Shown here: in pieces, positions 1-64,000 of the stretch | Position numbering within the stretch: position 1 is the stretch's first letter | Layout: the number at the start of each line of letters is the position of its first letter | NCBI RefSeq assembly: GCF_014651635.1 | Contig: NZ_BMXG01000022.1 | Span: 1 to 64,000 of the forward strand | DNA: 64,000 nucleotides | Direction: 5' to 3' | From: Cerasicoccus arenae | Lineage (GTDB): Bacteria; Verrucomicrobiota; Verrucomicrobiia; Opitutales; Cerasicoccaceae | Program-made: the position numbers and the translations under genes | Notes under the pieces: generated by a model | Seen by the model: the letters and a program-made list of their open reading frames with translations, nothing else | Database searches by the model: none | Told to the model about the DNA's origin: nothing

Positions 1-604
1 AAGCACAGCCCGGAGCAGATCAGCGGTGCGCTGCGGCGGGAGGGCCAACGAGCTCCTTCACGCACGAGCATCTACACGTTCACCCGGGCTGCCCGCGACC
101 GTGGCGGACGGCTTTACCTGCACCTGCGCATCAACGGCAAACGCCGCTATCGCCACAAGAACAAAACCAGCCGCAGCAAGCTTCCAAACCGCGTGGGCAT
201 TGAGCAGCGCCCGCCCATCGTGGGGCGACGTGAGCGTTACGGCGACCGGGAGTGCGACCTTATCGCGAGTTGCCGGGGCGGTGGCTATCTGCTGCTGAGC
301 CTGTACGAACGCAAGAGCCGCTACGGACGCCTGGTGCTGCTGCCGAGCAAGGATGCCACGGTTGACCGCCCAGGCTATCATCACGGCCCTGGCTGGCTAC
401 TTTTGCCAGCCCTACCACTCCTGGGAGAAAGGCGGCGTCGAAAACTTCAACGGACTCGTCCGCCAATACTTCCCCAAGGGAACCAACTTCCTCGATGAGG
501 GCGAGGCTAGCCTCGCCCTCATCGAAACCGAACTGAATCAACGCCCACGCAAGACCTTGCACTTCCTTTCACCCAACAACCTACAACACAGAATCGCCGC
601 TTGA
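1..604 (+). pseudogene. Broken IS30-family transposase, 5' end outside window
   Basis: The reading frame is open from base 1 to about 355 and contains IS30-type features: a helix-turn-helix-like stretch, then GDRECDLIA (the usual GDWEGDLI with the first catalytic Asp) and YERKSRYGRL. Near 353 the similarity moves to another frame, which continues as YHSWEKGGVENFNGLVRQY and NQRPRKTLHF to the stop at 602-604. The segment between AIITALAG and YFCQPYHSWEKG lacks the TFDNGKEF block with the second catalytic Asp, so there is both a frameshift and an internal deletion. The catalytic Glu (ENFNG) is kept. An inactive remnant; the true 5' end lies outside the window. It abuts the 3' side of the tmRNA gene. 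Family assignment is confident from motifs; exact IS type is not known. Confidence 0.85.
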
Positions 605-680
605 CCCACTCGACCCAACATAACGAATTATTACCTAGCTGTTGGAATTCACGGTGTATTGAGGATTACGAAGGGGTTAA

Positions 681-1053
<373 letters not shown>

Positions 1054-1243
1054 TTTGATTGGGGAGGCATGACTTTAGCCTCTCAAAGATCAAGTGAAGA
1101 ATATCTATCACAATTCTCATGAAGTCAAGGTTGACTAAGCAGTTACTTGTAAATCGAATTCTTTACCTGCTTTTTGAAGGAAGCTCAGGGCGCTTTATGT
1201 GGAAGGCTCTTGAGCTAAATCTACGATTTTAAAATCACCAGAC

Positions 1244-1795
1244 TTGCATCCAACACATAAATTTTCATATCAATCGTATATGTTTTTTGGGGGTAAGCGT
1301 GCATGTGTGTTTGGTGGTCTGTTCTTGTATGGGGGCAAGGCCTTAGCGCTTAGCCTGCTTTCACCCGCTTTCACAGATGGTGGGGTGATTTCCAATTTAT
1401 ATGCGGATGCGACATCAGAGGTTTCACCTCCGCTGCAATGGCGGGGAGCTTCTAGGCGAACGGTTAGCTATGTGCTGATTGTCGATGAGCCCCGCGATTC
1501 GGGCCCAAATGTTGTTCATTGGGTCATCTATAACATCCCGGCATCTTGGTCTGATTTGCCGGAGGATTTTAATGTGGAATCGGATGAGCGTAGAGAATCG
1601 GTGCAGGTTGGCCTTAATAGTTGGGCAAAAACTGATTGGACTGGAGTCGAGTTAAAAGGTGCTCAGTTGCATTTTCAACTGATTGCGATAAACCGTTTTT
1701 TAAAGTTTAACGACTCGCCAGATGCATTGACTGTTTTGTCTGCGATCGAAGATTATATTGTAGACGAGGGCGAAATCTCGGCTACGTGCCCATAG
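1244..1795 (+). CDS. YbhB/YbcL-type PEBP-like protein
   Basis: Phosphatidylethanolamine-binding/Raf-kinase-inhibitor-like family; the bacterial members have no settled substrate. Visible family blocks are FTDGGVISNLYADATSEVSPPLQW, in which the SPPLQW core is diagnostic, then VDEPRD, and VVHWVIYNIPA, which holds the conserved His of the ligand pocket. The C-terminal half is more divergent and lacks the clear GY.GP.PP.G block of typical YbhB, so the pocket may be altered. The first residues before FTDGG are hydrophobic and could be a short signal segment; the ATG at 1280 is an alternative start. It sits nine bases before the YihY-type gene and may share its transcript. Confidence 0.8.
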   Translation: MHPTHKFSYQSYMFFGGKRACVFGGLFLYGGKALALSLLSPAFTDGGVISNLYADATSEVSPPLQWRGASRRTVSYVLIVDEPRDSGPNVVHWVIYNIPASWSDLPEDFNVESDERRESVQVGLNSWAKTDWTGVELKGAQLHFQLIAINRFLKFNDSPDALTVLSAIEDYIVDEGEISATCP

Positions 1796-1804
1796 AGTGT
1801 CTCG

Positions 1805-2671
1805 ATGCTTGCTCCTAAGGTGAGAAGTGGCAGGGTCATCGACATGAGGCGCTGGGGCAAATTTCTGTTACGCGTGGTGGCACGTTGGATGCAAGCAGAT
1901 GGGTTTGGCCTGTCAGCATCGATTTCCTTTTACATGCTGTTTTCGTCCGCCCCTTTGATTGTCTTTGCTTTGATGATTGCGGGGAAGTTTCTCGGCGAAG
2001 AGAGCGCTCGGAAGGCGGCGGCTGATTGGCTGAACGGCTTTATGTCGCAAGTCGAGGCTGCTGCACTGATCGATATGGTCCGGCCAGACACATTCGAGAG
2101 ACAGGGGTGGCTGTTGGCTGTAGTATCTGGGCTGACTTTATTTTGGGCCGCCACTCTTATCTTCGTAAGAATGCGAATCAGCGTGAATGCTCTTCTGAAG
2201 ATCAAAAGTAAAGATATGCGGCAAGCCGTGAAGCGAAGTTTGCTGGGTCGCTTGAATGCCTTCGTTTTTACATTGGCTGCCGGATTGATCTTTGTTGCTG
2301 GGATCTTGTTAACAGCGATAGCGCCAAAGGTCTTGTCGCTCTTTTTATCTGATAGCACTGTTTGGATTCAATTCGCGATAGACGTGATTAACGGCTTGCT
2401 TGTTTTTATAGCAGTATCGGCGATTATGAGGCTCTTGGCAGTGCATCCGCCGAGTTGGCGGGCGATTTTAATCGGGAGCCTGTTCGTGCTCGTAACCTTT
2501 GAAATCGGTCGTGTCTTGGTGAATGTCTACCTAGGTAAAAGCGAAATAGCGTCTGCATATGGGGCGGCTAATACACTCGTGGTCTTTCTTCTCTGGATTT
2601 ACTATACAGCGCAGATGCTGCTGTTTGGCGTCGCAATTGCGGGAACAGTGGACTCCTCACGTAAGGAATAA
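1805..2671 (+). CDS. YihY/BrkB-family inner-membrane protein
   Basis: 288 residues, mostly hydrophobic, with about six predicted membrane segments. Family features are the amphipathic N-terminal region GLSASISFYMLFSSAPLIV, the following GEESARKAAADWL segment, and the C-terminal YGAANTLVVFLLWIYYTAQM block that is diagnostic of YihY/BrkB proteins. These were once called ribonuclease BN by mistake; their transport role is not established. The gene follows the PEBP-like gene closely. ATG at 1844 (MRRWGK) is a possible alternative start that removes 13 hydrophilic residues. Length is normal for the family. Confidence 0.88.
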   Translation: MLAPKVRSGRVIDMRRWGKFLLRVVARWMQADGFGLSASISFYMLFSSAPLIVFALMIAGKFLGEESARKAAADWLNGFMSQVEAAALIDMVRPDTFERQGWLLAVVSGLTLFWAATLIFVRMRISVNALLKIKSKDMRQAVKRSLLGRLNAFVFTLAAGLIFVAGILLTAIAPKVLSLFLSDSTVWIQFAIDVINGLLVFIAVSAIMRLLAVHPPSWRAILIGSLFVLVTFEIGRVLVNVYLGKSEIASAYGAANTLVVFLLWIYYTAQMLLFGVAIAGTVDSSRKE

Positions 2672-2754
2672 CGATGCCGTTTATCCAAATTTCTTGCTAA
2701 GCCGACGGTGAGTCGCTTGCTTATCTTGTTTCGCCGGAACCCCGGCCAACGATT

Positions 2755-3855
2755 ATGGAAGGCATCCCCGATATTGACCCTTTTCGCGCAAGGCGCGCCG
2801 AGCTTGATAAGCTCATGGCGCAGCCGGATTTCTTTATGGACCAAAGGCGGGCCAAAGACATTTCCCGCGAGCACACCCACGTATCCAATCTGATCCGGCT
2901 TTACGACCGGCTAGCCAATCTTGAGCGAGAGTTGGATGAGAATAGGGAAATGGCCGAAGACACATCTGCCGATCCCGAGTTACGCGAACTCGCGATGGAA
3001 GAAGTCACTTTAGGCGAGAGCAAATACGATCAATATCGCGAAGACCTGCTTCTGGCAATGCTGCCGCCTGACCGAACCGATTCACGCAACACAATTGTTG
3101 AAGTCCGTGGTGGTGCAGGGGGGGATGAAGCCAATATCTTTGCTGGTGACCTTTACCGGATGTATCAGCGTTTGGCTGATCGCCAAGGGTGGAAAATTGA
3201 GACGATGGGCATGAACGAATCCGACGTAGGCGGCTTTCGCGAAGTTGCCTTTCTCATCTCCGGCGAGGATGTTTACAAGAGGCTAAAATACGAAAGCGGT
3301 GTTCATCGTGTGCAGCGCGTCCCGGCAACAGAATCTCAAGGTCGTATACATACCTCGACAGCGACTGTGGCCGTGCTGCCAGAGGCGGAGGAGGTGGATG
3401 TTGAAATCCGCCCCGACGATTTGGAAATCACGACTTGTCGGGCCAGCGGTGCTGGTGGTCAGCATGTTAATAAGACCGAATCCGCCGTCCAGCTAACCCA
3501 CATCCCGAGCGGCATCATGGTCTACTGCGCGGATGAGCGTTCGCAGATGAAGAACCGTGCTAAGGCAATGAAGGTGCTCCGCTCGCGTTTGTTGGAGCGA
3601 AAGCAGAAGGAAGAAGCCGACAAGTATGCTGAGTACCGAAGGAGTCAGATTGGTACTGGGGACCGCTCTGAGCGCATCCGCACCTATAATTTCCCTCAAA
3701 GCCGCCTAACGGATCACCGCATTGGGCTGACCGTGCACAGTCTGACAGCGGTCATGGATGGCGATCTGGACGAGATCATTGATGCCCTTGCGACGGCCGA
3801 TACTGCCGCACGCCTCAAGGCGCTACTGGCAGAAAATACGGCCCGCATTTCTTAG
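2755..3855 (+). CDS. prfA: Peptide chain release factor 1
   Basis: Recognises UAA and UAG in the ribosomal A site and triggers peptide release. The codon-reading PAT tripeptide is at residues 190-192 within [15 protein letters not shown], which separates RF1 from RF2 (SPF). The catalytic GGQ is at 234-236 in [16 protein letters not shown], where the Gln is normally methylated by PrmC; no prmC is seen nearby. The N-terminal helical domain and C-terminal domain are complete, and 366 residues is the usual length. The stop codon is four bases before ispE, so the two are probably translated from one mRNA. Confidence 0.97.
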
Positions 3856-3859
3856 TCCC

Positions 3860-4744
3860 ATGTCGAGCCTAACCCTGTTGTCGCCGGCAAAGGTCAACCT
3901 GGTCCTCGCCATTACTGGCGTTCGAGCGGACGGCTTTCATGACCTTGTCAGCTTGGTCGCACCCGTTGCTTTCGGCGATCAGGTAACTGTCACCTTGACG
4001 AACGAGGGGGGGGGGGACCAACTGACTTGCGATTTTCCAGGAGTGCCGACAGATAGCACAAATCTCGCTTTGCGCGCGGTGGAGGCCTTTCGTCGTCGGC
4101 ATCCATTTGAGGCCTCAGTGAGAGTGGATCTTGATAAAAAAATCCCGGCAGGAGCTGGGCTAGGGGGGGGGAGTAGTAATGCTTCCACGGTGCTTTCTTC
4201 GATTAATGAACTTTTGGACAAACCATTGACTATCAATGAGTTGATCGAAGTCTCGTCGGAGCTTGGATCGGATTGTCCGCTCTTCCTTGCTCAAAAGCCC
4301 GTAATTATGAGGGGGCGAGGTGATCAACTGGAGTCTCTGGCAACCGCCGCAGAGGAGGCACTTTCCGGGCAGAGACTGATTCTCTTTAAGCCGAGTTTTG
4401 GGGTTGAGACGGGCTGGGCATATGGGCGCATGAAGGCTAACGGAACTTGGTATTGCCCAGCGACCGAAGCCGAGGCAATGCTGGCCGAATGGCAGGCCGG
4501 GTCAGATTTATGTAAAGTCCCTTTGTTCAACAACATGCAACAGGCAGCCTTCGAGAAATTTCTCGCATTGCCGGTGCTTTTAGAGCTGATTCGGGAGCGC
4601 CATGACGCCCGTTGTATTATGAGTGGCAGCGGCAGCGCTTGCCTCGTTTGGCTGGAACCAGATATGGCGAGCGAATCGATTATTGCGACGATTCAGGAGT
4701 GCCTGGGAGAGGCTGCTTTCTGGGTGGAAACGTCCATTGCTTAA
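3860..4744 (+). CDS. ispE: 4-diphosphocytidyl-2-C-methyl-D-erythritol kinase
   Basis: MEP isoprenoid pathway, ATP-dependent phosphorylation of the 2-hydroxyl of CDP-methylerythritol. The GHMP-kinase ATP loop is IPAGAGLGGGSSNAS at residues 95-109; the N-terminal SPAKVNLVLAITG and the C-terminal MSGSGSACLVW blocks fit IspE. The reading frame is open further upstream inside prfA, but ATG at 3860 places the conserved N-terminus correctly and gives 294 residues, the normal size. Two G homopolymers lie inside the gene: 11 G at 4006-4016, coding a variable Gly loop, and 9 G at 4163-4171, coding the ATP-loop glycines. Slippage at either would inactivate an enzyme expected to be essential. Confidence 0.94.
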   Translation: MSSLTLLSPAKVNLVLAITGVRADGFHDLVSLVAPVAFGDQVTVTLTNEGGGDQLTCDFPGVPTDSTNLALRAVEAFRRRHPFEASVRVDLDKKIPAGAGLGGGSSNASTVLSSINELLDKPLTINELIEVSSELGSDCPLFLAQKPVIMRGRGDQLESLATAAEEALSGQRLILFKPSFGVETGWAYGRMKANGTWYCPATEAEAMLAEWQAGSDLCKVPLFNNMQQAAFEKFLALPVLLELIRERHDARCIMSGSGSACLVWLEPDMASESIIATIQECLGEAAFWVETSIA

Positions 4745-4870
4745 TCGATTGATTCGCCTAAATCATACCTCTTTGGGGCTAAACGGATTTATCTTGCCTG
4801 TATCGTATTGACGATCAGTCTTTTAAAAATAACAGAGCTGTTTGTATACCCCTTTTGAACTTTTTGCTGA

Positions 4871-6643
4871 ATGGAATCGGAAATGCCTAAAGAGATCGTC
4901 TTGGACGGTATCGCCGCCTCTCCGGGCGTTGCGCATGGCTTAGCTTTCGTTATCTTACAGAAGGAGTTAGAAATTCCTGTCTATGAAATTCCGGCCAAAC
5001 AGCTGGAACATGAAAAGGAGCGGTTTGAAAAAGCACTCCTTGAGGCTCGTCGGCAAATAGCCCAAATACGACACGAAATTGCGGAACGCCTAGGCGAAAA
5101 TGAAGCCCGCATTTTTGACGCCCACATCATGGTTTTGGAGGACCGTGCGCTGATCGAGGAAACTCTCCGCGAAATGGAGGATACCGCCTATAACGTGGAA
5201 TATTGCTTCCGCGAGGTCAGCAACCGTTTCATTGAGGCTTTTGAGTCCCTACAGGACGATTACCTGAAAGAGCGTGTTAAGGATATTGAGGATGTTTCCC
5301 GCCGAGTCTTGCAGATCCTTCTCGGGCAGACTCAACGCAATTTAATGGAGCTGGTTTCCGAGCGGATTATTGTCTCGGAAGACATCACTCCGTCGGAGGC
5401 TGCTGGCTTTGATAAAAAGAAGGTATTGGGTGTTTTAACGGACTCCGGCAGCCGGACGAGCCATGCGGTGATCATGGCCCGATCAATGGGTGTGCCTGCA
5501 GTTGTCGGCCTGCACAATGCATCCGAACAGCTTAATAATGAAGACTATATACTGATCGATGGCTACGACGGTATTGTCATCATCAACCCGACCGAGGAGA
5601 CCCTTTTCCGTTACGGGGAGCTGAAAAGCGAGCGCCAGACGATCCAACGCGTATTTGAATCTTCGGCGCTCTTACCTGCGACAACGGCTGACGGTCATCG
5701 GCTGGAAATCGGCGCGAACATTGGCGGTCCGGAAGACTGTGAACGGGCCATTGAGCGTGGGGCAGAAGGCGTGGGCCTTTACCGCACCGAATCTCTCTAC
5801 ATGCAGCATGATTCCTTCCCTGATGAGGAGGAGCAGTATGCTGCCTATCGTGAGGTAGCTGAGACTTTGGCCCCGCACCCCGTTATTTTGCGGACACTGG
5901 ATCTGGGCGGTGATAAGCATTTGTCTGACTATTTTGTGCAGAACGAGAGCAATCCCTTTATGGGCTTTCGGGCGATACGCTTTTGCCTGGAGCATCGGGA
6001 ATTGTTTAAGGATCAGCTCCGCGCCATCCTGCGGGCTAGCGCAGTCGGCAATGTGAAGATCATGTATCCGATGATCAGTACGCAGGACGAACTCGTGGCG
6101 GCCAATCTCCTGTTGGAAGAGGCTAAGAACGAATGTCGGGAGCGGAATCAGAAGTTTGATGAAAAGATCGAAGTCGGTGCAATGATTGAGATCCCTGGTG
6201 CCGCCTACACGTGTGACTTGCTTGCCGAGCACTGTCAGTTTTTCAGCATCGGCACGAATGACCTGATCCAATACCTGCTCGCGGTGGACCGTGTTAATGA
6301 TCGTATTGCGCATCTTTACGAGCCGAATCACCCTGCGGTGATCCGCACGCTCAATACGATCATTTCGACGGCGAACAAGCACAATATTCATGTGGGAGTT
6401 TGCGGCGAAATGGCCGGTGATCCGATCTATGTCCCGTTACTTTTTGGTCTTGGGGCCAACGAGATCAGCGCGACGGGCACGGTATTACCCGAGATTAAAT
6501 ATCTTATCCGCAAGATGAAGCTTTCCGATGCTCAGGCACTCGCCAAAAGGGTTCTCAAGGAATCGGACCCGTATGCGATCAAGCTCTTGTTGACTCGTTT
6601 TTATGAGGCGCAGATGAGCGATGTGCTGGAGCCGATCGACTAA
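4871..6643 (+). CDS. ptsI: PTS enzyme I (PEP-protein phosphotransferase)
   Basis: Transfers phosphate from PEP to HPr. Order of domains: N-terminal HPr-binding and phospho-His domain with GSRTSHAVIMARSMGVPA and the active His near residue 198, then the PEP-binding barrel with LGGDKHL, GAMIEIPGAAY, FFSIGTNDLIQYLLAVDR and the catalytic Cys near 511 in VGVCGEMAGD. 590 residues is standard and no GAF domain is present, so it is EI rather than PtsP. No HPr or EII gene is adjacent, so it may serve a regulatory PTS; that is inference. The second ATG at 4883 (MPKEIVLDG) fits the usual EI N-terminus equally well. Confidence 0.96.
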   Translation: MESEMPKEIVLDGIAASPGVAHGLAFVILQKELEIPVYEIPAKQLEHEKERFEKALLEARRQIAQIRHEIAERLGENEARIFDAHIMVLEDRALIEETLREMEDTAYNVEYCFREVSNRFIEAFESLQDDYLKERVKDIEDVSRRVLQILLGQTQRNLMELVSERIIVSEDITPSEAAGFDKKKVLGVLTDSGSRTSHAVIMARSMGVPAVVGLHNASEQLNNEDYILIDGYDGIVIINPTEETLFRYGELKSERQTIQRVFESSALLPATTADGHRLEIGANIGGPEDCERAIERGAEGVGLYRTESLYMQHDSFPDEEEQYAAYREVAETLAPHPVILRTLDLGGDKHLSDYFVQNESNPFMGFRAIRFCLEHRELFKDQLRAILRASAVGNVKIMYPMISTQDELVAANLLLEEAKNECRERNQKFDEKIEVGAMIEIPGAAYTCDLLAEHCQFFSIGTNDLIQYLLAVDRVNDRIAHLYEPNHPAVIRTLNTIISTANKHNIHVGVCGEMAGDPIYVPLLFGLGANEISATGTVLPEIKYLIRKMKLSDAQALAKRVLKESDPYAIKLLLTRFYEAQMSDVLEPID

Positions 6644-6827
6644 CGCTCTATTAGCAGGCTGACCGATGGAATCGCGAGGATTCGTTTCTCTATTTTGGTA
6701 ATGAAACGATGATGGGCGCTGTATGTCATTTATTCACAGATCGCTTTCTGTTAATCTTTTTCATTTGTATTACGCCATCATTTCACTTGGCATGGTGTGC
6801 AACTTTCCGTAACCCTCACGGTTTAAG

Positions 6828-7247
6828 ATGCTGGCACAACCGCAGCCCAACCCCAGAATGACCGACATAAAAGCTCACGCAGGAAAATTTAACGCCGTCG
6901 CCGGAATTGCGGCGTTGGTCCTCGCAGCTGCGATTATTATCGTGCTGGTGATCGCCTTGAAGGGCGGTAGCACATCGCACCTTGAGCCATTTCCCACCAC
7001 GGACTATCTACAGTCTCCACAGAATTTTTTAGGTAATTCCTACCGAATCGACGCGCAAGTCGAGTCAATGCTCAGTTATCGTCCCGGTGTCGGCCGTCTG
7101 CTGGTCGTTAAGACTGATGGCCGTCCAGTGCCGGTGTTTTTGCCAGAAGGCTTGGCCGACAGTATTCACACGGGCCAACGTTACAACCTGGGCGTTAGTG
7201 TCCAGGACGGTGGCCTGATTTACATCAACGAGCTTGAGAAATATTAA
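6828..7247 (+). CDS. Small membrane-anchored protein, unknown function
   Basis: 139 residues. After a short hydrophilic start there is one strong membrane segment (about residues 23-45, rich in Ala, Val and Ile) followed by a predicted periplasmic domain of about 90 residues. That domain resembles a small beta-barrel in pattern: strands around YRIDAQVESML, RLLVVKTDGRPVPVFLPEGL and RYNLGVSVQDGGLIYINEL, reminiscent of OB-like folds that bind ligands or nucleic acid. No catalytic motif is visible. It precedes the secreted TPR-like protein by about 85 bases in the same direction and may be co-transcribed. The ATG at 6858 is an alternative start. Confidence 0.7.
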   Translation: MLAQPQPNPRMTDIKAHAGKFNAVAGIAALVLAAAIIIVLVIALKGGSTSHLEPFPTTDYLQSPQNFLGNSYRIDAQVESMLSYRPGVGRLLVVKTDGRPVPVFLPEGLADSIHTGQRYNLGVSVQDGGLIYINELEKY

Positions 7248-7333
7248 CAGTTTCCTGGTTTGAATCCAGCTGGGACAGTGGTTAGTGTGTTGGAAAGATT
7301 TTCGCCAAACCAGGATTCTTAATTAGATACGCC

Positions 7334-9322
7334 ATGAAAAAGCCAATCGCCGTTCTTGCTCTTCTGTCCACTTCTTTGCTTTTCGGACAGGCTTACGATT
7401 CATCTTCTGGCGGAGGCGGCTCACCAAATTTTTTTGGCGGAGGCGGCGGTAATGGTGGGTCTAGTGGCTCCGGCGGTTCCAGCGGCGCTGAGAACCAGAA
7501 TAACGTGATGAACGTCGGTTCCGGCGCGGGCTTATTTGAGAGCCAGACCTCGGAGAATATGGCCGACCGCGTGTTCAACGTCGACAGCGATTCAGTCAAT
7601 TTCGAAGACGGCACTTACAATTGGAAGGGCCGCACTTTTAATGTGGGCAACAACCGTGTCGCCCGCGCCCGCTTCGAGCGCTATCTAGCCACGCCCGACC
7701 TGAATACCAACGATGAGATTTATCTAGGTATCCTTCAGCGCATCGCGCAGCTCTTGTCTCTCGTTGGCGAAGATAATATGAAGGACACAGCAACGCTGTC
7801 CGACGAAGTCTTTCAAGCCTGGCAAATGCTTTTTAAGGCCGCACGTTATGAAATGGACCAAGGCATTTCCATTACCGTGGCCAATCAAGTTTACAATGTC
7901 TGGCGTATTCGTGACGAAAACACCAGCCTGACGCGAGCACGTCAACTGATGGACGAAGAGATGGAAGATGCACAAGGGCAGTTACTCTCACAGAGCGCCC
8001 AAGAGGAATATGAGCATGAGCAGCGGCAGCGTTTGAAATCTGAAGGTCGCCATACGGGCCAAGCTTATGAGGGCGTAACGGACACAACTTTTGGTGCTCA
8101 AAAGTTGGTCAATATTCAAACCCAGATGGCCGCGATGGAGACGCTGAAAGTCGCTAATGGCCAAGTTGCCAAGCTTCAGTTCCAATCGCAGATTGTAAAC
8201 CTGCTTCTAACGCGCCGTTTTGAGCATTGCATGATCGCATCGCAGTTTTACCGCTTTGCCTTCAAAGGCTCTCACCAGACGATCACTGTGGGTGGTGAGG
8301 AGTTGGGCGCATTTTTGCCGGTATCCGACTTTACTCCAACGGTTGAAACCGTGGAGTTGCTCGCCCGTGAGGCTCAGGCTGACGTGCGCATTGGCATGAA
8401 GACGGTGGATAGCCTTTACGCCAGCAACGAGCTTTTTGGTGCATTGGAACGCCTTCAGGAGACCTTCTTTCTGGGTGAATACGAACCGGATGTACTCCAG
8501 TTCCCCGCCGAGAAAAAGCGTAAGCTGCTCGATCTTTATCGGAAAACCCGCGAGCTCCAAGTACTCATCGACCACAAAGACTATGAAGGCATTGAGCGTG
8601 TGACCGCTGAGGCCAAGGAACTGGCTTATGATTTTCCCGCTTCGCAAGTGCTTTCCGGAGTGCAGTCAGTCCAGCGAATGAGCAATCTGTCCTTAATGGC
8701 TGCTCGCCAAGCCGTAGGGCAGGGCGATTTCGCCAAAGCTGAGACCATGCTGGAGCGCGCTACTGGCCTCTGGCCGCAGAACCCCGCAATTCGGTCATAT
8801 ATGTCTGATATGGCCGACAAGGCGGATGTGGGCACGCAAGCCTCGGTCATGTTCGATGAGATGTATAACCGCAAGGACTACCGCGCCATTTATACAGAAA
8901 GCGCCAACTTCAGCGGCGCACTTATTAATGACTCCGTTCGTCGAGAAAAACTCAAGGAAGCCGTGGACAAAATTGCCCGCGTGGACTTCCTCATTGTCGG
9001 TGCCCAAGAGTTGGACGGGCAGGGGAATTCATACGCCGCATGGGAGATTCTCGCCGACGCAGAAAAGATCTATGCCGACGACTACGTTCTTGCCCGTGCC
9101 CAGGCTAAACTAGCCCCGCGAGTCGCTGATTTTGTGGGCGCACTGGATCGCGCCGAACAAGCAGAAGCAAAAGGTCAATTCGCCCTGAGCCTGACACGCT
9201 ATCTTGAGGCCAAAGAAATCTATCCGACGTCCAAAATTAGCCATCATGGCATCGAGCAAATGAGCGAGAAGGTCATGGATGGTATCCGCCCACCAGCAAA
9301 AGCCGCGCCTTCTGACAGCTAG
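7334..9322 (+). CDS. Secreted Gly-rich, TPR-like helical protein
   Basis: 662 residues with a clean signal peptide (MKKPIAVLALLSTSLLFGQA) followed by a Gly/Ser-rich linker (about residues 25-55) and then a long, mostly helical body. The C-terminal third has degenerate tetratricopeptide-like pairs, for example QGDFAKAETMLERATGLWPQNP and KGQFALSLTRYLEAKEIYPTS. No enzyme motif is visible. Such proteins occur in envelope-associated clusters of Opitutae; this is a family impression, not a match. It follows the small membrane protein and precedes tRNA-Ser, after which the accessory region starts. Start codon is secure because of the signal peptide. Confidence 0.75.
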   Translation: MKKPIAVLALLSTSLLFGQAYDSSSGGGGSPNFFGGGGGNGGSSGSGGSSGAENQNNVMNVGSGAGLFESQTSENMADRVFNVDSDSVNFEDGTYNWKGRTFNVGNNRVARARFERYLATPDLNTNDEIYLGILQRIAQLLSLVGEDNMKDTATLSDEVFQAWQMLFKAARYEMDQGISITVANQVYNVWRIRDENTSLTRARQLMDEEMEDAQGQLLSQSAQEEYEHEQRQRLKSEGRHTGQAYEGVTDTTFGAQKLVNIQTQMAAMETLKVANGQVAKLQFQSQIVNLLLTRRFEHCMIASQFYRFAFKGSHQTITVGGEELGAFLPVSDFTPTVETVELLAREAQADVRIGMKTVDSLYASNELFGALERLQETFFLGEYEPDVLQFPAEKKRKLLDLYRKTRELQVLIDHKDYEGIERVTAEAKELAYDFPASQVLSGVQSVQRMSNLSLMAARQAVGQGDFAKAETMLERATGLWPQNPAIRSYMSDMADKADVGTQASVMFDEMYNRKDYRAIYTESANFSGALINDSVRREKLKEAVDKIARVDFLIVGAQELDGQGNSYAAWEILADAEKIYADDYVLARAQAKLAPRVADFVGALDRAEQAEAKGQFALSLTRYLEAKEIYPTSKISHHGIEQMSEKVMDGIRPPAKAAPSDS

Positions 9323-9447
9323 TTGGCACGTGTTGGCCAAGTTCTATTTGGAACATACGAAAAAATCTTGCAGGCTTTTTCTTATACGGGCTTGACGGAG
9401 CGATGATGCTTTAGCATACACAACCCTTTGACTTTGCCAGTCAGCAA

Positions 9448-9537
<90 letters not shown>

Positions 9538-9625
9538 AATTCCTCTAAGTTATTGGCAGCCAGCGCCAAGCCTTTTAAACAAAGGGATTCAGGCTTGAGT
9601 GTTACACAAAACCTATGTGGAACAC

Positions 9626-10027
9626 ATGCCAAAGCGACCAGACGGCCTAGTAAATCGAAAAGGCAGCAAAATCTTTTATTGCCGTAAGCGGGTGCCGGAG
9701 AAATTGGTTCCAATTATCGGGCGGAAGAAGTTCATGGTTTCTCTGAAAACCGCCGATTACCAAGAAGCAAAGCGAAAGCTGCGTTCAGTTAAATTCGAGA
9801 TCGAGCAGAAGATCGACGCCGCAGAGCAAAAGTTGGAAAGGTCAAAGTCCGCACAGCCTACCGCGCTACTCGATGAGGAAGTCAAGGCCATGGCCATAGA
9901 TTGGTTCATTAAGCATGAACAAGACTTGGATCGTAAATACCGAAACCTACAGCCCAAAAATATCGGAGCAGCTGTTGATGGCCTAAGGGCGAATTTGGAA
10001 GGACAGCCATGCACTGGCAAGATGTAG
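9626..10027 (+). pseudogene. N-terminal remnant of a tyrosine recombinase
   Basis: About 133 residues starting MPKRPDGLVNRKGSKIFYCR. The opening NRKGSKIFYCRKRVPEKL with FMVSLKTADYQEAKRKL is typical of the arm-binding N-terminal region of phage-type integrases (the RKGSxYYFRRRVP style). The frame stops at 10025-10027 long before any catalytic domain, and no Arg-His-Arg-Tyr motifs follow, so only the N-terminal third survives. It starts about 90 bases after the 3' end of tRNA-Ser(GGA), the usual place for an integrase of an element inserted there. An earlier ATG at 9599 exists but the family pattern favours 9626. Confidence 0.75.
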
Positions 10028-10136
10028 ATGCACCCTTAATTGAGGTAAGCTTTTTCGACTTTTGGGAAACCGTCTGGCAGACATAAACTGCGGCGATGCG
10101 CTGTTGTCATGGTTTTGGGTTAAGTTCCTTCGCTTT

Positions 10137-10148
10137 TGCCTGACAGTC
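10137..10148 (-). promoter_or_regulatory. Inverted copy of the GACTGTCAGGCA site before lacI-type gene
   Basis: On the minus strand this reads GACTGTCAGGCA and continues AA, identical over 13 bases to sites at 11318 and 12260 ahead of two PEP-CTERM genes. It ends 15 bases before the ATG at 10164. Position fits an autoregulatory operator for the LacI-type protein; the assignment is inference from repetition and placement. Confidence 0.5.
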
Positions 10149-10163
10149 CGTTTTTTGTGAGCT

Positions 10164-11237
10164 ATGGTTCCTCTCATGGGACGACCGAGCACAGGTATTA
10201 CAGTCCGCGAACTGGCACGGTTGGCGGGGGTTTCGCGGCAGACAGTATCGGATGCCTTGCGGGGCACCGGGCGAGTGGCCGCCGCCACGCAAAAACGGAT
10301 CCGCGAACTGGCGGAAGAATTCAGATACGCGCCAGATCCGCTCATTTCGGCGGGATTGGCCCAGATACGCCGCAAGAGTCCGCAGCGAACCAAGGCGGTT
10401 CTAGGTTACGTGGAAACGGGCAGCACTCCAGACCTTACCGGGATCCACGAATCCTACCGCAGGCTCTATCAGGGAGCTCAGGAGCGGGCGGAGAATCTTG
10501 GCTATCTGCTCGAGCGGTTTTCGATTGCGGATCCAAACATCAAACCGAAAGGTCTGCAGAAGATACTTTTCGCACGGGGAATCCGAGGCTTGGTCATCCT
10601 CTATATTGACGACTGGAACAAAGATCCGGCTCCGCTTCCACTCGATCTCAACCAATTCGCGGCAGCCACCATCGGTGCTCGTCTGCGAACTCCGGCCCTC
10701 CACTTCGCGATGGCTGACGAGTTCGCCAACACGCAACTCTGCATTCAATATCTGACCGATCTCGGCTACCAACGGATCGGCCTCGCCCTTCCGAGTCCGC
10801 TGGACCGCTTGATTGAGAACCGGATCAGCCATGCCTACTACGGGTGGCAACAGTCGAAGTCGGCGGGAGTGCGTTTGCCTGTGTTCGACAACCGGGTGAC
10901 CCAGTTCGAAAGCACTGCCAACGCTTATCGTAGCTGGATCGACAGATGGAAGCCGGACGCCATTATGTCCTTCCCTCAGGGGCGATTGAACCGCCATCTC
11001 GGACTCCGCTTTCCCGAGCAGGCCGGCTTCGTCCACCTCGACCGCAACCCATCGAATTCCGGCATCGCCGGGATCGATCAAAAACACGAGGCCACCGGAG
11101 CCGCCGCAGTGGACATCGTTGCCAGACTCCTCGCCCTCGGCGAAATCGGACCTCCCTCCACCGCCCACGGCACCCTGATCGAAGGGCGATGGGTTGCCGG
11201 GGCCACTGTCGAAGAGCAGGGCCGAGCCTCGAAGTGA
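10164..11237 (+). CDS. LacI-family transcriptional regulator
   Basis: 357 residues. N-terminal helix-turn-helix: TVRELARLAGVSRQTVSDAL, then RGTGRVAAATQKRIRELAEEF with the hinge-side helix. A periplasmic-binding-protein-like sensor domain follows. The domain is shorter on conserved sugar-contact motifs than classical LacI, so the effector is unknown; carbohydrate is the usual case. ATG at 10164 has a weak GAG upstream, while ATG at 10176 (MGRPSTG) is an alternative. It is the first intact gene in the accessory region and is followed in the same direction by two PEP-CTERM genes that carry the same 13-base site found before this gene, so it is a good candidate for their regulator. Confidence 0.85.
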   Translation: MVPLMGRPSTGITVRELARLAGVSRQTVSDALRGTGRVAAATQKRIRELAEEFRYAPDPLISAGLAQIRRKSPQRTKAVLGYVETGSTPDLTGIHESYRRLYQGAQERAENLGYLLERFSIADPNIKPKGLQKILFARGIRGLVILYIDDWNKDPAPLPLDLNQFAAATIGARLRTPALHFAMADEFANTQLCIQYLTDLGYQRIGLALPSPLDRLIENRISHAYYGWQQSKSAGVRLPVFDNRVTQFESTANAYRSWIDRWKPDAIMSFPQGRLNRHLGLRFPEQAGFVHLDRNPSNSGIAGIDQKHEATGAAAVDIVARLLALGEIGPPSTAHGTLIEGRWVAGATVEEQGRASK

Positions 11238-11317
11238 AATGTACTGCAACCTGACCGGTCGCGTCGTCTTTTGTCCGGCGTGATTCCAGAGGTGACGGGA
11301 GCACACTATGGCTGGCT

Positions 11318-11410
11318 GACTGTCAGGCAATTGTTTGATATTAATATGCTTCCAAATTCGCGCTTTGTTACTAAACTACTAAATTCGTTTAGATCTGCTG
11401 CCAAAAAGAA
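11318..11410 (+). promoter_or_regulatory. Shared upstream leader, copy 1
   Basis: Begins with GACTGTCAGGCAATT, 113 bases before the ATG of the first PEP-CTERM gene. It then shares CGCTTTGTT-CTAA about 43 bases further on and CTGCCAAAAA-type sequence near the start with copy 2 at 12260. Matching order and spacing show that the whole promoter and untranslated leader was duplicated. Function as promoter and operator is inferred. Confidence 0.6.
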
Positions 11411-11430
11411 CTCTAAAGAGGATAATCCCT

Positions 11431-12174
11431 ATGAAAATCATTAGAACGCTCCCAGCCATTGCCGTTTTGCTTGCTACCGCCTCCACCAATGCGGTGGTTC
11501 TTGGCTACTCGAACAACTTCTCCACCAGCGTTGCGGACTTCACCGAAACCACCGATGTGCAGTGGACGCTTGGCAGCGGTGTGTACACCAATGCATTTAC
11601 AGCAGGCGGTGCCACTGCCTCGAGCGCCACGGTTAACGTAACCGACTTGGGACCAGTCGGCACCGACTGGTCCATTTCCACAACTTTTTCGATCTCGACG
11701 TTGGAGTCGGGTATGACGTTCGGGTTCGGTGCGCTCGGGACTAACACGGCCTTCAGCGGGGGCGCTGGAAATCCGTATTACCTCGCGGATGTCAACACTG
11801 CAGGATCGGTGCGAATTCTTGAGATTGCCTCCTCACCCGCGGACCTCGGCGGCACCAAGACGAGCCTCCCTGATGGCGGGCTGCAGACCGACACCAATTA
11901 CACGATGACTCTCTCGGGAACCTACTCGGGAGGCACACTTACAATGGATCTCAGCATTACCGACGGCGTGAATATCGGATCTGTCATCGGCGCAACGGAC
12001 GCCTCGTCCCTGACAGGCCAGAATTTCGGTTTTCGTAATCGGATTCCAAACGCCGGAACTTACAGTGTCAGCTACGACAATTTCAGCATCGTCCCCGAAC
12101 CGGGGAGTGCAGCACTGATTATGTCTGCCTGTGTCGGAATGCTGCTGATGATGCGCCGTCGTCGCCGCGCATGA
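11431..12174 (+). CDS. PEP-CTERM sorting-domain protein (first of a pair)
   Basis: 247 residues. Signal peptide at 1-22 (MKIIRTLPAIAVLLATASTNA), then a beta-rich domain with a LamG-like or choice-of-anchor style pattern, and a C-terminal sorting signal: VPEPGSAALIMS, a hydrophobic segment, then MRRRRRRA. Such proteins are recognised by exosortase and displayed on or released from the surface, often in exopolysaccharide contexts; no exosortase gene is in this window. The body is unrelated to the neighbouring PEP-CTERM protein although leader, tail coding and 3' flank match. Substrate or partner is unknown. Confidence 0.88.
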   Translation: MKIIRTLPAIAVLLATASTNAVVLGYSNNFSTSVADFTETTDVQWTLGSGVYTNAFTAGGATASSATVNVTDLGPVGTDWSISTTFSISTLESGMTFGFGALGTNTAFSGGAGNPYYLADVNTAGSVRILEIASSPADLGGTKTSLPDGGLQTDTNYTMTLSGTYSGGTLTMDLSITDGVNIGSVIGATDASSLTGQNFGFRNRIPNAGTYSVSYDNFSIVPEPGSAALIMSACVGMLLMMRRRRRA

Positions 12175-12201
12175 CTGGTTCAGACACGATTTTTGGGTTG
12201 C

Positions 12202-12239
12202 GCCGGCGGCAGGCGACTCGTTCTTCTGCCGGCTTTTTT
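12202..12239 (+). terminator. Rho-independent terminator after first PEP-CTERM gene
   Basis: GCCGGC at 12202-12207 pairs with GCCGGC at 12228-12233, followed directly by TTTTTT. The 34 bases at 12174-12207 are identical to 13218-13251 after the second PEP-CTERM gene. Confidence 0.75.
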
Positions 12240-12259
12240 ATGGTTTAGCGTGCATGACG

Positions 12260-12350
12260 GACTGTCAGGCAATTCTCCATGGCAATAAGATTTCAAATTT
12301 TCGCTTTGTTGCTAACATTTCGAATCAGTTAAAAAATCTGCCGCCAAAAA
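12260..12350 (+). promoter_or_regulatory. Shared upstream leader, copy 2
   Basis: Starts with the same GACTGTCAGGCAATT as the leader at 11318 and keeps the CGCTTTGTT-CTAA block 42 bases later and the CTGCCGCCAAAAA block near its end. It begins 116 bases before the ATG of the second PEP-CTERM gene. Likely promoter plus operator; inferred from repetition. Confidence 0.6.
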
Positions 12351-12375
12351 ACAATCACTAAAATCAACACCCCTT

Positions 12376-13218
12376 ATGAATATCACACACAAATCCCTCG
12401 TCATTGCCGCAGTCTCTTGCGCACTCACTCAGTCTAGTTCTGCAGAACTGCTGTCTTATTGGAATTTCAACAATATCGATCCCGTCTATAATAGCGGCAC
12501 GCTCGGTTCCTTCGACATTGACGCTGCTGCCTACGGCGAGGCCTACTCACAAGTTGACAACGCGACTCCCGGCACTCTCGCCAGTAATACCAGCAACAGC
12601 ACAGTATTTAACGGTGCTGGCATCAACATAGACTTCGCCAATATAGCAACGATTGCCAATGCCACTATCAACGGCAAAGCGGCGACGTCCTATACCAGTC
12701 AAAATATTACTGGCGGCAACGCTGGTTATGGTGTGTTTACAGACTCCACGTTAAATCGCGTTGGCACTGACTCCACAACCGGCGGCTCCCTCATTTTCTT
12801 GAATCCTTCGGCTAATATGAACGGCAAATACATCACCCTTTCGCTAAGCAGCGTGGGGTATGACACGCTCTCCTTGACTTATGCCACACGCCGTACCTCT
12901 GGCATGAATGCCAGAGATGTCTGGACATATAGCACTGATGGCATCGTCTTCAGTGACCTCTCTACCCCTGGCTACACCAACGGTACTAGCAGTTTCGCGA
13001 CCACGACATTGAATATCTCAACGCTCAGCTCCAACGTCCTCGACAATCAATCTACCTTCTACCTCCGTTTGAATTTTGATTCTTCAAGTACCACCGGGAG
13101 CTACGCCTATGACAATATCCAGTTGACTGGCAGTACCATCCCCGAGCCGACGACTGCAGCACTGTTTATGGCTTGCAGTGCCGGGGGGGTGCTGCTGCGC
13201 CGTCGCCGCCGCGCATAA
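12376..13218 (+). CDS. PEP-CTERM sorting-domain protein (second of a pair)
   Basis: 280 residues with signal peptide MNITHKSLVIAAVSCALTQ, Asn/Thr/Ser-rich beta-type body beginning ELLSYWNFNN, and C-terminal sorting signal IPEPTTAALFMA, hydrophobic segment and LLRRRRRRA. Predicted to be an exosortase substrate on the cell surface. The SYWNFNN opening is common in verrucomicrobial and planctomycetal PEP-CTERM proteins. The last codons and the 34 bases after them match the first PEP-CTERM gene, but the body does not, which suggests a conserved expression and sorting frame around different passengers. Confidence 0.88.
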   Translation: MNITHKSLVIAAVSCALTQSSSAELLSYWNFNNIDPVYNSGTLGSFDIDAAAYGEAYSQVDNATPGTLASNTSNSTVFNGAGINIDFANIATIANATINGKAATSYTSQNITGGNAGYGVFTDSTLNRVGTDSTTGGSLIFLNPSANMNGKYITLSLSSVGYDTLSLTYATRRTSGMNARDVWTYSTDGIVFSDLSTPGYTNGTSSFATTTLNISTLSSNVLDNQSTFYLRLNFDSSSTTGSYAYDNIQLTGSTIPEPTTAALFMACSAGGVLLRRRRRA

Positions 13219-13244
13219 CTGGTTCAGACACGATTTTTGGGTTG

Positions 13245-13282
13245 CGCCGGCAGACGACCTCGTTCGTTTGCCGGCGTTTTTT
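13245..13282 (+). terminator. Rho-independent terminator after second PEP-CTERM gene
   Basis: Stem CGCCGGCA at 13245-13252 with TGCCGGCG at 13269-13276, then a run of six T. Same flank as the first terminator but with a longer stem. Confidence 0.8.
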
Positions 13283-13350
13283 AATGGTTCGTTCAGTCTG
13301 CGTTAAGCTCGTTGAATACGGCGAGACTCAGGGGGGACTTGTGCTGACGT

Positions 13351-13922
13351 ATGGAGTCGAAACCAGTAGCGACAGTCAGGTTCTCTGATTTCACGGAAAC
13401 GCCCAACGGATGCTCCGCATTAGGCGGGGCTGCAAGCGCGGGGATTTATCCTACAGGTGCGCCGTCAGTGGATGGTATTTTTCACACTGTGGGTTCAGAC
13501 TCCAGAGGAGTAGGATTACGGATCGACGGACTCACGGCAGGTAATTACGAAATTTATTTAACGGGTAAAAATACGAACGCATCGCCCGCATTGGAGATGC
13601 GATTATACGCTGCAGCTGGAGCGTCGGATACCTCGTTTTCATTTGGGACATCCTCACTCGTTCAAGTTGAAAATTCTCTAGTGAACCGATGGTTTGAGAG
13701 CTAAGCGGTCGTTTCAAAGTCGAGCTGGCTGCCGCACAATCGCCTTATCTAGTCGCGGATGGGGGGAGTTCGGGACTTGAGGGGCGTGATTTTATGAACA
13801 CCGCAGAAATTATCCGTATGGACGAGGGGCATGCTAAGCGCCCCAACATTCTATTTATATTTTCAAATGATATGGGCTACGAGACCGTGGGTGGTCTAGC
13901 TTACGCAATTAAGTCCGCTTGA
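13351..13922 (+). pseudogene. Degraded beta-sandwich protein joined to a sulfatase N-terminus
   Basis: Frame one, from the ATG at 13351, encodes a surface beta-sandwich-like segment (RGVGLRIDGLTAGNYEIYL) and stops at 13704. The same similarity resumes in a second frame from about 13710 as RFKVELAAAQSPYLVADGG and GRDFMNTAEIIRM, so a frameshift lies near 13690-13710. That second frame then runs straight into GHAKRPNILFIFSNDMGYE, the unmistakable N-terminus of a type I sulfatase (normally RPNILFIFSDDMGY; here the second position of the Asp pair reads Asn-Asp). It stops at 13922, at the edge of IS3-like sequence. The sulfatase core is gone, so this is a fused, inactive remnant. Confidence 0.7.
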
Positions 13923-13957
13923 ATTTTTAGTCTGGCGCATTAGAAAGTGAGCAGATT

Positions 13958-14388
13958 ATGAAAGGCAAACGATACACCACAGAGCAAAAAATCCGTGTTC
14001 TTCGTCAGGCTGAACAGGCCGACGCCACCATTTAGGATGTCTGTCGCGAGGCAGGCATCAGCGAACAGAGTTTCCATCGTTGGGAACGCGAGTTCGGGAT
14101 GATGGAGCTGGATCAGGCAAGCAACTGAAGGGGTTGCAAAAGGAAAACGCTCGGCTCAAGCGCATGCTTGCCGATGAGATGCTCGGCAAAGAGCTTCTAA
14201 AGGAGGCACTTGAAAAAAGTTATGAGCCCGGGCATAAACGCGAAGTTGCCGAGGGTCTGGTTGAGCAGGGTCGCTGCTCGGCCCGGCTACTGCCTCTCTG
14301 CGCCCAAGCCTTGACTTCCTCAACAAACCTATATCAACACATCAATCAACCTGCTAGACTAACGAATAAGGTGGAACAGTTTGCGTAG
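13958..14388 (+). pseudogene. Degraded IS3-family transposase (orfA/orfB)
   Basis: Starts MKGKRYTTEQKIRVLRQAEQ, an IS3-type OrfA with a helix-turn-helix (VCREAGISEQSFHRWEREFG). A TAG interrupts it at 14032-14034 and a frameshift near 14120 is needed to continue as LKGLQKENARLKRMLADEML, the leucine-zipper end of OrfA. The start of OrfB follows (KREVAEGLVEQGRCSARL) and similarity ends near 14300; no DDE integrase core is present. It lies directly after the sulfatase remnant, which it may have broken. The strand runs towards the GH16 gene on the opposite strand. Confidence 0.8.
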
Positions 14389-14421
14389 TGAGACCAGGTC
14401 AGTTAAGCTGCGGGGTTGATT

Positions 14422-16863
14422 CTACAGGCGTGACTTTAGCTGCCAAGCGCGTGTGTAATCGACCTCCATCGATACAGGAAGATTTGCATCGTCTGTATCA
14501 TTGGTCGCCCAGCCGCCGATTTGAACATTGAACCTTAATGTAGCTGGCGCATTACTGACGCGCTCGCTGATTTGCTCGGCGACTTTTTTGCCGTCGACAT
14601 ACCAAGTGAGTTTGCCCGGTTCCCAGAGGAGGCCGTAGACGTGATAGCCGTCTTCAGTTGGGCCGTAATAAATCTGAGATGTGCCCCATTGTTTGTGCTC
14701 GGGTCCATAACCATCCCAGTGAGTGGCGACACTATTGCGGCCGGGGCCCCATTCGGAAAGGATTTCCATGATGTCAATTTCCATCGCACCGTTACCAGTG
14801 TGACGACGTTGCCACTCGTCCAGACCGCTTTCTTCACCACGGTCGGGCATCATCCAGTAGGCGGGCCAGAGACCACGCACGTAGGGCACTTTAATCCGGG
14901 CTTCGAAGTAACCGTATAGTTGCGCCCACTTATCATAGGTCTGGATGAGGCCTGAAGTATATTCGCGAGTGTCCAGTTTCGGATCATTGTTTTCGTGACC
15001 GAAACGTTTTTCAACGATAAATGTCGCGACGCCGTCGCCGATGATGACGTTTTCAGGGGCATAGCGTTGTTTTTGTCCCGGCTGAGGACCGTCCCAGGGG
15101 AAGCGTGGTGACCACAGTGATTCGTCGAGTGTATCGCCGTCGAAATTCTCGTCTAGAGTCAAGACCCAGTCACCCTCGACTGGGGGGCGTCCCCCGAGCC
15201 ATTCAGGCAGGACCGCTGGTATATTGCGATCTTCCGGCTTCGTGAAGGATAGCTCATTCGCAGCGTCGGCTGGACTACCACTCGCACGAAGGTCGGATAG
15301 GATCAGAGTGGTATCAGCCTTCGGGCGAGCGACGAATACTTGAATCGCTTTGATACGAGCCGATTTCAACGGATAGGCGGGTGCTCCGTTTTGTTGTCCA
15401 AAAGTCAGATTAAGTGTTTTGCTTTCGCCTGCGTCGATTAACAGGTTCTCCGTGTTCCACGGCTCATCTTTCCATGCTCCAGGATTATCGACACGCATGG
15501 AAACCTTAAGCTTAGAGTTTCCGGGGTTGGTGACTGTGACCTGAATGCCACCGAAAGCACTTAGGTTCCAACCGCCCGAAGGGATAGGGAATTGAATGTT
15601 CGGATAGCCCTTAGCTTTGTTAAATGTGGCTTTAATTTTGCCATCTACCAGAACTGCAGAGGATTCGCTGAAATTGAATCCCGACAGTCCGTTTTTTTTC
15701 AAATCGAGTAGATTGCCATCGATAGAAGGAGAGAAGGTAGCGTCGACACCGATTGCTGTAGGTTTGGTTGCTGCAGACGTCGTTGCTGAGTCTCCGCTGC
15801 CGAAGGGAACCAGATTACGGACGAGAATGGATGCATCAGCCTTGGGGTTGGAAACATAGAGCTTGATGTAGTTTACCTTCGAGCGATCCAGTGCGTATCC
15901 AGAATGGCCATGCGATTGGCCGAAGATCACCTTGACTGGCATAGTTTGGCCAGCGTCGATCCAACTATTACCGGTGTTCCAAGGTTCCTTTCTCCAGTCG
16001 CCTGGGTTGGCCACGCGCAGAGCGACGTTTAGTCGAGAATTTCCCGTATTGGTGATCTCAGCTTGGACACCTGCAAACTTAGAGAGATCGATTTGACCTC
16101 CGGGGAGTGGGAAGTCGATGCCCGGGTAGTTGTCATCATTCGGAAAGACTAGCTTGAGCGCAGAGCCTTCGACTGACAGCATTGGGTTACCCTCTGTTTT
16201 AATAGCGCTAATGTTATCGGCCGTTGGGACGAAAATTGGTGAGCCACTTTTTGCTGTGATGGATGCTGCGGGTGCTGTTGTCGCTGCTGCGGGGGTGCTG
16301 GTCGGAGTGCCTTTGCCAAATCCCTCAATGGATTTAATTAGAATGCTTCCACTTTCGTTCGGTTTACTGACGAAAAGCTTCACCGCACTGATAGCACCAC
16401 TATTGAGCGGGTATCCCGCCTGTCCAAAGGATTGGCCGAAAGTCACCTGCAAGCGTTTGGAGTCGCCCGGAGCGATCCAGACATTGTTGCTATTCCAAGG
16501 CTCTTTTTCCCAGTCTCCGTTGTTTTCGGCCCGCATACTGATGTTGAGACGCGAGGTGCTGGTATTGACGATTTCAGCTTCGATTCCTGCGTAGGTGGAT
16601 AGGTTCCACCCGCCGGTAGGCACAGGGATATTAAATCCTGGGTATGATTTACTCGCCGGGAATTCGACGCGTAAGGTTTTTGAGTTCTCCGTATCGACGA
16701 TGGATAAGGTCGGGTTGTGTTCGGTCTTGAAGCTCGTGATGTTCGTCGATGCGGGCGTCAAAAGCTCTGCCGTTTCGGGCGTCGTTTGAGCTGCGAGGGG
16801 GAGTGTTAAAGCAAAAAATAGAGCCAGTAGGCTCTGATTTAGAGGTTGTTTTATGGATATCAT
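14422..16863 (-). CDS. Secreted GH16 endo-glycanase with three tandem accessory modules
   Basis: 813 residues. Signal peptide (about 1-25, ending LPLAAQ). Three homologous modules of about 150 residues follow (near 30-185, 205-360 and 375-530), each with a YPGFNIPVP-like strand, GGWNLS or IDLSKFAG, and a DWEKEPWN or DWRKEPWN block; they look like carbohydrate-binding beta-sandwiches. The C-terminal GH16 domain (about 548-813) has WPAYWMMPDRG and the catalytic EIDIME at 695-700 (nucleophile and acid/base Glu). GH16 enzymes cut beta-1,3/1,4-glucans, agars or related algal galactans; the neighbouring GH1 and GH94 remnant favour a beta-glucan such as laminarin, but agar-type activity is not excluded. 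Co-directional with and 12 bases after the GH1 gene. Confidence 0.9.
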   Translation of the reverse strand: MISIKQPLNQSLLALFFALTLPLAAQTTPETAELLTPASTNITSFKTEHNPTLSIVDTENSKTLRVEFPASKSYPGFNIPVPTGGWNLSTYAGIEAEIVNTSTSRLNISMRAENNGDWEKEPWNSNNVWIAPGDSKRLQVTFGQSFGQAGYPLNSGAISAVKLFVSKPNESGSILIKSIEGFGKGTPTSTPAAATTAPAASITAKSGSPIFVPTADNISAIKTEGNPMLSVEGSALKLVFPNDDNYPGIDFPLPGGQIDLSKFAGVQAEITNTGNSRLNVALRVANPGDWRKEPWNTGNSWIDAGQTMPVKVIFGQSHGHSGYALDRSKVNYIKLYVSNPKADASILVRNLVPFGSGDSATTSAATKPTAIGVDATFSPSIDGNLLDLKKNGLSGFNFSESSAVLVDGKIKATFNKAKGYPNIQFPIPSGGWNLSAFGGIQVTVTNPGNSKLKVSMRVDNPGAWKDEPWNTENLLIDAGESKTLNLTFGQQNGAPAYPLKSARIKAIQVFVARPKADTTLILSDLRASGSPADAANELSFTKPEDRNIPAVLPEWLGGRPPVEGDWVLTLDENFDGDTLDESLWSPRFPWDGPQPGQKQRYAPENVIIGDGVATFIVEKRFGHENNDPKLDTREYTSGLIQTYDKWAQLYGYFEARIKVPYVRGLWPAYWMMPDRGEESGLDEWQRRHTGNGAMEIDIMEILSEWGPGRNSVATHWDGYGPEHKQWGTSQIYYGPTEDGYHVYGLLWEPGKLTWYVDGKKVAEQISERVSNAPATLRFNVQIGGWATNDTDDANLPVSMEVDYTRAWQLKSRL

Positions 16864-16875
16864 GTTGAAGTAAAT

Positions 16876-18279
16876 TTAGGTGTATGCGAGGGGAGGCGTT
16901 GTGGAAACAACCGGTGTATCGTGTAGAGTGGCACCGTTAGATTGGATGACATCTCGATACCAGTAAGCAGAGTCCTTGAGTGTACGAACCTGAGTTTCGT
17001 AGTCGATATGAATGAGTCCAAATCGATGTTTGTAACCTTCGGCCCATTCGAAATTATCCATGATCGACCATTGGAAATAGCCGCGCACATCGACGCCGTC
17101 TTTAATGGCGCGTTCTAAGCCGAGTAGGTAGCGTTGCAGGAAGTCGATGCGATGTGTGTCATGCACGCGACCATCCAAGGAGACCCAATCGGGCATCGTC
17201 AGACCGTTTTCCGTGATGACGACGGGCAATTTATAGCGATCAGAAAGGTATTTTGTGCCCCAGTAAAGCGCATCGTCGGATCGCTCCCAGAGGAAGTGTG
17301 TGTGCGGTCCGCCAACATCTTTTTCAACGAGGATGGGTTTACCGTCGGGACCCGCTTTGGTTGCTTTGCCGTGGTAGATATTGCATCCATAAAAATCAAG
17401 CGGTTGCTGTATAATATCGAAATCGGAATCTTTGAAGTGTGGCAGATTTTTTCCGTAAGCCTGAAGACCTTGCTCTGGATAGTGTCCTAGAATAGGCGCG
17501 TCACCCCACCAGCGATTATTCCAGCAATTATCCGCCCAAACTCCGTCCATCACCGCGTAGGCGGCTGCGATGTCTTCAGGCTTGTCGCTTGTAGGATAGT
17601 TTACGCAACCAACCGGTGCCCAACCAATTTGTGGTGCTGTTTTGGCACGTGCACGAATGGTTTGCACGGCAATCCCATGGGCAATTAAAGAGTTGTGCCC
17701 AGCTTTCAAAACCTCACGCAAGCCGAGCTGTAGCCCGGGGGCATGCTTGCCGTCTGAGTGGCCTAAACCGATAAAGCATTGCGGTTCGTTGAGAGTGATC
17801 CAGTGGCTCACTCGATCAGAGAGTCGATCCACGATGACTGCAGTGTAGTCCGCAAACCATTGTGGGCTATCAGGGTTGAGCCAGCCACCACGGTTGAATA
17901 ATTCAGTGGGGTAGTCCCAGTGAAACAGCGTGACCCAAGGCTGGATGTCCGCGGCTAAGAGTTCGTCGATCAGGTTATCATAGAAGGCCAAACCTGCTTC
18001 GTTGATTTTGCCCGTTCCGTCGGGCATGACGCGTGGCCAAGAAATGGAGAGTCGGTAGGCTTGGAGACCGACCTGAGTCATTAATCGAACGTCATCTTTA
18101 TAGCGATTGTAGTGATCGCAGGCAGTGTCGCCAGTATGACCATCCCAAACTTTGCTTTTTTGGTGGGAGAGCATGTCCCAGACGGACTCGCCTTTGCCAT
18201 CAGCTTTCCAGGCTCCTTCGATTTGATAGGAAGCCGCAGCGGCACCCCAGGTGAAATTTGTTGGGAATGAAGAACTCAT
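16876..18279 (-). CDS. GH1 beta-glucosidase
   Basis: 467 residues, no signal peptide, so cytoplasmic. All GH1 hallmarks are present: FTWGAAAASYQIEG, HWDYP, acid/base Glu165 in TLNEPQ, GCNIY near 299, nucleophile Glu357 in VITENGL, and DNFEWAEGYKHRFGL for aglycone and glucose contacts. It would hydrolyse short beta-glucosides imported after GH16 cleavage. First gene of a two-gene operon with GH16. It is a close homologue, about half identical by eye, of the GH1 domain of the divergently transcribed GH1-AraC protein, so the regulator domain probably arose by duplication of this enzyme. Confidence 0.93.
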   Translation of the reverse strand: MSSSFPTNFTWGAAAASYQIEGAWKADGKGESVWDMLSHQKSKVWDGHTGDTACDHYNRYKDDVRLMTQVGLQAYRLSISWPRVMPDGTGKINEAGLAFYDNLIDELLAADIQPWVTLFHWDYPTELFNRGGWLNPDSPQWFADYTAVIVDRLSDRVSHWITLNEPQCFIGLGHSDGKHAPGLQLGLREVLKAGHNSLIAHGIAVQTIRARAKTAPQIGWAPVGCVNYPTSDKPEDIAAAYAVMDGVWADNCWNNRWWGDAPILGHYPEQGLQAYGKNLPHFKDSDFDIIQQPLDFYGCNIYHGKATKAGPDGKPILVEKDVGGPHTHFLWERSDDALYWGTKYLSDRYKLPVVITENGLTMPDWVSLDGRVHDTHRIDFLQRYLLGLERAIKDGVDVRGYFQWSIMDNFEWAEGYKHRFGLIHIDYETQVRTLKDSAYWYRDVIQSNGATLHDTPVVSTTPPLAYT

Positions 18280-18512
18280 TTGAATGTGGGTAATGGTAGA
18301 GATTTAATCCGCGTCGTGATTGTCTCCGCGGTGATTAGAATAGCATTTTTTTAGATATGCTGTTAGGGGTCTACTGATTAACGATGTGTCCTTTGCTGAT
18401 TAGTCTTTCTTTAACACGAATTTTTAGGTTCATGATCGAGCAGTATTTGACAAGAGATGGGAATTTCTTGTTATTTCATGCTTGTTGTTCCATTCTGGTT
18501 ATTACCCCTATT
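18280..18512. promoter_or_regulatory. Divergent promoter region with repeated CTGATTA boxes
   Basis: 233 bases between the GH1 operon (leftwards) and the GH1-AraC gene (rightwards). TGATTA occurs at 18332, 18375 and 18397 on the same strand; the last two are CTGATTA boxes exactly 22 bases apart, the usual two-turn spacing of direct half-sites bound by AraC-type proteins. A candidate binding site for the GH1-AraC protein; inferred only from pattern. Confidence 0.4.
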
Positions 18513-20279
18513 ATGAAAAAAGACCCAACGCTGTTTCCTGAAGATTTTATCTGGGGGGCATCGACTTCCGCGTATCAAATTGAGGGCGCGCATGATGCCC
18601 AGGGTAAAGGAGCCTCGATTTGGGATTTATTTGTTCAGAGGGAGAACCGTATCTGGCGGGGCCAAAATGGTCGAGTTGCTTGTGATCACTATTATCGATT
18701 TAAGGAAGATGTTGCGCAGATGCGACTTATGGGACTGAAGGCGTATCGTTTCTCACTTTCTTGGGCGCGAATATTGCCGGACGGAACCGGAACGATTAAT
18801 GAAGCTGGGCTAGCCTATTACGATGCATTAATTAATGAATTGCTTGAGAATAATATAGAGCCGTGGGTGACGTTATTTCATTGGGATTTGCCTTACGAGC
18901 TGTTTCTAAGGGGGGGGTGGTTGAATCGTAGTAGTCCAGAATGGTTTTCTGAATATACGAAGGTCGTTGTAAGTCGATTTTCAGATAGAGTGGAACGCTG
19001 GGTGACGATTAATGAACCGCAGTGCTTTATCGGTTTAGGTTACCGGGATGGGACGCATGCACCTGGGTTGAATCTAAGTTTTGGGGAATGTTTGATGGCT
19101 GGGCACAATGCGCTGTTGGCGCACGGACGATCAGTGCAAGTCATCCGTGAAAATGCGAAACGAACCCCGATGATTGGTTGGTCGCCGTCAGGTTCGGTCT
19201 ATCGTCCAGGAAGCAATCGGCTGGATGACATTAGCGCCGCGCGCGAAGCGACCAGTGCGATTTACTCCGACAATGTTTGGAATACTCGCTGGTGGTCGGA
19301 TCCTGCCATTCTCGGGCATTATCCTGAGGATGGGTTGAAGGTCTATGAGAAAGCATTGCCGAAGTTTCCAGCAACGGATTTTGAGATCATTCAACAACCG
19401 CTCGATTACTACTGCTGTAATATTTTTCAGGCCACGCCGGTACGTATGAGTGATGAGGGCACACCTGTGGCGATACCCCTGTCTGATGGAGAAGATATTT
19501 CACTTTACGAATGGTCGCAGAACCCCGACTGCCTCTACTGGGGGCCACGTTTCATTCATGAACTCTATGACTTGCCAATAGTGATCACTGAAAACGGTTG
19601 TTCGACCTCAGATCGCGTCAGTTTGGATGGCGCTGTTCATGATAGTAACCGCACTGATTTTATGGTTGGGCATTTGCTTTCACTGCGTAAGGCAATGGAT
19701 GATGGAGTGGATGTACGCGGTTACTTTCATTGGTCTTTACTGGACAACTTTGAGTGGCATGAGGGCTACAAGCACCGTTATGGTTTGATACATGTAAATT
19801 ATGAGAATCAAGTTCGGACTTGGAAAGACTCGGCGTATTGCCTTCAGGAGATCATTAGTTCGAATGGCAATAGTTTGAAGGAGTTTTTGCATTCTGATTC
19901 AGAGCCTGTCCCATATGTGGTTAAAGAAGCGAAGCGTTATATTGATTTGAATCTGTCCGAAACCTTTAATGTCAAAACGATTGCGGTTCATTTAAACTGC
20001 CACCCTGATTTTCTGAGCCGCCGTTTCAAGCAATATGTGGGGACGAGTCTGAGTGACTATATCCGGCGTTTACGCTTAGAGTTTGCGCGAAACTTGTTGA
20101 GAAATGCTGATGTTCAGATCGGTGAGGCCGCAGATCGTGCTGGTTTTTCGGATCGTATCCATTTCAGTAAAGTATTTCGCAAAGAGATGGGGATGACCCC
20201 GAGCCAATATCAGCAACAGTTTCGCGTGGTAGAGGGGCAGCCTGTTGTCGAAGTTTCGAAGAATCCGAGGCTGACTTAA
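18513..20279 (+). CDS. GH1 beta-glycosidase fused to AraC-type DNA-binding domain
   Basis: 588 residues. Residues 8-455 form a full GH1 barrel: FIWGASTSAYQIEG, HWDLP, Glu168 in TINEPQ, Glu360 in VITENGC, DNFEWHEGYKHRYGL. Residues 470-572 form an AraC/XylS double helix-turn-helix: FNVKTIAVHLNCHPDFLSRR, then IGEAADRAGFSDRIHFSKVF and the family signature FRKEMGMTPSQYQQQF. No signal peptide. The ATG at 18513 (MKKDPTLFPEDF) matches the GH1 start; an upstream extension to 18384 is open but has no GH1 similarity. GCN of the related enzyme reads CCN here. An 8-G run at 18910-18917 lies in the GH1 part. Likely a regulator of the divergent GH1-GH16 operon sensing a beta-glucoside through the GH1 fold, possibly still catalytic. 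I know of no described example of this fusion. Confidence 0.88.
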   Translation: MKKDPTLFPEDFIWGASTSAYQIEGAHDAQGKGASIWDLFVQRENRIWRGQNGRVACDHYYRFKEDVAQMRLMGLKAYRFSLSWARILPDGTGTINEAGLAYYDALINELLENNIEPWVTLFHWDLPYELFLRGGWLNRSSPEWFSEYTKVVVSRFSDRVERWVTINEPQCFIGLGYRDGTHAPGLNLSFGECLMAGHNALLAHGRSVQVIRENAKRTPMIGWSPSGSVYRPGSNRLDDISAAREATSAIYSDNVWNTRWWSDPAILGHYPEDGLKVYEKALPKFPATDFEIIQQPLDYYCCNIFQATPVRMSDEGTPVAIPLSDGEDISLYEWSQNPDCLYWGPRFIHELYDLPIVITENGCSTSDRVSLDGAVHDSNRTDFMVGHLLSLRKAMDDGVDVRGYFHWSLLDNFEWHEGYKHRYGLIHVNYENQVRTWKDSAYCLQEIISSNGNSLKEFLHSDSEPVPYVVKEAKRYIDLNLSETFNVKTIAVHLNCHPDFLSRRFKQYVGTSLSDYIRRLRLEFARNLLRNADVQIGEAADRAGFSDRIHFSKVFRKEMGMTPSQYQQQFRVVEGQPVVEVSKNPRLT

Positions 20280-20985
20280 GCGTGGATGGTGACGGTATAC
20301 TATTCGCCGGATACGCAGGGGAGGAAATCATTTCGATCCATCGCGATTCCGTTCACAGTCATGCCTACGGATTCTCTCTGGACTTCCATGCGGGCGGTAA
20401 GCATGGTTTCACTTTAAGCCCTTTGATTTCCGGTTTAATATTATACACGTAGCTGAGCAGTGCTTTGTAAAACCAACCGGCCGTGCCATAGCGATAGGTG
20501 TCCTTAATCGCTAGATAGCTTTTGCCGAATACGTAGGGCTCGCAGTCCAGTTTGAAGTAGCTGCGTTCAACATTTCACCAAAAAGCATCGACGGAATAGT
20601 AAGCTTGTGGCGTGGATTCGGATGCCATCTCCTGTAGGGTATAGAAAAATAGACGGAGGTTTCTTCTTTGATCGCTGTGGTTGGACAAGGTGACTGTCCA
20701 TATTTCACAGGTCTGTTGCTTGGGCACAAAAATTCTAAATGATGCAGCAATATCATTATTTTTCTGCTTAATTACAGAATACCCCATGCCGTGTGTGCAG
20801 GTGTATTCATCCGAAGGTGTCAGGCCGTTGATATTCCAGTAGTTACCCTTATCGATATCGCTGATAAAGAACATCCGTTCCGGAACCGCTTGCTTGCGGT
20901 TGCCAAGTCTGTCCTGCGAGAAAACCTGTCCTTGGCAGGTTTGAGATACTATCGAAATGCGTAGTTCTCATTACATAGGTAATTA
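20276..20985 (-). pseudogene. GH94-type disaccharide phosphorylase with catalytic core deleted
   Basis: N-terminal part (about 20980-20575): ELRISIVSQTCQGQVF, GNYWNINGLTPSDEYTC, HGMGYSVI and FRIFVPKQQTCEIWTVTLSN match the N-terminal domain of GH94 phosphorylases. After a TGA near 20575 the frame shifts and only the C-terminal end survives: EPYVFGKSYLAIKDTYRYGT, AGWFYKALLSYVYNIKPEIK, GLKVKPCLPPAW, then a TAG and MTVNGIAMDRNDFLP. Several hundred residues with the catalytic Asp are missing. The last codons overlap the stop of the convergent GH1-AraC gene. A laminaribiose or cellobiose phosphorylase would have fitted this locus; family by motif, specificity unknown. Confidence 0.75.
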
Positions 20986-21114
20986 TACCAATGGCTCGGT
21001 GTTCTTGTCGCTTTTATGATGAACTCATAGTCAATTGTCACTGAATTGTCCGTAAGTAGTCATTTAATGCCCAAATAAATTGATTGTCCTGAGTGGTTCA
21101 GGATCGTGATGAGC

Positions 21115-21852
21115 TTAACGGATATGTTGAACGCCAAACTCGTCGGTGTGGATTCGTTCTCTCATTTCGCGGTCAATTATTCCAAGTGGATTGAGGTCGC
21201 GTTTAGATGGTGGGATATCGACTAGAAAGAGCGTGGTGCGATTGTTGATGCCTGTTGTCTGAGGAGCTGAACGGACGACTAGCCAACCTTCGTCTTGATC
21301 ATTGGCAGCAACTTTTAGCCACGTCTTTGAGGTGTCAGGATAGGGAATGCTACCAGACTCACCTGTGTTCAGGAGTATGTCTGTCTCTGCAAGTTGCACC
21401 GCAAGTTGACGTTTTGAGAAGTTATAAACGCGATAAGTATTTGCTGGGAATTTTTCCAGTGAGTGATCGAGCACGACTGTTTTATATTCAAGAGCGGACC
21501 CCGCGGGGTTTTGGATGAGGAGGATGATGTAGGGGCCGCCGTCTGATAGCTTTGCCTGTGCCAATGTGGTTTTAATAGGGGGCAGGTTTGGGTCCTTTGG
21601 GTTTGGTGTTTCTTTGTAGAATACGACATCTCCATTTTTAGATGCGGGATACAGCCGAGAAAACGAACCAAGGCTGGTTCTTAGAATGATTGGCTCTTTA
21701 TCGATATCGAAAAGCACGGTTTCGAACGATGACATTGAGAGCACTCGGAATTCAGGTGCGTCTTGGGGAACTGCCTGCGCAGTTCGATGTGATAGCAGCA
21801 GGCAGAAGAAACTGATAAGTGCAAGAGTTAGATGTCTGATGCTGAGAGCCAT
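21115..21852 (-). CDS. Secreted protein of unknown function, partner of the large prepilin-like protein
   Basis: 245 residues with a signal peptide (MALSIRHLTLALISFFCLLL, cut near residue 27). The mature part is beta-rich with no recognised domain: FRVLSMSSFETVLFDIDKEP, YRVYNFSKRQLAVQLAETDI, WLKVAANDQDEGWLVVRSAP. The pattern YRVYNFS...VQLG is reminiscent of secreted proteins encoded beside Verru_Chthon prepilin-like genes in Verrucomicrobia. It overlaps the end of the upstream gene by 25 bases, so translation is probably coupled and the two proteins probably act together at the envelope. Function is not known. Confidence 0.7.
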   Translation of the reverse strand: MALSIRHLTLALISFFCLLLSHRTAQAVPQDAPEFRVLSMSSFETVLFDIDKEPIILRTSLGSFSRLYPASKNGDVVFYKETPNPKDPNLPPIKTTLAQAKLSDGGPYIILLIQNPAGSALEYKTVVLDHSLEKFPANTYRVYNFSKRQLAVQLAETDILLNTGESGSIPYPDTSKTWLKVAANDQDEGWLVVRSAPQTTGINNRTTLFLVDIPPSKRDLNPLGIIDREMRERIHTDEFGVQHIR

Positions 21853-24800
21853 TGGAGGGATATGATTTTGAATTTTCGACCGAGTGATTGATTGATACTT
21901 CCGTCTGCTGGAACTTCATAAGCCTCAAGAGAATCGTCCAAGTATTCGGGGAGACGTTGAACAACGGCTTCGCACCAAGCTTGGGCTTCGACTGCTTGAG
22001 TCATTTCATTGACGGTTTCACCGTAGGTTCGAATCGTGAAGGTGTCGGAGCGGGCAGTCAGTCCGGCTCCGATCTTGGCGAGAATGTCAGCTTGGGTGAT
22101 GTACTTTGGAGCAAAGGCAGAGCGATTACTGACAGGGCTTGAGGGCGCATCGGCTCCTTCAAGTAATGCTTTGTCGTAGGCTCTGGTATACTGTGAGCTT
22201 TGGTTGTGCTTGATGCCGTCACCTGTGGCGAGTTCGTCCTCTTCCCAGAAAGTGTTCGCCCCCGCGTTATTTGCTGCAAAATCACCAGATTCAGTGCGGT
22301 CAATCGCAGCTTGGAGTGGTCCTTTGAAGTTTTCGTGCTCCCAAGATGAATTGGTCGCCTGAGGGTCTCCGTTATCCGTGTTCGGGTTGTCGTAGATGCG
22401 TCGATTGACGAAGTCGGCGACGGAGACGAATGGGCCACGATTGCGAATTTCAGCGACGATATTACGGGCGAGTTGGGCAATCTGGTTCTCATCCAGGGTA
22501 CGATAGCCTCTCCATGGGTCGTCGGGGTCATCATCGCCGTACGGACGGCTAAAGCGTGGGAAAGAGGCATTTAACTCTGGATTGGTGCTAGAGTCGGTGT
22601 TCTCCGGTATGAAATCAAGATTGTTGCCACCGCCGAGGGCGGCTCGCCACGCTTGTTCGGATGTCGAGTTGATGTTAAAGCCACCTGCCATAAGCAGGTG
22701 AGCCGCTGAGAGGTCTGGATCTCGCAGGGTATCGTCTGAAGGGGCTCCGTAGCGCAAGTAACGTGGGTTTGCGAGCTGATCAGGTATCGCGGTTCCTGTG
22801 TCGGCTGGCACGGTCGAGAAGTAATATTGATCCCATAGGGTGCGGTTGAGCAGATAAGAAATGTCATAGTATGCATTCATATCCCTCCTTAAAGAATAAT
22901 TGTTGTCCGTAGTTATCTCGTCAATGCGTGTCAGTTGATGCCCGGTGATTTCTGGGTTTTTGCTGTGCAGGTGATAATCCGCCAAACTATTTCCAATTGG
23001 ATAAGAGGGATAGCTGCCGAAAAAGGATAAGTTGGCGTGTTGGAGTTGCCCAATCGAGAAGATATCTTGATCTTCGTAGGAAAACTCAAAGAGCATCGCA
23101 TCGACAGCAGTGTTGCCGTTTATTGAATCAAACCCAGAGCCTGCAGAAATCCGCTCAGGGGTTGATGACGCTGCGTTAAATTTCTGCCACTTTACATCTT
23201 TTGAGGTCATGCCTGATGTCGCAATGTAGAGCACGTTGAAATTTTGATCTCGCATCGTCCGTCCTGTTCGCGTCGCCCGCATGTTGCCTTGAGCAATCCA
23301 GCGGGTAGTGAACATATGTTGGTTTTCATTGAATCGAGCGGTTAGACCTGCGCCAGAAAACAGGGCATGGCCTAATACGACATACGCTGGTTCATCAAAT
23401 GAGTCGTATTCGAGCGGATCTTCCAGTTGAAGGATCTGATCCGCTTGGCTATCGGTCCAGTCTATCGACTGGTGTGTGTTATACCAACGTCGGTCAAACT
23501 TGTCACCAGGTTCGGCACTACTGGATGGATTTTTTAAGCGGTCGTGAGCTGCGTTAGTTGAACCACCAAGCGTCCAGCTCGCGTAGTATATGTGGTCGGC
23601 CTCGACAGGCTCGCCTAGATACATGTTCCAGCCTCCGTTGCTTATTAAGCTGGAACCTGCCGTAGCTATGAGTTGATAGGCAACGTTCTCTTCGCCTGCT
23701 TCAATTAATAGGTTGGGCCTCTTACCAGAACCTGTCTCTTTGAATGGGACCGTTACATATGAATATTTATTGGGTCCCTGATTTTTAAGTATATTTTTCT
23801 GAGTATAACTTTCCCCTTGAGAACTTTCTGGTAGTGAAAAGATTAAGCTTTGACCAGGAGGGATATCTGGGCAGTCGAGCCTAAAACGAATGAACATTTG
23901 TTGATTTTCATGATCACCAAGCCTCGAAAAGTCGAGGTTCTGACTCGCGTCAACCATATCGCCATCAGTCCCAGTCGTTTTTTGGACTTTCACACTAACG
24001 TTATGTGTCGGATAGCATCCCACTTCGTAAGTGGAAGCCTTGATTGTGAAGTTATATGGATTCCATAGAATCACCAGTGGGTAGAGCTTGAGGAAGATGT
24101 TGTCTCCTGCTTCAGCTTCGAAATTACCACTGGACTTGCTTAGCCCCATGGAGAAGCCCATCGAGTTGTATGTAAGAATGGGCGCAATTCCGACGTGGTC
24201 CTCAACTCCATTTGTGTTGACTGCGATTCGATCCGACTTGTCATGTGCAGGTAGTATTGGGTCGAGTGATCCGGAGCTTGGAATGCGTGTCTGGTAGTAG
24301 GATCGTAAGTGTTTCCAGGTAGGCATTCCGTAGTTTTCGGAAAATCCCCCCGTGGCTTCTGAGTGTCGTGGCCAGAGGGTGTTGGCGTCTAAGGTTGGGT
24401 CACTGGAGGAGGGGCTGTAGCTCTCATCCAACATTATGCTTAGATCGCGTTTGAGTCCGCCTGCATAGGTGTCAGATAAGACTGAGAGCGAGTACGGGGT
24501 GACATCGTGGAAGCGATATTTGAGTGCGGCATCCATCGCATCTGTATCGTTGGAGATCAGTGCGGTTTGGGCTGAGGAAATGATTGAGCTTAGGGATTGA
24601 TCAGGCGTGTAGAGTGTGTCAATGAGATGGTCGCTCAGAGGAGAGCTTGTCCAATCGTCGTTATCCAGTGCCATGAGCTCGATTGCAGCACGTTCGGAGT
24701 TTGAAAATGCGTTACGTTGTTGTTCGAGTTTTTCCGAGGATGACAATGAACTGTCAGTTCCAGCCTGAGGTAAGTTGATGCGAGCTTTCATGCCGTCGTC

Positions 24801-25583
24801 ACTGATCCACCAAGCATAGCGGTTGCTGATGCCGCCACCAGCTTCGATGTCCACGGCAGGCGCGACCACGTAATCAATGGGGGTATTGGAGTTATCGAGG
24901 GCAGATGTCACGCTGTTTGAGCCGACCAGAAGGCGCGCGGGCTGAGCGGTGCCTGATGTATCAGTGATGGTGATACTGGTGTCCGTTGCTGAGGTCGATG
25001 CAGTGAGCCCATTGATCGTCGCAGAACCGGGGCGGAAGTTGAGAGCGGTTGCGGTGTCGGGGTAGCCTGTGATTTGCCCTTTGCTACCGACATCGCCGGA
25101 TGTCCAGCTTGGATTAAAGGCTGTGGTTTCGTTACCACTGATCAACCAATTCAGTAGGCGAGCGGGTGAGCCCTTGCTTGATATGTTGCTTAGATCCGAA
25201 AGCTCAGTTGCGATGGTCTCGGGAGGTGTTGCATAATCGGCTGGTATGGAACTTCCGTAAGCGCCGATCCAGTGAGAATTACTCGCGTTAGCACCATTCT
25301 GGAGGTCGGCACGAGCAGTGGTGCGTTGATCCGGCCCGACGTATTTTTGCAACTGCCCAATGGCCATATTCAGTGCGAGCAAAGCACTCTGCTTTGCTCG
25401 CGCTTGTTTCATCGCCCTCGAACTTGATTCCACTTCGAGTTTAGTAAGCGTGGCAATTGATAAAAGTAAGACGAGAACGAACGCCATCAATGAGAGCGCA
25501 ATGACCAAAGCGAATCCATTTTCATTTCGCTGGCACAAGCACCGCATGCGAGAATTGGGCTGGCTACTATGTTTTTGGAGCAT
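21828..25583 (-). CDS. Giant prepilin-like (Verru_Chthon cassette A-type) protein
   Basis: About 1251 residues. The N-terminus is NENGFALVIALSLMAFVLVL with TLTKLEVESSS: a short basic head, Gly-Phe cleavage site and hydrophobic stalk as in PilX/type II minor pseudopilins. The following ARAKQSALLALNMAIGQLQK is the typical continuation in verrucomicrobial prepilin-like proteins. The rest is a very large extracellular region without known enzyme motif; GspK-like helix-hairpin features near the C-terminus (IGAGLTARSDTFTIRTYGE) resemble the tail of GspK. Start placed at MLQKHSS (25583); the frame is open to 25640 but that stretch overlaps a GH16 remnant. Likely part of a type II-like or type IV pilus-like envelope system; no secretin or ATPase gene is here. 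Confidence 0.72.
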   Translation of the reverse strand: MLQKHSSQPNSRMRCLCQRNENGFALVIALSLMAFVLVLLLSIATLTKLEVESSSRAMKQARAKQSALLALNMAIGQLQKYVGPDQRTTARADLQNGANASNSHWIGAYGSSIPADYATPPETIATELSDLSNISSKGSPARLLNWLISGNETTAFNPSWTSGDVGSKGQITGYPDTATALNFRPGSATINGLTASTSATDTSITITDTSGTAQPARLLVGSNSVTSALDNSNTPIDYVVAPAVDIEAGGGISNRYAWWISDDGMKARINLPQAGTDSSLSSSEKLEQQRNAFSNSERAAIELMALDNDDWTSSPLSDHLIDTLYTPDQSLSSIISSAQTALISNDTDAMDAALKYRFHDVTPYSLSVLSDTYAGGLKRDLSIMLDESYSPSSSDPTLDANTLWPRHSEATGGFSENYGMPTWKHLRSYYQTRIPSSGSLDPILPAHDKSDRIAVNTNGVEDHVGIAPILTYNSMGFSMGLSKSSGNFEAEAGDNIFLKLYPLVILWNPYNFTIKASTYEVGCYPTHNVSVKVQKTTGTDGDMVDASQNLDFSRLGDHENQQMFIRFRLDCPDIPPGQSLIFSLPESSQGESYTQKNILKNQGPNKYSYVTVPFKETGSGKRPNLLIEAGEENVAYQLIATAGSSLISNGGWNMYLGEPVEADHIYYASWTLGGSTNAAHDRLKNPSSSAEPGDKFDRRWYNTHQSIDWTDSQADQILQLEDPLEYDSFDEPAYVVLGHALFSGAGLTARFNENQHMFTTRWIAQGNMRATRTGRTMRDQNFNVLYIATSGMTSKDVKWQKFNAASSTPERISAGSGFDSINGNTAVDAMLFEFSYEDQDIFSIGQLQHANLSFFGSYPSYPIGNSLADYHLHSKNPEITGHQLTRIDEITTDNNYSLRRDMNAYYDISYLLNRTLWDQYYFSTVPADTGTAIPDQLANPRYLRYGAPSDDTLRDPDLSAAHLLMAGGFNINSTSEQAWRAALGGGNNLDFIPENTDSSTNPELNASFPRFSRPYGDDDPDDPWRGYRTLDENQIAQLARNIVAEIRNRGPFVSVADFVNRRIYDNPNTDNGDPQATNSSWEHENFKGPLQAAIDRTESGDFAANNAGANTFWEEDELATGDGIKHNQSSQYTRAYDKALLEGADAPSSPVSNRSAFAPKYITQADILAKIGAGLTARSDTFTIRTYGETVNEMTQAVEAQAWCEAVVQRLPEYLDDSLEAYEVPADGSINQSLGRKFKIISLQWLSASDI

Positions 25584-25617
25584 ATTGAAAGGGGTATTTT
25601 GACAGGTGGGACTTGAA

Positions 25618-25710
25618 TTACCAAGCACATGTATAATCAACTTCTATTGCGTCCGGTAAATTTAAATCGTTGATATCGTTCGTCGCCCATTCTGTATGGC
25701 GTTCTTTAAT
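25618..25710 (-). pseudogene. C-terminal vestige of a second GH16 gene
   Basis: Minus-strand reading gives ERHTEWATNDINDLNLPDA, IEVDYTCAW then TAA. The intact GH16 in this window ends GGWATNDTDDANLPVSMEVDYTRAWQL-like, so the match is clear over about 27 residues. Nothing else of the enzyme is left upstream. This shows that a second GH16 gene once stood here, next to the prepilin-like gene. Confidence 0.6.
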
Positions 25711-25926
25711 TAGAAATCATGAATGAGATAGCTTGAATAGAATATCATATATGCGATAACAGCGTTAGGCCTCTGCTGATTTAATGCGTGCTTATTGCTG
25801 ACTTCGTATGGCGAAAATGATAAGCCAATGATGCTTTTTGGGTCGGGATCTTACTGCGTGCGGTTAATTTGGTTCTATCCCTTGAATTCGTAAGCCATCA
25901 TTTTTCTAAGTGCGATCGCGGATTGG
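25711..25926. other. Non-coding stretch between gene remnants
   Basis: No gene, RNA or repeat that I can support. AT-rich and flanked on both sides by remnants, so probably decayed sequence. Confidence 0.4.
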
Positions 25927-26101
25927 ATGAGTCAAAAGCAGCAACAGGTGATCGATTATTTACTGGGGTACCGAGGAACGTAGTGACGGCAAAACGTAGC
26001 GTCCAAATCGGGTGCTCAAACAGCAGCTGGATGCTTCAGGAAAGAAGCTGGCATTGAACGATACTCAAGCCGAAAAAGGGCAAATTACTCGGTTGGGCTG
26101 A
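25927..26101 (+). pseudogene. Remnant of an integrase-core transposase
   Basis: Opens MSQKQQQVIDYLL and, after a TAG and a frame change, continues VLKQQLDASGKKLALNDTQ to a TGA at 26099-26101. This order (QKQ..VIDYL..ENRVLKxQL..GKKLxLND) is the N-terminus of a group of integrase-core transposases common in Verrucomicrobia and Planctomycetes. No catalytic domain remains. Assignment from recalled pattern, moderate. Confidence 0.5.
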
Positions 26102-26237
26102 TCTTCAAAGATACGCAACTCTGGAGACGACTTCGATTAACTTCGACCAATCCCCTACGAGCAGTTGCATTATGATATGCGCGTAAAGACTGGAAGTAGT
26201 CAAAGCAATCTGTTTGATATTTTTTAGATCACGTTGA

Positions 26238-26293
26238 AGTGACCTACTCCCGGTAAACTGGCCGGGCTTAGTTCTAGAGGAGCAGGTCACTTA
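26238..26293. repeat. Imperfect inverted repeat
   Basis: AAGTGACCTACTCC at 26238-26251 matches GGAGCAGGTCACTT at 26280-26293 inverted, with one mismatch in 14. CCCGG and CCGGG lie inside the loop. It could be paired IS ends left after loss of the element, or a hairpin at the end of the integrase remnant. No T-run follows on either side. Confidence 0.5.
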
Positions 26294-26556
26294 GGGCCAC
26301 TTCGATCATGGTAGGTGGCGAAAGAGTGGCGCAACCCGTTCTTGATGTTCTCGACTCCGCAGGCAAGGTTTCGGTCATAGCACAGGTCTTTGATTTTCTG
26401 CCATCGCTCAAGATCGCTGCCTGCTCCGTTCTACAAAATCCACCGGTCCCGCTCAGCTTTCGTTGAGCAAAACTTGAACTTCGGCTTTCCTTCGACATAC
26501 CATCTAGCCTCCCACGGCTTTTTACGGCCTTCCCGCTTATGCTTTTTGATGTTCAT
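26288..26556 (-). pseudogene. Internally deleted tyrosine recombinase beside tRNA-Ser(CGA)
   Basis: Starts MNIKKHKREGRKKPWEARWY with VEGKPKFKFCSTKAERDRWI, an arm-binding N-terminal domain. A TAG follows, then in the same frame ERWQKIKDLCYDRN and ENIKNGLRHSFATYHDRSG before TGA. NGLRHSFATY is the Box II-type His-X-X-Arg neighbourhood of integrases (usual LRHSFATYHL), so the N-terminus is joined directly to a late catalytic segment and the middle plus the Tyr-bearing end are gone. It lies on the island side, about 160 bases from the 3' end of tRNA-Ser(CGA), the expected place for an element integrated in that tRNA. Confidence 0.7.
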
Positions 26557-26712
26557 CGCTACCCCAACTGAGTTAAGGTGATTTCCCAGAAAAGCAAATA
26601 TAAATCAGGCAGTGATAGTAAAAAGTGGAAAGAGAAATAAGCCCCAATCCCTTTGCCCGCCTGCTATTCCTAGCGTTTATGCGGGGTTTCGGTCGATTCC
26701 AAAAAGCAGCCT

Positions 26713-26800
<88 letters not shown>

Positions 26801-26892
26801 TCAAAAGAAAGCCTAAGACATGACTCTGGCGCGGAATTGCAATACCGAAATTACTCTGAATAGCGAGAACCGCTCGCTCGGGCACGCGAGAT

Positions 26893-27345
26893 TTACGAAT
26901 CGGCCAAGGCTGCGGCTCGCAGACCTACTTTCTTGATCAGTTGATAAAGCGTTGTACGCTCCTCGGACGTGAACTCGCCAAATATGTCTTCCAACACCTG
27001 GGCGTGTTGTTGATAGGCGTTGGCAATATGCCTTTGGCCCGCGGAGGTCAGGTGAACTTCCACTACACGCCGATCGGTGGGGGAGGCACGTCGCTCCACA
27101 TAGCCTTTATTTTCGGCGCGGTCGACGGCTGCAGTGATTGAGCCGCTGGTGAGCATTACGCGTCGGCCAATGGTATTCACGGGCTGTGGACCTTTGTGCA
27201 ACAGGACTTCTAGCACTGCAAAATCGCTTAATCCTTCAAATCCCTGCTCTTTGATGCTCTGTCGATCACGCTTTTCAATCGCCCGGGTGGCTTTCCACCA
27301 GACGAGCCATAGATGTGGGCCAGAGGTATCGATGGGATCGGACAT
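26893..27345 (-). CDS. MarR-family transcriptional regulator
   Basis: 150 residues. Winged helix-turn-helix in the middle: GLSDFAVLEVLLHKGPQPVN, TIGRRVMLTSGSITAAVDRA as recognition helix, and wing GYVERRASPTDRRVVEVHLT, where the DRR sequence is a MarR hallmark. The C-terminal helices (ANAYQQHAQVLEDIFGEF) form the dimer interface. Effector and targets are not evident; no drug-efflux or oxidative-stress gene lies beside it. It may act only on itself. ATG at 27345 fits the family start. Confidence 0.9.
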   Translation of the reverse strand: MSDPIDTSGPHLWLVWWKATRAIEKRDRQSIKEQGFEGLSDFAVLEVLLHKGPQPVNTIGRRVMLTSGSITAAVDRAENKGYVERRASPTDRRVVEVHLTSAGQRHIANAYQQHAQVLEDIFGEFTSEERTTLYQLIKKVGLRAAALADS

Positions 27346-27458
27346 CTTTAGAATTAAACCTTAAAGATCTCTAGGCATCAAGAGGAATAGCAATTTTCCC
27401 GTCGCTGAATTTCGCTTGACGTGGATGGCACAACACGAGATTTTTTTCACCTTTGAGT

Positions 27459-27532
27459 AGGCCCGTGGTGTAATGGTAGCACTATGGTTTCTGGTTCCAT
27501 CTGTTGGGGTTCGAGTCCCTGCGGGCCTGCCA
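27459..27532 (+). tRNA. tRNA-Gln (anticodon CTG)
   Basis: AGGCCCG pairs with CGGGCCT, followed by G and encoded CCA. D-arm GTGTAATGGTAGCAC and T-arm GGGGTTCGAGTCCC are standard. The anticodon loop TTCTGGT gives CTG, reading CAG. The last base pair of the anticodon stem is a T-T mismatch, as in many tRNA-Gln. Confidence 0.93.
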
Positions 27533-27624
27533 GTTTGCAATGTTATTATGTGTGGCGTGAGCGGGGAATTGTCACATGATACGACTTGTCATGTCTGTAA
27601 TGTGACCTATTGTTGTTTGCTTTT

Positions 27625-30600
27625 ATGATACGGTTAAATTTAATATATTTCTGTGGATTGATCTTTACATTGCTGTTTTTTTGCGCCTCTGGCAGTTTGT
27701 TTGCGCAAAGTACAGATCAATATACGTTAGCTCCGAACGAGGTTTATTGGAAGAATGGCCCCGTAAAAGAGCGCATCGAAACGATTGAGCCAGCATCATC
27801 ACCGAATGTTGTGTTGGCGCAATCGAAGAGTCTGAATAAGTCCAAGGGCGAACAACCGCGTCTTGTCTTTTATGAGAAGGACAAGCCGCGCAATGACTTT
27901 ACGCGTCGCATTTTATCTGAGTCCATTGTTGTGACTTTACGAGAGGGAGCGAACGCAGACGCAATTGCCGCAGCTCTTGGGGCGACGAACGCGGGTCGCA
28001 TTGCATTGCCGGGTAACCGATACCGATTCCGACTGCTCGATTATAATGATGTGCTGGGCATTGAAGATCGTGTGGATGACTTTATTGAAATCATTGCTAT
28101 TGAACGGCAGTTTGCACGTTTGCAAGAGCGTCGTTCGGTGCCCAACGATCCACTTTTCCCTGAGCAATGGCATCTGGTCGACGACAATCCTGAAGTGTAT
28201 GACATTAACCTTGGTGACGTCTGGGAGACTTATACTGGTGCGGGGGTTGTTATTGGCATCGTGGACGACGGACTGGCGATCAACCACCCGGATTTGCTGC
28301 CAAATATGGAGCCGTCGATGCATTATGACTTTCGCGACGGAGACACGGACCCGAGTCCCGAACTGCTGACTCCTGACACCGACGATGGCTCGTCTTCGGG
28401 TGAAGACAAGCATGGCACGGCGGTGGCGGGCTTGGCTGCTGCGAGAGGTAACAATGGTATTGGTGTTAGCGGAGTCGCGCCACAGGCGCATCTTGCTGGT
28501 TTGCGTTTGATTGGCGATTACGCGGAGGACGTGACAGAGGCAGAGGCATTTCTCCACGGACTGCAATCGATCGACATCAAGAACAACAGTTGGGGGCCTG
28601 CTGGCTTTGGTGATGTCCTGATTGGCCCGGGGCCACTGGCTAAGGAGGCGCTCAAACAAGCGGCAGAGGAAGGGCGTGGCGGTAAGGGCACGATCTTTGT
28701 TTGGGCAGCGGGCAATGGACGTTTCCGTAAAGACGATTGCAACAAGGATGGTTACTCCAGCTCGCCATACACGATCTCGGTGGGTGCCGTGAGTGAGTTC
28801 GGCAAGCAGGCGATCTACTCTGAATCTGGTGCCAGCTTAATGATCTGTGCGCCGTCACTGGATTCTGGTGCCCGTGGTCTCGTGACGACTGACTTACTCG
28901 CCAATGATGGCTATAACCATGACGCTTTGAAAGAGGAATTGGATGACCTCGACTACACGCTCAATTTCAGCGGAACCTCAGGCTCCGCCCCAATTATTTC
29001 AGGTATTGTGGCCCTCTTATTGGAGGCAAACCCGAACTTGAATTGGCGTGACGTTCAGGAGATCCTTATTCGCTCAGCGCGCCAAGTAGACGCTGATGAT
29101 CAGGGCTGGTTCGACAATGCCGCCGCAGCGCCATTTCATTTTAACCGCAAATACGGAGCAGGTCTCGTGGATGTCGAAGCCGCGATTTCGCTCGCCGAAA
29201 GCTGGACTTCGCTTGGCGTTCGCAAGAGCCTTTCGGCGCAGAACCATACTCTCAGCTTACCTGCAAACGTGCCCGACGACGCGACGACGCTGGAAGTGAA
29301 TTTTGCCATGCCCAGTGTTGGCTTTCGGGTGGAGCATGCCGAAATGCGTCTCTCTCTAACACATGAAAGCCGAGGCGAGCTGGAAATTATTCTTATTTCG
29401 CCGAATGGCACGGAAAGCATGCTGTTAGCTTCCACCGATCTGGATCAGGAAGCGGATATAGTAGACTTCGCTTTTAATAGTGTGCATTTTTGGGGAGAAT
29501 CCGCTGGCGGTGAATGGACGTTGCGCATTGTTGACAAGCAAACCGAGTTGCCTGGTGAGCTGACTCAAGCGACTCTAACACTTTATGGAACGGCGACCAG
29601 TAATGCTCTGCCGGCCACGCCGCGTAATCTCGTTTTCACCCGTCTCTCAACGCTTTCGGCTTGGATGGCTTGGGAGGATATTGCGGACAATGAAACCGGT
29701 TATCGCATTGAACGTGCGGCTGGTTATAATAAGCCATGGACATTGGTCGCGACAACTAAGCCGGGCGTTACCTATTATTACGACGAAACACTCGACGGCG
29801 AATTTTATTACTTTTATCGAGTCACTGCGATCAGTGGCGACATCCAGTCGGCCTATACTGAACCTGCGGAGTCCTATCGGGCTTTCCTCGAAACGACACA
29901 GCTCTACTACGCGAACTTTGAGGCTGATCAAGGCTTTGAGACTGGAGCGCTAGCTGGGCAAAACGGTTGGGGGGGGGCGAATACGGCTAGCAACAAAGTG
30001 TTGGTAGACACGAGCATGGGCGGTATGCGTTTAGCTAGTTTGGGCGGCAACGGCTATCAAGGTAGTCAGTATGATTATGTTTATGGCAGCGCAGTTTATT
30101 TTGCGGACGCTCGATCTGAGGCACACTTTTCGTGCCAACTGGAAATTGATTCAACGCTGGTAAAAGCAAAGGACCGTTTTGGTGTTGGTTTCTACAATCT
30201 GAGCGGCCAATTACTATTCGTTCTGGAGTTCGATGCAAAGGGTCGTGACTTATATTATTATAACAGCGATTACGTTTATCATTCGCTCAATCGTTCATTT
30301 TCGCTGAGAAAAGCATACGATCTTGAGATTATTATCAATCTAACGTCCAACACTTGGTCAGCTTCGTTGGACGGTAGATCAATCGGGAGCAATTTACCCG
30401 TGGCCAAAAATACCAATGACCTGAGCGGCATTGCCTACCATGAATTTTCTTGGTACGTTGTGAACACATCCTTGCCGGGCGCGAATCGCATGCTGTTTGA
30501 CGACGTGAAGCTGGAAATGGTCGCAAGTAGTGTGCCTGATGCGCCATTGGCTCTGGAAGGCTTTGCGCAGGGGTCATCGGTGGTTTTCTTGTATTGGAAC

Positions 30601-31182
30601 GACCCATTCCTCGCACGCACTTACCATATCGAAGGCCGTAAAGTTGGTGATGCCGAATGGGTTGAAATGCTGAATTTTCCAGTGGAAGACTGGCCGCTGC
30701 CAGTTGCGGTTAAAGGCTTGGAGCCTGACACCGAATACGAGTTTCGCGTTCAAGCGGAGAACAATTTTGGTTTTTCCTATTACAGCGACATCGTTGCGAT
30801 TACCAGCTTGCGGGAGTATCAGGATTGGCTGCGGCAGTATGACTTGGAAGTCGATGTTCCGCTTCTGGCCGACCCGTATGAAGTCGGGCATCCACTCCTC
30901 CTAGCCTACGCCTTGGGGATTCATCCTGAGCGCTTTTCGGAGCGCCGCTTGCCAAAGCAGTCGATCGACGAAGGGGGGGGGATGATTACGCTGCGTTATT
31001 ACCGTTCCCGTGACGATGTTGTCTACAAGGTGATGATGTGCGATAATTTGGTCGGCCCTTGGACCACGTCTGATGTGATCCAAGATTACGAGGTCGACGG
31101 GCGTTTTATTACGGCGGCGGCACCGATACCAGCGAGCGGGGCAACGTTTCTACAACTCGTGACGACGCTCGCTGATCAGTAA
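27625..31182 (+). CDS. Secreted subtilisin-family protease with P domain and fibronectin III-like repeats
   Basis: About 1185 residues. Signal peptide (about 1-28, ending GSLFAQ). A propeptide-like region precedes the S8 catalytic domain: Asp214 in VIGIVDDGLAINHPDL, His263 in DKHGTAVAG, Ser452 in SGTSGSAPIISG. Next comes a proprotein-convertase P domain (HAEMRLSLTHESRGELEIIL, FWGESAGGEWTLRIVD; about 550-660), a fibronectin type III-like module near 670-750, a LamG-like beta domain, and another fibronectin III-like module near 970-1050. This order is like kexin/furin-type bacterial proteases used for nutrition or surface processing. Two 9-G runs lie in the gene (29969-29977, 30973-30981). The ATG at 27625 begins the signal peptide; a TTG at 27610 is less likely. 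Confidence 0.9.
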   Translation: MIRLNLIYFCGLIFTLLFFCASGSLFAQSTDQYTLAPNEVYWKNGPVKERIETIEPASSPNVVLAQSKSLNKSKGEQPRLVFYEKDKPRNDFTRRILSESIVVTLREGANADAIAAALGATNAGRIALPGNRYRFRLLDYNDVLGIEDRVDDFIEIIAIERQFARLQERRSVPNDPLFPEQWHLVDDNPEVYDINLGDVWETYTGAGVVIGIVDDGLAINHPDLLPNMEPSMHYDFRDGDTDPSPELLTPDTDDGSSSGEDKHGTAVAGLAAARGNNGIGVSGVAPQAHLAGLRLIGDYAEDVTEAEAFLHGLQSIDIKNNSWGPAGFGDVLIGPGPLAKEALKQAAEEGRGGKGTIFVWAAGNGRFRKDDCNKDGYSSSPYTISVGAVSEFGKQAIYSESGASLMICAPSLDSGARGLVTTDLLANDGYNHDALKEELDDLDYTLNFSGTSGSAPIISGIVALLLEANPNLNWRDVQEILIRSARQVDADDQGWFDNAAAAPFHFNRKYGAGLVDVEAAISLAESWTSLGVRKSLSAQNHTLSLPANVPDDATTLEVNFAMPSVGFRVEHAEMRLSLTHESRGELEIILISPNGTESMLLASTDLDQEADIVDFAFNSVHFWGESAGGEWTLRIVDKQTELPGELTQATLTLYGTATSNALPATPRNLVFTRLSTLSAWMAWEDIADNETGYRIERAAGYNKPWTLVATTKPGVTYYYDETLDGEFYYFYRVTAISGDIQSAYTEPAESYRAFLETTQLYYANFEADQGFETGALAGQNGWGGANTASNKVLVDTSMGGMRLASLGGNGYQGSQYDYVYGSAVYFADARSEAHFSCQLEIDSTLVKAKDRFGVGFYNLSGQLLFVLEFDAKGRDLYYYNSDYVYHSLNRSFSLRKAYDLEIIINLTSNTWSASLDGRSIGSNLPVAKNTNDLSGIAYHEFSWYVVNTSLPGANRMLFDDVKLEMVASSVPDAPLALEGFAQGSSVVFLYWNDPFLARTYHIEGRKVGDAEWVEMLNFPVEDWPLPVAVKGLEPDTEYEFRVQAENNFGFSYYSDIVAITSLREYQDWLRQYDLEVDVPLLADPYEVGHPLLLAYALGIHPERFSERRLPKQSIDEGGGMITLRYYRSRDDVVYKVMMCDNLVGPWTTSDVIQDYEVDGRFITAAAPIPASGATFLQLVTTLADQ

Positions 31183-31208
31183 GCGACTCCGGCGCAGGAT
31201 CAATTGGT

Positions 31209-32696
31209 TTACCAGCAGCTAAAGCGTCCAATCCTAGGGTGCAACGCGCTTAGGTGGCGAACCATCAGTTCTTCTCGTAACTCCTTAAAACGTTCGGTTA
31301 AGCGAAATTCTGCGATGATGTTTTTTCGCTCATATGGATCGTTCTGATGCGCATAGCACTCCCATTCATCCTGGCCTGGGAACCATGTGAGCCGGTATTC
31401 TCGATCATAGATGGTGAAGCTCGGCGGGAATTCTTCGCTCATGCACTGGACCAAGGCACGGCGTTGATCGGGGTCGCCTTGAAGCAGGCTTTGGCCATCG
31501 ATTGAGTGGGTTATTTCCACGCCAGCAAGCTCGCAAATTGTCGGAAACATATCGACGCCGCTAACTGCCATATCGGTGGTTTTGGGTAGTTTACCTAAGG
31601 GATCGTGGACGATGCAGGGGACGTGGTTGAGAGCGTTGCAGGGTAGCTCATTTTTACGAATGCGCCCGTAGTCGCCAAGGTAGTCACCGTGGTCACTCGT
31701 GAAGATGACAATCGTGTTTTCCCACAGGCCATTGGCCTTGAGCGCTTTAATTGCTTGGCCTACGGCACGGTCAATCAGGTGATTCTGCGCGTCGGTATAG
31801 CGGCGAACCGTACCAATGTTTTCGGGCTGATTCTTAATGCAGGGCATTGACTCTTTAGGCCAAGCGGAGGGCTTATCAGCAAGGTCTTCGACCGTGGCCG
31901 TTGGTACTAGGTAATCATGTTTTGAGAACTCCTCCGCCAAGGATGCGGGAGGGGTGAAGGGTTGGTGTGGATCTGGGAAGCTCATCCATAGAAAGAACGG
32001 CTTTTCCTTTGCTTCGTCACTGGACAAGAAGTCCGCTGTTTTCTGCCCGACCCAAGTGCTGTGGTGATACTCTTCAGGGATGCGACCGGGGTAAAGTGTA
32101 TCGATCTCAGGAGCTGGATAGTTCTCAATCCGTTTATTCAATAGCGCTTCCACTTCGGGGGCCACTTCACGAAGCCATTTACGATAGTGACCGCCAATAT
32201 TACGTTCACCGTGGTTGAGCGTCAAATCGACATGCTCAAAGCCGAAATACGGACCATGCCAGTCGTCAAATTTACCTTCTTTCCACAACCAATCGTTTTC
32301 TGGGTGATTAAGCTCGGGTGCGCCTCGGGTGGGGCAGAGGTGAAGTTTTCCGATAGAGCGTGTGTGGTAACCAGCTGCAGCCAGAAGCTCGGGTAGGGTA
32401 TTAGCGTGAGACTCGCGCTGGGGCATATTACGACTGGTGGGGGAGGCTGGGACAAGGTCTCGATTTGGTAAGCCAACGCCATTGGTGACGACACCGTGTC
32501 GTGAGGGCATTTGTCCCGTAAAAAAGGACGCGCGGGAGGGCATACAGACTGGATTAGCCGTGATGAAACGGTGGTAAATAGCACCTTCTGCCGCTAGAGC
32601 GTCGAGGTGGGGCGTGACCGCGTGGGGGTTGCCAGTGCAGCCTAGGCTGTCGTAGCGTTGTTCGTCGGTGCAGATCCAGAGGATATTGGGTTTCAT
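31209..32696 (-). CDS. Type I (formylglycine) sulfatase
   Basis: 495 residues. N-terminus PNILWICTDEQRYDSLGC carries the metal-binding Asp-Glu. The catalytic Cys51 lies in NPVCMPSRASFFTGQMPS (C-x-P-S-R), the site converted to formylglycine. VIFTSDHGDYLGDYGR supplies the second metal-binding Asp and His. No signal peptide is obvious, so it may be cytoplasmic or use another export route. Choline-sulfatase or arylsulfatase-like by layout; substrate unknown, but sulfated algal polysaccharides are likely in this context. Convergent with the protease gene, no terminator recognised between them. No maturation enzyme (FGE or anSME) is in the window. Confidence 0.9.
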   Translation of the reverse strand: MKPNILWICTDEQRYDSLGCTGNPHAVTPHLDALAAEGAIYHRFITANPVCMPSRASFFTGQMPSRHGVVTNGVGLPNRDLVPASPTSRNMPQRESHANTLPELLAAAGYHTRSIGKLHLCPTRGAPELNHPENDWLWKEGKFDDWHGPYFGFEHVDLTLNHGERNIGGHYRKWLREVAPEVEALLNKRIENYPAPEIDTLYPGRIPEEYHHSTWVGQKTADFLSSDEAKEKPFFLWMSFPDPHQPFTPPASLAEEFSKHDYLVPTATVEDLADKPSAWPKESMPCIKNQPENIGTVRRYTDAQNHLIDRAVGQAIKALKANGLWENTIVIFTSDHGDYLGDYGRIRKNELPCNALNHVPCIVHDPLGKLPKTTDMAVSGVDMFPTICELAGVEITHSIDGQSLLQGDPDQRRALVQCMSEEFPPSFTIYDREYRLTWFPGQDEWECYAHQNDPYERKNIIAEFRLTERFKELREELMVRHLSALHPRIGRFSCW

Positions 32697-33054
32697 TGGG
32701 CCTTCGTTGGGTTTACGAGATACATATTAATTGATCATTCGAATGCCTTGGCGAGCAATTCTTTCAACGGCCCTGTGGAGCTATGTCGTTGTTGCTTAGA
32801 TTCAAATGTCCAATTCTGGCTGAATTTAGTTTAACGCATCATATCTCCAGCAAGGTAGTATTGATCACTACTATGATAGGCCTTCCATTGAGACTCTTTC
32901 ACGGTCATTTCATGAATTAATTATCTTTGCCTGCACTTTTCGCCGCTAACTTATATGTAAGCAAAATAATGCTAATGTTGGAGATGCTAAGTTTAATATT
33001 TCGATTGATTATCTTGGCGATCCACGTTGGCATCTCTATTTTCCCTTAACCCAA
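32697..33054. other. 358-base intergenic region without a recognised gene
   Basis: Lies between the divergent sulfatase and MoxR genes and must hold promoters for both. AT-rich near 32870-33000. I see no convincing dyad operator, riboswitch or small gene. The MoxR frame stays open upstream to about 32950 but lacks family similarity and a start codon. Confidence 0.5.
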
Positions 33055-34062
33055 TTGTTACCTGTGACTGAGACTGAAGATTACATTACGCAGATCACCG
33101 AAGAGGTGCAGTCGGCCAATCAATGGCTCCCCGCACTTTACGAGCAGCTGGCCAAGCGTATTGTTGGCCAGCATTACCTGATTGACCGTTTGCTGGTCGG
33201 TCTGTTGGCCAATGGCCATGTTCTTTTAGAGGGTCTTCCTGGCTTAGCCAAGACCTCAACCATTAACGCACTGGCGTTGGCGGTAAATTCCGATTTCTCA
33301 CGCATCCAGTTCACGCCCGACCTACTCCCGGCTGACTTGATTGGCACGCTGATTTACAATGCCAAGGATAACGTCTATACGACGCACAAGGGGCCGCTTT
33401 TTGGTAACCTGATCCTCGCCGACGAAATCAATCGAGCGCCCGCCAAGGTCCAGTCTGCATTGCTTGAAGCAATGCAGGAGCACCAAGTGACGATTGGCGA
33501 CACGATTTACCCATTACCTGAGCCTTTTCTGGTGCTCGCCACACAGAATCCCGTTGATCAAGAAGGCACTTATCCGTTGCCGGAGGCGCAGATGGACCGC
33601 TTTATGTTAAAGGTGGTCGTCGAGTATCCTGAGGAGCACGAGGAACTCCAAATTCTCGATATCATGGCGCAGACCCGCCCCAAGATTCCAATCGAGCCCG
33701 TGCTGTCGCCTGAGCACATTTTGGCTATGCAGGACATCGTGGATAAAATCTACGTCGACACCTCTGTCCGCCAGTACATTGTCAGCCTTGTAATGGCCAC
33801 GCGTGAACCGGCCCGAGTAGACGAGGAACTCGTGCCCTACATCAAATACGGTGCCTCCCCCCGTGCGACCATCAACTTGACCCTCGCTGCACGCGCCAAG
33901 GCATTTCTTTCGGGACGCGGTTACGTGACTCCAGATGATGTAAAGGACATGGCATTGGATGTTATGCGCCACCGTATTAACACCACTTACGAGGCTGCCG
34001 CCGACGAAGTTACGAGGGAAGATATTTTGACGCGCGTGCTGGAGCTCGTTCCGGTCCCCTAA
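33055..34062 (+). CDS. MoxR-type AAA+ ATPase
   Basis: 335 residues. Walker A is GLPGLAKT (about 60-67), the normal MoxR variant; Walker B is ILADEINRAP with KVQSALLEAMQEHQVTIGD after it; LATQNPVDQEGTYPLPEAQMDRF is the MoxR sensor 1 block. These ATPases act as chaperones for VWA proteins encoded beside them, and two such genes follow. First gene of a six-gene operon to 39514. Start is a TTG at 33055 or the GTG at 33064; no ATG is near. Confidence 0.94.
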   Translation: MLPVTETEDYITQITEEVQSANQWLPALYEQLAKRIVGQHYLIDRLLVGLLANGHVLLEGLPGLAKTSTINALALAVNSDFSRIQFTPDLLPADLIGTLIYNAKDNVYTTHKGPLFGNLILADEINRAPAKVQSALLEAMQEHQVTIGDTIYPLPEPFLVLATQNPVDQEGTYPLPEAQMDRFMLKVVVEYPEEHEELQILDIMAQTRPKIPIEPVLSPEHILAMQDIVDKIYVDTSVRQYIVSLVMATREPARVDEELVPYIKYGASPRATINLTLAARAKAFLSGRGYVTPDDVKDMALDVMRHRINTTYEAAADEVTREDILTRVLELVPVP

Positions 34063-34083
34063 CGCCAACCCCGCGTCTAAGTT

Positions 34084-34965
34084 ATGAGCGCTAAGCAGTG
34101 GCTGAAGCGGGTTCGCGCCGTAGAAGTGAAGACGCGTCTGTTGTCCGAGCAATTGCTCCAAGGCCAGGCACACTCTATCTTCACCGGACGAGGTATCGAC
34201 TTCGAGGACGTGCGCCCGTATCAACCGGGAGACGACGTTCGTCGTATTGACTGGAACGTCACGGCACGTATGCGCGAGCCCTATGTGAAGCGCTTTATCG
34301 AGGAGCGTGAGTTGACTTTTATCATCTTGTTGGATCTTAGTTCGTCGGGCGTATTTACCTCCGCTGAGCAATCGAAAAACGAGCTGGCCGCTGAGCTTTG
34401 CGGTGTTTTTGGCTTCAGTGCAATTCGCTCCAATGATCGCGTCGGTATGGCGCTTTTTACGGACCATGTCGAGGCCTGGATACCTCCCTCCAAGGGCGAA
34501 GACCACGTGCTCCACATGATCAAGGGCGCTCTCTTCCACGAGCCCACGAGCACGGGCACAAATATCTCAGAAGCCGTTAATTTCCTAGCCCGCGTATCGA
34601 CACGCCCGGCCGTTGTAGTCGTGATTTCAGACTTCATGGATGAGGGCTTCGAGCGGGCAATCAAGTCGGCCAACCAACGGCACGAAATGATGGCGCTCAA
34701 TCTTATCGACCATCGTGATTTTGAGCTGCCTCGGGTTGGCTGGGTGACCTTGCAGGATCCCGAAACGGGCGATTTCGTGGAGATCAACACCAACCGCAAA
34801 AAAATCCGCGCCGCTTATAAAGAGCGCGCGATGGCCCGCTATCAATCATTGCACCACAAACTGCGTTCTGGTGGCGTGCCTGCGTTGGATATCCATACTG
34901 ACCGGCCGTATTTTGCTGACTTGTGTCAATTTTTAACCGACCGCGCGTCACGGAGATTGGCTTAA
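34084..34965 (+). CDS. DUF58-family protein
   Basis: 293 residues. Contains the DUF58 signature SIFTGRGIDFEDVRPYQPGD, DVRRIDWNVTARMREPYVKR, followed by a degenerate VWA-like fold with FIILLDLSSSG and VVVVISDFMDEGF. DUF58 proteins form a standard partner of MoxR ATPases and VWA proteins in Bat-type operons. Its stop (TAA 34963-34965) shares a base with the start of the next gene, so translation is coupled. No membrane segment, so cytoplasmic. Confidence 0.92.
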   Translation: MSAKQWLKRVRAVEVKTRLLSEQLLQGQAHSIFTGRGIDFEDVRPYQPGDDVRRIDWNVTARMREPYVKRFIEERELTFIILLDLSSSGVFTSAEQSKNELAAELCGVFGFSAIRSNDRVGMALFTDHVEAWIPPSKGEDHVLHMIKGALFHEPTSTGTNISEAVNFLARVSTRPAVVVVISDFMDEGFERAIKSANQRHEMMALNLIDHRDFELPRVGWVTLQDPETGDFVEINTNRKKIRAAYKERAMARYQSLHHKLRSGGVPALDIHTDRPYFADLCQFLTDRASRRLA

Positions 34966-35522
34966 TGGCGGACGAAATTACGACATCAGAAACCGACGTA
35001 ACGCAGGGGTTGGTGGAGGACCTTTCTCCAGCCAAACCGCCGGTAGAGATCAGTGTTTGGTGGTTTATCGGTCCGGCGATTTTTGTGGCGCTGATCGCTT
35101 TGGTTGGCTGGCGTATGCGCGTTAAGATTAAGGCCGCCATTGAGGAACTCAGGAAACCACCTCCGCCCGATCCCGCGAAGAATGCACGTGAGGCACTGGA
35201 CGAGCTGCGTCGCGATATGGAGGGCATGGATATGCGCGAATTTATCGACCGACTTGCCAGAATTTTCCGCGCTTACCTTGAGGGGCGCTTTAAGATTCGT
35301 GCCACAAGCCAGACGACAAGTGAATTCCTTCGTGCCGCTTCTAAGGGGCTGAGCTTTGAGGCTGTGACACGGGAAAAAATCACCGAATTCTTGGAGACTT
35401 CGGATCGCGCCAAATTCGCGCACCACACGGTGCCTGAAAAGACTGGTAATGCATTTTTGGCCTGGGTCGAAAGCTATATTGCAGCGACTGAGGCAGCACC
35501 ACCATCAAAGGAGGAGGCGTAA
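34965..35522 (+). CDS. DUF4381-like single-pass membrane protein of the MoxR/Bat operon
   Basis: 185 residues from the ATG at 34965. A short N-terminal cytoplasmic or periplasmic head precedes one membrane segment (WWFIGPAIFVALIALVGWRM, about 29-48), a Pro-rich linker (RKPPPPDPAKNAREALDELR) and a helical C-terminal domain with RLARIFRAYLEGRFKIRA. The layout matches DUF4381 proteins that occupy this slot between DUF58 and VWA genes. No BatD-sized gene is present in the operon. Ends overlapping the next ATG by one base. Confidence 0.78.
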   Translation: MADEITTSETDVTQGLVEDLSPAKPPVEISVWWFIGPAIFVALIALVGWRMRVKIKAAIEELRKPPPPDPAKNAREALDELRRDMEGMDMREFIDRLARIFRAYLEGRFKIRATSQTTSEFLRAASKGLSFEAVTREKITEFLETSDRAKFAHHTVPEKTGNAFLAWVESYIAATEAAPPSKEEA

Positions 35523-36601
35523 TGAACGACCTTTGGAGCCGGATTACAGAGGTGCGTTTTGCGTATCCTTGGCTGCTCATTTTATGGATGGCGATTCCTC
35601 TTGTGGTCTATTGGGCGGCCAGACATGGGCCTGCTGGGTCGATTACATTTTCGTCGACCAAAATCCTTGCTGGTTTGGCCAAGCAGAACCGCGTGAGCCG
35701 AGGTTTTTTCTTGCGTCTGTTGCGAATGCTCGGTCTTGCATTGATTGTGGCTGCTTGTGCGCGTCCTCGGATTCCACAAGGCGAAATCCCCGACTCTGAG
35801 AAGGGAATCGACGTGATGCTCGCACTTGATTTTTCCGGTTCGATGGACGCAGAGGACTACGTTGTCGACGGGCAAAAAGTGTCCCGACTCTCTGCTCTGA
35901 GCTCCGTAATCGGAGAGTTCGTGAAGGGCCGCAAGCATGATCGCTTCGGCATTGTGGGCTTTGCCAAATATCCTTATCTCACCAGCCCGCTGACACTCGA
36001 CTATGACTGGATTACAGCGGCGCTGAAGTCTATCAAAACCGAAGGTGGTACAGCGGTCGGAGAGGGCATCCACATGTCGATCAAATACCTGCTTTCCGAT
36101 GAGCTTAGCCGCGCCAGCAAAGAGGTGGATGAACCAGAGAAAGTGAGGGAGACCCATTGGTATGACATGTTCGACATGCAGGAGCCTTTTGAGATCGAAG
36201 GTTCACGTGGGCCGGACAAACGCCAGAAGGTGCTCATTGTAATTTCAGACGGATTGAGCAACACCGGGATGTCACCGATGGATGCAGCAAAAATCGCCAA
36301 AGACGAACATATCCGTATCCACACGATCCGGATCAACCCCGGCGTTGTGCATCCGAGCAAAGTCCAAAAGGACGTCATGTTCCAGATTGCCCGCGAAACT
36401 GGTGGCGAATTTTTCCAAGCCACGAATACAGCGACCTTACTGTCGATTTACCAACAGATTGATCGTATGGAAAAGACCGTCATTGAGCAGAAGCGTTTTC
36501 AGAACTTCGACGAAGTGTTCCATTGGTTCGCATGGGGCGGGGTGGGGCTGTTGACTCTTGAATTTCTGCTGTGGCAGACGATCAAAAGGAGGCTGCCGTG
36601 A
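35522..36601 (+). CDS. batA: BatA-type VWA-domain membrane protein
   Basis: 359 residues. Two N-terminal membrane segments (about 13-32 and 60-78), a VWA domain with MIDAS motif LALDFSGSMDAEDY (Asp-x-Ser-x-Ser) and GTAVGEGIHMSI for the third metal site, and a C-terminal membrane segment (GGVGLLTLEFLLW). Bat proteins are found with MoxR ATPases and are linked to stress tolerance and envelope integrity in several phyla; the precise role is not settled. The stop overlaps the GTG start of the next gene (GTGA). Symbol by position and layout, moderate. Confidence 0.88.
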   Translation: MNDLWSRITEVRFAYPWLLILWMAIPLVVYWAARHGPAGSITFSSTKILAGLAKQNRVSRGFFLRLLRMLGLALIVAACARPRIPQGEIPDSEKGIDVMLALDFSGSMDAEDYVVDGQKVSRLSALSSVIGEFVKGRKHDRFGIVGFAKYPYLTSPLTLDYDWITAALKSIKTEGGTAVGEGIHMSIKYLLSDELSRASKEVDEPEKVRETHWYDMFDMQEPFEIEGSRGPDKRQKVLIVISDGLSNTGMSPMDAAKIAKDEHIRIHTIRINPGVVHPSKVQKDVMFQIARETGGEFFQATNTATLLSIYQQIDRMEKTVIEQKRFQNFDEVFHWFAWGGVGLLTLEFLLWQTIKRRLP

Positions 36602-37632
36602 GATTTGCTTATCCAAATGTTATCTGGGGCGGGCTGGTATTCCTCTTGGTATTGTTCCTCGTTTACCTGTGGTCAAATCGTCGTGCAAAGAAACGTCTGC
36701 GAATCTTTCTTGGGCCAGCGATTAACCGCGTAGCGAATCTGAGTGCAGTCTATACCCGCAACCGGCTCAAGGCGCTGACGTTGCTGCTCGGGCTGTTCTT
36801 CATTTTGTTGGCGCTCGCGCGCCCCGTCATTGAGCCGGAGGACCAGGAAATTAAGCGCATTGGGATGGACTACTTCATCGTGCTTGATGGCTCCAAGAGC
36901 ATGCTTGCCACCGACATGGAGCCCAATCGTCTCGAAACCGCAAAAAAGGCCATTAAGCGCCTGCTGAACGTCTCCAAGGGCGATCGCGTGGGCTTGGTCG
37001 TGTTTGCTGGTAACGGCTATCTGCGTGCTCCGATTACATTCGATTTTGCCGCCTTCAATCTTGTGCTCGACCACGTAAGCGGTAGCAACACCTACCCAGG
37101 TGGCACTAATCTTGAAAAGGGTCTGGAGCGCGTGGCTCACGCCATGGAGCCCATGGACCTTAAGAACAAAGCCGTTATTGTCATCTCTGACGGCGAGGAA
37201 TTGGAGGGCGACGCGATCGGTTTTGCGCGCAAAATGTACAACGATCAAGGCATTGTGACGCACACCGTCTCCGTAGGCACGTTAGAAGGTGCCAAGATTG
37301 AACTTTATCGCCGCAAGGATAAGCCAACTTACCAGCGCGACGCTTTTGGTGGTGAGGTCATTTCTCGCATGGACCGCGCTTTTTTGCGCCGTGTGGCTGA
37401 GGCTGGCCGCGGCAAATTTGTTGAGCTGGATCAGGAGGGAGATGCCCTCGTTAATCTCTACCATGAGTCGCTGAAACCGATGGGCGACGATGCCGACGTG
37501 ACCACGATGAAAGGTTATGTTGAGTTTTTCCCGATTCCGTTATTAATTGGGTTACTGCTGATTTTCGTTCAGACCGTTATCCCTGAAAAGAACATCCGCC
37601 ACACGCCGCGCGCTATTTTGATCGATGAATAA
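36598..37632 (+). CDS. batB: BatB-type VWA-domain membrane protein
   Basis: About 344 residues from a GTG at 36598 that overlaps the preceding stop. Same plan as the gene before it: two membrane segments near 10-27 and 60-78, VWA domain with VLDGSKSMLATDM as MIDAS and PGGTNLEKGLERV as the second metal loop, and a C-terminal membrane segment (FPIPLLIGLLLIFVQTVIP). The upstream in-frame ATG at 36571 lies inside batA and gives a non-family N-terminus, so it was not used. The next gene starts eight bases before its stop. Confidence 0.88.
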   Translation: MRFAYPNVIWGGLVFLLVLFLVYLWSNRRAKKRLRIFLGPAINRVANLSAVYTRNRLKALTLLLGLFFILLALARPVIEPEDQEIKRIGMDYFIVLDGSKSMLATDMEPNRLETAKKAIKRLLNVSKGDRVGLVVFAGNGYLRAPITFDFAAFNLVLDHVSGSNTYPGGTNLEKGLERVAHAMEPMDLKNKAVIVISDGEELEGDAIGFARKMYNDQGIVTHTVSVGTLEGAKIELYRRKDKPTYQRDAFGGEVISRMDRAFLRRVAEAGRGKFVELDQEGDALVNLYHESLKPMGDDADVTTMKGYVEFFPIPLLIGLLLIFVQTVIPEKNIRHTPRAILIDE

Positions 37633-39514
37633 AATCCCCCGATTACTGATCACTGTTCTCGTACTGTTGTTCGCCCCCGCGATTTCTTTCGCTGTTCCTG
37701 AGAATCCCATCGAATCCTTGATCAAAGCGGGTAAGTTCGCTGAAGTGCGCCCAATCATTGAGAAGCGCCTCGAACAGGCACCCAACGACGAATATTTAAT
37801 TTATAATCTCGCGCTGACCTATTATGCCGCTGGCGATTACGACGAAGCCGTTGTCCTTTGGGAAAAGGTGCGGTTGGCCAAAGATCCAGAACTCGTGACC
37901 AAGGCCATGGCACAGATTGGTAACGCGAGCTTCCGTATCAGCGCGGCCATTTCTGCTGATAATCGAAAGGAGGATGCGACCATCCACCTGCGCCGCGCCC
38001 AGCGTTCGCTCGAGGCTGCCGTCGAACGCAATGACGCCTACGACATGGCGCGCAAAAATTACGAATTCGTTTCTAATCAACTCGTCGTCCACCTTATCGA
38101 GCAGGGCAATTCGAAAATCAAAAGAAGCGAGAGCAAATGGGTTAAGGGCGAGCATGATCTCGTGTTGTTCCGCTCTGCGCTAACCGATTACGAGGAGGCG
38201 CTATCGATCAAGCCTGAAGACGAGGACATACAAGAACTCGTTGAGAAAACACGTCAACGCATGACGGATTATCTCACCAGAAACGGTGAGAAAAATCTTA
38301 CGTCCGCTGAGAAATACATTGAGAAAGTACCAGAAAATAGCGAAAATCCACTTACCCGAGATGAGACAAACGACCTCAGGCGGGCAAAGGCTTCGGCTCA
38401 GGAAGCTATAGCGAATTTTGATGATGCCGCAGCGATTTCTCCAGATAGCGAGAAGGCCAAGCAAACCGCCGAGGACGCACGCAAGAAGGCCTCGGATATC
38501 ATGCAGGAAATTGCCGAAAGACAAAGATTACAGAGTGATTTACATGAACAACGAGTTGCTGATGCTAGAGAGAGTCGGGAAGAGATTCGCGCACAACTCA
38601 AGAAGGATGACATCAGTAAACAAGAAGTAAACGACCTCAAGAAGAAGGGGAATAGTTTGAGCAGAAAAATGCGCGAAAGTCAGGAGGCCGCTAACAAGAA
38701 CCTAGAGCAAGCACTGCAGAATTTTGAGGCTGCGATCGACCTAAACCCCGATAATTCCGAGGCAGCCATCGCCAAACAGGAACTGGAGAAAAAGCTAGCC
38801 CAGCGCCATGAGCAGCTAGCGGACGCACATTTGGAAGTTGCCGATACTGCACAGAAAAAAATCGAGCAATGGGAAAAGGAAATGCAGAATTATCAGAAAA
38901 AAATGACTAGCGAAGAAGCATCGGAAAAAACTAAAAAAGAGGCTGAAGCTCGTTTCGACAAACTTGAGCAGGCGAGTGCCCAGGCAGCTCAGAGCGCAGC
39001 CGACCGCCTATTGTCAGCCAAGGCCGAATTGGAAAAGGCTACCCGCCTAGACCCCAGCAACGAGTCGGCTGCTCAAAAGTTGGAAGCAAGCGACGGCAAG
39101 CTGGCTGATTCGCTTGAACACGCCGCTGACATGCAACTTGCCGCTGCTGAGCAACTCAAAGAAAAGGGCAAAGATGATCAATCCATCGCACGCATGGAAC
39201 AAGCTCTCAAAAATTTCGATTCCGCGATGGCGCTCAGCGATGAGGCCCCACAGCAGCAAACCCTTGGACAGAAGATGGATGCTGCACAGCAGGAGCTGCT
39301 TTCGCAACGTAGTGAACGCGCACTAGAGCTTGCTGCCACTCAGCAGCAACAACAGCAGATGCAGGGCAATCAACCGCCTCAGCCTAACAGCGAAAAGAAT
39401 CAGGAAACAGCCATGGAATATAAAGAAATGGTCCAGTTTACGGAGGCCGATGGCGGCGAGCAATTTGGCAATTTCGACACCAAGGCGATGAAGCGTGTGG
39501 TCAAAGACTGGTAG
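37625..39514 (+). CDS. BatC-like TPR and coiled-coil protein
   Basis: 629 residues with a signal peptide (about 1-22, ending ISFAVP), so periplasmic. N-terminal TPR pairs (SLIKAGKFAEVRPIIEKRLE, DEYLIYNLALTYYAAGDYDE) are followed by long stretches of charged helix with heptad character (about 190-560) containing more TPR-like repeats, for example KNLEQALQNFEAAIDLNPDN. The C-terminus is Gln-rich. BatC proteins are short TPR proteins; this one is much longer, so it may be a scaffold in the same complex. Last gene of the operon. Confidence 0.8.
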   Translation: MNKIPRLLITVLVLLFAPAISFAVPENPIESLIKAGKFAEVRPIIEKRLEQAPNDEYLIYNLALTYYAAGDYDEAVVLWEKVRLAKDPELVTKAMAQIGNASFRISAAISADNRKEDATIHLRRAQRSLEAAVERNDAYDMARKNYEFVSNQLVVHLIEQGNSKIKRSESKWVKGEHDLVLFRSALTDYEEALSIKPEDEDIQELVEKTRQRMTDYLTRNGEKNLTSAEKYIEKVPENSENPLTRDETNDLRRAKASAQEAIANFDDAAAISPDSEKAKQTAEDARKKASDIMQEIAERQRLQSDLHEQRVADARESREEIRAQLKKDDISKQEVNDLKKKGNSLSRKMRESQEAANKNLEQALQNFEAAIDLNPDNSEAAIAKQELEKKLAQRHEQLADAHLEVADTAQKKIEQWEKEMQNYQKKMTSEEASEKTKKEAEARFDKLEQASAQAAQSAADRLLSAKAELEKATRLDPSNESAAQKLEASDGKLADSLEHAADMQLAAAEQLKEKGKDDQSIARMEQALKNFDSAMALSDEAPQQQTLGQKMDAAQQELLSQRSERALELAATQQQQQQMQGNQPPQPNSEKNQETAMEYKEMVQFTEADGGEQFGNFDTKAMKRVVKDW

Positions 39515-39568
39515 TCAGCGTTTGGTGATCCCTTGTGTCGAGTAAATCGGGCCGCCTCGTCTGTTCAA

Positions 39569-40444
39569 TCAGCTCTTGGGGTCAAATGCGTCGCGTAGAC
39601 CATCGCCGATAGCATTGAGCGAAAACAGTGTCGCTGAGAAAAAAAACGCGGGGAATAAGAGCAGCCAAGGGTATTCCTCCATTGTTTCGGCACCGAGGTG
39701 CATCAAGTCCCCCCAACTCGTCATTGGAGCCTGCACGCCCAGCCCAAGAAAGCTGATAAAGGCCTCTAGCAGCATGACATTGGGCACGGTGAGCGTCGCG
39801 TAGATAATGATGACGCCAAAGAGATTTGGAAGCAGATGTTTCCAAGCAATGGAGGACTCGGATTGCCCGAGCGCGCGCGCAGCCTGTACGAACTCGCGCA
39901 CCTTCAGCTCCAGAGATTGACCACGCACGATACGTGCCATTGTGAGCCATTCTACAGCTCCAATTGCGACGAAAATCAGGGCGAAATGACGCCCGAAAAA
40001 AGTCAGCAGCAGGATAACAAAGATCACGAACGGCATCGCTTGGAGTAGTTCCACGCCACGCATCATTATGCGGTCGGTATTACCACCCGCCAGACCGGCA
40101 CCGATTCCATAGGCGACCCCGATGATCATCGATACAAGCGAGGCTAGCAGTCCGACGGCAAAAGAAATCCGGCCGCCGATCATTACCCGTGCCAGTAGAT
40201 CACGGCCCAGAGTGTCGGTGCCTAGCCAGTGTTCTGCTGAGGGGGCAGAGGCACCCAAGTCGGTGTCAGTGACCTCATAATAGCTATCCGGCTGAAAAAA
40301 AGGGCCAATCAAGCACACCAGAATGATGAGTGCTAAGACGGCGGTGCTGGCGACCGCGAGCCGATTGCGACGCCAGCGCGTCCAGCCATCTGACCAAGGT
40401 GAAGCCGGGCGTGCTGAGGCAAGGCTGGCGGCGGGGCTACTCAT
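39569..40444 (-). CDS. OppC-type ABC transporter permease
   Basis: 291 residues with about six membrane segments. Family features: N-terminal RWRRNRLAVASTAVLALIIL, the segment SAEHWLGTDTLGRDLLARVM, and the EAA loop EFVQAARALGQSESSIAWKH before LPNLFGVII. Works with an OppB permease, binding protein and two ATPases to import peptides or related solutes, but none of these is next to it in this window. It overlaps the end of ubiE by four bases, an unusual pairing. Start ATG at 40444. Confidence 0.88.
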   Translation of the reverse strand: MSSPAASLASARPASPWSDGWTRWRRNRLAVASTAVLALIILVCLIGPFFQPDSYYEVTDTDLGASAPSAEHWLGTDTLGRDLLARVMIGGRISFAVGLLASLVSMIIGVAYGIGAGLAGGNTDRIMMRGVELLQAMPFVIFVILLLTFFGRHFALIFVAIGAVEWLTMARIVRGQSLELKVREFVQAARALGQSESSIAWKHLLPNLFGVIIIYATLTVPNVMLLEAFISFLGLGVQAPMTSWGDLMHLGAETMEEYPWLLLFPAFFFSATLFSLNAIGDGLRDAFDPKS

Positions 40445-41136
40445 CGCACGGCTTCATGAATGGCGACAATGCCGAAGGTGAGGGGAGTGGCGGACACTTC
40501 TGCGAAACCGGCCTTGAGAATCTGCGCGCTCAGTGTGTCTCGCGCGGGGAAGCCCTCGATGGAGTCGGCGAGGTAGCTGTAGGCGTCCTTTTTACCTGTT
40601 ACCAAGCTGGCTAGTGTTGGCAGAATACACTTGAGATACACGTAGTAAAACGGGCGAAACCACGCGTAGGGTTGCGAAAACTCAAGGATCAGCAACCGGC
40701 CGCCGGGTCGCAGTGAACGTCTCATTTCTTGAAGGCCGCGGATACGGTCCTCGAAATTGCGCACGCCAAACGCAATGGTGATGACGTCGGTGGATTCGTC
40801 CGCCAGCGGCAGATTCAAACAGTCGCCAAAGGCAAAGCGGATTGCTTCATCGCCGTAACGCTCTTTCTGCTTGGCTCGGGCCTCGTCCAGCATGGGCTCG
40901 CAGAAATCCAAGCCAGCCAGCTCGACACTCGCAGGGAGTTTGTTGCGGATCGCAAAAGCGACGTCACCACTGCCTGTCGCCAAGTCGACGATGACTTGTG
41001 GATTGGCTCGGGCGACCTTGCCCACCAGCACGCGGCGCCAGTAATAGTCCACCCCGCCACTCAGCAGGTGGTTCGCGGCATCATAGCGATGCGCGATCTC
41101 TCCAAACATACGATTGATAGCGGCTCCTTCTGGCAT
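40441..41136 (-). CDS. ubiE: UbiE/MenG quinone C-methyltransferase
   Basis: 231 residues. SAM-binding motif VVDLATGSGDVAFAI type (here VIVDLATGSGDVA), start block NRMFGEIAHRYDAANHLLSG and the family signature AFGVRNFEDRIRGLQEMRRS with LILEFSQP. Methylates demethylmenaquinone, the likely quinone in this phylum. Normal length. The downstream OppC gene overlaps it by four bases, so they share a transcript. Confidence 0.93.
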   Translation of the reverse strand: MPEGAAINRMFGEIAHRYDAANHLLSGGVDYYWRRVLVGKVARANPQVIVDLATGSGDVAFAIRNKLPASVELAGLDFCEPMLDEARAKQKERYGDEAIRFAFGDCLNLPLADESTDVITIAFGVRNFEDRIRGLQEMRRSLRPGGRLLILEFSQPYAWFRPFYYVYLKCILPTLASLVTGKKDAYSYLADSIEGFPARDTLSAQILKAGFAEVSATPLTFGIVAIHEAVR

Positions 41137-41217
41137 ACTGTTACTACAAGGTTAACTTTGCCCTGATGACAACTCTGCTCTTGGTTTTTCCTTCGGAGTC
41201 AATTATCACGTTTCATT

Positions 41218-41637
41218 ATGAGCGATACTCAAAAACCTACTATCGGTGGCTTCGACTGGAACGAACTACTTACCTCGGACATTAATGGTGCCTGCGATTT
41301 CTACGCGGGCCTATTCGGCTGGACCATCGAGGACTGGCCAATGGATAACGGCATGACCTACAAAATCGCCAAAAAGGGCGACAAGATGATGGCAGGCCTT
41401 ATGGCCAAGCCTCCCATGATGCCCGAGGGCACTCCTCCCTTTTGGGGAGCCTACGTCACCGTGGAAGACACCGACGCAACTGCGGCCAAAGCAGTGGAGC
41501 TTGGCGCAACAATCCTTTGCCCCCCAATGGACATCCCCAAGATCGGCCGCATGTGCTCGATCCAAGACCCCCAAGGCGCTTTCGTCTCGTTCATCGCCTA
41601 CAAGCCCTGCTGCGACGACGACAAATGCTGCGAGTAG
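41218..41637 (+). CDS. VOC-fold (glyoxalase/bleomycin-resistance-like) protein
   Basis: 139 residues. Two beta-alpha-beta-beta-beta halves typical of VOC proteins: WNELLTSDINGACDFYAGLF with WTIEDW, and GAYVTVEDTDATAAKAVELG with GRMCSIQDPQGAFVSFIAY. The closest recalled family is the small proteins similar to antibiotic-resistance VOC enzymes and to YdfO/27-kDa antigen CFP30B halves. The tail is PCCDDDKCCE, a cysteine cluster that could bind metal and is not part of the fold. Divergent from ubiE. A 7-G run follows the stop. Confidence 0.85.
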   Translation: MSDTQKPTIGGFDWNELLTSDINGACDFYAGLFGWTIEDWPMDNGMTYKIAKKGDKMMAGLMAKPPMMPEGTPPFWGAYVTVEDTDATAAKAVELGATILCPPMDIPKIGRMCSIQDPQGAFVSFIAYKPCCDDDKCCE

Positions 41638-41808
41638 GGGGGGCAATACCTACGAAGATTTAAATTCGACGTTGGCTGAAATGAGCGTGAGCCGCTCTCG
41701 CTGCGGCTCAGAAATGGTGTTTCTCTTCCTGAGGTAGCGCGGATCGTCCTCGATCCGCGTCACCCAAAGAAGCCTTGTGAGCTTAGGATCTAGCCACCTA
41801 AAAGCTTC

Positions 41809-43491
<1,683 letters not shown>

Positions 43492-43666
43492 GATGGTCTT
43501 GAAATATAAGGTTTTGTCTGAATTCTATGGATGTTTCGGGTAGGGGAAAAATTTCCTAACTAATAGATGATGAGGGACTAAATAATGTTTGACACCCCTA
43601 ATCGGATGCAAGACTATCGTTTCCAGTCCAACGCGTTGCCTTCTACGATCTATATCATTCCTTGTC

Positions 43667-43996
43667 ATGTCCGGGAACCTCACCAAACGGGATATCGTCC
43701 TACAAATATACGAGAAAACTAATTTTCCGCAAAAGGAGGTTCGTGAAACCGTCCAGTTGACACTCGACGCCATTGCTGAGGCCTTGGCCGAAGGGCGCAA
43801 CGTTGAATTGCGGAATTTTGGAGTATTTGAAGTCCAGTTGCGGAAAAGTCGCATTGGTCGCAACCCTAACCGTCCAGAAAAGGACGTGGTTATCCCGAAG
43901 CGCGCCGTGATCAAGTTTAAGGCGGGCAAAGAGCTGAAGTCACATCTAAAGGATCTCGATCTAAGCAAACTAGACGCTGAAGACACGGCAGAGTAG
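43667..43996 (+). CDS. HU/IHF-family DNA-binding protein
   Basis: 109 residues from the ATG at 43667. Histone-like fold: NLTKRDIVLQIYEKTNFPQK, VQLTLDAIAEALAEGRNVEL, RNFGVFEVQLRKSRIGRNPN with the conserved Arg-Asn-Pro arm, then PKRAVIKFKAGKELK. The C-terminal 15 residues are acidic and Leu-rich, longer than in E. coli HU. An in-frame ATG at 43589 adds residues without similarity and was not used. The strand is opposite to the ClpX-like gene, 175 bases away. Confidence 0.9.
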   Translation: MSGNLTKRDIVLQIYEKTNFPQKEVRETVQLTLDAIAEALAEGRNVELRNFGVFEVQLRKSRIGRNPNRPEKDVVIPKRAVIKFKAGKELKSHLKDLDLSKLDAEDTAE

Positions 43997-44097
43997 GGCT
44001 TGTTCGATTTTTAGATATAGAATTGGGCTAAATTAGCGCAATTTCATGTCATGATTATGGGGCATTTAAGGTAAAGCGCCTGCCACAGCCCCCCCCC

Positions 44098-45168
44098 TTA
44101 CTGATTTAGCGGAGCTTCAACGGGCTCCTTGGTCTGCTCAATGATTATTTCTGTTGTTTGGGCGGCAGGCTCGACTTTAGCGATGGTGGCTTTCGCCGAA
44201 GATTCCCCTTTGATCATTCTATCAATTTCAGGTAGGGCGAAGGCGAGGCCAATACTGATGCCCAAGCCGATCAAGGCCTTAATTGCATCGCGCCCACAGG
44301 TCGCGTAAGCTTTCTTGAATTTACGGTGCTTGAGCGCACCAGTAAGGGCAAGCTCACGCCCGGCGAGCAGGCCGAGGAAGACCCAAGTCGTGCTCATCGG
44401 CACGTCATTGAGTTCCTTGAAGAAGAAGAGCACGAAGCCATATTGGAGATCAATAATCGTGGCCGCGCGAATATCTGTCATGTTGGTTTTTGACGTAACG
44501 ATTTTCTGGATAGCCCCCCCCCGCTTATAGAATATCCAGGCATGCAGCACATACATGACGCCGATTGCCATGACAAATCCAAGCAGGCTTAGCTCTCGTG
44601 GGAGGTAGGCGAAGATATTAGCCAAGTCCTGAACTAGCCATTGGCTCCAAAGCCAAGCTGTGGCGCACCACTGAAGGTATACCCAATAGGTTTGAATCTG
44701 CGCTTGGCCATCTTTTTGAGAGGCAAGGAAACGTCTCTCAAGAGCGACGACGACAAAACGGGCAATAAAGTAAGCGCAACCAAAGGCCAAGGCGTAACCA
44801 AACAGGCTCTTTTTAAGCATGTCCTCAAGGTTCCCCGGGTGAAACACCGTGAGTACCAGAAATGTTGTGCTGACTGGTACGCCGAAGCGAGTCAGCGCCA
44901 AAATGAATAGAGGGGGGACGACTTGCACCCAAGTAATGCCTCCTTCGGGGAGTGGGAATTTGCCTAAGCGACCGTAAGATACGTCACCAACAATAAAATA
45001 GCCCCAACACATGACAAAAGTCAGAATCCCGCACGCGAAGAGCCAAAGTACCCACCAAGGTCTCTTCTCATTGGAAGAAAGGAATGTTCCAAGCGTCTGG
45101 ATGGCGTCATTGGCGACGATGGCATACGACGCCAAAAGGAAACCGACTATCATGAAAACTTCTTGCAT
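44098..45168 (-). CDS. PiT-like (phosphate/sulfate) permease family protein
   Basis: 356 residues with about eight to ten membrane segments. Two inverted signature repeats: ASYAIVANDAIQTLGTFLSS with FGVPVSTTFLVLTVF, and FFKELNDVPMSTTWVFLGLL. These are the ANDxxQTxGT and PxSTT motifs of the inorganic phosphate transporter group, though Gln replaces the usual Asn at one place, so the ion is uncertain. The C-terminal 40 residues are hydrophilic and Glu/Thr-rich. A 9-C run is at 44514-44522 inside the gene and another at 44089-44097 directly after it. Confidence 0.75.
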   Translation of the reverse strand: MQEVFMIVGFLLASYAIVANDAIQTLGTFLSSNEKRPWWVLWLFACGILTFVMCWGYFIVGDVSYGRLGKFPLPEGGITWVQVVPPLFILALTRFGVPVSTTFLVLTVFHPGNLEDMLKKSLFGYALAFGCAYFIARFVVVALERRFLASQKDGQAQIQTYWVYLQWCATAWLWSQWLVQDLANIFAYLPRELSLLGFVMAIGVMYVLHAWIFYKRGGAIQKIVTSKTNMTDIRAATIIDLQYGFVLFFFKELNDVPMSTTWVFLGLLAGRELALTGALKHRKFKKAYATCGRDAIKALIGLGISIGLAFALPEIDRMIKGESSAKATIAKVEPAAQTTEIIIEQTKEPVEAPLNQ

Positions 45169-45253
45169 GCGTAGCTAAATCGCTCGCCAAAGTCTTCTCT
45201 CGATTGCGATACGTCAACCTTCGTATGGCTCGTCACCAAGTCGTTACATGCCT

Positions 45254-45397
45254 CTAGTCATGCTGATTAACAACCATGTTATCCTCAGGTTCAGAGTCCC
45301 CCCCCCACATGAGCATACCCATGAGGCCCGCCAACAGGATCAGGAGCAGCACCGTAAGGGTCCGCGCTTCTTGAGGCGTGAGGCGAAACGGACCCAT
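45254..45397 (-). CDS. Small single-pass membrane protein, 47 residues
   Basis: Minus-strand frame MGPFRLTPQEARTLTVLLLI, continuing LLAGLMGMLMW, Gly-Gly-Asp and an acidic tail DSEPEDNMVVNQHD. One clear membrane helix (about residues 12-31) with a basic start and acidic tail predicts an N-in orientation. A 9-G run (45298-45306) codes the Gly-Gly after the helix. It lies 12 bases after the stop of the AsmA-like gene on the same strand, which supports expression. Function unknown; could be chance, but composition looks real. Confidence 0.5.
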   Translation of the reverse strand: MGPFRLTPQEARTLTVLLLILLAGLMGMLMWGGDSEPEDNMVVNQHD

Positions 45398-45409
45398 CGC
45401 ACAGCAGGG

Positions 45410-46189
45410 TTAATCGAAGAGGCCCTTGATTGCCTCGCCGGCTGAATCTACAGCCGACGCGCCATCGCCGCCGGTAATGCTTTTCAGGATGGCGTTCGGG
45501 TCGTTGGAAATTTCGCGCACCAACTGAGCGGCAACTTCGACGACCTTTTCAAGTACAACAGAAAGCACATAGTCCGCCGCCTGAGCAGGGGTTACGCCTT
45601 CGCCGCCAAAGTCCTTCTGGATTTGGGGGAGGGGGAGGGTCTTTTCTATCTTCAATACCGCAAGGTCTACGTTGCCATCCGTGACGATGATCTTGTGCAG
45701 GAGCAGTGTCTTCTTGGAGGCTTCGGCGGTGGGTGAAGGTTCTTCGCCTGGGGGGGGGGGAGGTTGCTTTTCGCTGGTGTATTTCTTGGTGTTGGCGTCG
45801 ATCTGGCTTTTGAGCTTGGTCAGATTGTTCGAGGTGAGGGTGGACTCAAAAGTGAATTTTGGCGCTATGATCCGGATTTCGTTGATGACGATTTGATCGG
45901 AAAACAGTGAGCCGGGCTCGATGTCGATAAAGATCTCGCCACACTCCATCGCGCTGGGCTTGTCGAAGCCTTCCGGATTGCCGATGAACAGGCCGTTAAT
46001 ACCGATGTCACCGTCGAAAACATTCACACTGGTGCTTTCAACATAGGTTTTGGTTCCAGTAATCTCAGGCCCCAGCTTGTTGAAGACTTTGGTGATGCCG
46101 CCGCCCACAACAGCATTAATGCTGAAGTATGCTGCCACTACGCCGATGATGATTAACAGAAAGAAAGCGATGAGAATTTTCTTGATCAT
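45410..46189 (-). CDS. AsmA-like envelope protein
   Basis: 259 residues with an N-terminal membrane anchor (KKILIAFFLLIIIGVVAAYF). The body has the AsmA/TamB-like pattern: VFDGDIGINGLFIGNPEGFD, IFIDIEPGSLFSDQIVINEI, RIIAPKFTFESTLTSNNLTK and later LLLHKIIVTDGNVDLAVLKI. This resembles short AsmA domain proteins anchored in the inner membrane and facing the periplasm, thought to help lipid or outer-membrane assembly. A Pro run coded by an 11-C tract (45750-45760) splits the domain. The downstream 47-residue protein follows after 12 bases. Confidence 0.72.
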   Translation of the reverse strand: MIKKILIAFFLLIIIGVVAAYFSINAVVGGGITKVFNKLGPEITGTKTYVESTSVNVFDGDIGINGLFIGNPEGFDKPSAMECGEIFIDIEPGSLFSDQIVINEIRIIAPKFTFESTLTSNNLTKLKSQIDANTKKYTSEKQPPPPPGEEPSPTAEASKKTLLLHKIIVTDGNVDLAVLKIEKTLPLPQIQKDFGGEGVTPAQAADYVLSVVLEKVVEVAAQLVREISNDPNAILKSITGGDGASAVDSAGEAIKGLFD

Positions 46190-46571
46190 GATTTGGCTAA
46201 CAGACTTACGTTTTTTTCGTTTGGGGCGAGATTAAAACCTTGGAGGGGGGGGATCATTGGTCACCGCCGCTGGTTGTCGCTTAGTGCCAGAATTCCGTGG
46301 CAGGGATCGATCGGGTAAAGCCCTGAGAAACGTGAGTTTTGTTACGATGATTTTGCATAGTTAGGTTTTGTTTCGGATGCCATACTAGCAAAGCTTCATT
46401 ATTTATTGTCATGGTTGATTGAGTTTATTGTCAGTTTTTGGTGGCGTAAATGTTTATCTTGTCCATCCATGGAATTAGTAATACTTATTGCCATGGTGCG
46501 CTTTCCTGAAAACGAGACGCATTCTCGAAAGTGGGTTTTACACGCGTTGTGGATCCGAGCAGTATTGCAAT
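46190..46571. other. 382-base intergenic region without a recognised gene
   Basis: Between the AsmA-like gene (leftward) and the HutW-type gene (rightward). Contains an 8-G run at 46245-46252 and AT-rich sequence near 46380-46430. No small gene, RNA or dyad that I can support. Confidence 0.5.
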
Positions 46572-47921
46572 ATGGACAATGTATCGCCGCAAACTGCTGA
46601 TTATTGCGCACAAGTTGGGGTGCGCCTTTCCGACATCTTTACACCAATACGCGGAAGACCCGGGATGGGGCATGGTGGTGGTGGCCGTGGCGAAGGCGTG
46701 GCTGAGTCGTTTGCCGACTGGGCACCTGGGATTAACTCACAGCGCCATGATGCGCCGTTGAACCTGTATCTGCACACGCCTTTTTGTCATCATCGCTGTT
46801 CATTTTGTCCGTTTTTCCAAAACACGACAAAGCCTGGTTTTAGTGAGCGCTACGCGGAGTTCTTATGCCGAGACCTTGAGCAAAAAGCCCGTTGGGTGGG
46901 GCCATCGCTCACGACGCGGCGCATCAGTTCAGTCTTCTTTGGTGGCGGTACGCCGAGCGACCTTGAGGCGGGAGACTTGGCGCGAGTACTCGAAACCTTA
47001 AAGAGGCTTTATCCTATCGATACCGAAACCGAAATCACTGTCGAGGGGCGCATTTGGGGATTCAGCAAGGAAAAGGCTGCTGCTTGGCGCGCGGCGGGCG
47101 CGAACCGCATTTCGATCGGCCTGCAAAGCACCAACAGCCGCCTCCGCCGCTCAATGGGGCGCCTCGCTGACCGCGGGAAAATCCGGCGAACGTTGCAACA
47201 CTTTGTCGACCTCGACTTCGTGACCATCGTCGACCTCATCTACGGCCTACCGAATCAGGACGTTGCCTCCGTCGTGGAGGATGTTCGCTTTTTGGCCGAG
47301 GAAACCGGCATCGACGGGCTCGACCTCTATGCGCTCAAACAGTTTCCAAACAGTCCATTGGCCAAGGCCGTGGAGCGCGGATCGATCAAATCCCCAGCAG
47401 ACATCCAACTGCGTGCGGAAATGTTTACCGCCGCTGCCGAGGCGCTGGCGCAGCATGGCTTTGAGCACTTTACGCCACAGCACTGGAGGCGAGGCCAGCG
47501 CGAGCGCTCCATTTACAACCAGCTCGCCAAAACCAGCGCCGACATTTTGCCCTTCGGTTCATCGGCTGGCGGGCGCCTCGGCAATGTGCAAATCAGTGGT
47601 TTCCGTACGCTGGAGGACTATGAGAATGCCATCGAGGCGGGCGAACTTGGTGCTCATTGCATCACCCGCGAAGCTGCGCCCGGCCAAGGCTTCACTGACG
47701 CCATTGTCGCGCATATCCAGCGTCGCATGTTACCACCGCTCAGCCAATGGCCCAACCGTGCCGCGGCCACACCCCTCCTCAACAATTGGCGCGAAGCGGG
47801 CCTCATCGGTGCTCCTTGCCCGGACGGCCTACCGCTCACTCCAGCGGGCTGTTTTTGGTTCCCGCATCTGCAATCGCTCCTGACAATGTGGTCCACCCGC
47901 ATCGCCAGCCAAGCGGCGTAG
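46572..47921 (+). CDS. HutW/ChuW-type radical SAM protein (HemW-related)
   Basis: 449 residues from ATG at 46572. The radical SAM cluster is C72-x3-C76-x2-C79 in LYLHTPFCHHRCSFCPFFQN; the PFFQN ending is typical of the ChuW/HutW group, which opens haem anaerobically to release iron. Other HemN/HemW-like blocks are SSVFFGGGTPSDLE, EGRIWGFSKEKAAAWRAAG and NRISIGLQSTNSRLRRSMGR. Neighbours are not haem uptake genes, so the assignment rests on sequence; HemW-like chaperone function is the alternative. An earlier in-frame ATG at 46488 adds non-family residues. About 48 bases separate it from the convergent AIM24 gene. Confidence 0.78.
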   Translation: MDNVSPQTADYCAQVGVRLSDIFTPIRGRPGMGHGGGGRGEGVAESFADWAPGINSQRHDAPLNLYLHTPFCHHRCSFCPFFQNTTKPGFSERYAEFLCRDLEQKARWVGPSLTTRRISSVFFGGGTPSDLEAGDLARVLETLKRLYPIDTETEITVEGRIWGFSKEKAAAWRAAGANRISIGLQSTNSRLRRSMGRLADRGKIRRTLQHFVDLDFVTIVDLIYGLPNQDVASVVEDVRFLAEETGIDGLDLYALKQFPNSPLAKAVERGSIKSPADIQLRAEMFTAAAEALAQHGFEHFTPQHWRRGQRERSIYNQLAKTSADILPFGSSAGGRLGNVQISGFRTLEDYENAIEAGELGAHCITREAAPGQGFTDAIVAHIQRRMLPPLSQWPNRAAATPLLNNWREAGLIGAPCPDGLPLTPAGCFWFPHLQSLLTMWSTRIASQAA

Positions 47922-47968
47922 CGGAATTTTCTTATTTATGAGTAGGAGGTGTGCTTGCGGTATGGGAC

Positions 47969-48664
47969 CTAGCCCGTCGTATGCTGCATGTAAACTTCTT
48001 CGTAGGGCTGGATCACCACGAAGCCATCACCGGCAAATTCCATTTGAATGCTTTCGCCGCTACCGCGGCCGACGAAGGTTTTCAGTGAAACGTCTTTGCG
48101 GAAGGTTGGTTCCAGATTCCCCGACCAAGCCACGGTTGCGTTTGGGTCGGTGATGATGTTGTGGCCGGGCGTCACGCGTAACGTAACGGGGTCATAGTGC
48201 GTCGTGAAAGCAATTAGGCCGCTGCCTTCCAGACGAACGTTAAAGAGCCCGCCGGACATCATCGCAGCGACTTTCTTCATCATCTTAATGTTATATGTGA
48301 TGTGCTCTTCGAAGGCGAGGATGTCGTTGCCATTGACCACGAGCGCCTCGTTTTGAAGTTTGACGATGACGACTTTTTTGCCCTCATCGGCCAAGTATAC
48401 AACACCATTGCCCTCGGCGCGCGTCAGTTTGGCACCCTCGCCGCTGACCGCCTTCTTGAGCAAATTGCCCAGGCCCTGACTCATGATGCCTTCGCGGGTG
48501 AATTTTACCTGCCCATGATAGCCGACCATCGAGCCCATCTTCGTCCAAACCGAGCCGCTGAGGTTCACTTCGAGCATGCGCTCGTTCTCAAGCTCGAACA
48601 GCCCTTGGCCGCGGTCTTGGTTTTTCGTGCGTTCAATGAAACTAGCGAGGGACTTATCGGACAT
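47969..48664 (-). CDS. AIM24-family protein
   Basis: 231 residues. AIM24/DUF124 proteins form a beta-prism; in bacteria the role is unknown. Features: MLEVNLSGSVWTKMGSMVGY, VKFTREGIMSQGLGNLLKKA, GEGAKLTRAEGNGVVYLADE, then VNGNDILAFEEHITYNIKMM, SGGLFNVRLEGSGLIAFTTH and TFVGRGSGESIQMEFAGDGFV. Full-length for the family. No signal peptide. Convergent with the HutW-type gene. Confidence 0.9.
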   Translation of the reverse strand: MSDKSLASFIERTKNQDRGQGLFELENERMLEVNLSGSVWTKMGSMVGYHGQVKFTREGIMSQGLGNLLKKAVSGEGAKLTRAEGNGVVYLADEGKKVVIVKLQNEALVVNGNDILAFEEHITYNIKMMKKVAAMMSGGLFNVRLEGSGLIAFTTHYDPVTLRVTPGHNIITDPNATVAWSGNLEPTFRKDVSLKTFVGRGSGESIQMEFAGDGFVVIQPYEEVYMQHTTG

Positions 48665-48969
48665 GGTGATTGGAATGGAAGGTTGGTGTGGTTGGGTTGT
48701 TTACCCTCAAATATCCTGCCTCATCGGATGGGATACAACAACATTTTATAAAACTATATTGGTTATGACCAGGAATTGTTTTCGCGCCTGCAATCGCTTC
48801 TAAGAGGACGTCTAAAAAGTCAGCCAAGTGGCGTGACCTAATCCGAGGTGTTATCATCTTATGATTCAGCACATAAAATATATGTGAAACGCTCTCAGTA
48901 GATTGTTTGTAGCTGGGGAAATGGGAGTTGGACTGGTATGATGCCAACATCATTCTAGTGACTCATTCG
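48665..48969. other. 305-base intergenic region without a recognised gene
   Basis: Between the AIM24 gene (leftward) and the CAP-domain gene (rightward). AT-rich from 48840 on, likely promoters for both. Nothing else recognised. Confidence 0.5.
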
Positions 48970-50235
48970 ATGCTTCCCGTGACCCAACTATCCATTCTCC
49001 TAAGCATTCTTCTTGGTAGCCAAATTGCTTTTGGCTCCCCTCAATCACCAGCTGAGTCACCGCCGTGGGAACAGGGAAGCCCGCCGATTTTGTCGCCGAA
49101 AATGCTATCGGATGACCATAAGATGCCTCTGGCATTGAGCGAGTGGACCTTTCACAAAAGCGCGGACGGATCGCGCCCTAGCGGGGTCGAGCAGCAATAC
49201 ATGTGGATGATGAATCGGGCGCGTGCAAATCCTGAGGTGGAGGGCATATGGTTGTCCTTGGTTCAAGATAGCCTTATTCAAAACGCGATCAGCTACTTTT
49301 CTGTGAATAAGGACATCCTACGCACGGAATTTGGCGCGCTATCACCGACACCGCCCGCAGCGTTCGACATCCGTTTGCATAATGCGGCAGTTGCGCATTC
49401 GGAGTATTTGATCAGCGTCGACGGGCAAAACCACAATGATCAATTTCAGCGAATGTCAGACGCCGGGTTCTCATACTCAAGTGGACGCGGCAGCGTATTT
49501 TCATATTCCAGAAATGGAGCTTATGGTCATGCTGGCTTTAATATCGATTGGGGTGGAGATGATGGTACCGGCATGCAGACTGGCCGTGGTCACCGCGCTG
49601 GCTTAATGGGCAATTACAGCAATGTTGGGGTTGGTGTGGTCGAGGAGAATAATGTGAACACGTCTGTCGGCCCTGAGGTGACCACCATCAATTACTGCAA
49701 TGCCCGTACTTCAAGCGCGAATCACTATAACCGGTTCATTGTCGGTACGGTTTGGGAAGACCAAAACGGCAATTATTTTTACGACCCGGGGGAGGGCCTC
49801 AGCGGGGTAACTGTGATGCTGGACAGCGGTGATTTTTTTGCAGTGACCGGGACTGCCGGTGGCTATGCTATTCCCGTAGACTCCGGAACATACCAAATAT
49901 CCTACAGCGGAGGCGCTTTGTCGCAACCAGTGGATAAGAATGTCACCGTTGGTTCCAGCAGCTTACTTGTGCCGTGGGTTGATGTTCCCTCGGTGGTATT
50001 ATTGGCCGGAACCAGCATCGATATTGATGCCGTCCTTCAGGAAGCGGACACGAGCTGGAGCTTCGCCTACGGACTACCGAGCACCGTCAGTGTAAGCAGT
50101 GACCTTGAAAACTGGGAAATCATTGATGACGGCATTTCAAAATCCGGCAGCACACTAAACTGGTCAGAAAATTGGTCCGGCAGTCCGACGCCGCGCTTTT
50201 GGCGCATCCAAGCTTGGAACTACCTGGAAGACTAG
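48970..50235 (+). CDS. Secreted CAP-domain protein with a carboxypeptidase-like beta-sandwich
   Basis: 421 residues from the ATG at 48970, which starts a signal peptide (MLPVTQLSILLSILLGSQIA). The CAP/SCP-like domain: QQYMWMMNRARANPEVEG, LHNAAVAHSEYLISVDGQN, DQFQRMSDAGFSYSSGRGSV, YGHAGFNIDWGGDD and HRAGLMGNYSNVGVGVVEEN, with the His/Glu pattern of CAP proteins. After it comes an SdrD-B/CnaB-like segment (GTVWEDQNGNYFYDPGEGLS) and a C-terminal segment with a repeat-like SDLENWEIIDDG typical of Verrucomicrobia secreted proteins. Extracellular; function unknown, often adhesion or proteolysis. Confidence 0.82.
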   Translation: MLPVTQLSILLSILLGSQIAFGSPQSPAESPPWEQGSPPILSPKMLSDDHKMPLALSEWTFHKSADGSRPSGVEQQYMWMMNRARANPEVEGIWLSLVQDSLIQNAISYFSVNKDILRTEFGALSPTPPAAFDIRLHNAAVAHSEYLISVDGQNHNDQFQRMSDAGFSYSSGRGSVFSYSRNGAYGHAGFNIDWGGDDGTGMQTGRGHRAGLMGNYSNVGVGVVEENNVNTSVGPEVTTINYCNARTSSANHYNRFIVGTVWEDQNGNYFYDPGEGLSGVTVMLDSGDFFAVTGTAGGYAIPVDSGTYQISYSGGALSQPVDKNVTVGSSSLLVPWVDVPSVVLLAGTSIDIDAVLQEADTSWSFAYGLPSTVSVSSDLENWEIIDDGISKSGSTLNWSENWSGSPTPRFWRIQAWNYLED

Positions 50236-50321
50236 CGCAGGTTACTCGCGTCCGAGGGCGGGGCTGCTTTTTGACGCCCCATTGAATTTGTTTGTGTGGA
50301 TGCTTGTTTCGTGCGTGACCT

Positions 50322-50335
50322 CCAATACGAATTGG
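50322..50335. promoter_or_regulatory. Candidate LacI operator upstream of the second LacI gene
   Basis: CCAATACGAATTGG, ending 15 bases before the ATG at 50350. Outer arms CCAAT and ATTGG pair; centre is ACGA. It matches the sites at 51494 and 52320 (CCAATACG core), so the LacI protein probably controls its own gene. Inferred. Confidence 0.6.
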
Positions 50336-50349
50336 GTCATGCTTTTTAA

Positions 50350-51411
50350 ATGGCATCCGAGCAGTTAAAAGATAGAAAAAAGAAGGGCGAAATTCTTTCT
50401 GCTGCAGATTTGGCCCGTCATTTGAATATTTCCCAGTGGTCGATTTCCAGAGCAATCAACGGCCATAAGGATGTCAGTGAGGACACTCGGGAACGTGTTC
50501 GGAAGGCGATGGAGGAATATGGCTTTCAGCCTAATCTCTACGCGCGTGGCTTGCGTGGAAGAGAGACGGGCATGATCGGCGTCTGTTTTCCACGACATGG
50601 TGTTCCAATTATTGGGCAGAAGATTTCCGAATTACAGATGTTTCTGAAAGAGAAAAACTATCGCTGCCTTTTCGAATCAACCATGAACCGTGCGGATGTT
50701 GAAGCCAACGCGGTTAAGGATTTTCTGAATCTCAAAGTCGAGGGAATCGTGACGATTCAATCGCAACTGATGCCTGCGGATTTGTCCCCATTACTGGAAA
50801 AGAAAGATACGCCCTGCGTCATGATAGACCCAGTGCAAGAAGGACACATCTGCCCGAGCGTTTCATTGGATCGACATAAGGCGATGGCTTTATTGATGGG
50901 GCATTTATGGGAGTTGGGGCATCGGCGTTTTGCTTTGATGGGATTTGGCCCCCGCGATGGCTGGCGGTGGCCGCCCTTGGTGGATTTTGCTGCCAAGCAT
51001 GGTCTGAGTGCCGATGAGGTCTTTGTCAGCCTTCCTAAGAAAAAGGCTGATGATAGCTTTGTGGTCGCTGGCGTAGAATTGACTGAGCAATTGTTGCAAA
51101 TGAAGCCCGCAGAGCGCCCGATGGCATTGATTTGTTTAGACGATTTGGTGGCGCTGGGAGTTGTCCAAAGTTTGCATCGAGCTGGATATTCGGTGCCGAA
51201 TGATTTTTCTGTGACAGGTTTCAATAATCAGGACATTGCCCAGTGCCTTTTCCCGCGACTGACGACAATAGACCAGCACCCTGAATTACTGATGGAGCAG
51301 GTAAGCAGTTTGTTGATCAGTCAGATTAAGAACTGTGGCGGTGAGGATGCTGATACTGTCCTCGTCGAGCCGCAATTAGTGGTGGGGGAATCTACTGGTC
51401 CGGTGCATTAG
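50350..51411 (+). CDS. LacI-family transcriptional regulator
   Basis: 353 residues. Helix-turn-helix SAADLARHLNISQWSISRAI with NGHKDVSEDTRERVRKAMEE and GFQPNLYARGLRGRETGMIG, then a periplasmic-binding-protein-like sensor domain (SVSLDRHKAMALLMGHLWEL, LICLDDLVALGVVQSLHRAG, NDFSVTGFNNQDIAQCLFPR, LTTIDQHPELLMEQVSSLLI). Full length. Effector unknown, probably a sugar released by the downstream enzymes. Three dyad sites with the same core lie before this gene, before the PEP-CTERM gene and inside the beta-helix gene, marking its likely regulon. Same direction as all genes to 57691. Confidence 0.93.
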   Translation: MASEQLKDRKKKGEILSAADLARHLNISQWSISRAINGHKDVSEDTRERVRKAMEEYGFQPNLYARGLRGRETGMIGVCFPRHGVPIIGQKISELQMFLKEKNYRCLFESTMNRADVEANAVKDFLNLKVEGIVTIQSQLMPADLSPLLEKKDTPCVMIDPVQEGHICPSVSLDRHKAMALLMGHLWELGHRRFALMGFGPRDGWRWPPLVDFAAKHGLSADEVFVSLPKKKADDSFVVAGVELTEQLLQMKPAERPMALICLDDLVALGVVQSLHRAGYSVPNDFSVTGFNNQDIAQCLFPRLTTIDQHPELLMEQVSSLLISQIKNCGGEDADTVLVEPQLVVGESTGPVH

Positions 51412-51493
51412 CCAAGGCATTAGCTGCTTGAATGCCCGTTTTTTTTATATTTATCTTGCTTTTCGGTATTAACAACCTAGTAATTGCCTCATG

Positions 51494-51509
51494 CCCAATA
51501 CGTATTAGG
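51494..51509. promoter_or_regulatory. Candidate LacI operator before the PEP-CTERM gene
   Basis: CCCAATACGTATTAGG, a 16-base dyad with 7 of 8 pairs matching and central C-G as in classical LacI operators. It lies 48 bases before the ATG at 51558. Shares the CCAATACG core with the two other sites. Confidence 0.65.
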
Positions 51510-51557
51510 TAACTCTTGATTTCAATGCTTATCCAAAAACCCAAGGACTAGAAAATT

Positions 51558-52235
51558 ATGAAAAACATGCTCAAACTACCCATTGTCTGTTCCATTATCT
51601 TTGTTGCTCAGGCAGCAATTGCAGAAACCGTTGTCGACGTTTCTCCTACAGCGCCGGATACAAATATCGAAGCAAGCTTCACCAGCGGTACCGCTAGTGG
51701 CTACCAATGGCGGGACAATGAGAACAGTCGTCGCGACTTGGGCCAATCATTTTTGGCTGATAGTTCTTTCACTTTAGATGCATTTTCTTTTTCTGCGCTT
51801 GGTAATGTGCAGGCAGGAGCTTCTGGCGCTAGTTTCGATGTAAAGATTTTCGAGAGTGATAATATCTCTTTAATCGGTAGTGCGATTTCAACCCAAAGCG
51901 GCACCTACCTCACTTCAGGTAGTAATCCTGTTAGTGGAAATTGGATTGTTTTTGATTTAGAGGATGTTGCTTTAACGGCGGGAAATTATTACACGATCGT
52001 GTTGTCATGGGATAGTGCTGGTGTCCAGGACCAGGATCAGGTTTTTGGAATGGTTTCTGGCAACTTGTATGGGGATGGCTCGGCTTGGGAGTCGTCAGAT
52101 GGCGTCAACTTTTCGAGTTTAGGTGGAGACCTACAGTTTACAGTACAGTCGATCCCTGAGCCCAGCACTGTGGCGCTTTTCCTTGGAGTCGTTGCTATTT
52201 CTGTTGTAGCTCGTCAACGCCGGAACCGTAAGTAG
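51558..52235 (+). CDS. PEP-CTERM sorting-domain protein with a domain shared by its neighbour
   Basis: 225 residues. Signal peptide (MKNMLKLPIVCSIIFVAQAA) and C-terminal sorting signal: IPEPSTVALFLGVVAISVV then RQRRNRK. The body (about 30-190) is a beta-type domain opening ASGYQWRDNENSRRDLGQSF with AGNYYTIVLSW; the same domain is found in the middle of the large beta-helix protein encoded next. Surface-displayed protein, probably an exosortase substrate, in a sugar-responsive cluster. May present or bind the cluster's substrate; that is inference. Confidence 0.85.
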   Translation: MKNMLKLPIVCSIIFVAQAAIAETVVDVSPTAPDTNIEASFTSGTASGYQWRDNENSRRDLGQSFLADSSFTLDAFSFSALGNVQAGASGASFDVKIFESDNISLIGSAISTQSGTYLTSGSNPVSGNWIVFDLEDVALTAGNYYTIVLSWDSAGVQDQDQVFGMVSGNLYGDGSAWESSDGVNFSSLGGDLQFTVQSIPEPSTVALFLGVVAISVVARQRRNRK

Positions 52236-52243
52236 GTTCCGGC
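52219..52243 (+). terminator. Hairpin at the end of the PEP-CTERM gene, weak terminator or attenuator
   Basis: GCCGGAACC at 52219-52227 pairs perfectly with GGTTCCGGC at 52235-52243, spanning the stop codon, and is followed only by TTTA. With the beta-helix gene starting 28 bases later it may reduce rather than end transcription. Confidence 0.6.
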
Positions 52244-52270
52244 TTTAGCCCCAATATTTATCCCAATTGT

Positions 52271-55200
52271 ATGTCTGTTTATCGATGCTTTGTGCAGGTG
52301 GCTTGTGCCGCCTTATTAACCCAATACGTGTTAGGTAGTCAAGTGGAGACTAATTCGTTGTCGACGTTGCAAATGCTACAGCCTGGCCAACCTGCAGAAG
52401 TTAATTTGGCTGCTGGCGACTATGTCTTACCTAAAGAAGGGTTGCTTTTGAAGAACCTTGAGGGCGTTACAATTAATGCAGAAGGAGTGCGGCTCCTTGC
52501 GTCGAACCCTGTGGGTAGCGCCTTAATTATTCGGAATTGTAAGAACCTGACGATTCGAGGGCTTACGGTGGATTACAATCCGTTGCCATTCACTCAGGGC
52601 ACCATTACGGCGGTGGACCGGGAGGCGCTAACTGCCGATATTGCCATCCATGATGGGTATCCTGATCTGACTGAAGATTACTTGGTCCGTCGGGCGCATC
52701 TCTTTGAAAAAGACCGTCATCTCTGGAAGGCGGGTGCTCCAGATTATTATCTGAGTAAAAACGAGCGTTTGGATGCGAGGCATTGCCGCTTACATTTCCA
52801 AAAGGGCGAAACGGCCTTTCATTATGTTGAAGTAGGTGATCGGATAGTGATGAATATCCGAAAGGCTGCGGCCATACAGGTGCGAGATAATTCCGAAGGG
52901 CTGCATCTAGAGGATTGCACGATTCATGCGGGTCCGGGCTTGGGCTTGCTTGTGCGTTTTGCTAAAGATGGAGGCACTTATGAGCGTTTGCGCGTGCTTC
53001 CAGGGCCATTGCCTGAAGGTGCCACTGAGCCGCGCCTTCTTTCGACTTGTGCGGATGCAGTCAACATTGCGTATACGCGTAAGGGTCCTATTATCAGTGA
53101 ATGCGAATTTGCTTACATGGGGGATGACTCGGTGAACCTGCATGGTGCGACGCTTCCGGTTTTAGCATGGGAAGACGAGAAGACGTGCCTATCGATGCGA
53201 CCGTTCGGGGATGATCCCTTTGAGGACTTATTACAGGAGGGAGATGTAGTCCGATTTCTTCAAGAGCCAGATTTTTCACTGATTAGGACTTCAGAAATAG
53301 AGAGTATTGAGCGTGCCAACGAGCCCTTCGAAAAATGGGAATCAAAGATGCGCGAAATATGGCCAAGCTATCGGAAATCGAAGAACGCTACATTTTACCG
53401 AATACGATTCAAGGACGCGATTTCTGATGTCCCTGCTGGAATTTCTTTTTGTGAGTTCCATGCTAGTTCGGCTTCAGGCTTCGTGATTAAAGATTCCTAT
53501 TTCCACGACCACCGTGCACGCGGACTTCGTTTGATGAGCAATGACGGTTTGATCGAGAACAACCGATTCGAACGTCTCAAGGGGGCTGCCATTAGTGCCG
53601 GCCCAGAATTTGCTTATTGGAAAGAGGCGGGTTGGGTCCACGATTTGACTATCCGAGGCAATACTATTACGGATGTGGGGCTCGGCGCGCATCAGCTTTA
53701 TGAAGAGAGCTACACGCTCGGTGCCATCTCCTTATTTACTCATGTATTGCCGATGGGGATGGCTTCACGTTACTATCAAGGAAATGACAATATTTTGATT
53801 GAGGACAACGTTATTGATGGATGTTCGATGGACGGTATCAGTATTGTGGCGAGTAAAAATGTCGTCATACGCAATAACGAGATATCCAATGTGAATCTAA
53901 TCGATGCGGGAGATGCGGGTCGCGATTATGGTTTGAAAGCTGGACAGGCCATTTCAATTATCCAGTCGGAAGCGTTGATTGAAAATAACACGATCCATGT
54001 GGCTCCTCCAAAATTTGAATCTAAGGCTATCGTGCCTGATGTGGATACGGCTAGTAATGTGAGCCAAGAGATGTTAACTCTCTCGACAAGCGTGATGGTT
54101 GGGAACCCCAAAGTTGACGGGAGTCATCTAGTGAACGCTGAATTAGAAGGGGCCAATGGCTTTCGCTTCTATTGGATCGAAAATGAAGGACGTCGTGCCC
54201 TTGGGCAACAATTCAAGGTCAGCAAAAAGACTAAAATCTCTCAGCTCGCTTTAAAAATAAATTCTGCGACTCGTAATCTGGATACGAACAGCTTGTTCTC
54301 GTTGACTTTTGCGCGGACGAAGAACGGGAGCGCCCAGCCTGGTGAGATTTTGGCTAGTTACGTTGGTTTAATTCCAGATGAGGACGAAAAGCTAGATAGT
54401 CGAACATGGCTATATCTCACGTTTGCAGAGTTGGAATTGAAGCCTGGAGATTATTGCTTTTATGTGAATTTTAATGCCGCTGGTCAGGCTGGCCGCTCGC
54501 TTGTGCTGAGTGTTGGGGCCAAGAATGACACGTATGAGGGCGGTAGGGGGATTTTTGCTAATGATGGTCCTTTGGGGACTTGGGAGTATTCTCGTCCGCT
54601 TCACTTTGTTTTGTCAGATTCCGCGAACTTACAGCCTGCGGTGCCCGAACAGGCTGCAGTATCTCGACGGATTTTGAATGTGGATTCAAATGGCGGTGGA
54701 GATTACACGAGTTTGGCCGATGCATGCAGGGACGTTCAACCTGGGGATGTTATTCGTATTGAACCGGGCAGTGGCCCATATCGTGAGCCACTCTTTATTA
54801 AGAGGTCTGGCCGAAAGGATGCACCGATCGTTGTTGAGGGAAGCGGAGAGACTGTTACTGGTTTTGATCCTCTTGAGGGTTTCAGAAAAGAGGGCGATCA
54901 TTATGTGTGCGATATTGCGCAGGAGTTTCCGTTTGTTCTCGTTTTCAAAGGTGAGCGTCTGCTACAGGATGCGCTGACTGGGCAATTTACCAAGTATGCG
55001 CGCTTGTCTGAGGATAATAAAAGCCTAGAGCTTTTACCCGGAGTTTCTCCAGATGGCTGGGAGATTTCCACACGTTATTTTGTGGTGCGAATTGAAAATG
55101 CGTCTCATCAAGTTTTTCGCAATCTGAAAGCGACTGGCGCGCTCAACGATGGTTTCAATTTGCATGGGAAGGGGCAGGGGCTCGTCTTTGAAAACATAGA

Positions 55201-55615
55201 AGCTTTTCAGAATTTGGACGAAGGTTTTTCAGCGCACGATCAAATGCAATGTGAAATTAGCGATGGAGTCTTTTATGGAAACGACAATGGGGTCGGCAAC
55301 GTTGCTGACAGCGAGATGTCAGCAACGCGATTGAAGATATACGACAATTTGGGCTATGGGCTTTGGCTGAGTAACTGCCGTGCGGTGCTTAGCGATATTC
55401 AGGCATGGGATAACGGAATTTCCCAGATTCGCTTCTCCGGCAACGTCAATGTCGAAGTCGATGGAGTTGTTGCCTACGACGTGCCATGGAAAGCTCGACA
55501 ATGGGTCAGTTACAAAGAGTCAGCCAAAGCATCATCCCTGGCAGCAGTTGCGATGGATAGAAAAGTTCAATTAGTTGGCGAACAACCAGTGCTTCGCTCA
55601 AGGGAAAGCCTTTAG
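52271..55615 (+). CDS. Large secreted protein with two parallel beta-helix domains (GH110-like)
   Basis: 1114 residues with a signal peptide (about 1-22). First beta-helix (about 30-585): GVTINAEGVRLLASN, NLTIRGLTVDYN, ADAVNIAYTRKGP, YMGDDSVNLHG and HDHRARGLRLMSNDGLIENN with GAAISAGPEFAYWKEAGWVH. These are like GH110 alpha-1,3-galactosidases, though assignment within beta-helix enzymes is tentative. Residues about 597-785 are a beta domain shared with the preceding PEP-CTERM protein. The second beta-helix (about 795-1090) begins ILNVDSNGGGDYTSLADACR and has GFNLHGKGQGLVFENIEA. Likely an extracellular glycosidase or lyase. A candidate LacI operator lies inside the 5' coding end (52320-52335). 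Confidence 0.75.
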   Translation: MSVYRCFVQVACAALLTQYVLGSQVETNSLSTLQMLQPGQPAEVNLAAGDYVLPKEGLLLKNLEGVTINAEGVRLLASNPVGSALIIRNCKNLTIRGLTVDYNPLPFTQGTITAVDREALTADIAIHDGYPDLTEDYLVRRAHLFEKDRHLWKAGAPDYYLSKNERLDARHCRLHFQKGETAFHYVEVGDRIVMNIRKAAAIQVRDNSEGLHLEDCTIHAGPGLGLLVRFAKDGGTYERLRVLPGPLPEGATEPRLLSTCADAVNIAYTRKGPIISECEFAYMGDDSVNLHGATLPVLAWEDEKTCLSMRPFGDDPFEDLLQEGDVVRFLQEPDFSLIRTSEIESIERANEPFEKWESKMREIWPSYRKSKNATFYRIRFKDAISDVPAGISFCEFHASSASGFVIKDSYFHDHRARGLRLMSNDGLIENNRFERLKGAAISAGPEFAYWKEAGWVHDLTIRGNTITDVGLGAHQLYEESYTLGAISLFTHVLPMGMASRYYQGNDNILIEDNVIDGCSMDGISIVASKNVVIRNNEISNVNLIDAGDAGRDYGLKAGQAISIIQSEALIENNTIHVAPPKFESKAIVPDVDTASNVSQEMLTLSTSVMVGNPKVDGSHLVNAELEGANGFRFYWIENEGRRALGQQFKVSKKTKISQLALKINSATRNLDTNSLFSLTFARTKNGSAQPGEILASYVGLIPDEDEKLDSRTWLYLTFAELELKPGDYCFYVNFNAAGQAGRSLVLSVGAKNDTYEGGRGIFANDGPLGTWEYSRPLHFVLSDSANLQPAVPEQAAVSRRILNVDSNGGGDYTSLADACRDVQPGDVIRIEPGSGPYREPLFIKRSGRKDAPIVVEGSGETVTGFDPLEGFRKEGDHYVCDIAQEFPFVLVFKGERLLQDALTGQFTKYARLSEDNKSLELLPGVSPDGWEISTRYFVVRIENASHQVFRNLKATGALNDGFNLHGKGQGLVFENIEAFQNLDEGFSAHDQMQCEISDGVFYGNDNGVGNVADSEMSATRLKIYDNLGYGLWLSNCRAVLSDIQAWDNGISQIRFSGNVNVEVDGVVAYDVPWKARQWVSYKESAKASSLAAVAMDRKVQLVGEQPVLRSRESL
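52320..52335. promoter_or_regulatory. Candidate LacI operator inside the beta-helix gene
   Basis: CCCAATACGTGTTAGG, differing at one base from the site at 51494, and flanked by GTA on both copies (18-base match with one change). It sits 50 bases after the ATG at 52271. An intragenic site could block elongation or loop with the upstream operators, 826 bases apart. Inferred. Confidence 0.5.
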
Positions 55616-55617
55616 CC

Positions 55618-56259
55618 ATGCATCTTTCTAGTAAGCACAGATCGAGAGGATTTTCACTCCTTGAATTGCTTGTTGCTATTGCGGTGATTGCCATTCTGTC
55701 GGGTTTGTTGATGGTGACGCTAGGACGGACTCGCACGGCAGCAGACAACGTGAAATGCGTCAATAACCTCAGGCAGTTGGGGGGCGCATTACGTATGTAT
55801 GCAAATGAGAACAAGGGTTTTCTGCCTAAGCCAACGGATAATTATCTTAACAAAAATGCGACTTCGGTTTCCTGGATGATCGTTACCGGCGATTACATGA
55901 ATATGCCTTTTCCCAAAACAAATCAGGATACTTTTTTTCTGTGCCCTGAAGCTATGAATACATATCCAGATGGAAATGCACGCCGTACTTATGCGATGAA
56001 TGCAGCGGGTACGGATTCGAAAACGGCGATGAATCTTTTGGTCTTTGAGAATCCCGTTTCCACCGCTTTGCTCTATGATAGTGCTTCATCAAGTTCGATT
56101 GATGGTTATGCGGTGTTCGGCATCAACTCTTTCGAGAAGAATGTTGAATGGAGGCATAACCATGGCACAAATGTACTGATGATCGATGGCCATGTTGAAC
56201 ATGTCTCCGAGGATGATATAGATCAGCTCGAATTATACGTCAGAAATTTCATATACTAA
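55618..56259 (+). CDS. Prepilin-type (DUF1559/GspG-like) pseudopilin
   Basis: 213 residues. N-terminal prepilin signal RGFSLLELLVAIAVIAILSG: basic head, Gly-Phe cleavage site, Glu5 of the mature protein (FSLLE) and hydrophobic helix. Then NVKCVNNLRQLGGALRMYAN, typical of DUF1559-type pseudopilins in Planctomycetes and Verrucomicrobia, and the C-terminal H-x9-D-G type motif WRHNHGTNVLMIDGHVEHV. Would be cleaved by a PilD peptidase and fit type II-like or type IV machinery. Its place directly between two catabolic genes suggests that it is part of the same export or surface system. It starts three bases after the beta-helix gene ends. Confidence 0.85.
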   Translation: MHLSSKHRSRGFSLLELLVAIAVIAILSGLLMVTLGRTRTAADNVKCVNNLRQLGGALRMYANENKGFLPKPTDNYLNKNATSVSWMIVTGDYMNMPFPKTNQDTFFLCPEAMNTYPDGNARRTYAMNAAGTDSKTAMNLLVFENPVSTALLYDSASSSSIDGYAVFGINSFEKNVEWRHNHGTNVLMIDGHVEHVSEDDIDQLELYVRNFIY

Positions 56260-56269
56260 GGATCAAATT

Positions 56270-57691
56270 GTGAGTAATGTTTCAATAGAAGAGGGTGCAG
56301 CATCAGTGGCTGTCGGAACTGATAACAATAAAAAAGGTTTAGGCTTAAAACGCTTTGCCTATGTGGGAACGGGGAGTCGTGTTCGGACTTTTCTGGATCC
56401 AGTTGCTCGGGACTACAAAGAAGACAGTGAAATCGTTGGCTTGTGTGATACTAGCCTTGTTCGAGCTAACTACCATCAGAAGCGCTTGAGAGATTTGTAT
56501 GACTATAAAAATGTCCCAGTGTACCATGCGTCCGAATTTTGCACCATGCTCAAGGAATTGCGTCCGGATAAGGTCGTGGTTTGCACAATCGACCGAGAGC
56601 ACGACTATTACATTAAAGCGAGTTTAGAGGCAGGCTGCGATGTGATCACTGAGAAGCCGATGACAGTCGATGCCACAAAGTGCCAGGCGATTATGGATAC
56701 GATAGCCGCGAGCCATGGACGTAGCGTTCAAGTTGCTTTTAACTATAGATGGTCTCCTGCTGCAACTAAGGTAAAAGAAGTGTTGGATTCTGGCGTGATC
56801 GGAAAGGTCCATCAAGTAAACCTAGAGTATTTGCTGAACACCAGTCACGGTGCAGACTATTTTAGACGTTGGCACTCCTACAAGAAAGACTCAGGGGGCT
56901 TACTTGTCCATAAATCGACTCATCATTTCGATCTTGTGAACTGGTGGATTGACGGAATACCAGAGGCTGTTTTTGCCCATGGTAATCTTTCTTTTTACGG
57001 GCGTGATAATGCAATTAAGCGAGGTGATGGTAAGTACACCGAATACCCGCGATATCATGGTATTGTCGGGCATGAGGATCCGTTTGCTTTCTTATATGAA
57101 GACCTTTGCGACGATGACATTTACAATCGGCACCTGTATTTAGAGGCAGAGAAAGAGAGCGGTTACCAGCGTGATCAAAATGTATTTCGAGACGGTATCG
57201 ACATCGAGGATACTATGAATGTCATGGTCCGCTACCGACACGGTCCTTTGCTAAACTACAGTCTGAATGCATACAGCCCCGATGAAGGCTACCGTGTCTC
57301 CTTTATGGGTGACCGCGGTCGCATCGAATTTGAGGAAAAGCACGGAGCACATATCTTGAACGATGATGGTAGCAAGAAGCAGGTGGATGAGCATGCCCAT
57401 GCAGGTGGCCATCGGCTTGTGGTACATCCTCATTTTAAAGCTGCTTATGACGTCGAAATCGAGCATGCGGAGGGTGGGCACGGTGGTGCTGACCCGCTCT
57501 TGCAAGCGCAGTTGTTTGCCAAAGATCCGCCAAAGGACCCCTTCGGCCGCCACGCAGGTCATGAGCAGGGTGCGGCATCGATTCTGATCGGAATTGCTGC
57601 CAATCAAAGTATGATCCACGAAAAGCAGGTGCGGTTACTTGATCTCGCGAATCTACGCCCAGATGCGAGCCATCTTTCTGAGCTAATTTAG
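56270..57691 (+). CDS. Gfo/Idh/MocA-family NAD(P)-dependent oxidoreductase
   Basis: 473 residues, starting with GTG. N-terminal nucleotide-binding fold with FAYVGTGSRVRTFLDPVARD and VVCTIDREHDYYIKASLEAG, then the family signature CDVITEKPMTVDATKCQAI, where Lys of EKP is catalytic. The C-terminal substrate domain has VNLEYLLNTSHGADYFRRWH and KSTHHFDLVNWWIDGIPEAV with His residues typical of the active site. Likely cytoplasmic, acting on a sugar or sugar acid released by the upstream enzyme; GH109 glycosidases share the fold, so a redox glycosidase is an alternative. Last gene of the LacI cluster, 10 bases after the pseudopilin. Confidence 0.85.
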   Translation: MSNVSIEEGAASVAVGTDNNKKGLGLKRFAYVGTGSRVRTFLDPVARDYKEDSEIVGLCDTSLVRANYHQKRLRDLYDYKNVPVYHASEFCTMLKELRPDKVVVCTIDREHDYYIKASLEAGCDVITEKPMTVDATKCQAIMDTIAASHGRSVQVAFNYRWSPAATKVKEVLDSGVIGKVHQVNLEYLLNTSHGADYFRRWHSYKKDSGGLLVHKSTHHFDLVNWWIDGIPEAVFAHGNLSFYGRDNAIKRGDGKYTEYPRYHGIVGHEDPFAFLYEDLCDDDIYNRHLYLEAEKESGYQRDQNVFRDGIDIEDTMNVMVRYRHGPLLNYSLNAYSPDEGYRVSFMGDRGRIEFEEKHGAHILNDDGSKKQVDEHAHAGGHRLVVHPHFKAAYDVEIEHAEGGHGGADPLLQAQLFAKDPPKDPFGRHAGHEQGAASILIGIAANQSMIHEKQVRLLDLANLRPDASHLSELI

Positions 57692-57870
57692 AGCCGTAGT
57701 AGCTAAGCGCTAAAAAATCCGATAAATAATCGACCACTGGCATAACGGTCCCATACAGCAGAGCAATCCGCTCATATCAGAGCTGACATTCGCCGTATAA
57801 ACTGACTCAGATTAGCCCAAAGGCTATCAAGCTCTTACTGGGTTATGAGATAACGAAAGCCGAAGGTAAC

Positions 57871-58152
57871 GTGATGATGACACTAAAAAGCATCGAGCAA
57901 CTTGATGGCCAACGCTGCGCATTATTGGAACTCAACTTTGAAGCCACTGGCAACATGTACGACGACAGCGGACAAAATCAAATATCAATGGTCATGCAAG
58001 GCGAAATTCACCGCTCGTTCGAGTTGTTTGAAGACATCAAAGTCGACTTCACTGGCAGCATGGAGATCGTATCCAAGCCACAAGAAGGCGTGATTATGGT
58101 CATAGAAGGGCTGCCTACACCACGACTTGGTCAACAGCCAAGTAGCCGCTAG
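57871..58152 (+). CDS. Short protein of unknown function, possibly truncated
   Basis: 93 residues: TLKSIEQLDGQRCALLELNF, EATGNMYDDSGQNQISMVMQ, GEIHRSFELFEDIKVDFTGS. No signal peptide or membrane segment. It looks like the C-terminal end of a larger periplasmic-type protein (Cys in GQRCALLE, beta pattern to FTGSM), and the region upstream to 57700 may hold the lost start. It could be a real small protein or a remnant; I cannot tell. Confidence 0.45.
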   Translation: MMMTLKSIEQLDGQRCALLELNFEATGNMYDDSGQNQISMVMQGEIHRSFELFEDIKVDFTGSMEIVSKPQEGVIMVIEGLPTPRLGQQPSSR

Positions 58153-58158
58153 CAGCGT

Positions 58159-58617
58159 TTATCTGGCCAAATCGCTTTGAGTCAGCACACGGATACTACT
58201 TCTGGTAAGAATGTCTGCCGCCATCTCATTGTCTTCCAAGTGAAGAACCAAGCCACATTTTCCGGCCGGCCGCATTAGCATCGGGTAGGTGTAGTGGATG
58301 TTGATTTCGGTCTGAGTGAGGGCGCAAGTGACGGTGCGGATATCTTGCTCGGTTGCGAATTCGACCACCATGACTTCGTTCATTGAATAGGCGTATCCGT
58401 GCTCGTCGAAGAGAGCCTTTACGTTCTCCCAGTAGTCTGGAATTAGCCGAATAATCGCGCTGTCTGTCGTGTCGACAGTACAGAGTGAAAGGATATGAAT
58501 ATCGTGCTGGGCAAGGAGCACGATAATGTCGTTAAGCCGTCCGACTTTGTTGTCCGCAAAAATGGAGAACTGTCGGATGGCGTCATCCCCTGGGCTGCGC
58601 AGTATTTCCGAACTCAT
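58159..58617 (-). CDS. Two-ACT-domain protein
   Basis: 152 residues. N-terminal ACT-like fold with RQFSIFADNKVGRLNDIIVL and HDIHILSLCTVDTTDSAIIR, then a second one with VMVVEFATEQDIRTVTCALT and INIHYTYPMLMRPAGKCGLV. ACT domains bind amino acids and regulate metabolism or gene expression. No catalytic part, so a free regulatory subunit. Another ACT-pair protein lies 115 bases upstream on the same strand. Substrate unknown; amino acid sensing is inferred from the fold. Confidence 0.8.
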   Translation of the reverse strand: MSSEILRSPGDDAIRQFSIFADNKVGRLNDIIVLLAQHDIHILSLCTVDTTDSAIIRLIPDYWENVKALFDEHGYAYSMNEVMVVEFATEQDIRTVTCALTQTEINIHYTYPMLMRPAGKCGLVLHLEDNEMAADILTRSSIRVLTQSDLAR

Positions 58618-58731
58618 AAGCAGATGGTTTTATGCCGCTTAGCGATGCTGGACAATCTCTAAATGCCAAAGTGGAAAGAGATGTGGATCGTTTGCATCAA
58701 GCGGATGGGATTACGTAGTGTGGACCACTTC

Positions 58732-59244
58732 TTATTTGATCACCTTAAGGTCGACCATGAGGTCGTGGGCAATGGCTTCTAGTTCTGTCTGGATTGCGTC
58801 GCGGGCATTTTCTCCGCTGCCACTCAGGCGCATGACAGCGCGAAAGAGTGGTGCCCCGGAATCAGGCGCGGCTTCGGTGGCGGTGGAAAGTTCCTCAATG
58901 TTGACGTTGGCGGTCGCGAGAGCACGGCTGATTTTTTCTACAATGCCGGGTTGGTCAGTACCAACGAGTTCGAGGGAGAAATACGGCCCGCTGCTGGCGG
59001 GCGTACGCTCTTCCACGTGCATGGTTAGCTCGAGATCGGGTAGTTCTCGAAGGGCGTCACAAAGCGCTGCTGCTTGGTCGGAGGCGACGTGCACTTCGAG
59101 CAGGCCTACGAAACGCTGGGCCAAATGAGCCATGCGGCTCTGCTCCCAATTACCATTGTGCTTGGTGATGACGCTTGCGAGGCGCTCGACCAAGCCGGGT
59201 TGGTCGCGTCCGCTCAGGGTAAGAATCAACGAGGAATGGCTCAT
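58732..59244 (-). CDS. GcvR-like two-ACT-domain protein
   Basis: 170 residues starting MSHSSLILTLSGRDQPGLVE. Two ACT modules, each opened by the DQPG signature (RLASVITKHNGNWEQSRMAH; then SLELVGTDQPGIVEKISRAL and ATANVNIEELSTATEAAPDS). This is the layout of the glycine cleavage repressor GcvR and related proteins. Regulatory, binds amino acid; targets unknown. The ATG at 59244 matches the first ACT domain; an upstream open extension to 59430 is encoded by a tandem DNA repeat and is not real protein sequence. Lies before the other ACT gene on the same strand. Confidence 0.85.
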   Translation of the reverse strand: MSHSSLILTLSGRDQPGLVERLASVITKHNGNWEQSRMAHLAQRFVGLLEVHVASDQAAALCDALRELPDLELTMHVEERTPASSGPYFSLELVGTDQPGIVEKISRALATANVNIEELSTATEAAPDSGAPLFRAVMRLSGSGENARDAIQTELEAIAHDLMVDLKVIK

Positions 59245-59275
59245 GCCTTGATCGAATTCACAGAGGGGGGAGGGG

Positions 59276-59336
59276 TCAAGTGAGAACGTCGAGAGGCGGG
59301 GGGGGTCAAGTGAGAACGTCGAGAGGCGGGGGGGGG
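59276..59336. repeat. Two-copy 30-base tandem repeat with G runs
   Basis: TCAAGTGAGAACGTCGAGAG is repeated with period 30 (TCAAG at 59276 and 59306), each copy ending in GGC plus a G run of 8 (59298-59305) and 9 (59328-59336). It lies just upstream of the GcvR-like gene start on the minus strand, so it is in or near its promoter. Only two copies are present. Confidence 0.85.
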
Positions 59337-59342
59337 ATTGGG

Positions 59343-59495
59343 TTAAAATTTGCCGCCATACTCGAGCATGGCGACGAAGGCGGCGAAGAATCCGAGGCAG
59401 ATTACTCCGTAGAAACCGAAGGAGTCGCAAAAGCGCTTGCGGGCGGCGTTATCTTGATTGGTGAGGCTGTTATTGCTTGTTGTCTGATTGTTCAT
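59343..59495 (-). CDS. Small membrane protein, 50 residues
   Basis: Minus-strand frame: MNNQTTSNNSLTNQDNAARK, then RFCDSFGFYGVICLGFFAAF, VAMLEYGGKF. A polar Asn-rich head precedes one membrane helix (about residues 26-46) with a short tail. Lies upstream of the GcvR-like gene on the same strand, separated by the tandem repeat, and 120 bases from the divergent sigma-54 activator. Composition and length suggest a real small protein; function unknown. Confidence 0.5.
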   Translation of the reverse strand: MNNQTTSNNSLTNQDNAARKRFCDSFGFYGVICLGFFAAFVAMLEYGGKF

Positions 59496-59618
59496 GTCCT
59501 CTGTATTGCTCGCCTTGTGCCAATTCAGATGTCGTTATCGTAAGCTATTGATTGATAGTATTATGCGTTTTCTTTGAGGGGTGCTTTGATTTTGAGCCAT
59601 TGAATGAATTGACATGGA

Positions 59619-61142
59619 ATGCGCGCCAATGTACAAAATATGAACATGGGAATTCGCTTATTTACTCCCGAGGAGCGACCACTGGCGCAAAGCTTGGCTC
59701 GGCTCGTATGGATGAATCCGTTTGAAGACGCTCGCAAGGTGTTGGAACGCGAAATTCTGGAGGGGCAGGGTGGTCGTGGGGCTGAAAAGTCGGATCTGGC
59801 CGCGATACTTGCACTACTGGAGCGCACGATTCGCGCCGGGCGAGAGCATTGGGATAGCGCAAAGGTGCCAAATGATCGCGATGCTTACCTTTACCAAGAG
59901 CTCGTGTTTTTTCACGTCTTCCACCAGTTTCGTCGCGATTTCGACAAGGTTATCGAGGCAGCACATACGCGGGGCAGTGCAGCGCAGCGGATCCCTTTCT
60001 ATGACCGGTTCAGTATGGAAGTCCGGCACTGGCTGCCGGGTGGTTTTGTTGGTGCCTATGCGACGATGGAGGAGACGCGTCTCTTCGCGGTGTTCTTTCA
60101 GGTTCGACGGGCCTTTCAGCACATTTACCAATACATTATTGGTGCCTCGCCAGCAGCCACGAAGTTGCGTGCGCGGATTTGGCAGTCAATTTTTACGCAC
60201 AATATGGATCGTTACCAGCGCGTACTGGCAGATCGAATGGGTGATATTATCACCTTGATCACTGGGCCTTCGGGAACTGGCAAGGAACTCGTTGCCCGGG
60301 CAATCGGACTGAGTCGATTTATCCCGTTTAATCCCAATTCACGGGAGTTCGAGGAGGATTTTGTAAAAGCTTTTTATCCGATCAACCTGTCAGCGTTGAG
60401 TTCGAGTTTGATTGAGTCCGAGCTGTTTGGCCATCGCAAGGGCGCGTTCACCGGCGCGTTGCAAGACCGCAAGGGCTATCTCTCCGTTTGCGGGCAGCAC
60501 GGCACGGTGTTTCTGGATGAAATTGGGGAAACGGAGACCTCGATCCAAGTCAAGCTCCTCCGCCTTCTGCAAACGCGGACCTTTTCGCCAATCGGTGACA
60601 CCGAGCAGCATGTATTTCGGGGAAAAATCATGGCTGCGACAAACCGTGACCTGCTCGTTGAGATCCAAGCCGGGCGTTTCCGGGAAGACTTCTTTTTCCG
60701 TCTGAACGCGGACCATGTGAGGACGCCATCCTTGCGGGAAATTTTGCGCGAATCTCCAGATGAGTTGGAAAATCTGGTGTCTCACATTGCCCGCAAGTCC
60801 GTGGGGGCTGAAGAATCAGCCACACTGACGGACGAGGCGATGACTGTAATTGCGCGCGATCTGCCTTCCGATTACGCATGGTCAGGTAATTTTCGTGAGC
60901 TTGAGCAGTGTGTGCGCAATATTCTGGTGCATGGAGAATATACGGCCCAGCCATTAGGCTCTCCAGATGCGAACAGCCGAGCGAGTGAACTGGCGCTGGA
61001 AATCCAGTTGGGCCGCCTTACAGCAAACGAGCTGTTGTCACGCTATGTGACCCTGCTCTACGAAAAAACGCCGAATTTCGAAGAGCTTGGGCGTCGCCTG
61101 GAGTTGGATCGTCGAACGGTCAAAAAATACGTTAATCCGTAA
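59619..61142 (+). CDS. Sigma-54-dependent transcriptional activator
   Basis: 507 residues. AAA+ domain: Walker A GPSGTGKE (216-223), GAFTGA loop (275-280) in ESELFGHRKGAFTGALQDRK for sigma-54 contact, Walker B GTVFLDEIGE (295-304), then RLLQTRTFSPIGDTEQHVFR and GRFREDFFFRLNADHVRTPS. C-terminal Fis-like helix-turn-helix NFEELGRRLELDRRTVKKYV. The 200-residue N-terminal region is helical and not a receiver, GAF or PAS domain that I recognise, so the signal is unknown. Needs RpoN, which is not in this window. Start may be ATG at 59640 (MNMGIRL). Confidence 0.93.
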   Translation: MRANVQNMNMGIRLFTPEERPLAQSLARLVWMNPFEDARKVLEREILEGQGGRGAEKSDLAAILALLERTIRAGREHWDSAKVPNDRDAYLYQELVFFHVFHQFRRDFDKVIEAAHTRGSAAQRIPFYDRFSMEVRHWLPGGFVGAYATMEETRLFAVFFQVRRAFQHIYQYIIGASPAATKLRARIWQSIFTHNMDRYQRVLADRMGDIITLITGPSGTGKELVARAIGLSRFIPFNPNSREFEEDFVKAFYPINLSALSSSLIESELFGHRKGAFTGALQDRKGYLSVCGQHGTVFLDEIGETETSIQVKLLRLLQTRTFSPIGDTEQHVFRGKIMAATNRDLLVEIQAGRFREDFFFRLNADHVRTPSLREILRESPDELENLVSHIARKSVGAEESATLTDEAMTVIARDLPSDYAWSGNFRELEQCVRNILVHGEYTAQPLGSPDANSRASELALEIQLGRLTANELLSRYVTLLYEKTPNFEELGRRLELDRRTVKKYVNP

Positions 61143-61196
61143 TCTTGGTCATCAGCCGAAGAGGACTTGGCAGTATAAGTTGTTCGCACGAGGGGG

Positions 61197-62654
61197 CTAA
61201 TTGCCAGCAATTGCTTCACGTCGAAAATCTGCCAATAGCTTGTTGTGCGGATAAAAAAGAAGGCCGTTTTCGGCAATACGTTCGGCGGTTTCATAATCCC
61301 CCGTTTGGAGTAGCGAGCGTACGCAGGTCACGTAAGCGGTGCTGGGGAGTCTGGACTCACGTGTCATGTCCCATAAGGCGACTCGGTCGTCCTGTCTTTT
61401 CTCAACGAGTACGGTTAAGAGCTTCTCGAACCAAGCCATCTTTTCAACTTGATCGGCGACTTCTTCTTGTTGCATCCATTCTTGGTAAAGTTGCTTTGCC
61501 TTGGCTGGCTGGCCCACGTGGAGTCGGGCTTGGATCGCGTAGAGTTGCATGTTACGCGCCTTATCGGCATCGAAACTCGCCAGTTGCAGGAGTATTTCGT
61601 CGATTTGCTTCAATTCCAAGTATTGGCCAAATAGGCGGATCGCCAATTCCAGAGCATTGGGGTTATTCGAATGTTTTTTCAGGTATTGATTGAGTAAGAC
61701 GTCTCGTCGCTCGAACAAGTCAGCGTAGTTTATTTCCAGAATGATTTGGGCTTGCAGGGTAAATGGATCGGTTGGCCATTCCATCAGTGTTGCCAAGATT
61801 TCATCCATTCTGGCGAGATCATCGGTCTGAAGGGCGATCATTGCCTGCAGGTAGCGGAAGTGCGGGGAGTGCTGACGGCCAAGTGGCATCGTATTCATGA
61901 TTGACTGGGCTTCGTCAATGAAGCCCAGTTTGATCAGCGCGATCATCTCCAGATCCTCAAAGCGTTTATCATCCGGGTCTATCGCGTGCATTTCGCGTGA
62001 GTAGTCTAGTAACTCCTCGAAATTGCGCTGATGCTTGAGTGCACTGAGCTCGAGATCGGATAGGGCCAGCCAACGCCGCTGGTCCTCCTTTACTTCTGGG
62101 AATCTGCGGAGCTTCTTTGCAATTTCGCCAATCGAAGCGTAGTCCTCGCGCATCCCTAATAGGACAAGAAGGACGTCAATATATTCGCGGTTCTCCGGGT
62201 ATCCATAGTTTAGGCCAATGCCTAAAACATTGGTTGCGGGCTCGGACTTGCCAGCGGCTTGGTAAAGCTTGGCGAGCATAAGGCGCGCTTCGTGGTCTCC
62301 TGGCTTACGCGTTAAACCAGAACGAAGCATGTGTAAGGCCCCGGCATAGTCCTTTTCCTCAAACAGGGCCTTGCCGTGCTTGAGGTTGGTGGTTCCGGCC
62401 TTCTCACTGAGGCTTGGCCAACGCCAGGGCAGGGCTACGTCAGCAAATGTAATCTGATTATAGGGGCGTGAGCTGCGGCGAATATAAACGGCAGTGACTA
62501 ATCCCGCGTAGGTAAACCCGGCTAAAATTAGCCCTAAAACCAGAAGCCGCTTGGCATTGATTTGAATAGTAAGGTCCCCGCGGGAACGATACATGCGAAA
62601 GAGGCCAAAAAGGATGGTGGTGCCATCCAGCTTTCGCTTAAACCGTAGCCTCAT
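61197..62654 (-). CDS. Membrane-anchored TPR protein
   Basis: 485 residues from the ATG at 62654. One membrane segment (about 35-55: INAKRLLVLGLILAGFTYAG) and a long chain of TPR-type helices behind it: LKHGKALFEEKDYAGALHML, RSGLTRKPGDHEARLMLAKL, YQAAGKSEPATNVLGIGLNY, and later RSLLQTGDYETAERIAENGL. A scaffold for protein contacts on the periplasmic side. It starts 17 bases before the end of the transglutaminase gene, so the two are translated together. No enzyme motif. Confidence 0.82.
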   Translation of the reverse strand: MRLRFKRKLDGTTILFGLFRMYRSRGDLTIQINAKRLLVLGLILAGFTYAGLVTAVYIRRSSRPYNQITFADVALPWRWPSLSEKAGTTNLKHGKALFEEKDYAGALHMLRSGLTRKPGDHEARLMLAKLYQAAGKSEPATNVLGIGLNYGYPENREYIDVLLVLLGMREDYASIGEIAKKLRRFPEVKEDQRRWLALSDLELSALKHQRNFEELLDYSREMHAIDPDDKRFEDLEMIALIKLGFIDEAQSIMNTMPLGRQHSPHFRYLQAMIALQTDDLARMDEILATLMEWPTDPFTLQAQIILEINYADLFERRDVLLNQYLKKHSNNPNALELAIRLFGQYLELKQIDEILLQLASFDADKARNMQLYAIQARLHVGQPAKAKQLYQEWMQQEEVADQVEKMAWFEKLLTVLVEKRQDDRVALWDMTRESRLPSTAYVTCVRSLLQTGDYETAERIAENGLLFYPHNKLLADFRREAIAGN

Positions 62655-63498
62655 AGAGCATCTCCTGAGCAATGCGGACATGGACGTCCATTTCGCGTTC
62701 CGAGGCACCACGATAGGCACCACTGACGGGACGGATATCCTGATAGTCGCGGCCAACGGCAACACTCACATAGCGGTCGTCCACGGGGCGGCGGTGAGTG
62801 GGGTCTAAGCCATACCAGCCTTGTTGGGGAAGGAAGACTTCGACCCATGCGTGGGAGGCCTCGCTGCCGCCAAGTGCCGGGTCAAACTGGTCGTTGAAAA
62901 AATAGCCGCTAACATATCGGGCCGGAATTTTCAGGGAGCGGCACAGGCCGAGCAAGACATGGGCGAAATCCTGGCAAACGCCTCGTCTGTCCGTTAGGGT
63001 CTCGTTGACAGTGGTGTGGGCATGCGTGGTCCCTGGTGCATACTGAAATGACTCATAGACCCAATTACTGAGTGTCAGTGCGTTGCTCCATACATCGGAG
63101 AGACCGTTTGGAAGACAGTCCACCGCACAACGCCAAAGTTCTGGCGAAAGCTGGACGAATTCCGTGTCCATCAGGAAATCGTGGAGTTGAAAGGCGAGGG
63201 CAGGTTGATGCAGTCCGCTAGGGGCCTCTGGCACTGGCTGGGGGCGGCATGTGGTCTCCACCCGTGATTTCATCTCAATGGCCAGCTCAGTGTGTGGCGC
63301 GGCTAACTCCAGCAGGTAAACGCGGTTTTGGTAGAGGTCGAGGTAGTCATGCTGGGGGGCAGGCGGATTACTTGTCAGACTAAAGGAAAGACGCTTTTGC
63401 CACTCCAAATCAATGGGTTGCAGACGTACTTCGTTGAAGCTATCTCGCGCTGGCTGAGCATAGCGATATGTCGTTCGGTGAATAATATTGAGCAACAT
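62638..63498 (-). CDS. Transglutaminase-like cysteine peptidase
   Basis: 286 residues. Bacterial transglutaminase N-terminal part (LLNIIHRTTYRYAQPARDSF, NEVRLQPIDLEWQKRLSF) and papain-like catalytic core with Cys175 in TDRRGVCQDFAHVLLGLCRS, His216 in SEASHAWVEVFLP and Asp232 in WYGLDPTHRRPV. The family includes peptidases and amidases; activity is probably peptidase or isopeptidase, not crosslinking. No signal peptide visible. Overlaps the following TPR gene by 17 bases. These transglutaminase genes are often grouped with alpha-E and circularly permuted ATP-grasp genes, which are not seen in this window. Confidence 0.92.
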   Translation of the reverse strand: MLLNIIHRTTYRYAQPARDSFNEVRLQPIDLEWQKRLSFSLTSNPPAPQHDYLDLYQNRVYLLELAAPHTELAIEMKSRVETTCRPQPVPEAPSGLHQPALAFQLHDFLMDTEFVQLSPELWRCAVDCLPNGLSDVWSNALTLSNWVYESFQYAPGTTHAHTTVNETLTDRRGVCQDFAHVLLGLCRSLKIPARYVSGYFFNDQFDPALGGSEASHAWVEVFLPQQGWYGLDPTHRRPVDDRYVSVAVGRDYQDIRPVSGAYRGASEREMDVHVRIAQEMLYEATV

Positions 63499-63587
63499 GC
63501 GGTCCCTAGAGTCCGCTAAACGAAATGCTCACGCTCGCGATGGCAAGCTAAAGTGCATCGCTATAATTGACTCGTTGCGCGAGATCC

Positions 63588-63989
63588 TTAGACCTCGAAG
63601 GCCTCTTGATGGCTTACACGCTGCTCCATCTTGTTGATTTCACGTTGGATATGAGCAACAAAGAGCTCGCTGGCACCGACTGCCTGTCGGTCCAGTTCGT
63701 CCGCTTTTTGCAAGCGCCGCAGGTGGGCGGTTTCTTCTTCCAGGCGGATTTGAAGGACGTCGAGAACTACTCGGTATACGGCGATTTCATCGTTTGCTGG
63801 CGGCTCATATTTCTGCATCAACGCAGCGGCCTTACTCCGATAGTATTCGGCCTCAATCTGATAATGCTCGACGACTTCGTCGCTGGTGCGGCCTTCGCGC
63901 AAGCTACCTCCATCTGCAGAGGCGGAAGATAGTGAAAGCATGATGGACAGCGCTGTGGATCGAATCATCAGGATTGAGACCCTTGGCAC
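63588..63989 (-). CDS. Small secreted coiled-coil protein
   Basis: 133 residues (126 if ATG at 63968, MIRSTALSIMLS, is used). Signal peptide near residues 8-25 (STALSIMLSLSSASA) then a charged helical region with heptads: HYQIEAEYYRSKAAALMQKY, LQIRLEEETAHLRRLQKADE, ELFVAHIQREINKMEQRVSH. No domain recognised. Likely periplasmic. Precedes the transglutaminase gene by about 90 bases on the same strand, possibly one unit. Confidence 0.65.
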   Translation of the reverse strand: MPRVSILMIRSTALSIMLSLSSASADGGSLREGRTSDEVVEHYQIEAEYYRSKAAALMQKYEPPANDEIAVYRVVLDVLQIRLEEETAHLRRLQKADELDRQAVGASELFVAHIQREINKMEQRVSHQEAFEV

Positions 63990-64000
63990 CCACCAATGTT

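Follow-up and report, generated by a model that had tools for sequence, protein, structure and literature searches.

A PEP-CTERM surface-protein locus of Cerasicoccus arenae with different bodies in a shared, probably LacI-controlled frame

Streptococcal M proteins and other LPXTG proteins combine a conserved signal peptide and sorting tail with a highly variable body, and they have a dedicated regulator. Autoregulated LacI-family sugar regulators, in turn, adjoin genes of carbohydrate use. The PEP-CTERM proteins are highly diverse, show little homology to known proteins and are among the most rapidly evolving sets of their genomes, by a route that was left open beyond duplication and loss, and their tail, of about 24 residues, has been regarded as a module (Haft et al. 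2006, PMC1569441). Proteobacterial PEP-CTERM genes, and those of Proteobacteria only, have an upstream DNA element that goes with sigma-54, by a promoter with -24 GG and -12 GC, and with PrsK/PrsR (PMC1569441).

Here we describe a PEP-CTERM locus in the window, that is, the whole stretch of 64,000 nucleotides that was analysed (positions 1 to 64,000 of contig NZ_BMXG01000022.1), from Cerasicoccus arenae, the host, whose genome (4.13 Mb, in 63 contigs) contains PEP-CTERM-like sequences at 75 places, of which about 61 exceed the family cut-off. Two PEP-CTERM genes stand in tandem in the window and encode proteins of 247 aa (gene 1) and 280 aa (gene 2). By "frame" we mean the operator and promoter, the leader, the signal-peptide start, the PEP-CTERM sorting tail, and the terminator, and by "body" the passenger between them. 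The reading that we consider probable is that of a LacI-controlled, horizontally spread surface-protein locus, in which the frame is fixed, and it is in the stretch from the signal-peptide start to the PEP motif that one passenger is exchanged for another.

The locus resembles the described PEP-CTERM/exosortase proteins (TIGR02595, PMC1569441) in its C-terminal sorting tail, its putative signal peptide, the many diverse members per genome and their fast turnover, but its conserved unit adds a putative LacI operator, a leader, a signal-peptide start and a terminator around different bodies. As with the sigma-54/PrsR element, an upstream DNA element is common to its PEP-CTERM genes and points to common control; here, however, the element is a 13-mer of one local LacI and concerns two genes only. 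M and LPXTG proteins differ in belonging to another sorting system and in varying as members of one family, whereas whole unrelated bodies are found here. The likeness to autoregulated LacI sugar regulators lies in a LacI gene beside its putative target, and beside a sulfatase gene in Opitutia bacterium UBA4506; the difference is that the nearest target would be a surface protein with a sorting tail, each tandem frame having its own copy of the operator. What was already known is thus the tail as a module and the rapid turnover (PMC1569441), and what appears to be new is the regulator-bound frame with probably replaced bodies: no earlier report of it, and no papers on PEP-CTERM with gene conversion or with the LacI family, were found in the literature searched, the coverage of which was incomplete.

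The frame and the bodies of the two window genes

The leaders of the two genes align over about 130–140 bases, from GACTGTCAGGCAATT to the first codons, at 69% to about 70% identity and with a local score of 55, where 200 shuffles reach 22 at most, and GACTGTCAGGCAATT is exact at 11318 and 12260, just as the preliminary description, made from the letters of the window, had reported together with further shared blocks. The PEP-CTERM tails, in which it had seen common coding, are indeed homologous (78% identity); the 3' flanks are 86–89% identical, and tail and flank together 80% over about 165 bases. The identical run that it had placed in the flanks measures exactly 34 bases (12174–12207 versus 13218–13251), from the last base of the stop codon to inside the 5' arm of the hairpin; since the run stops there, the terminator hairpins are merely similar, not identical, and the terminator is not included in the run as had been supposed. 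The hairpin at 13244–13277 has a z of -4.6. Both proteins begin with a basic start followed by a hydrophobic stretch (simple hydropathy score) and exceed the cut-off of 16 for TIGR02595 of NCBIfam, with 21.0 bits for gene 1 and 22.5 bits for gene 2; the Pfam PF07589 cut-off is reached by neither. The coordinates of all parts are collected in Table 1.

Table 1. Parts of the LacI locus in the window, in order of position
Feature	Position	Strand	Remarks
Putative LacI operator GGACTGTCAGGCA in the promoter of the LacI gene itself	10137..10149	-	exact 13-mer, inverted; overlaps -35-like CTGACA
LacI-family regulator, 357 aa	10164..11237	+	Pfam LacI E 1.3e-11; 82-83% identical to the UBA4506 and NP23 proteins
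Frame copy 1, 5' part: putative operator (11317-11329), leader, first ten codons	11317..11460	+	homology with copy 2 and NP23, and in operator and 5' leader with UBA4506 too
Passenger body 1	11461..12090	+	PEP-CTERM gene 11431-12174; no similarity to bodies 2-4
Frame copy 1, 3' part: PEP-CTERM tail (12091-12174), 3' flank, hairpin (12202-12233)	12091..12233	+	homologous to copy 2, NP23 and UBA4506
Frame copy 2, 5' part: putative operator (12259-12271), leader, first ten codons	12259..12405	+	13-mer exact; homology with copy 1 and NP23
Passenger body 2	12406..13137	+	PEP-CTERM gene 12376-13218; no recognisable relation to body 1; only weak relatives
Frame copy 2, 3' part: PEP-CTERM tail (13138-13218), 3' flank, hairpin (13244-13277)	13138..13277	+	34 bases identical to copy 1
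Decayed sulfatase remnant	13320..13891	+	77% DNA identity to L126 9163-9737 (inside the UBA4506 sulfatase gene); homology changes frame

Between these common ends the two genes have nothing recognisable in common. Body 1 against body 2 scores 19 at the DNA level, which is chance level (a score matched or surpassed by 196 of 200 shuffles), BLASTP gives no match, and HHalign, once the tails are removed, finds no relation (E 0.63); that the two proteins are unrelated between their ends, as had been described, is upheld, and on these sequence comparisons it is well supported that the bodies are non-orthologous. A similarity that HHalign reports when the tails are left in (E 3e-9) is false and vanishes upon trimming. 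Elsewhere in the order, eleven relatives of body 1 occur at 26–43% identity, across families and in other settings and frames. For body 2 there is a weak match to NF038120. The AlphaFold model of body 1 has a pLDDT of 45 without an alignment and a moderate mean of 64 with ten relatives, and in the latter form it resembles CBM66, legume lectins, and other ConA-like folds, so that body 1 may be described as a predicted ConA-like lectin/CBM fold, consistent with sugar binding. A donor gene was found for none of the bodies.

The frame is confined to this pair within the host. When 73 of the 75 PEP-CTERM-like places entered a comparison of leaders and flanks, those of the window pair matched each other and no other PEP-CTERM gene, and searches with the leader, the 3' flank and the 13-mer found no third frame in the host genome. 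Because the matches are limited to these two genes, the leader as a genome-wide PEP-CTERM promoter element was ruled out.

The LacI regulator and the same locus in two further genomes

Three features of the locus go beyond the preliminary description, namely the LacI gene upstream, a third copy of the 13-mer in the LacI promoter, and the sulfatase remnant downstream. The LacI-type helix-turn-helix of the regulator scores 44.5 bits for PF00356 against a cut-off of 27, and its ligand domain 20.2 bits for PF13377, below the cut-off of 26.5. At E below 1e-60 the protein occurs, among 373 genomes of the order, in the host and two others only, which belong to three different families, and it is absent from the three genomes of the same genus. 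A contig scan of GTDB release 220, which used two peptide patterns and can miss relatives, gave as the two close relatives Puniceicoccaceae bacterium NP23 and Opitutia bacterium UBA4506, which correspond to these two other genomes. The regulator was not found in viral contigs, and its plasmid matches are distant only. The helix-turn-helix core is identical in all three LacI proteins.

The 13-mer TGACTGTCAGGCA, a partial palindrome with 4/6 pairs, is present at all LacI promoters and PEP-CTERM leaders of the three genomes: it stands inverted upstream of LacI in the window, UBA4506 and NP23, and recurs in the latter two in the leader of the PEP-CTERM gene just downstream of LacI. This makes seven sites in all, with one mismatch, the first base of the site at 11317. 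Each site includes a -35-like hexamer (CTGTCA or CTGACA), 16–18 bases from a weak -10. Among nine genomes the exact 13-mer is limited to the LacI loci, with no copy in the six besides these three. Operator placement is therefore well supported, and we infer that LacI is an autoregulated repressor acting at these putative 13-mer operators.

A second LacI locus lies in the window at 50350–55615 and consists of a LacI gene (50350–51411), directly after it a PEP-CTERM gene (51558–52235), and then a gene for a beta-helix protein of 1114 aa. The PEP-CTERM gene is preceded by a near-perfect palindrome, CCAATACGTATTAGG, and the LacI gene by CCAATACGAATTGGG. The architecture of this locus is like that of the first and its putative operator is different; in view of this second case, LacI plus a surface protein is a recurring pairing here.

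Across three genomes, each from another family, four different bodies go with a common LacI, putative operator, leader, tail and terminator, and all six body pairs score like shuffles. The PEP-CTERM gene of NP23 has the shared leader, tail and hairpin, but a third body; the comparison of NP23 with the window pairs the start MNTIRTLPVIT with MKIIRTLPAIA and the tail IPEPASAALILSGCAGMLLMRRRRRA with VPEPGSAALIMSACVGMLLMMRRRRRA. UBA4506 has a fourth body in the shared frame, where a run of N hides part of the leader. Across the loci the tails are 74–81% and the 3' flanks 69–89% identical. A search for the frame elsewhere, which the preliminary description had called for, accordingly gave nothing more in the host and other passengers in UBA4506 and NP23.

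The next gene after the frame in UBA4506 is a sulfatase gene (Pfam E 1e-39), whereas no sulfatase follows the PEP-CTERM gene of NP23. Between the window and UBA4506, LacI (80–83% DNA identity) on one side and the sulfatase gene (77%), decayed in the window, on the other are homologous, whereas the bodies enclosed by them are not. The GC content of LacI is 59–60% in all three genomes, that of bodies 2–4 is 50–55%, that of the hosts 51–53%, and that of body 1 57%, which fits capture of local bodies but is supportive only.

The surroundings of the locus in the window contain further features. At 9448–10027, just upstream of the LacI block, a tRNA-Ser gene is followed by a 142-aa DUF6538 integrase-like fragment, which together look like the remnant of a tRNA-associated island. 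Just past the sulfatase remnant, at 13958–14388, we read a transposase-like fragment with an in-frame stop from the sequence. Farther downstream, the ORF at 18384–20279 carries both a glycosyl hydrolase family 1 domain and an AraC-type DNA-binding domain (Pfam), and has as neighbours a GH1 gene (16876–18279) and a GH16 gene (14422–16863).

The proposed replacement of bodies weighed against duplication, loss and a recombinase

Shared frames were surveyed in a partial sample of 192 PEP-CTERM genes, 73 from the host and 119 from relatives, among which 20 pairs have both leader and 3' flank in common. The bodies are homologous in 16 of these (35–94% aa); of the four remaining pairs, three lie in the LacI frame and one is a second independent case. 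The survey bears directly upon simple tandem duplication, according to which diversifying selection on the exposed bodies drove them apart until no likeness could be recognised, and constraint kept the ends similar. The tandem arrangement speaks for it, as does the set of orthologues around the host gene C4:49393 (L013, with L246, L191 and L164; four genomes of the genus), in which leaders are 74–83% identical in DNA, leader and tail DNA together 74–90%, and bodies 35–52% in amino acids, and which shows that bodies can outpace frames. This set had been a candidate for another swap and was rejected as such, being a case of fast divergence of orthologues; PEP-CTERM bodies do also diverge quickly in place, and this is the main caveat to our reading. 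Bodies 2, 3 and 4, moreover, reach HHalign probabilities of up to 60% between them and may be remote relatives of each other, possibly with a shared fold.

Even so, we consider simple tandem duplication quite improbable, and as the main explanation it was rejected on the body comparison. Bodies 1 and 2 have no profile relation although body 1 is still recognisable in its relatives across families, two of which lie in UBA4506 and two in NP23, outside their LacI frames. The relatives of body 4 in NP23 (45% and 42%) likewise sit outside the LacI frame, and all 16 other pairs with a common leader and flank retain recognisable bodies. Bodies 1 and 4 belong to families that are still recognisable elsewhere under other leaders and tails, and since such bodies stay recognisable over this distance, replacement explains the difference within the frame better than decay. 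The preliminary description had held that duplication would suffice if the frame occurred only here and the bodies were distant homologues; the frame is present in two further genomes, and bodies 1 and 4 have families of their own. For comparison, the host pair C1:65882 and C1:66688 (L082), with near-identical tail and 3' flank and homologous bodies (about 57% aa), is an ordinary tandem duplicate and a useful control. At two other places, C22:72988 (L066) and C23:121 (L040), contig ends each break in a PEP-CTERM gene; the 65 residues that can be seen of the two are 91% identical, and the assembly may have broken here in a repeated gene.

The ages of the copies raise a second alternative, namely that an older tandem array held several bodies under one LacI and that each lineage retained a different member. 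The leaders of the window pair are 69% identical, against 70% for either with NP23, so that the copies seem as old as the split of the loci, and differential loss explains these equal distances nearly as well as replacement does; two copies, furthermore, are still present in the window. An earlier replacement of bodies inside the frame would still be required, however; the two 3' flanks in the window agree better with one another (89%) than with those of the other genomes (74–83%), and neither UBA4506 nor NP23 showed remnants of extra copies. We therefore rate differential loss as rather unlikely, if less so than duplication.

The second independent case of a shared frame without a shared body is found in the genus, between the host gene C3:24590 and C1:154932 of the genome G002: their leaders are 83% identical over 238 bases, signal peptide, tail and 3' flank are shared as well, and the body is not. 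The surroundings are also shared, with a divergent tyrosine recombinase gene upstream and a DUF6082-like gene downstream. This module of recombinase, PEP-CTERM gene and DUF6082-like gene occurs twice in the host genome and once in G002 (loci L248 8035–10398, L249 on contig C27 of the host, G000, and L250 7979–10228), and in the G002 module the PEP-CTERM body is unrelated, with everything around it conserved. Read from the ORFs, the neighbourhood of the C3 copy includes relaxase-like and type I restriction genes.

The recombinase gene beside this second frame, together with the DUF6538 fragment and tRNA-Ser gene just upstream of the LacI locus, lends some colour to a cassette into which a site-specific recombinase inserts or exchanges bodies. 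The integrase fragment, however, lies outside the conserved block, which begins at about 10128, and in UBA4506 and NP23 the LacI frame was not seen to adjoin any recombinase gene. The second-frame recombinase was not found in viral contigs; its plasmid-borne relatives are numerous but distant, and no special tie of it to PEP-CTERM genes emerged. A recombinase-driven cassette has no support at the LacI locus, and we regard it as very improbable indeed.

A proposed model of body replacement and its possible meaning

For the probable reading, a fixed frame with replaced bodies, we propose the following model, in which the recombination route, the ligand, repression, surface location, horizontal spread, and function are what we infer from a small sample of three genomes, one of them with a run of N in the leader. 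LacI (10164–11237) would probably repress itself and each PEP-CTERM gene through GGACTGTCAGGCA, since in either orientation this site overlaps a -35-like box. With the ligand present, probably a sugar from a sulfated polysaccharide, the passenger would be made, exported by its signal peptide, and then sorted by its PEP-CTERM tail. The segment from the first codons to the PEP motif would be replaced by recombination with other PEP-CTERM genes, both between lineages and between tandem copies, and the locus itself may have spread horizontally between families. As a result of a swap inside the frame, a new surface domain would gain control, sorting and termination in one step. The preliminary description had taken the pair for a cassette with swapped passengers: the same frame with further bodies and the same regulator in two genomes agrees with this, but the frame is not genome-wide, and active swapping would be an interpretation of the pattern.

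A frame with a replaced body offers a concrete route by which a single recombination event may yield a new surface protein with regulation and sorting in place from the outset. The link of particular surface proteins with a LacI regulator and a sulfatase further suggests that the locus is used on sulfated polysaccharides. A wider idea, to which we give somewhat less than even weight, is that, in this group of Verrucomicrobiota, the PEP-CTERM frames serve as general docking sites, the bodies being routinely recombined between signal peptide and PEP motif. If this is true, a strain could alter its surface repertoire while keeping the regulator of each frame, and the fast turnover and few homologues of PEP-CTERM proteins would in part be explained.

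Follow-up and report, generated by a model that had tools for sequence, protein, structure and literature searches.

The body of a PEP-CTERM protein and the domain that separates the two beta-helices in the protein encoded just after it belong to one domain family in the window, the whole stretch of 64,000 nt of Cerasicoccus arenae analyzed here (GCF_014651635.1, contig NZ_BMXG01000022.1, positions 1 to 64,000, forward strand). They share an accessory domain of about 170 residues, all-beta and lectin-like, that occurs in secreted proteins and has a single predicted fold class. We suggest, with a probability of about 0.5, that it acts as a CBM-like module that puts the anchored PEP-CTERM protein and the enzyme onto one polymer. 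The features of the gene cluster are listed below.

50350..51411, + strand: LacI-family regulator, the first gene of the cluster (Pfam LacI 1.1e-10, Peripla_BP_3 3.2e-30)
51495..51509, no strand: LacI-operator-like palindrome CCAATACGTATTAGG, 0 mismatches, in the gap between the regulator and the PEP-CTERM gene
51558..52235, + strand: PEP-CTERM surface-type protein, 225 aa, with copy 1 as its body (TIGR02595, translation)
51636..52154, + strand: copy 1 (P) of the shared, predicted lectin-like domain (profile match E 1.6e-53, own sequence in the profile)
52149..52223, + strand: PEP-CTERM sorting signal with PEP motif, hydrophobic stretch and basic end (PF07589 residues 198-222, TIGR02595 residues 199-222)
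52271..55615, + strand: fusion protein, 1114 aa, with GH110-like beta-helix, shared domain and second beta-helix (separate genes in the related loci L018, L019 and L020)
52271..53989, + strand: GH110-like part with Asp262, Asp285 and Asp286 (PDB phmmer, Asp spacing 23)
52321..52335, no strand: second operator-like palindrome, 1 mismatch, within the signal-peptide-like codons of the fusion gene
54095..54631, + strand: copy 2 (M) of the shared, predicted lectin-like domain, fusion-protein aa 609-787 (hhalign, profile match, model)
54191..54196, + strand: Arg641-Arg642 of the fusion protein (9/9 rows of the two copies, few other family rows)
54407..54409, + strand: Trp713 of the fusion protein (8/9 rows of the two copies, 0/30 other family rows)
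54665..55612, + strand: second right-handed beta-helix (in the stand-alone L018 and L019 counterparts, Pfam Beta_helix matches under its cut-off)
55618..56259, + strand: prepilin-type / H-X9-DG-CTERM protein, the next gene of the cluster (TIGR02532 28.4 bits, TIGR04294 20.6 bits, both above cut-off)
56270..57691, + strand: Gfo/Idh/MocA oxidoreductase (Pfam)

One domain family in two neighboring proteins

The earlier note had matched the PEP-CTERM body with the domain between the beta-helices from two quoted stretches. Both are present in the translations, where the 225-aa protein (51558-52235) contains GYQWRDNENSRRDLGQSF...AGNYYTIVLSW and the 1114-aa protein (52271-55615) contains FRFYWIENEGRRALGQQF...PGDYCFYVNFN, and the match is borne out by hhalign as a single domain family. 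By pairwise BLASTP, the two window copies show weak similarity (19% identity over 148 aa, E 0.054), and P and M copies are only about 17-22% identical. Profile alignment of 4 PEP-CTERM bodies (P rows) with 5 enzyme copies (M rows) gave a probability of 98.3% in hhalign (E 1.8e-14, score 93.7, 155 columns), against control scores of at most 25.3 in 200 column shuffles and 10.9 with the reversed alignment. The profiles still align with RRxxGQxF masked in both (96.0%, E 4e-9, 135 columns), so the match spans the whole domain. Six other PEP-CTERM or secreted pairs scored 12.8-22.6 against the enzyme profile and, among 99 single PEP-CTERM bodies, scores above 50 were restricted to the counterparts of the window, L018 and L020, the next being 25.6. 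The shuffles, the reversal, the motif masking and the other PEP-CTERM controls rule out a chance match. The profile match of copy 2 covers 54089-54622 (E 5e-53, own sequence in the profile), and its end agrees with the end point given by the earlier note.

Arg-Arg, at Arg641-Arg642 of the fusion protein, occurs in 1/30 and 6/30 other family rows. The sister grouping of P and M in the tree was neither shown nor rejected (p-AU 0.313 and 0.123), which would suit a structural spacer, that is, a secreted beta-sandwich reused by chance in copies with no joint function. Bodies shared between a PEP-CTERM protein and a motif-free neighbor are also found elsewhere (5 of the 99 surveyed, L165 included), as a spacer would allow. 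We consider it improbable, since L165 is the only one of those five pairs with a recognized large enzyme as partner, both copies persist jointly in four loci, and P and M have common residues mostly absent from the rest of the family. We also count Arg-Arg and Trp, common to P and M and rare or absent in the 30 other rows, for the binding of one polymer.

The 225-aa protein passes the cut-off of TIGR02595 (20.1 bits, cut-off 16) and stays under that of PF07589 (17.2 bits, cut-off 20.7). Exosortases are represented in this genome by 5 PF09721 matches over cut-off, together with 45 PEP-CTERM signal matches at E 0.01. Judging from these sequence matches, the protein is probably fixed in the cell envelope by an exosortase. 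With the whole protein as query, ten PEP-CTERM-type NCBIfam models were found, TIGR02595 alone over cut-off; floc_PepA (E 2.8e-10, 40.4 of 80 bits) and FxDxF (E 1.2e-7, 32.1 of 50 bits) extend over the body, both below cut-off. The body without its signal matches no NCBIfam model up to E 1, which indicates that the tail carries the floc_PepA and FxDxF matches and speaks against the body belonging to either known family. The sorting signal and the exosortases of the genome are those of a PEP-CTERM/exosortase system, but the body domain of this protein recurs on the adjoining enzyme. Few proteins of the PEP-CTERM class have an assigned task.

Predicted fold and carriers of the family

The model of copy 2, built from rows of both copies, has a pLDDT of 77.1 and a pTM of 0.82; that of copy 1 is of low confidence (pLDDT 59.4). 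Rather than different folds, the two models show the same leading solved-structure neighbors, the best of which are phage baseplate proteins, with ligand unstated. The lectin-like domain of Cwp84 (PF18560) is of the same fold class as copy 2 (Z 12.1, 3.1 A, 149 residues) and as the low-confidence model of copy 1 (Z 10.3, 3.2 A, 146 residues). It is also an accessory domain on a surface protein, although its carrier is a cysteine protease. PF18560 had no match in the genome of the window at E 10 and none in 17 members of the shared-domain family up to E 1. According to PMC4089489, the Cwp84 domain has no demonstrated ligand, the usual carbohydrate-binding region is missing from it, and proteins that do not bind sugar, such as PHR-type E3 ligases, are among its fold relatives.

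The domain also resembles CBM35-, CBM6- and CBM32-like beta-sandwiches and the CBM of AcXE esterases in being a predicted non-catalytic beta-sandwich on glycan-active enzymes. The fold neighbors of CBM type (7tok, 2w46, 7zvo) have Z scores of 5.1-8.3, which may reflect merely a common arrangement. The CBM sequence models of Pfam and NCBIfam did not match the domain at E up to 1, all other models of the two collections likewise stay under their cut-offs on it, and a PDB profile search returned four matches, the best with E 0.29. A distant kinship with DUF4082 (PF13313) is possible, given that the PEP-CTERM body of L019, alone among 17 family members, is matched below cut-off (E 0.0014, 19.0 bits against 28.4); the other 16, including both window copies, have no match to this model up to E 1, nor does the genome of the window at E 10. 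Besides it, Pfam gave only chance-level matches for the 17 members.

Carriers of the family are sulfatases, GH43, GH10-GH43 and GH110-like proteins, proteins with Big or PKD repeats, and PEP-CTERM proteins. As CBMs are, the shared unit is a discrete domain on carbohydrate-active enzymes, and its architecture suggests a non-catalytic role. Such enzymes are the usual location of a binding module, which is a point for polymer binding. The earlier note proposed that both copies may bind the same sugar, and the fold class and the glycan-active carriers hint at this. As no model of Pfam or NCBIfam matches the family over cut-off and its carriers include sulfatases and glycoside hydrolases, it may be a new glycan-binding module. 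The carriers act on quite different substrates, so a single sugar for the entire family is unlikely.

Such widely different carriers could instead mean that the domain retains its secreted carriers, whatever their substrate, in the producer's own slime, lipopolysaccharide or surface layer. This attachment to the own surface seems unlikely to us, considering that the PEP-CTERM copy has an anchor signal of its own and that the family is patchy, with presence in at least 11 of 273 genomes of the order and at least 12 of 387 in the phylum sample (lower bounds, from up to 12 and 9 scored candidates per genome, respectively).

The domain is found near the N-terminus, at the C-terminus or internally in otherwise differing secreted proteins. 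The proposal that it moves as a unit is therefore supported for the family, with its varied positions and carriers, but not locally, where no recent move within the locus of the window is seen.

Related loci and the origin of the domain order

In L018, L019 and L020, the big protein is encoded by two genes, one for a GH110-like protein and the other for the shared domain, here N-terminal, followed by the second beta-helix. The domain order in the window is thus the product of a gene fusion. All three loci retain the PEP-CTERM gene with its own domain copy; together with the window, this gene adjoins the enzyme in 4 of 5 full-length domain-bearing loci. The enzyme copy is present in L017, with no adjoining PEP-CTERM partner bearing the shared domain. 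The branching order of the loci agrees between both copy types in the tree, so no recent domain move is seen in the locus of the window; such a move is unsupported, the position being traced to the gene fusion.

The first part of the fusion protein is, from its sequence, a relative of the GH110 alpha-1,3-galactosidases (PDB phmmer E 5.3e-14 to 8pvs and 1.3e-7 to 7jw4), with the catalytic aspartates in place. Asp262, Asp285 and Asp286 have the spacing of 23 of the GH110 catalytic residues, which are Asp-321, 344 and 345 in PdGH110B according to PMC7939477. The trio is also aligned in the comparison of the L018 counterpart with 7jw4, and occurs at spacing 23 in all 11 relatives examined (8 by a first pattern, 3 by a relaxed one). 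The protein may therefore have alpha-1,3-galactosidase activity, but differs from PdGH110B and its relatives in carrying the shared domain and another beta-helix as fused parts. No paper in the library searched contains both "PEP-CTERM" and "GH110". Among 273 genomes of the order, 15 have relatives of the second beta-helix; PDB has no sequence relative of it at E 1.

The GH110/beta-helix pairs of L163, L164 and L166 lack the shared domain and retain the aspartates, so the domain is probably unnecessary for the reaction. In the second-beta-helix tree, the domain-bearing loci form no single group (2 changes) because L168 is placed among them. The L168 frame starts with the tail of the shared domain, beside a transposase-like frame at a contig edge, and we read it as cut rather than domain-free. 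PEP-CTERM-like neighbors with variant motifs are found in L017, L163, L164 and L167, and their bodies matched only themselves or each other (frames above 320 aa in the listed loci, E 0.1). As such neighbors are frequent in these clusters, the special trait is the sharing of the neighbor's body.

Possible roles of the shared domain

In L165, the same pair of enzymes is fused in reversed order, so that both orders of fusion of the beta-helix parts occur among the loci. One of the two enzymes shares a different domain with its PEP-CTERM neighbor (82 bits; E 3e-17 among 1027 ORFs), with no detectable relation to the shared domain of the window. The two members of this L165 pair are the PEP-CTERM body within 8990-9889 and the C-terminal part of 5508-8888 (minus strand). 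Sharing of another domain in a like setting suggests that the sharing itself is under selection. A body domain also present on an adjoining enzyme is uncommon among the PEP-CTERM proteins surveyed.

Both the shared domain and the reversed fusion of L165 bear on docking, in which the copies would bind each other or a common partner and the anchored PEP-CTERM protein would be a surface dock for the secreted enzyme. The pairing in L165 fits this equally well as a common ligand, and the fusion in both orders implies that the assembly of the parts matters. IFT25, of the same general fold, binds a protein partner through the region with which its relatives bind sugar (PMC4089489). However, docking is rather unlikely given the absence of an adjoining domain-bearing partner in L017 and, when carrier architecture alone is considered, the presence of the family on sulfatases and xylanase-type proteins. 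Cohesin-dockerin and SusD-like systems are similar in idea, a surface protein there keeping either a secreted enzyme or the glycan close to the cell; in the window, both partners bear one and the same domain.

In the binding of one polymer, which we prefer, copy 1 would be the whole body of a PEP-CTERM protein fixed in the envelope by exosortase, and copy 2 would be carried by the beta-helix proteins of the cluster, the first part of which is GH110-like. Both copies would bind the same or neighboring parts of one galactose-containing polymer, which the cell would retain at its surface during enzyme action, with the released sugar remaining near. Arg641-Arg642 and Trp713 would be the first candidates for the binding site. 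Points for this explanation are the homology of P and M, the common leading fold neighbors, the adjoining PEP-CTERM gene in 4 of 5 full-length loci, the Asp trio, the GH4 of L019 and the L165 case. Against it stand the features of the Cwp84 domain, the varied carriers, the 17-22% identity, L017, the domain-free L163, L164 and L166, and the phage baseplate fold neighbors.

It is a tentative and rather doubtful idea that the secreted enzymes of these clusters have the PEP-CTERM proteins as their dedicated surface partners, matched to them by a common accessory domain, and that the L165 pair is matched likewise by an unrelated one. If true, exosortase-sorted proteins would keep extracellular glycan enzymes at the cell by means of a swappable recognition code, and part of the large and unexplained class of PEP-CTERM proteins would gain a function. 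A body domain common to a glycan-enzyme-like neighbor, in two versions without detectable kinship, gives PEP-CTERM proteins a testable task, that of surface partner.

At the position of the Gfo/Idh/MocA gene, a GH4 is found in L019 (Pfam) and L018 (sequence likeness); the L019 protein scores best with the alpha-galactosidase model, at 323.7 bits against a cut-off of 486. The palindrome at 51495..51509 has counterparts at the equivalent spot in L019 and L018, with 1 and 2 mismatches, respectively. That at 52321..52335 is retained in L019 and has a variant form in L018, and an operator-like palindrome with 0 mismatches lies upstream of the fused gene in L017.

The gene cluster and its operator-like sites

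The two domain copies lie in a cluster that starts with a regulator gene:

50350-51411, + strand, LacI-type regulator
51558-52235, + strand, PEP-CTERM protein (its body is copy 1)
52271-55615, + strand, 1114-aa beta-helix fusion protein (copy 2, the enzyme copy, at aa 609-787)
55618-56259, + strand, prepilin-type/H-X9-DG protein
56270-57691, + strand, Gfo/Idh/MocA oxidoreductase

Because only 35, 2 and 10 bases separate the last four genes (PEP-CTERM to Gfo/Idh/MocA), they look like one transcription unit. The slot at the cluster end holds a Gfo/Idh/MocA-type gene in the window (56270-57691) and also in the comparison loci L163 and L164, where, on sequence evidence only, it comes after a prepilin-like gene as it does here. 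A GH4-type gene fills it in L019 (10103-11527) and L018 (4329-5756). Both types use NAD, and they may be interchangeable at this position. The genome has 5 exosortase matches above the cut-off and 45 PEP-CTERM signal matches at E 0.01; an adjacent pair of further PEP-CTERM genes is found in the window (11383-12171 and 12316-13215).

An operator-like palindrome recurs in the cluster:

50322-50336, CCAATACGTATTAGG with 2 mismatches, before the LacI gene
51495-51509, CCAATACGTATTAGG, before the PEP-CTERM gene
52321-52335, CCAATACGTATTAGG with 1 mismatch, in the fusion gene, within its opening codons (TQYVLGS)

Allowing up to 3 mismatches, 6 strand matches were found where 0.84 were expected, a count reached in none of 100 shuffles. 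Both the site before the PEP-CTERM gene and that in the fusion gene recur in L019 and in L018, where the two share one variant, AATTCGAATT. The lac system has a second operator, which the intragenic site recalls. Since this palindrome is also found upstream of the second fused gene of this genome (L017, at 10212), a single regulator probably serves both fused genes.

Homology, joint descent and fusion

It had been proposed in the earlier note that the PEP-CTERM body and the next protein share a domain. A direct BLASTP comparison of this pair gives no more than a hint (E 0.054), and the counterparts confirm the proposal: 4 PEP-CTERM bodies and 5 beta-helix-protein domains, window copies included, enter a single collinear MAFFT alignment, and hhalign between both groups gave 98.3%, E 1.8e-14 and a score of 93.7; 200 shuffles reached at most 25.3, and reversing the alignment gave 10.9. 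Masking the conserved motif still leaves E 4e-9. Against the enzyme copies, scores were 12.8-22.6 for six further PEP-CTERM or secreted pairs. In a control set of 99 single PEP-CTERM bodies, lacking the L019 counterpart, 96 score at most 25.6, while those above 50 are the window, L018 and L020 counterparts.

In the tree built from 39 domain sequences, enzyme copies cluster at 100/99 and PEP-CTERM copies cluster separately at 92/87. The loci having both show an identical branching order in the two groups; the copies were passed down together. The two groups may be sisters: a tree that unites them survives the AU test (p-AU 0.313, or 0.123 when four long rows are dropped). Arg641-Arg642, Gly699 and Trp713 (fusion protein numbering) are common to both groups and rare or absent in 30 other rows, unlike GQxF and Tyr728, present in nearly all family rows.

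In L018, L019 and L020, separate adjoining genes encode the GH110-like protein and a protein made of the shared domain and the second beta-helix, with a PEP-CTERM gene carrying its own domain copy directly upstream of the pair. The odd domain order in the window is therefore explained by fusion: the second protein's N-terminal domain came to lie between the helices when the genes were joined. The other fused copy in this genome (L017, C9; 6858-10118) is full length and pairs with the window in the domain tree (96/90) and the GH110 tree (96/97); no PEP-CTERM gene bearing the shared domain was found near it. In L163, which is this genome's third copy, and in L164 and L166, both beta-helix proteins are adjacent and the shared domain is absent. 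The five full-length domain-bearing loci form one group in the GH110 tree (100/99). They do not in the second-beta-helix tree, because L168 is placed among them. The second beta-helix gene of this locus (1-500) starts with a readable tail of the shared domain, which is cut off at the contig edge with a transposase-like frame alongside, and was probably interrupted.

Predicted fold, catalytic residues and a proposed working

The models of copy 1 (own 4 rows; pLDDT 59.4, pTM 0.65) and copy 2 (pLDDT 77.1, pTM 0.82) consist of strands almost throughout.

Structural neighbours, leading ones first, with Z for the copy 2 model and then the copy 1 model
phi812 baseplate domain (9eui; staphylococcal phage), 15.2 and 12.1, ranking above Cwp84
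Bxb1 tail tip, 12.8 and 10.1
Cwp84 lectin-like domain (4d59), 12.1 and 10.3
PHR domains (3no8), 9.7 and 8.3
lower in the lists, CBMs 7zvo, 7tok and 2w46, 5.1-8.3

The leading neighbours are identical for both models, so the prediction does not point to different folds, the outcome named in the earlier note as contrary to a shared domain; a caution is that the copy 2 model drew on 8 rows from both groups. The Cwp84 domain is described in PMC4089489 as putative carbohydrate-binding, with calcium bound.

The first part of the fusion protein is similar to solved GH110 alpha-1,3-galactosidases (best E 5.3e-14) and keeps their catalytic positions: Asp262, Asp285 and Asp286 align with Asp-321, Asp-344 and Asp-345 of PdGH110B, where, according to PMC7939477, Asp-344 probably serves as general acid, while water activation may fall to Asp-321 and/or Asp-345. 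All 11 relatives have the trio at a spacing of 23: a first pattern picked it up in 8, and a looser pattern in L017, L166 and L167. The C-terminal part is a second beta-helix, for which the L018 counterpart as query found no PDB sequence relatives at E 1.

The computed basis comprises a common domain family, a predicted fold class, a sorting signal, the GH110 resemblance with catalytic residues and linked inheritance. From it we infer that the PEP-CTERM protein would be exported and anchored, that the GH110-like part would have alpha-galactosidase activity, and that the domain copies would bind a ligand. Our preferred reading, at about even odds, is that a CBM-like module brings anchored protein and enzyme onto one galactose-containing polymer.

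A second version and the wider family

In L165, a locus from another family of the same taxonomic order, two proteins (5508-8906 and 9889-13149) have the second beta-helix before the GH110-like part. The fusion arose in both orders, which suggests that the two beta-helix proteins act together. A PEP-CTERM gene sits between them, and the body of its product is similar to a C-terminal extension present in one of the two (31% over 222 aa, 82 bits, E 2e-22 in a search of six pieces; E 3.1e-17 among 1027 ORFs). No relation of this domain to that of the window was detected by hhalign (2.05% with copy 1, 0.19% with copy 2) or unfiltered hmmsearch (2.7 bits, E 0.009 for two sequences); any kinship would be very remote. 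A docking of PEP-CTERM protein and enzyme onto each other would suit L165 as well as polymer binding does; we consider docking less likely and prefer the common polymer.

Among 99 PEP-CTERM proteins in 67 loci, 5 share their body with a neighbour lacking the motif at E 1e-3, by BLASTP, which misses pairs as remote as the window's, and with a strict motif. A recognised large enzyme is the neighbour only in L165; the other four are small or unassigned proteins (666 aa in L223). Four of the 99 bodies have such a match elsewhere in their genome, at a different locus; among these are L165, matched by a 251-aa protein of L199 some 11 kb off (E 4.6e-17), and L020, matched by the L019 enzyme copy. Repeat-rich PEP-CTERM-like proteins with other bodies and variant motifs (PEA, PES) lie close to the cluster in four loci, those of L163 and L164 being about 58% identical:

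L163, 14433-15569
L164, 10232-11368
L167, 13980-15050
L017, 4380-5405

The accessory domain of the enzyme is matched by a PEP-CTERM neighbour in 5 of 6 loci (window, L018, L019, L020 and L165; not L017), a lead rather than a statistic, because the loci are few and partly related.

No NCBIfam model (10 members) or Pfam model (17 members) exceeded its cut-off on the domain itself. A weak DUF4082 match below the cut-off in 1 of 17, the L019 PEP-CTERM body (5361-5924; E 0.0014), makes DUF4082 a possible distant relative. The domain occurs in at least 11 of 273 genomes from the order and at least 12 of 387 in a phylum sample, with up to 12 and 9 candidates scored per genome, respectively.

Carriers of the domain, by Pfam unless stated
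L052, L089, L090: sulfatases
L057: GH10-GH43 protein, domain C-terminal
L106: GH43 protein, domain C-terminal
L105: DUF5060/PKD protein
L099, L097: Big/cadherin or PKD repeat proteins, domain close to the N-terminus
L104: small PEP-CTERM protein
L050, L093, L098, L100: assigned by like sequence only, or without Pfam match

In a scan of one genome-contig collection, three named loci of the cluster were found on contigs titled Verrucomicrobiia or Verrucomicrobiota (JAUIHT010000004.1, JAUTCS010000066.1 and JAUTCS010000027.1).
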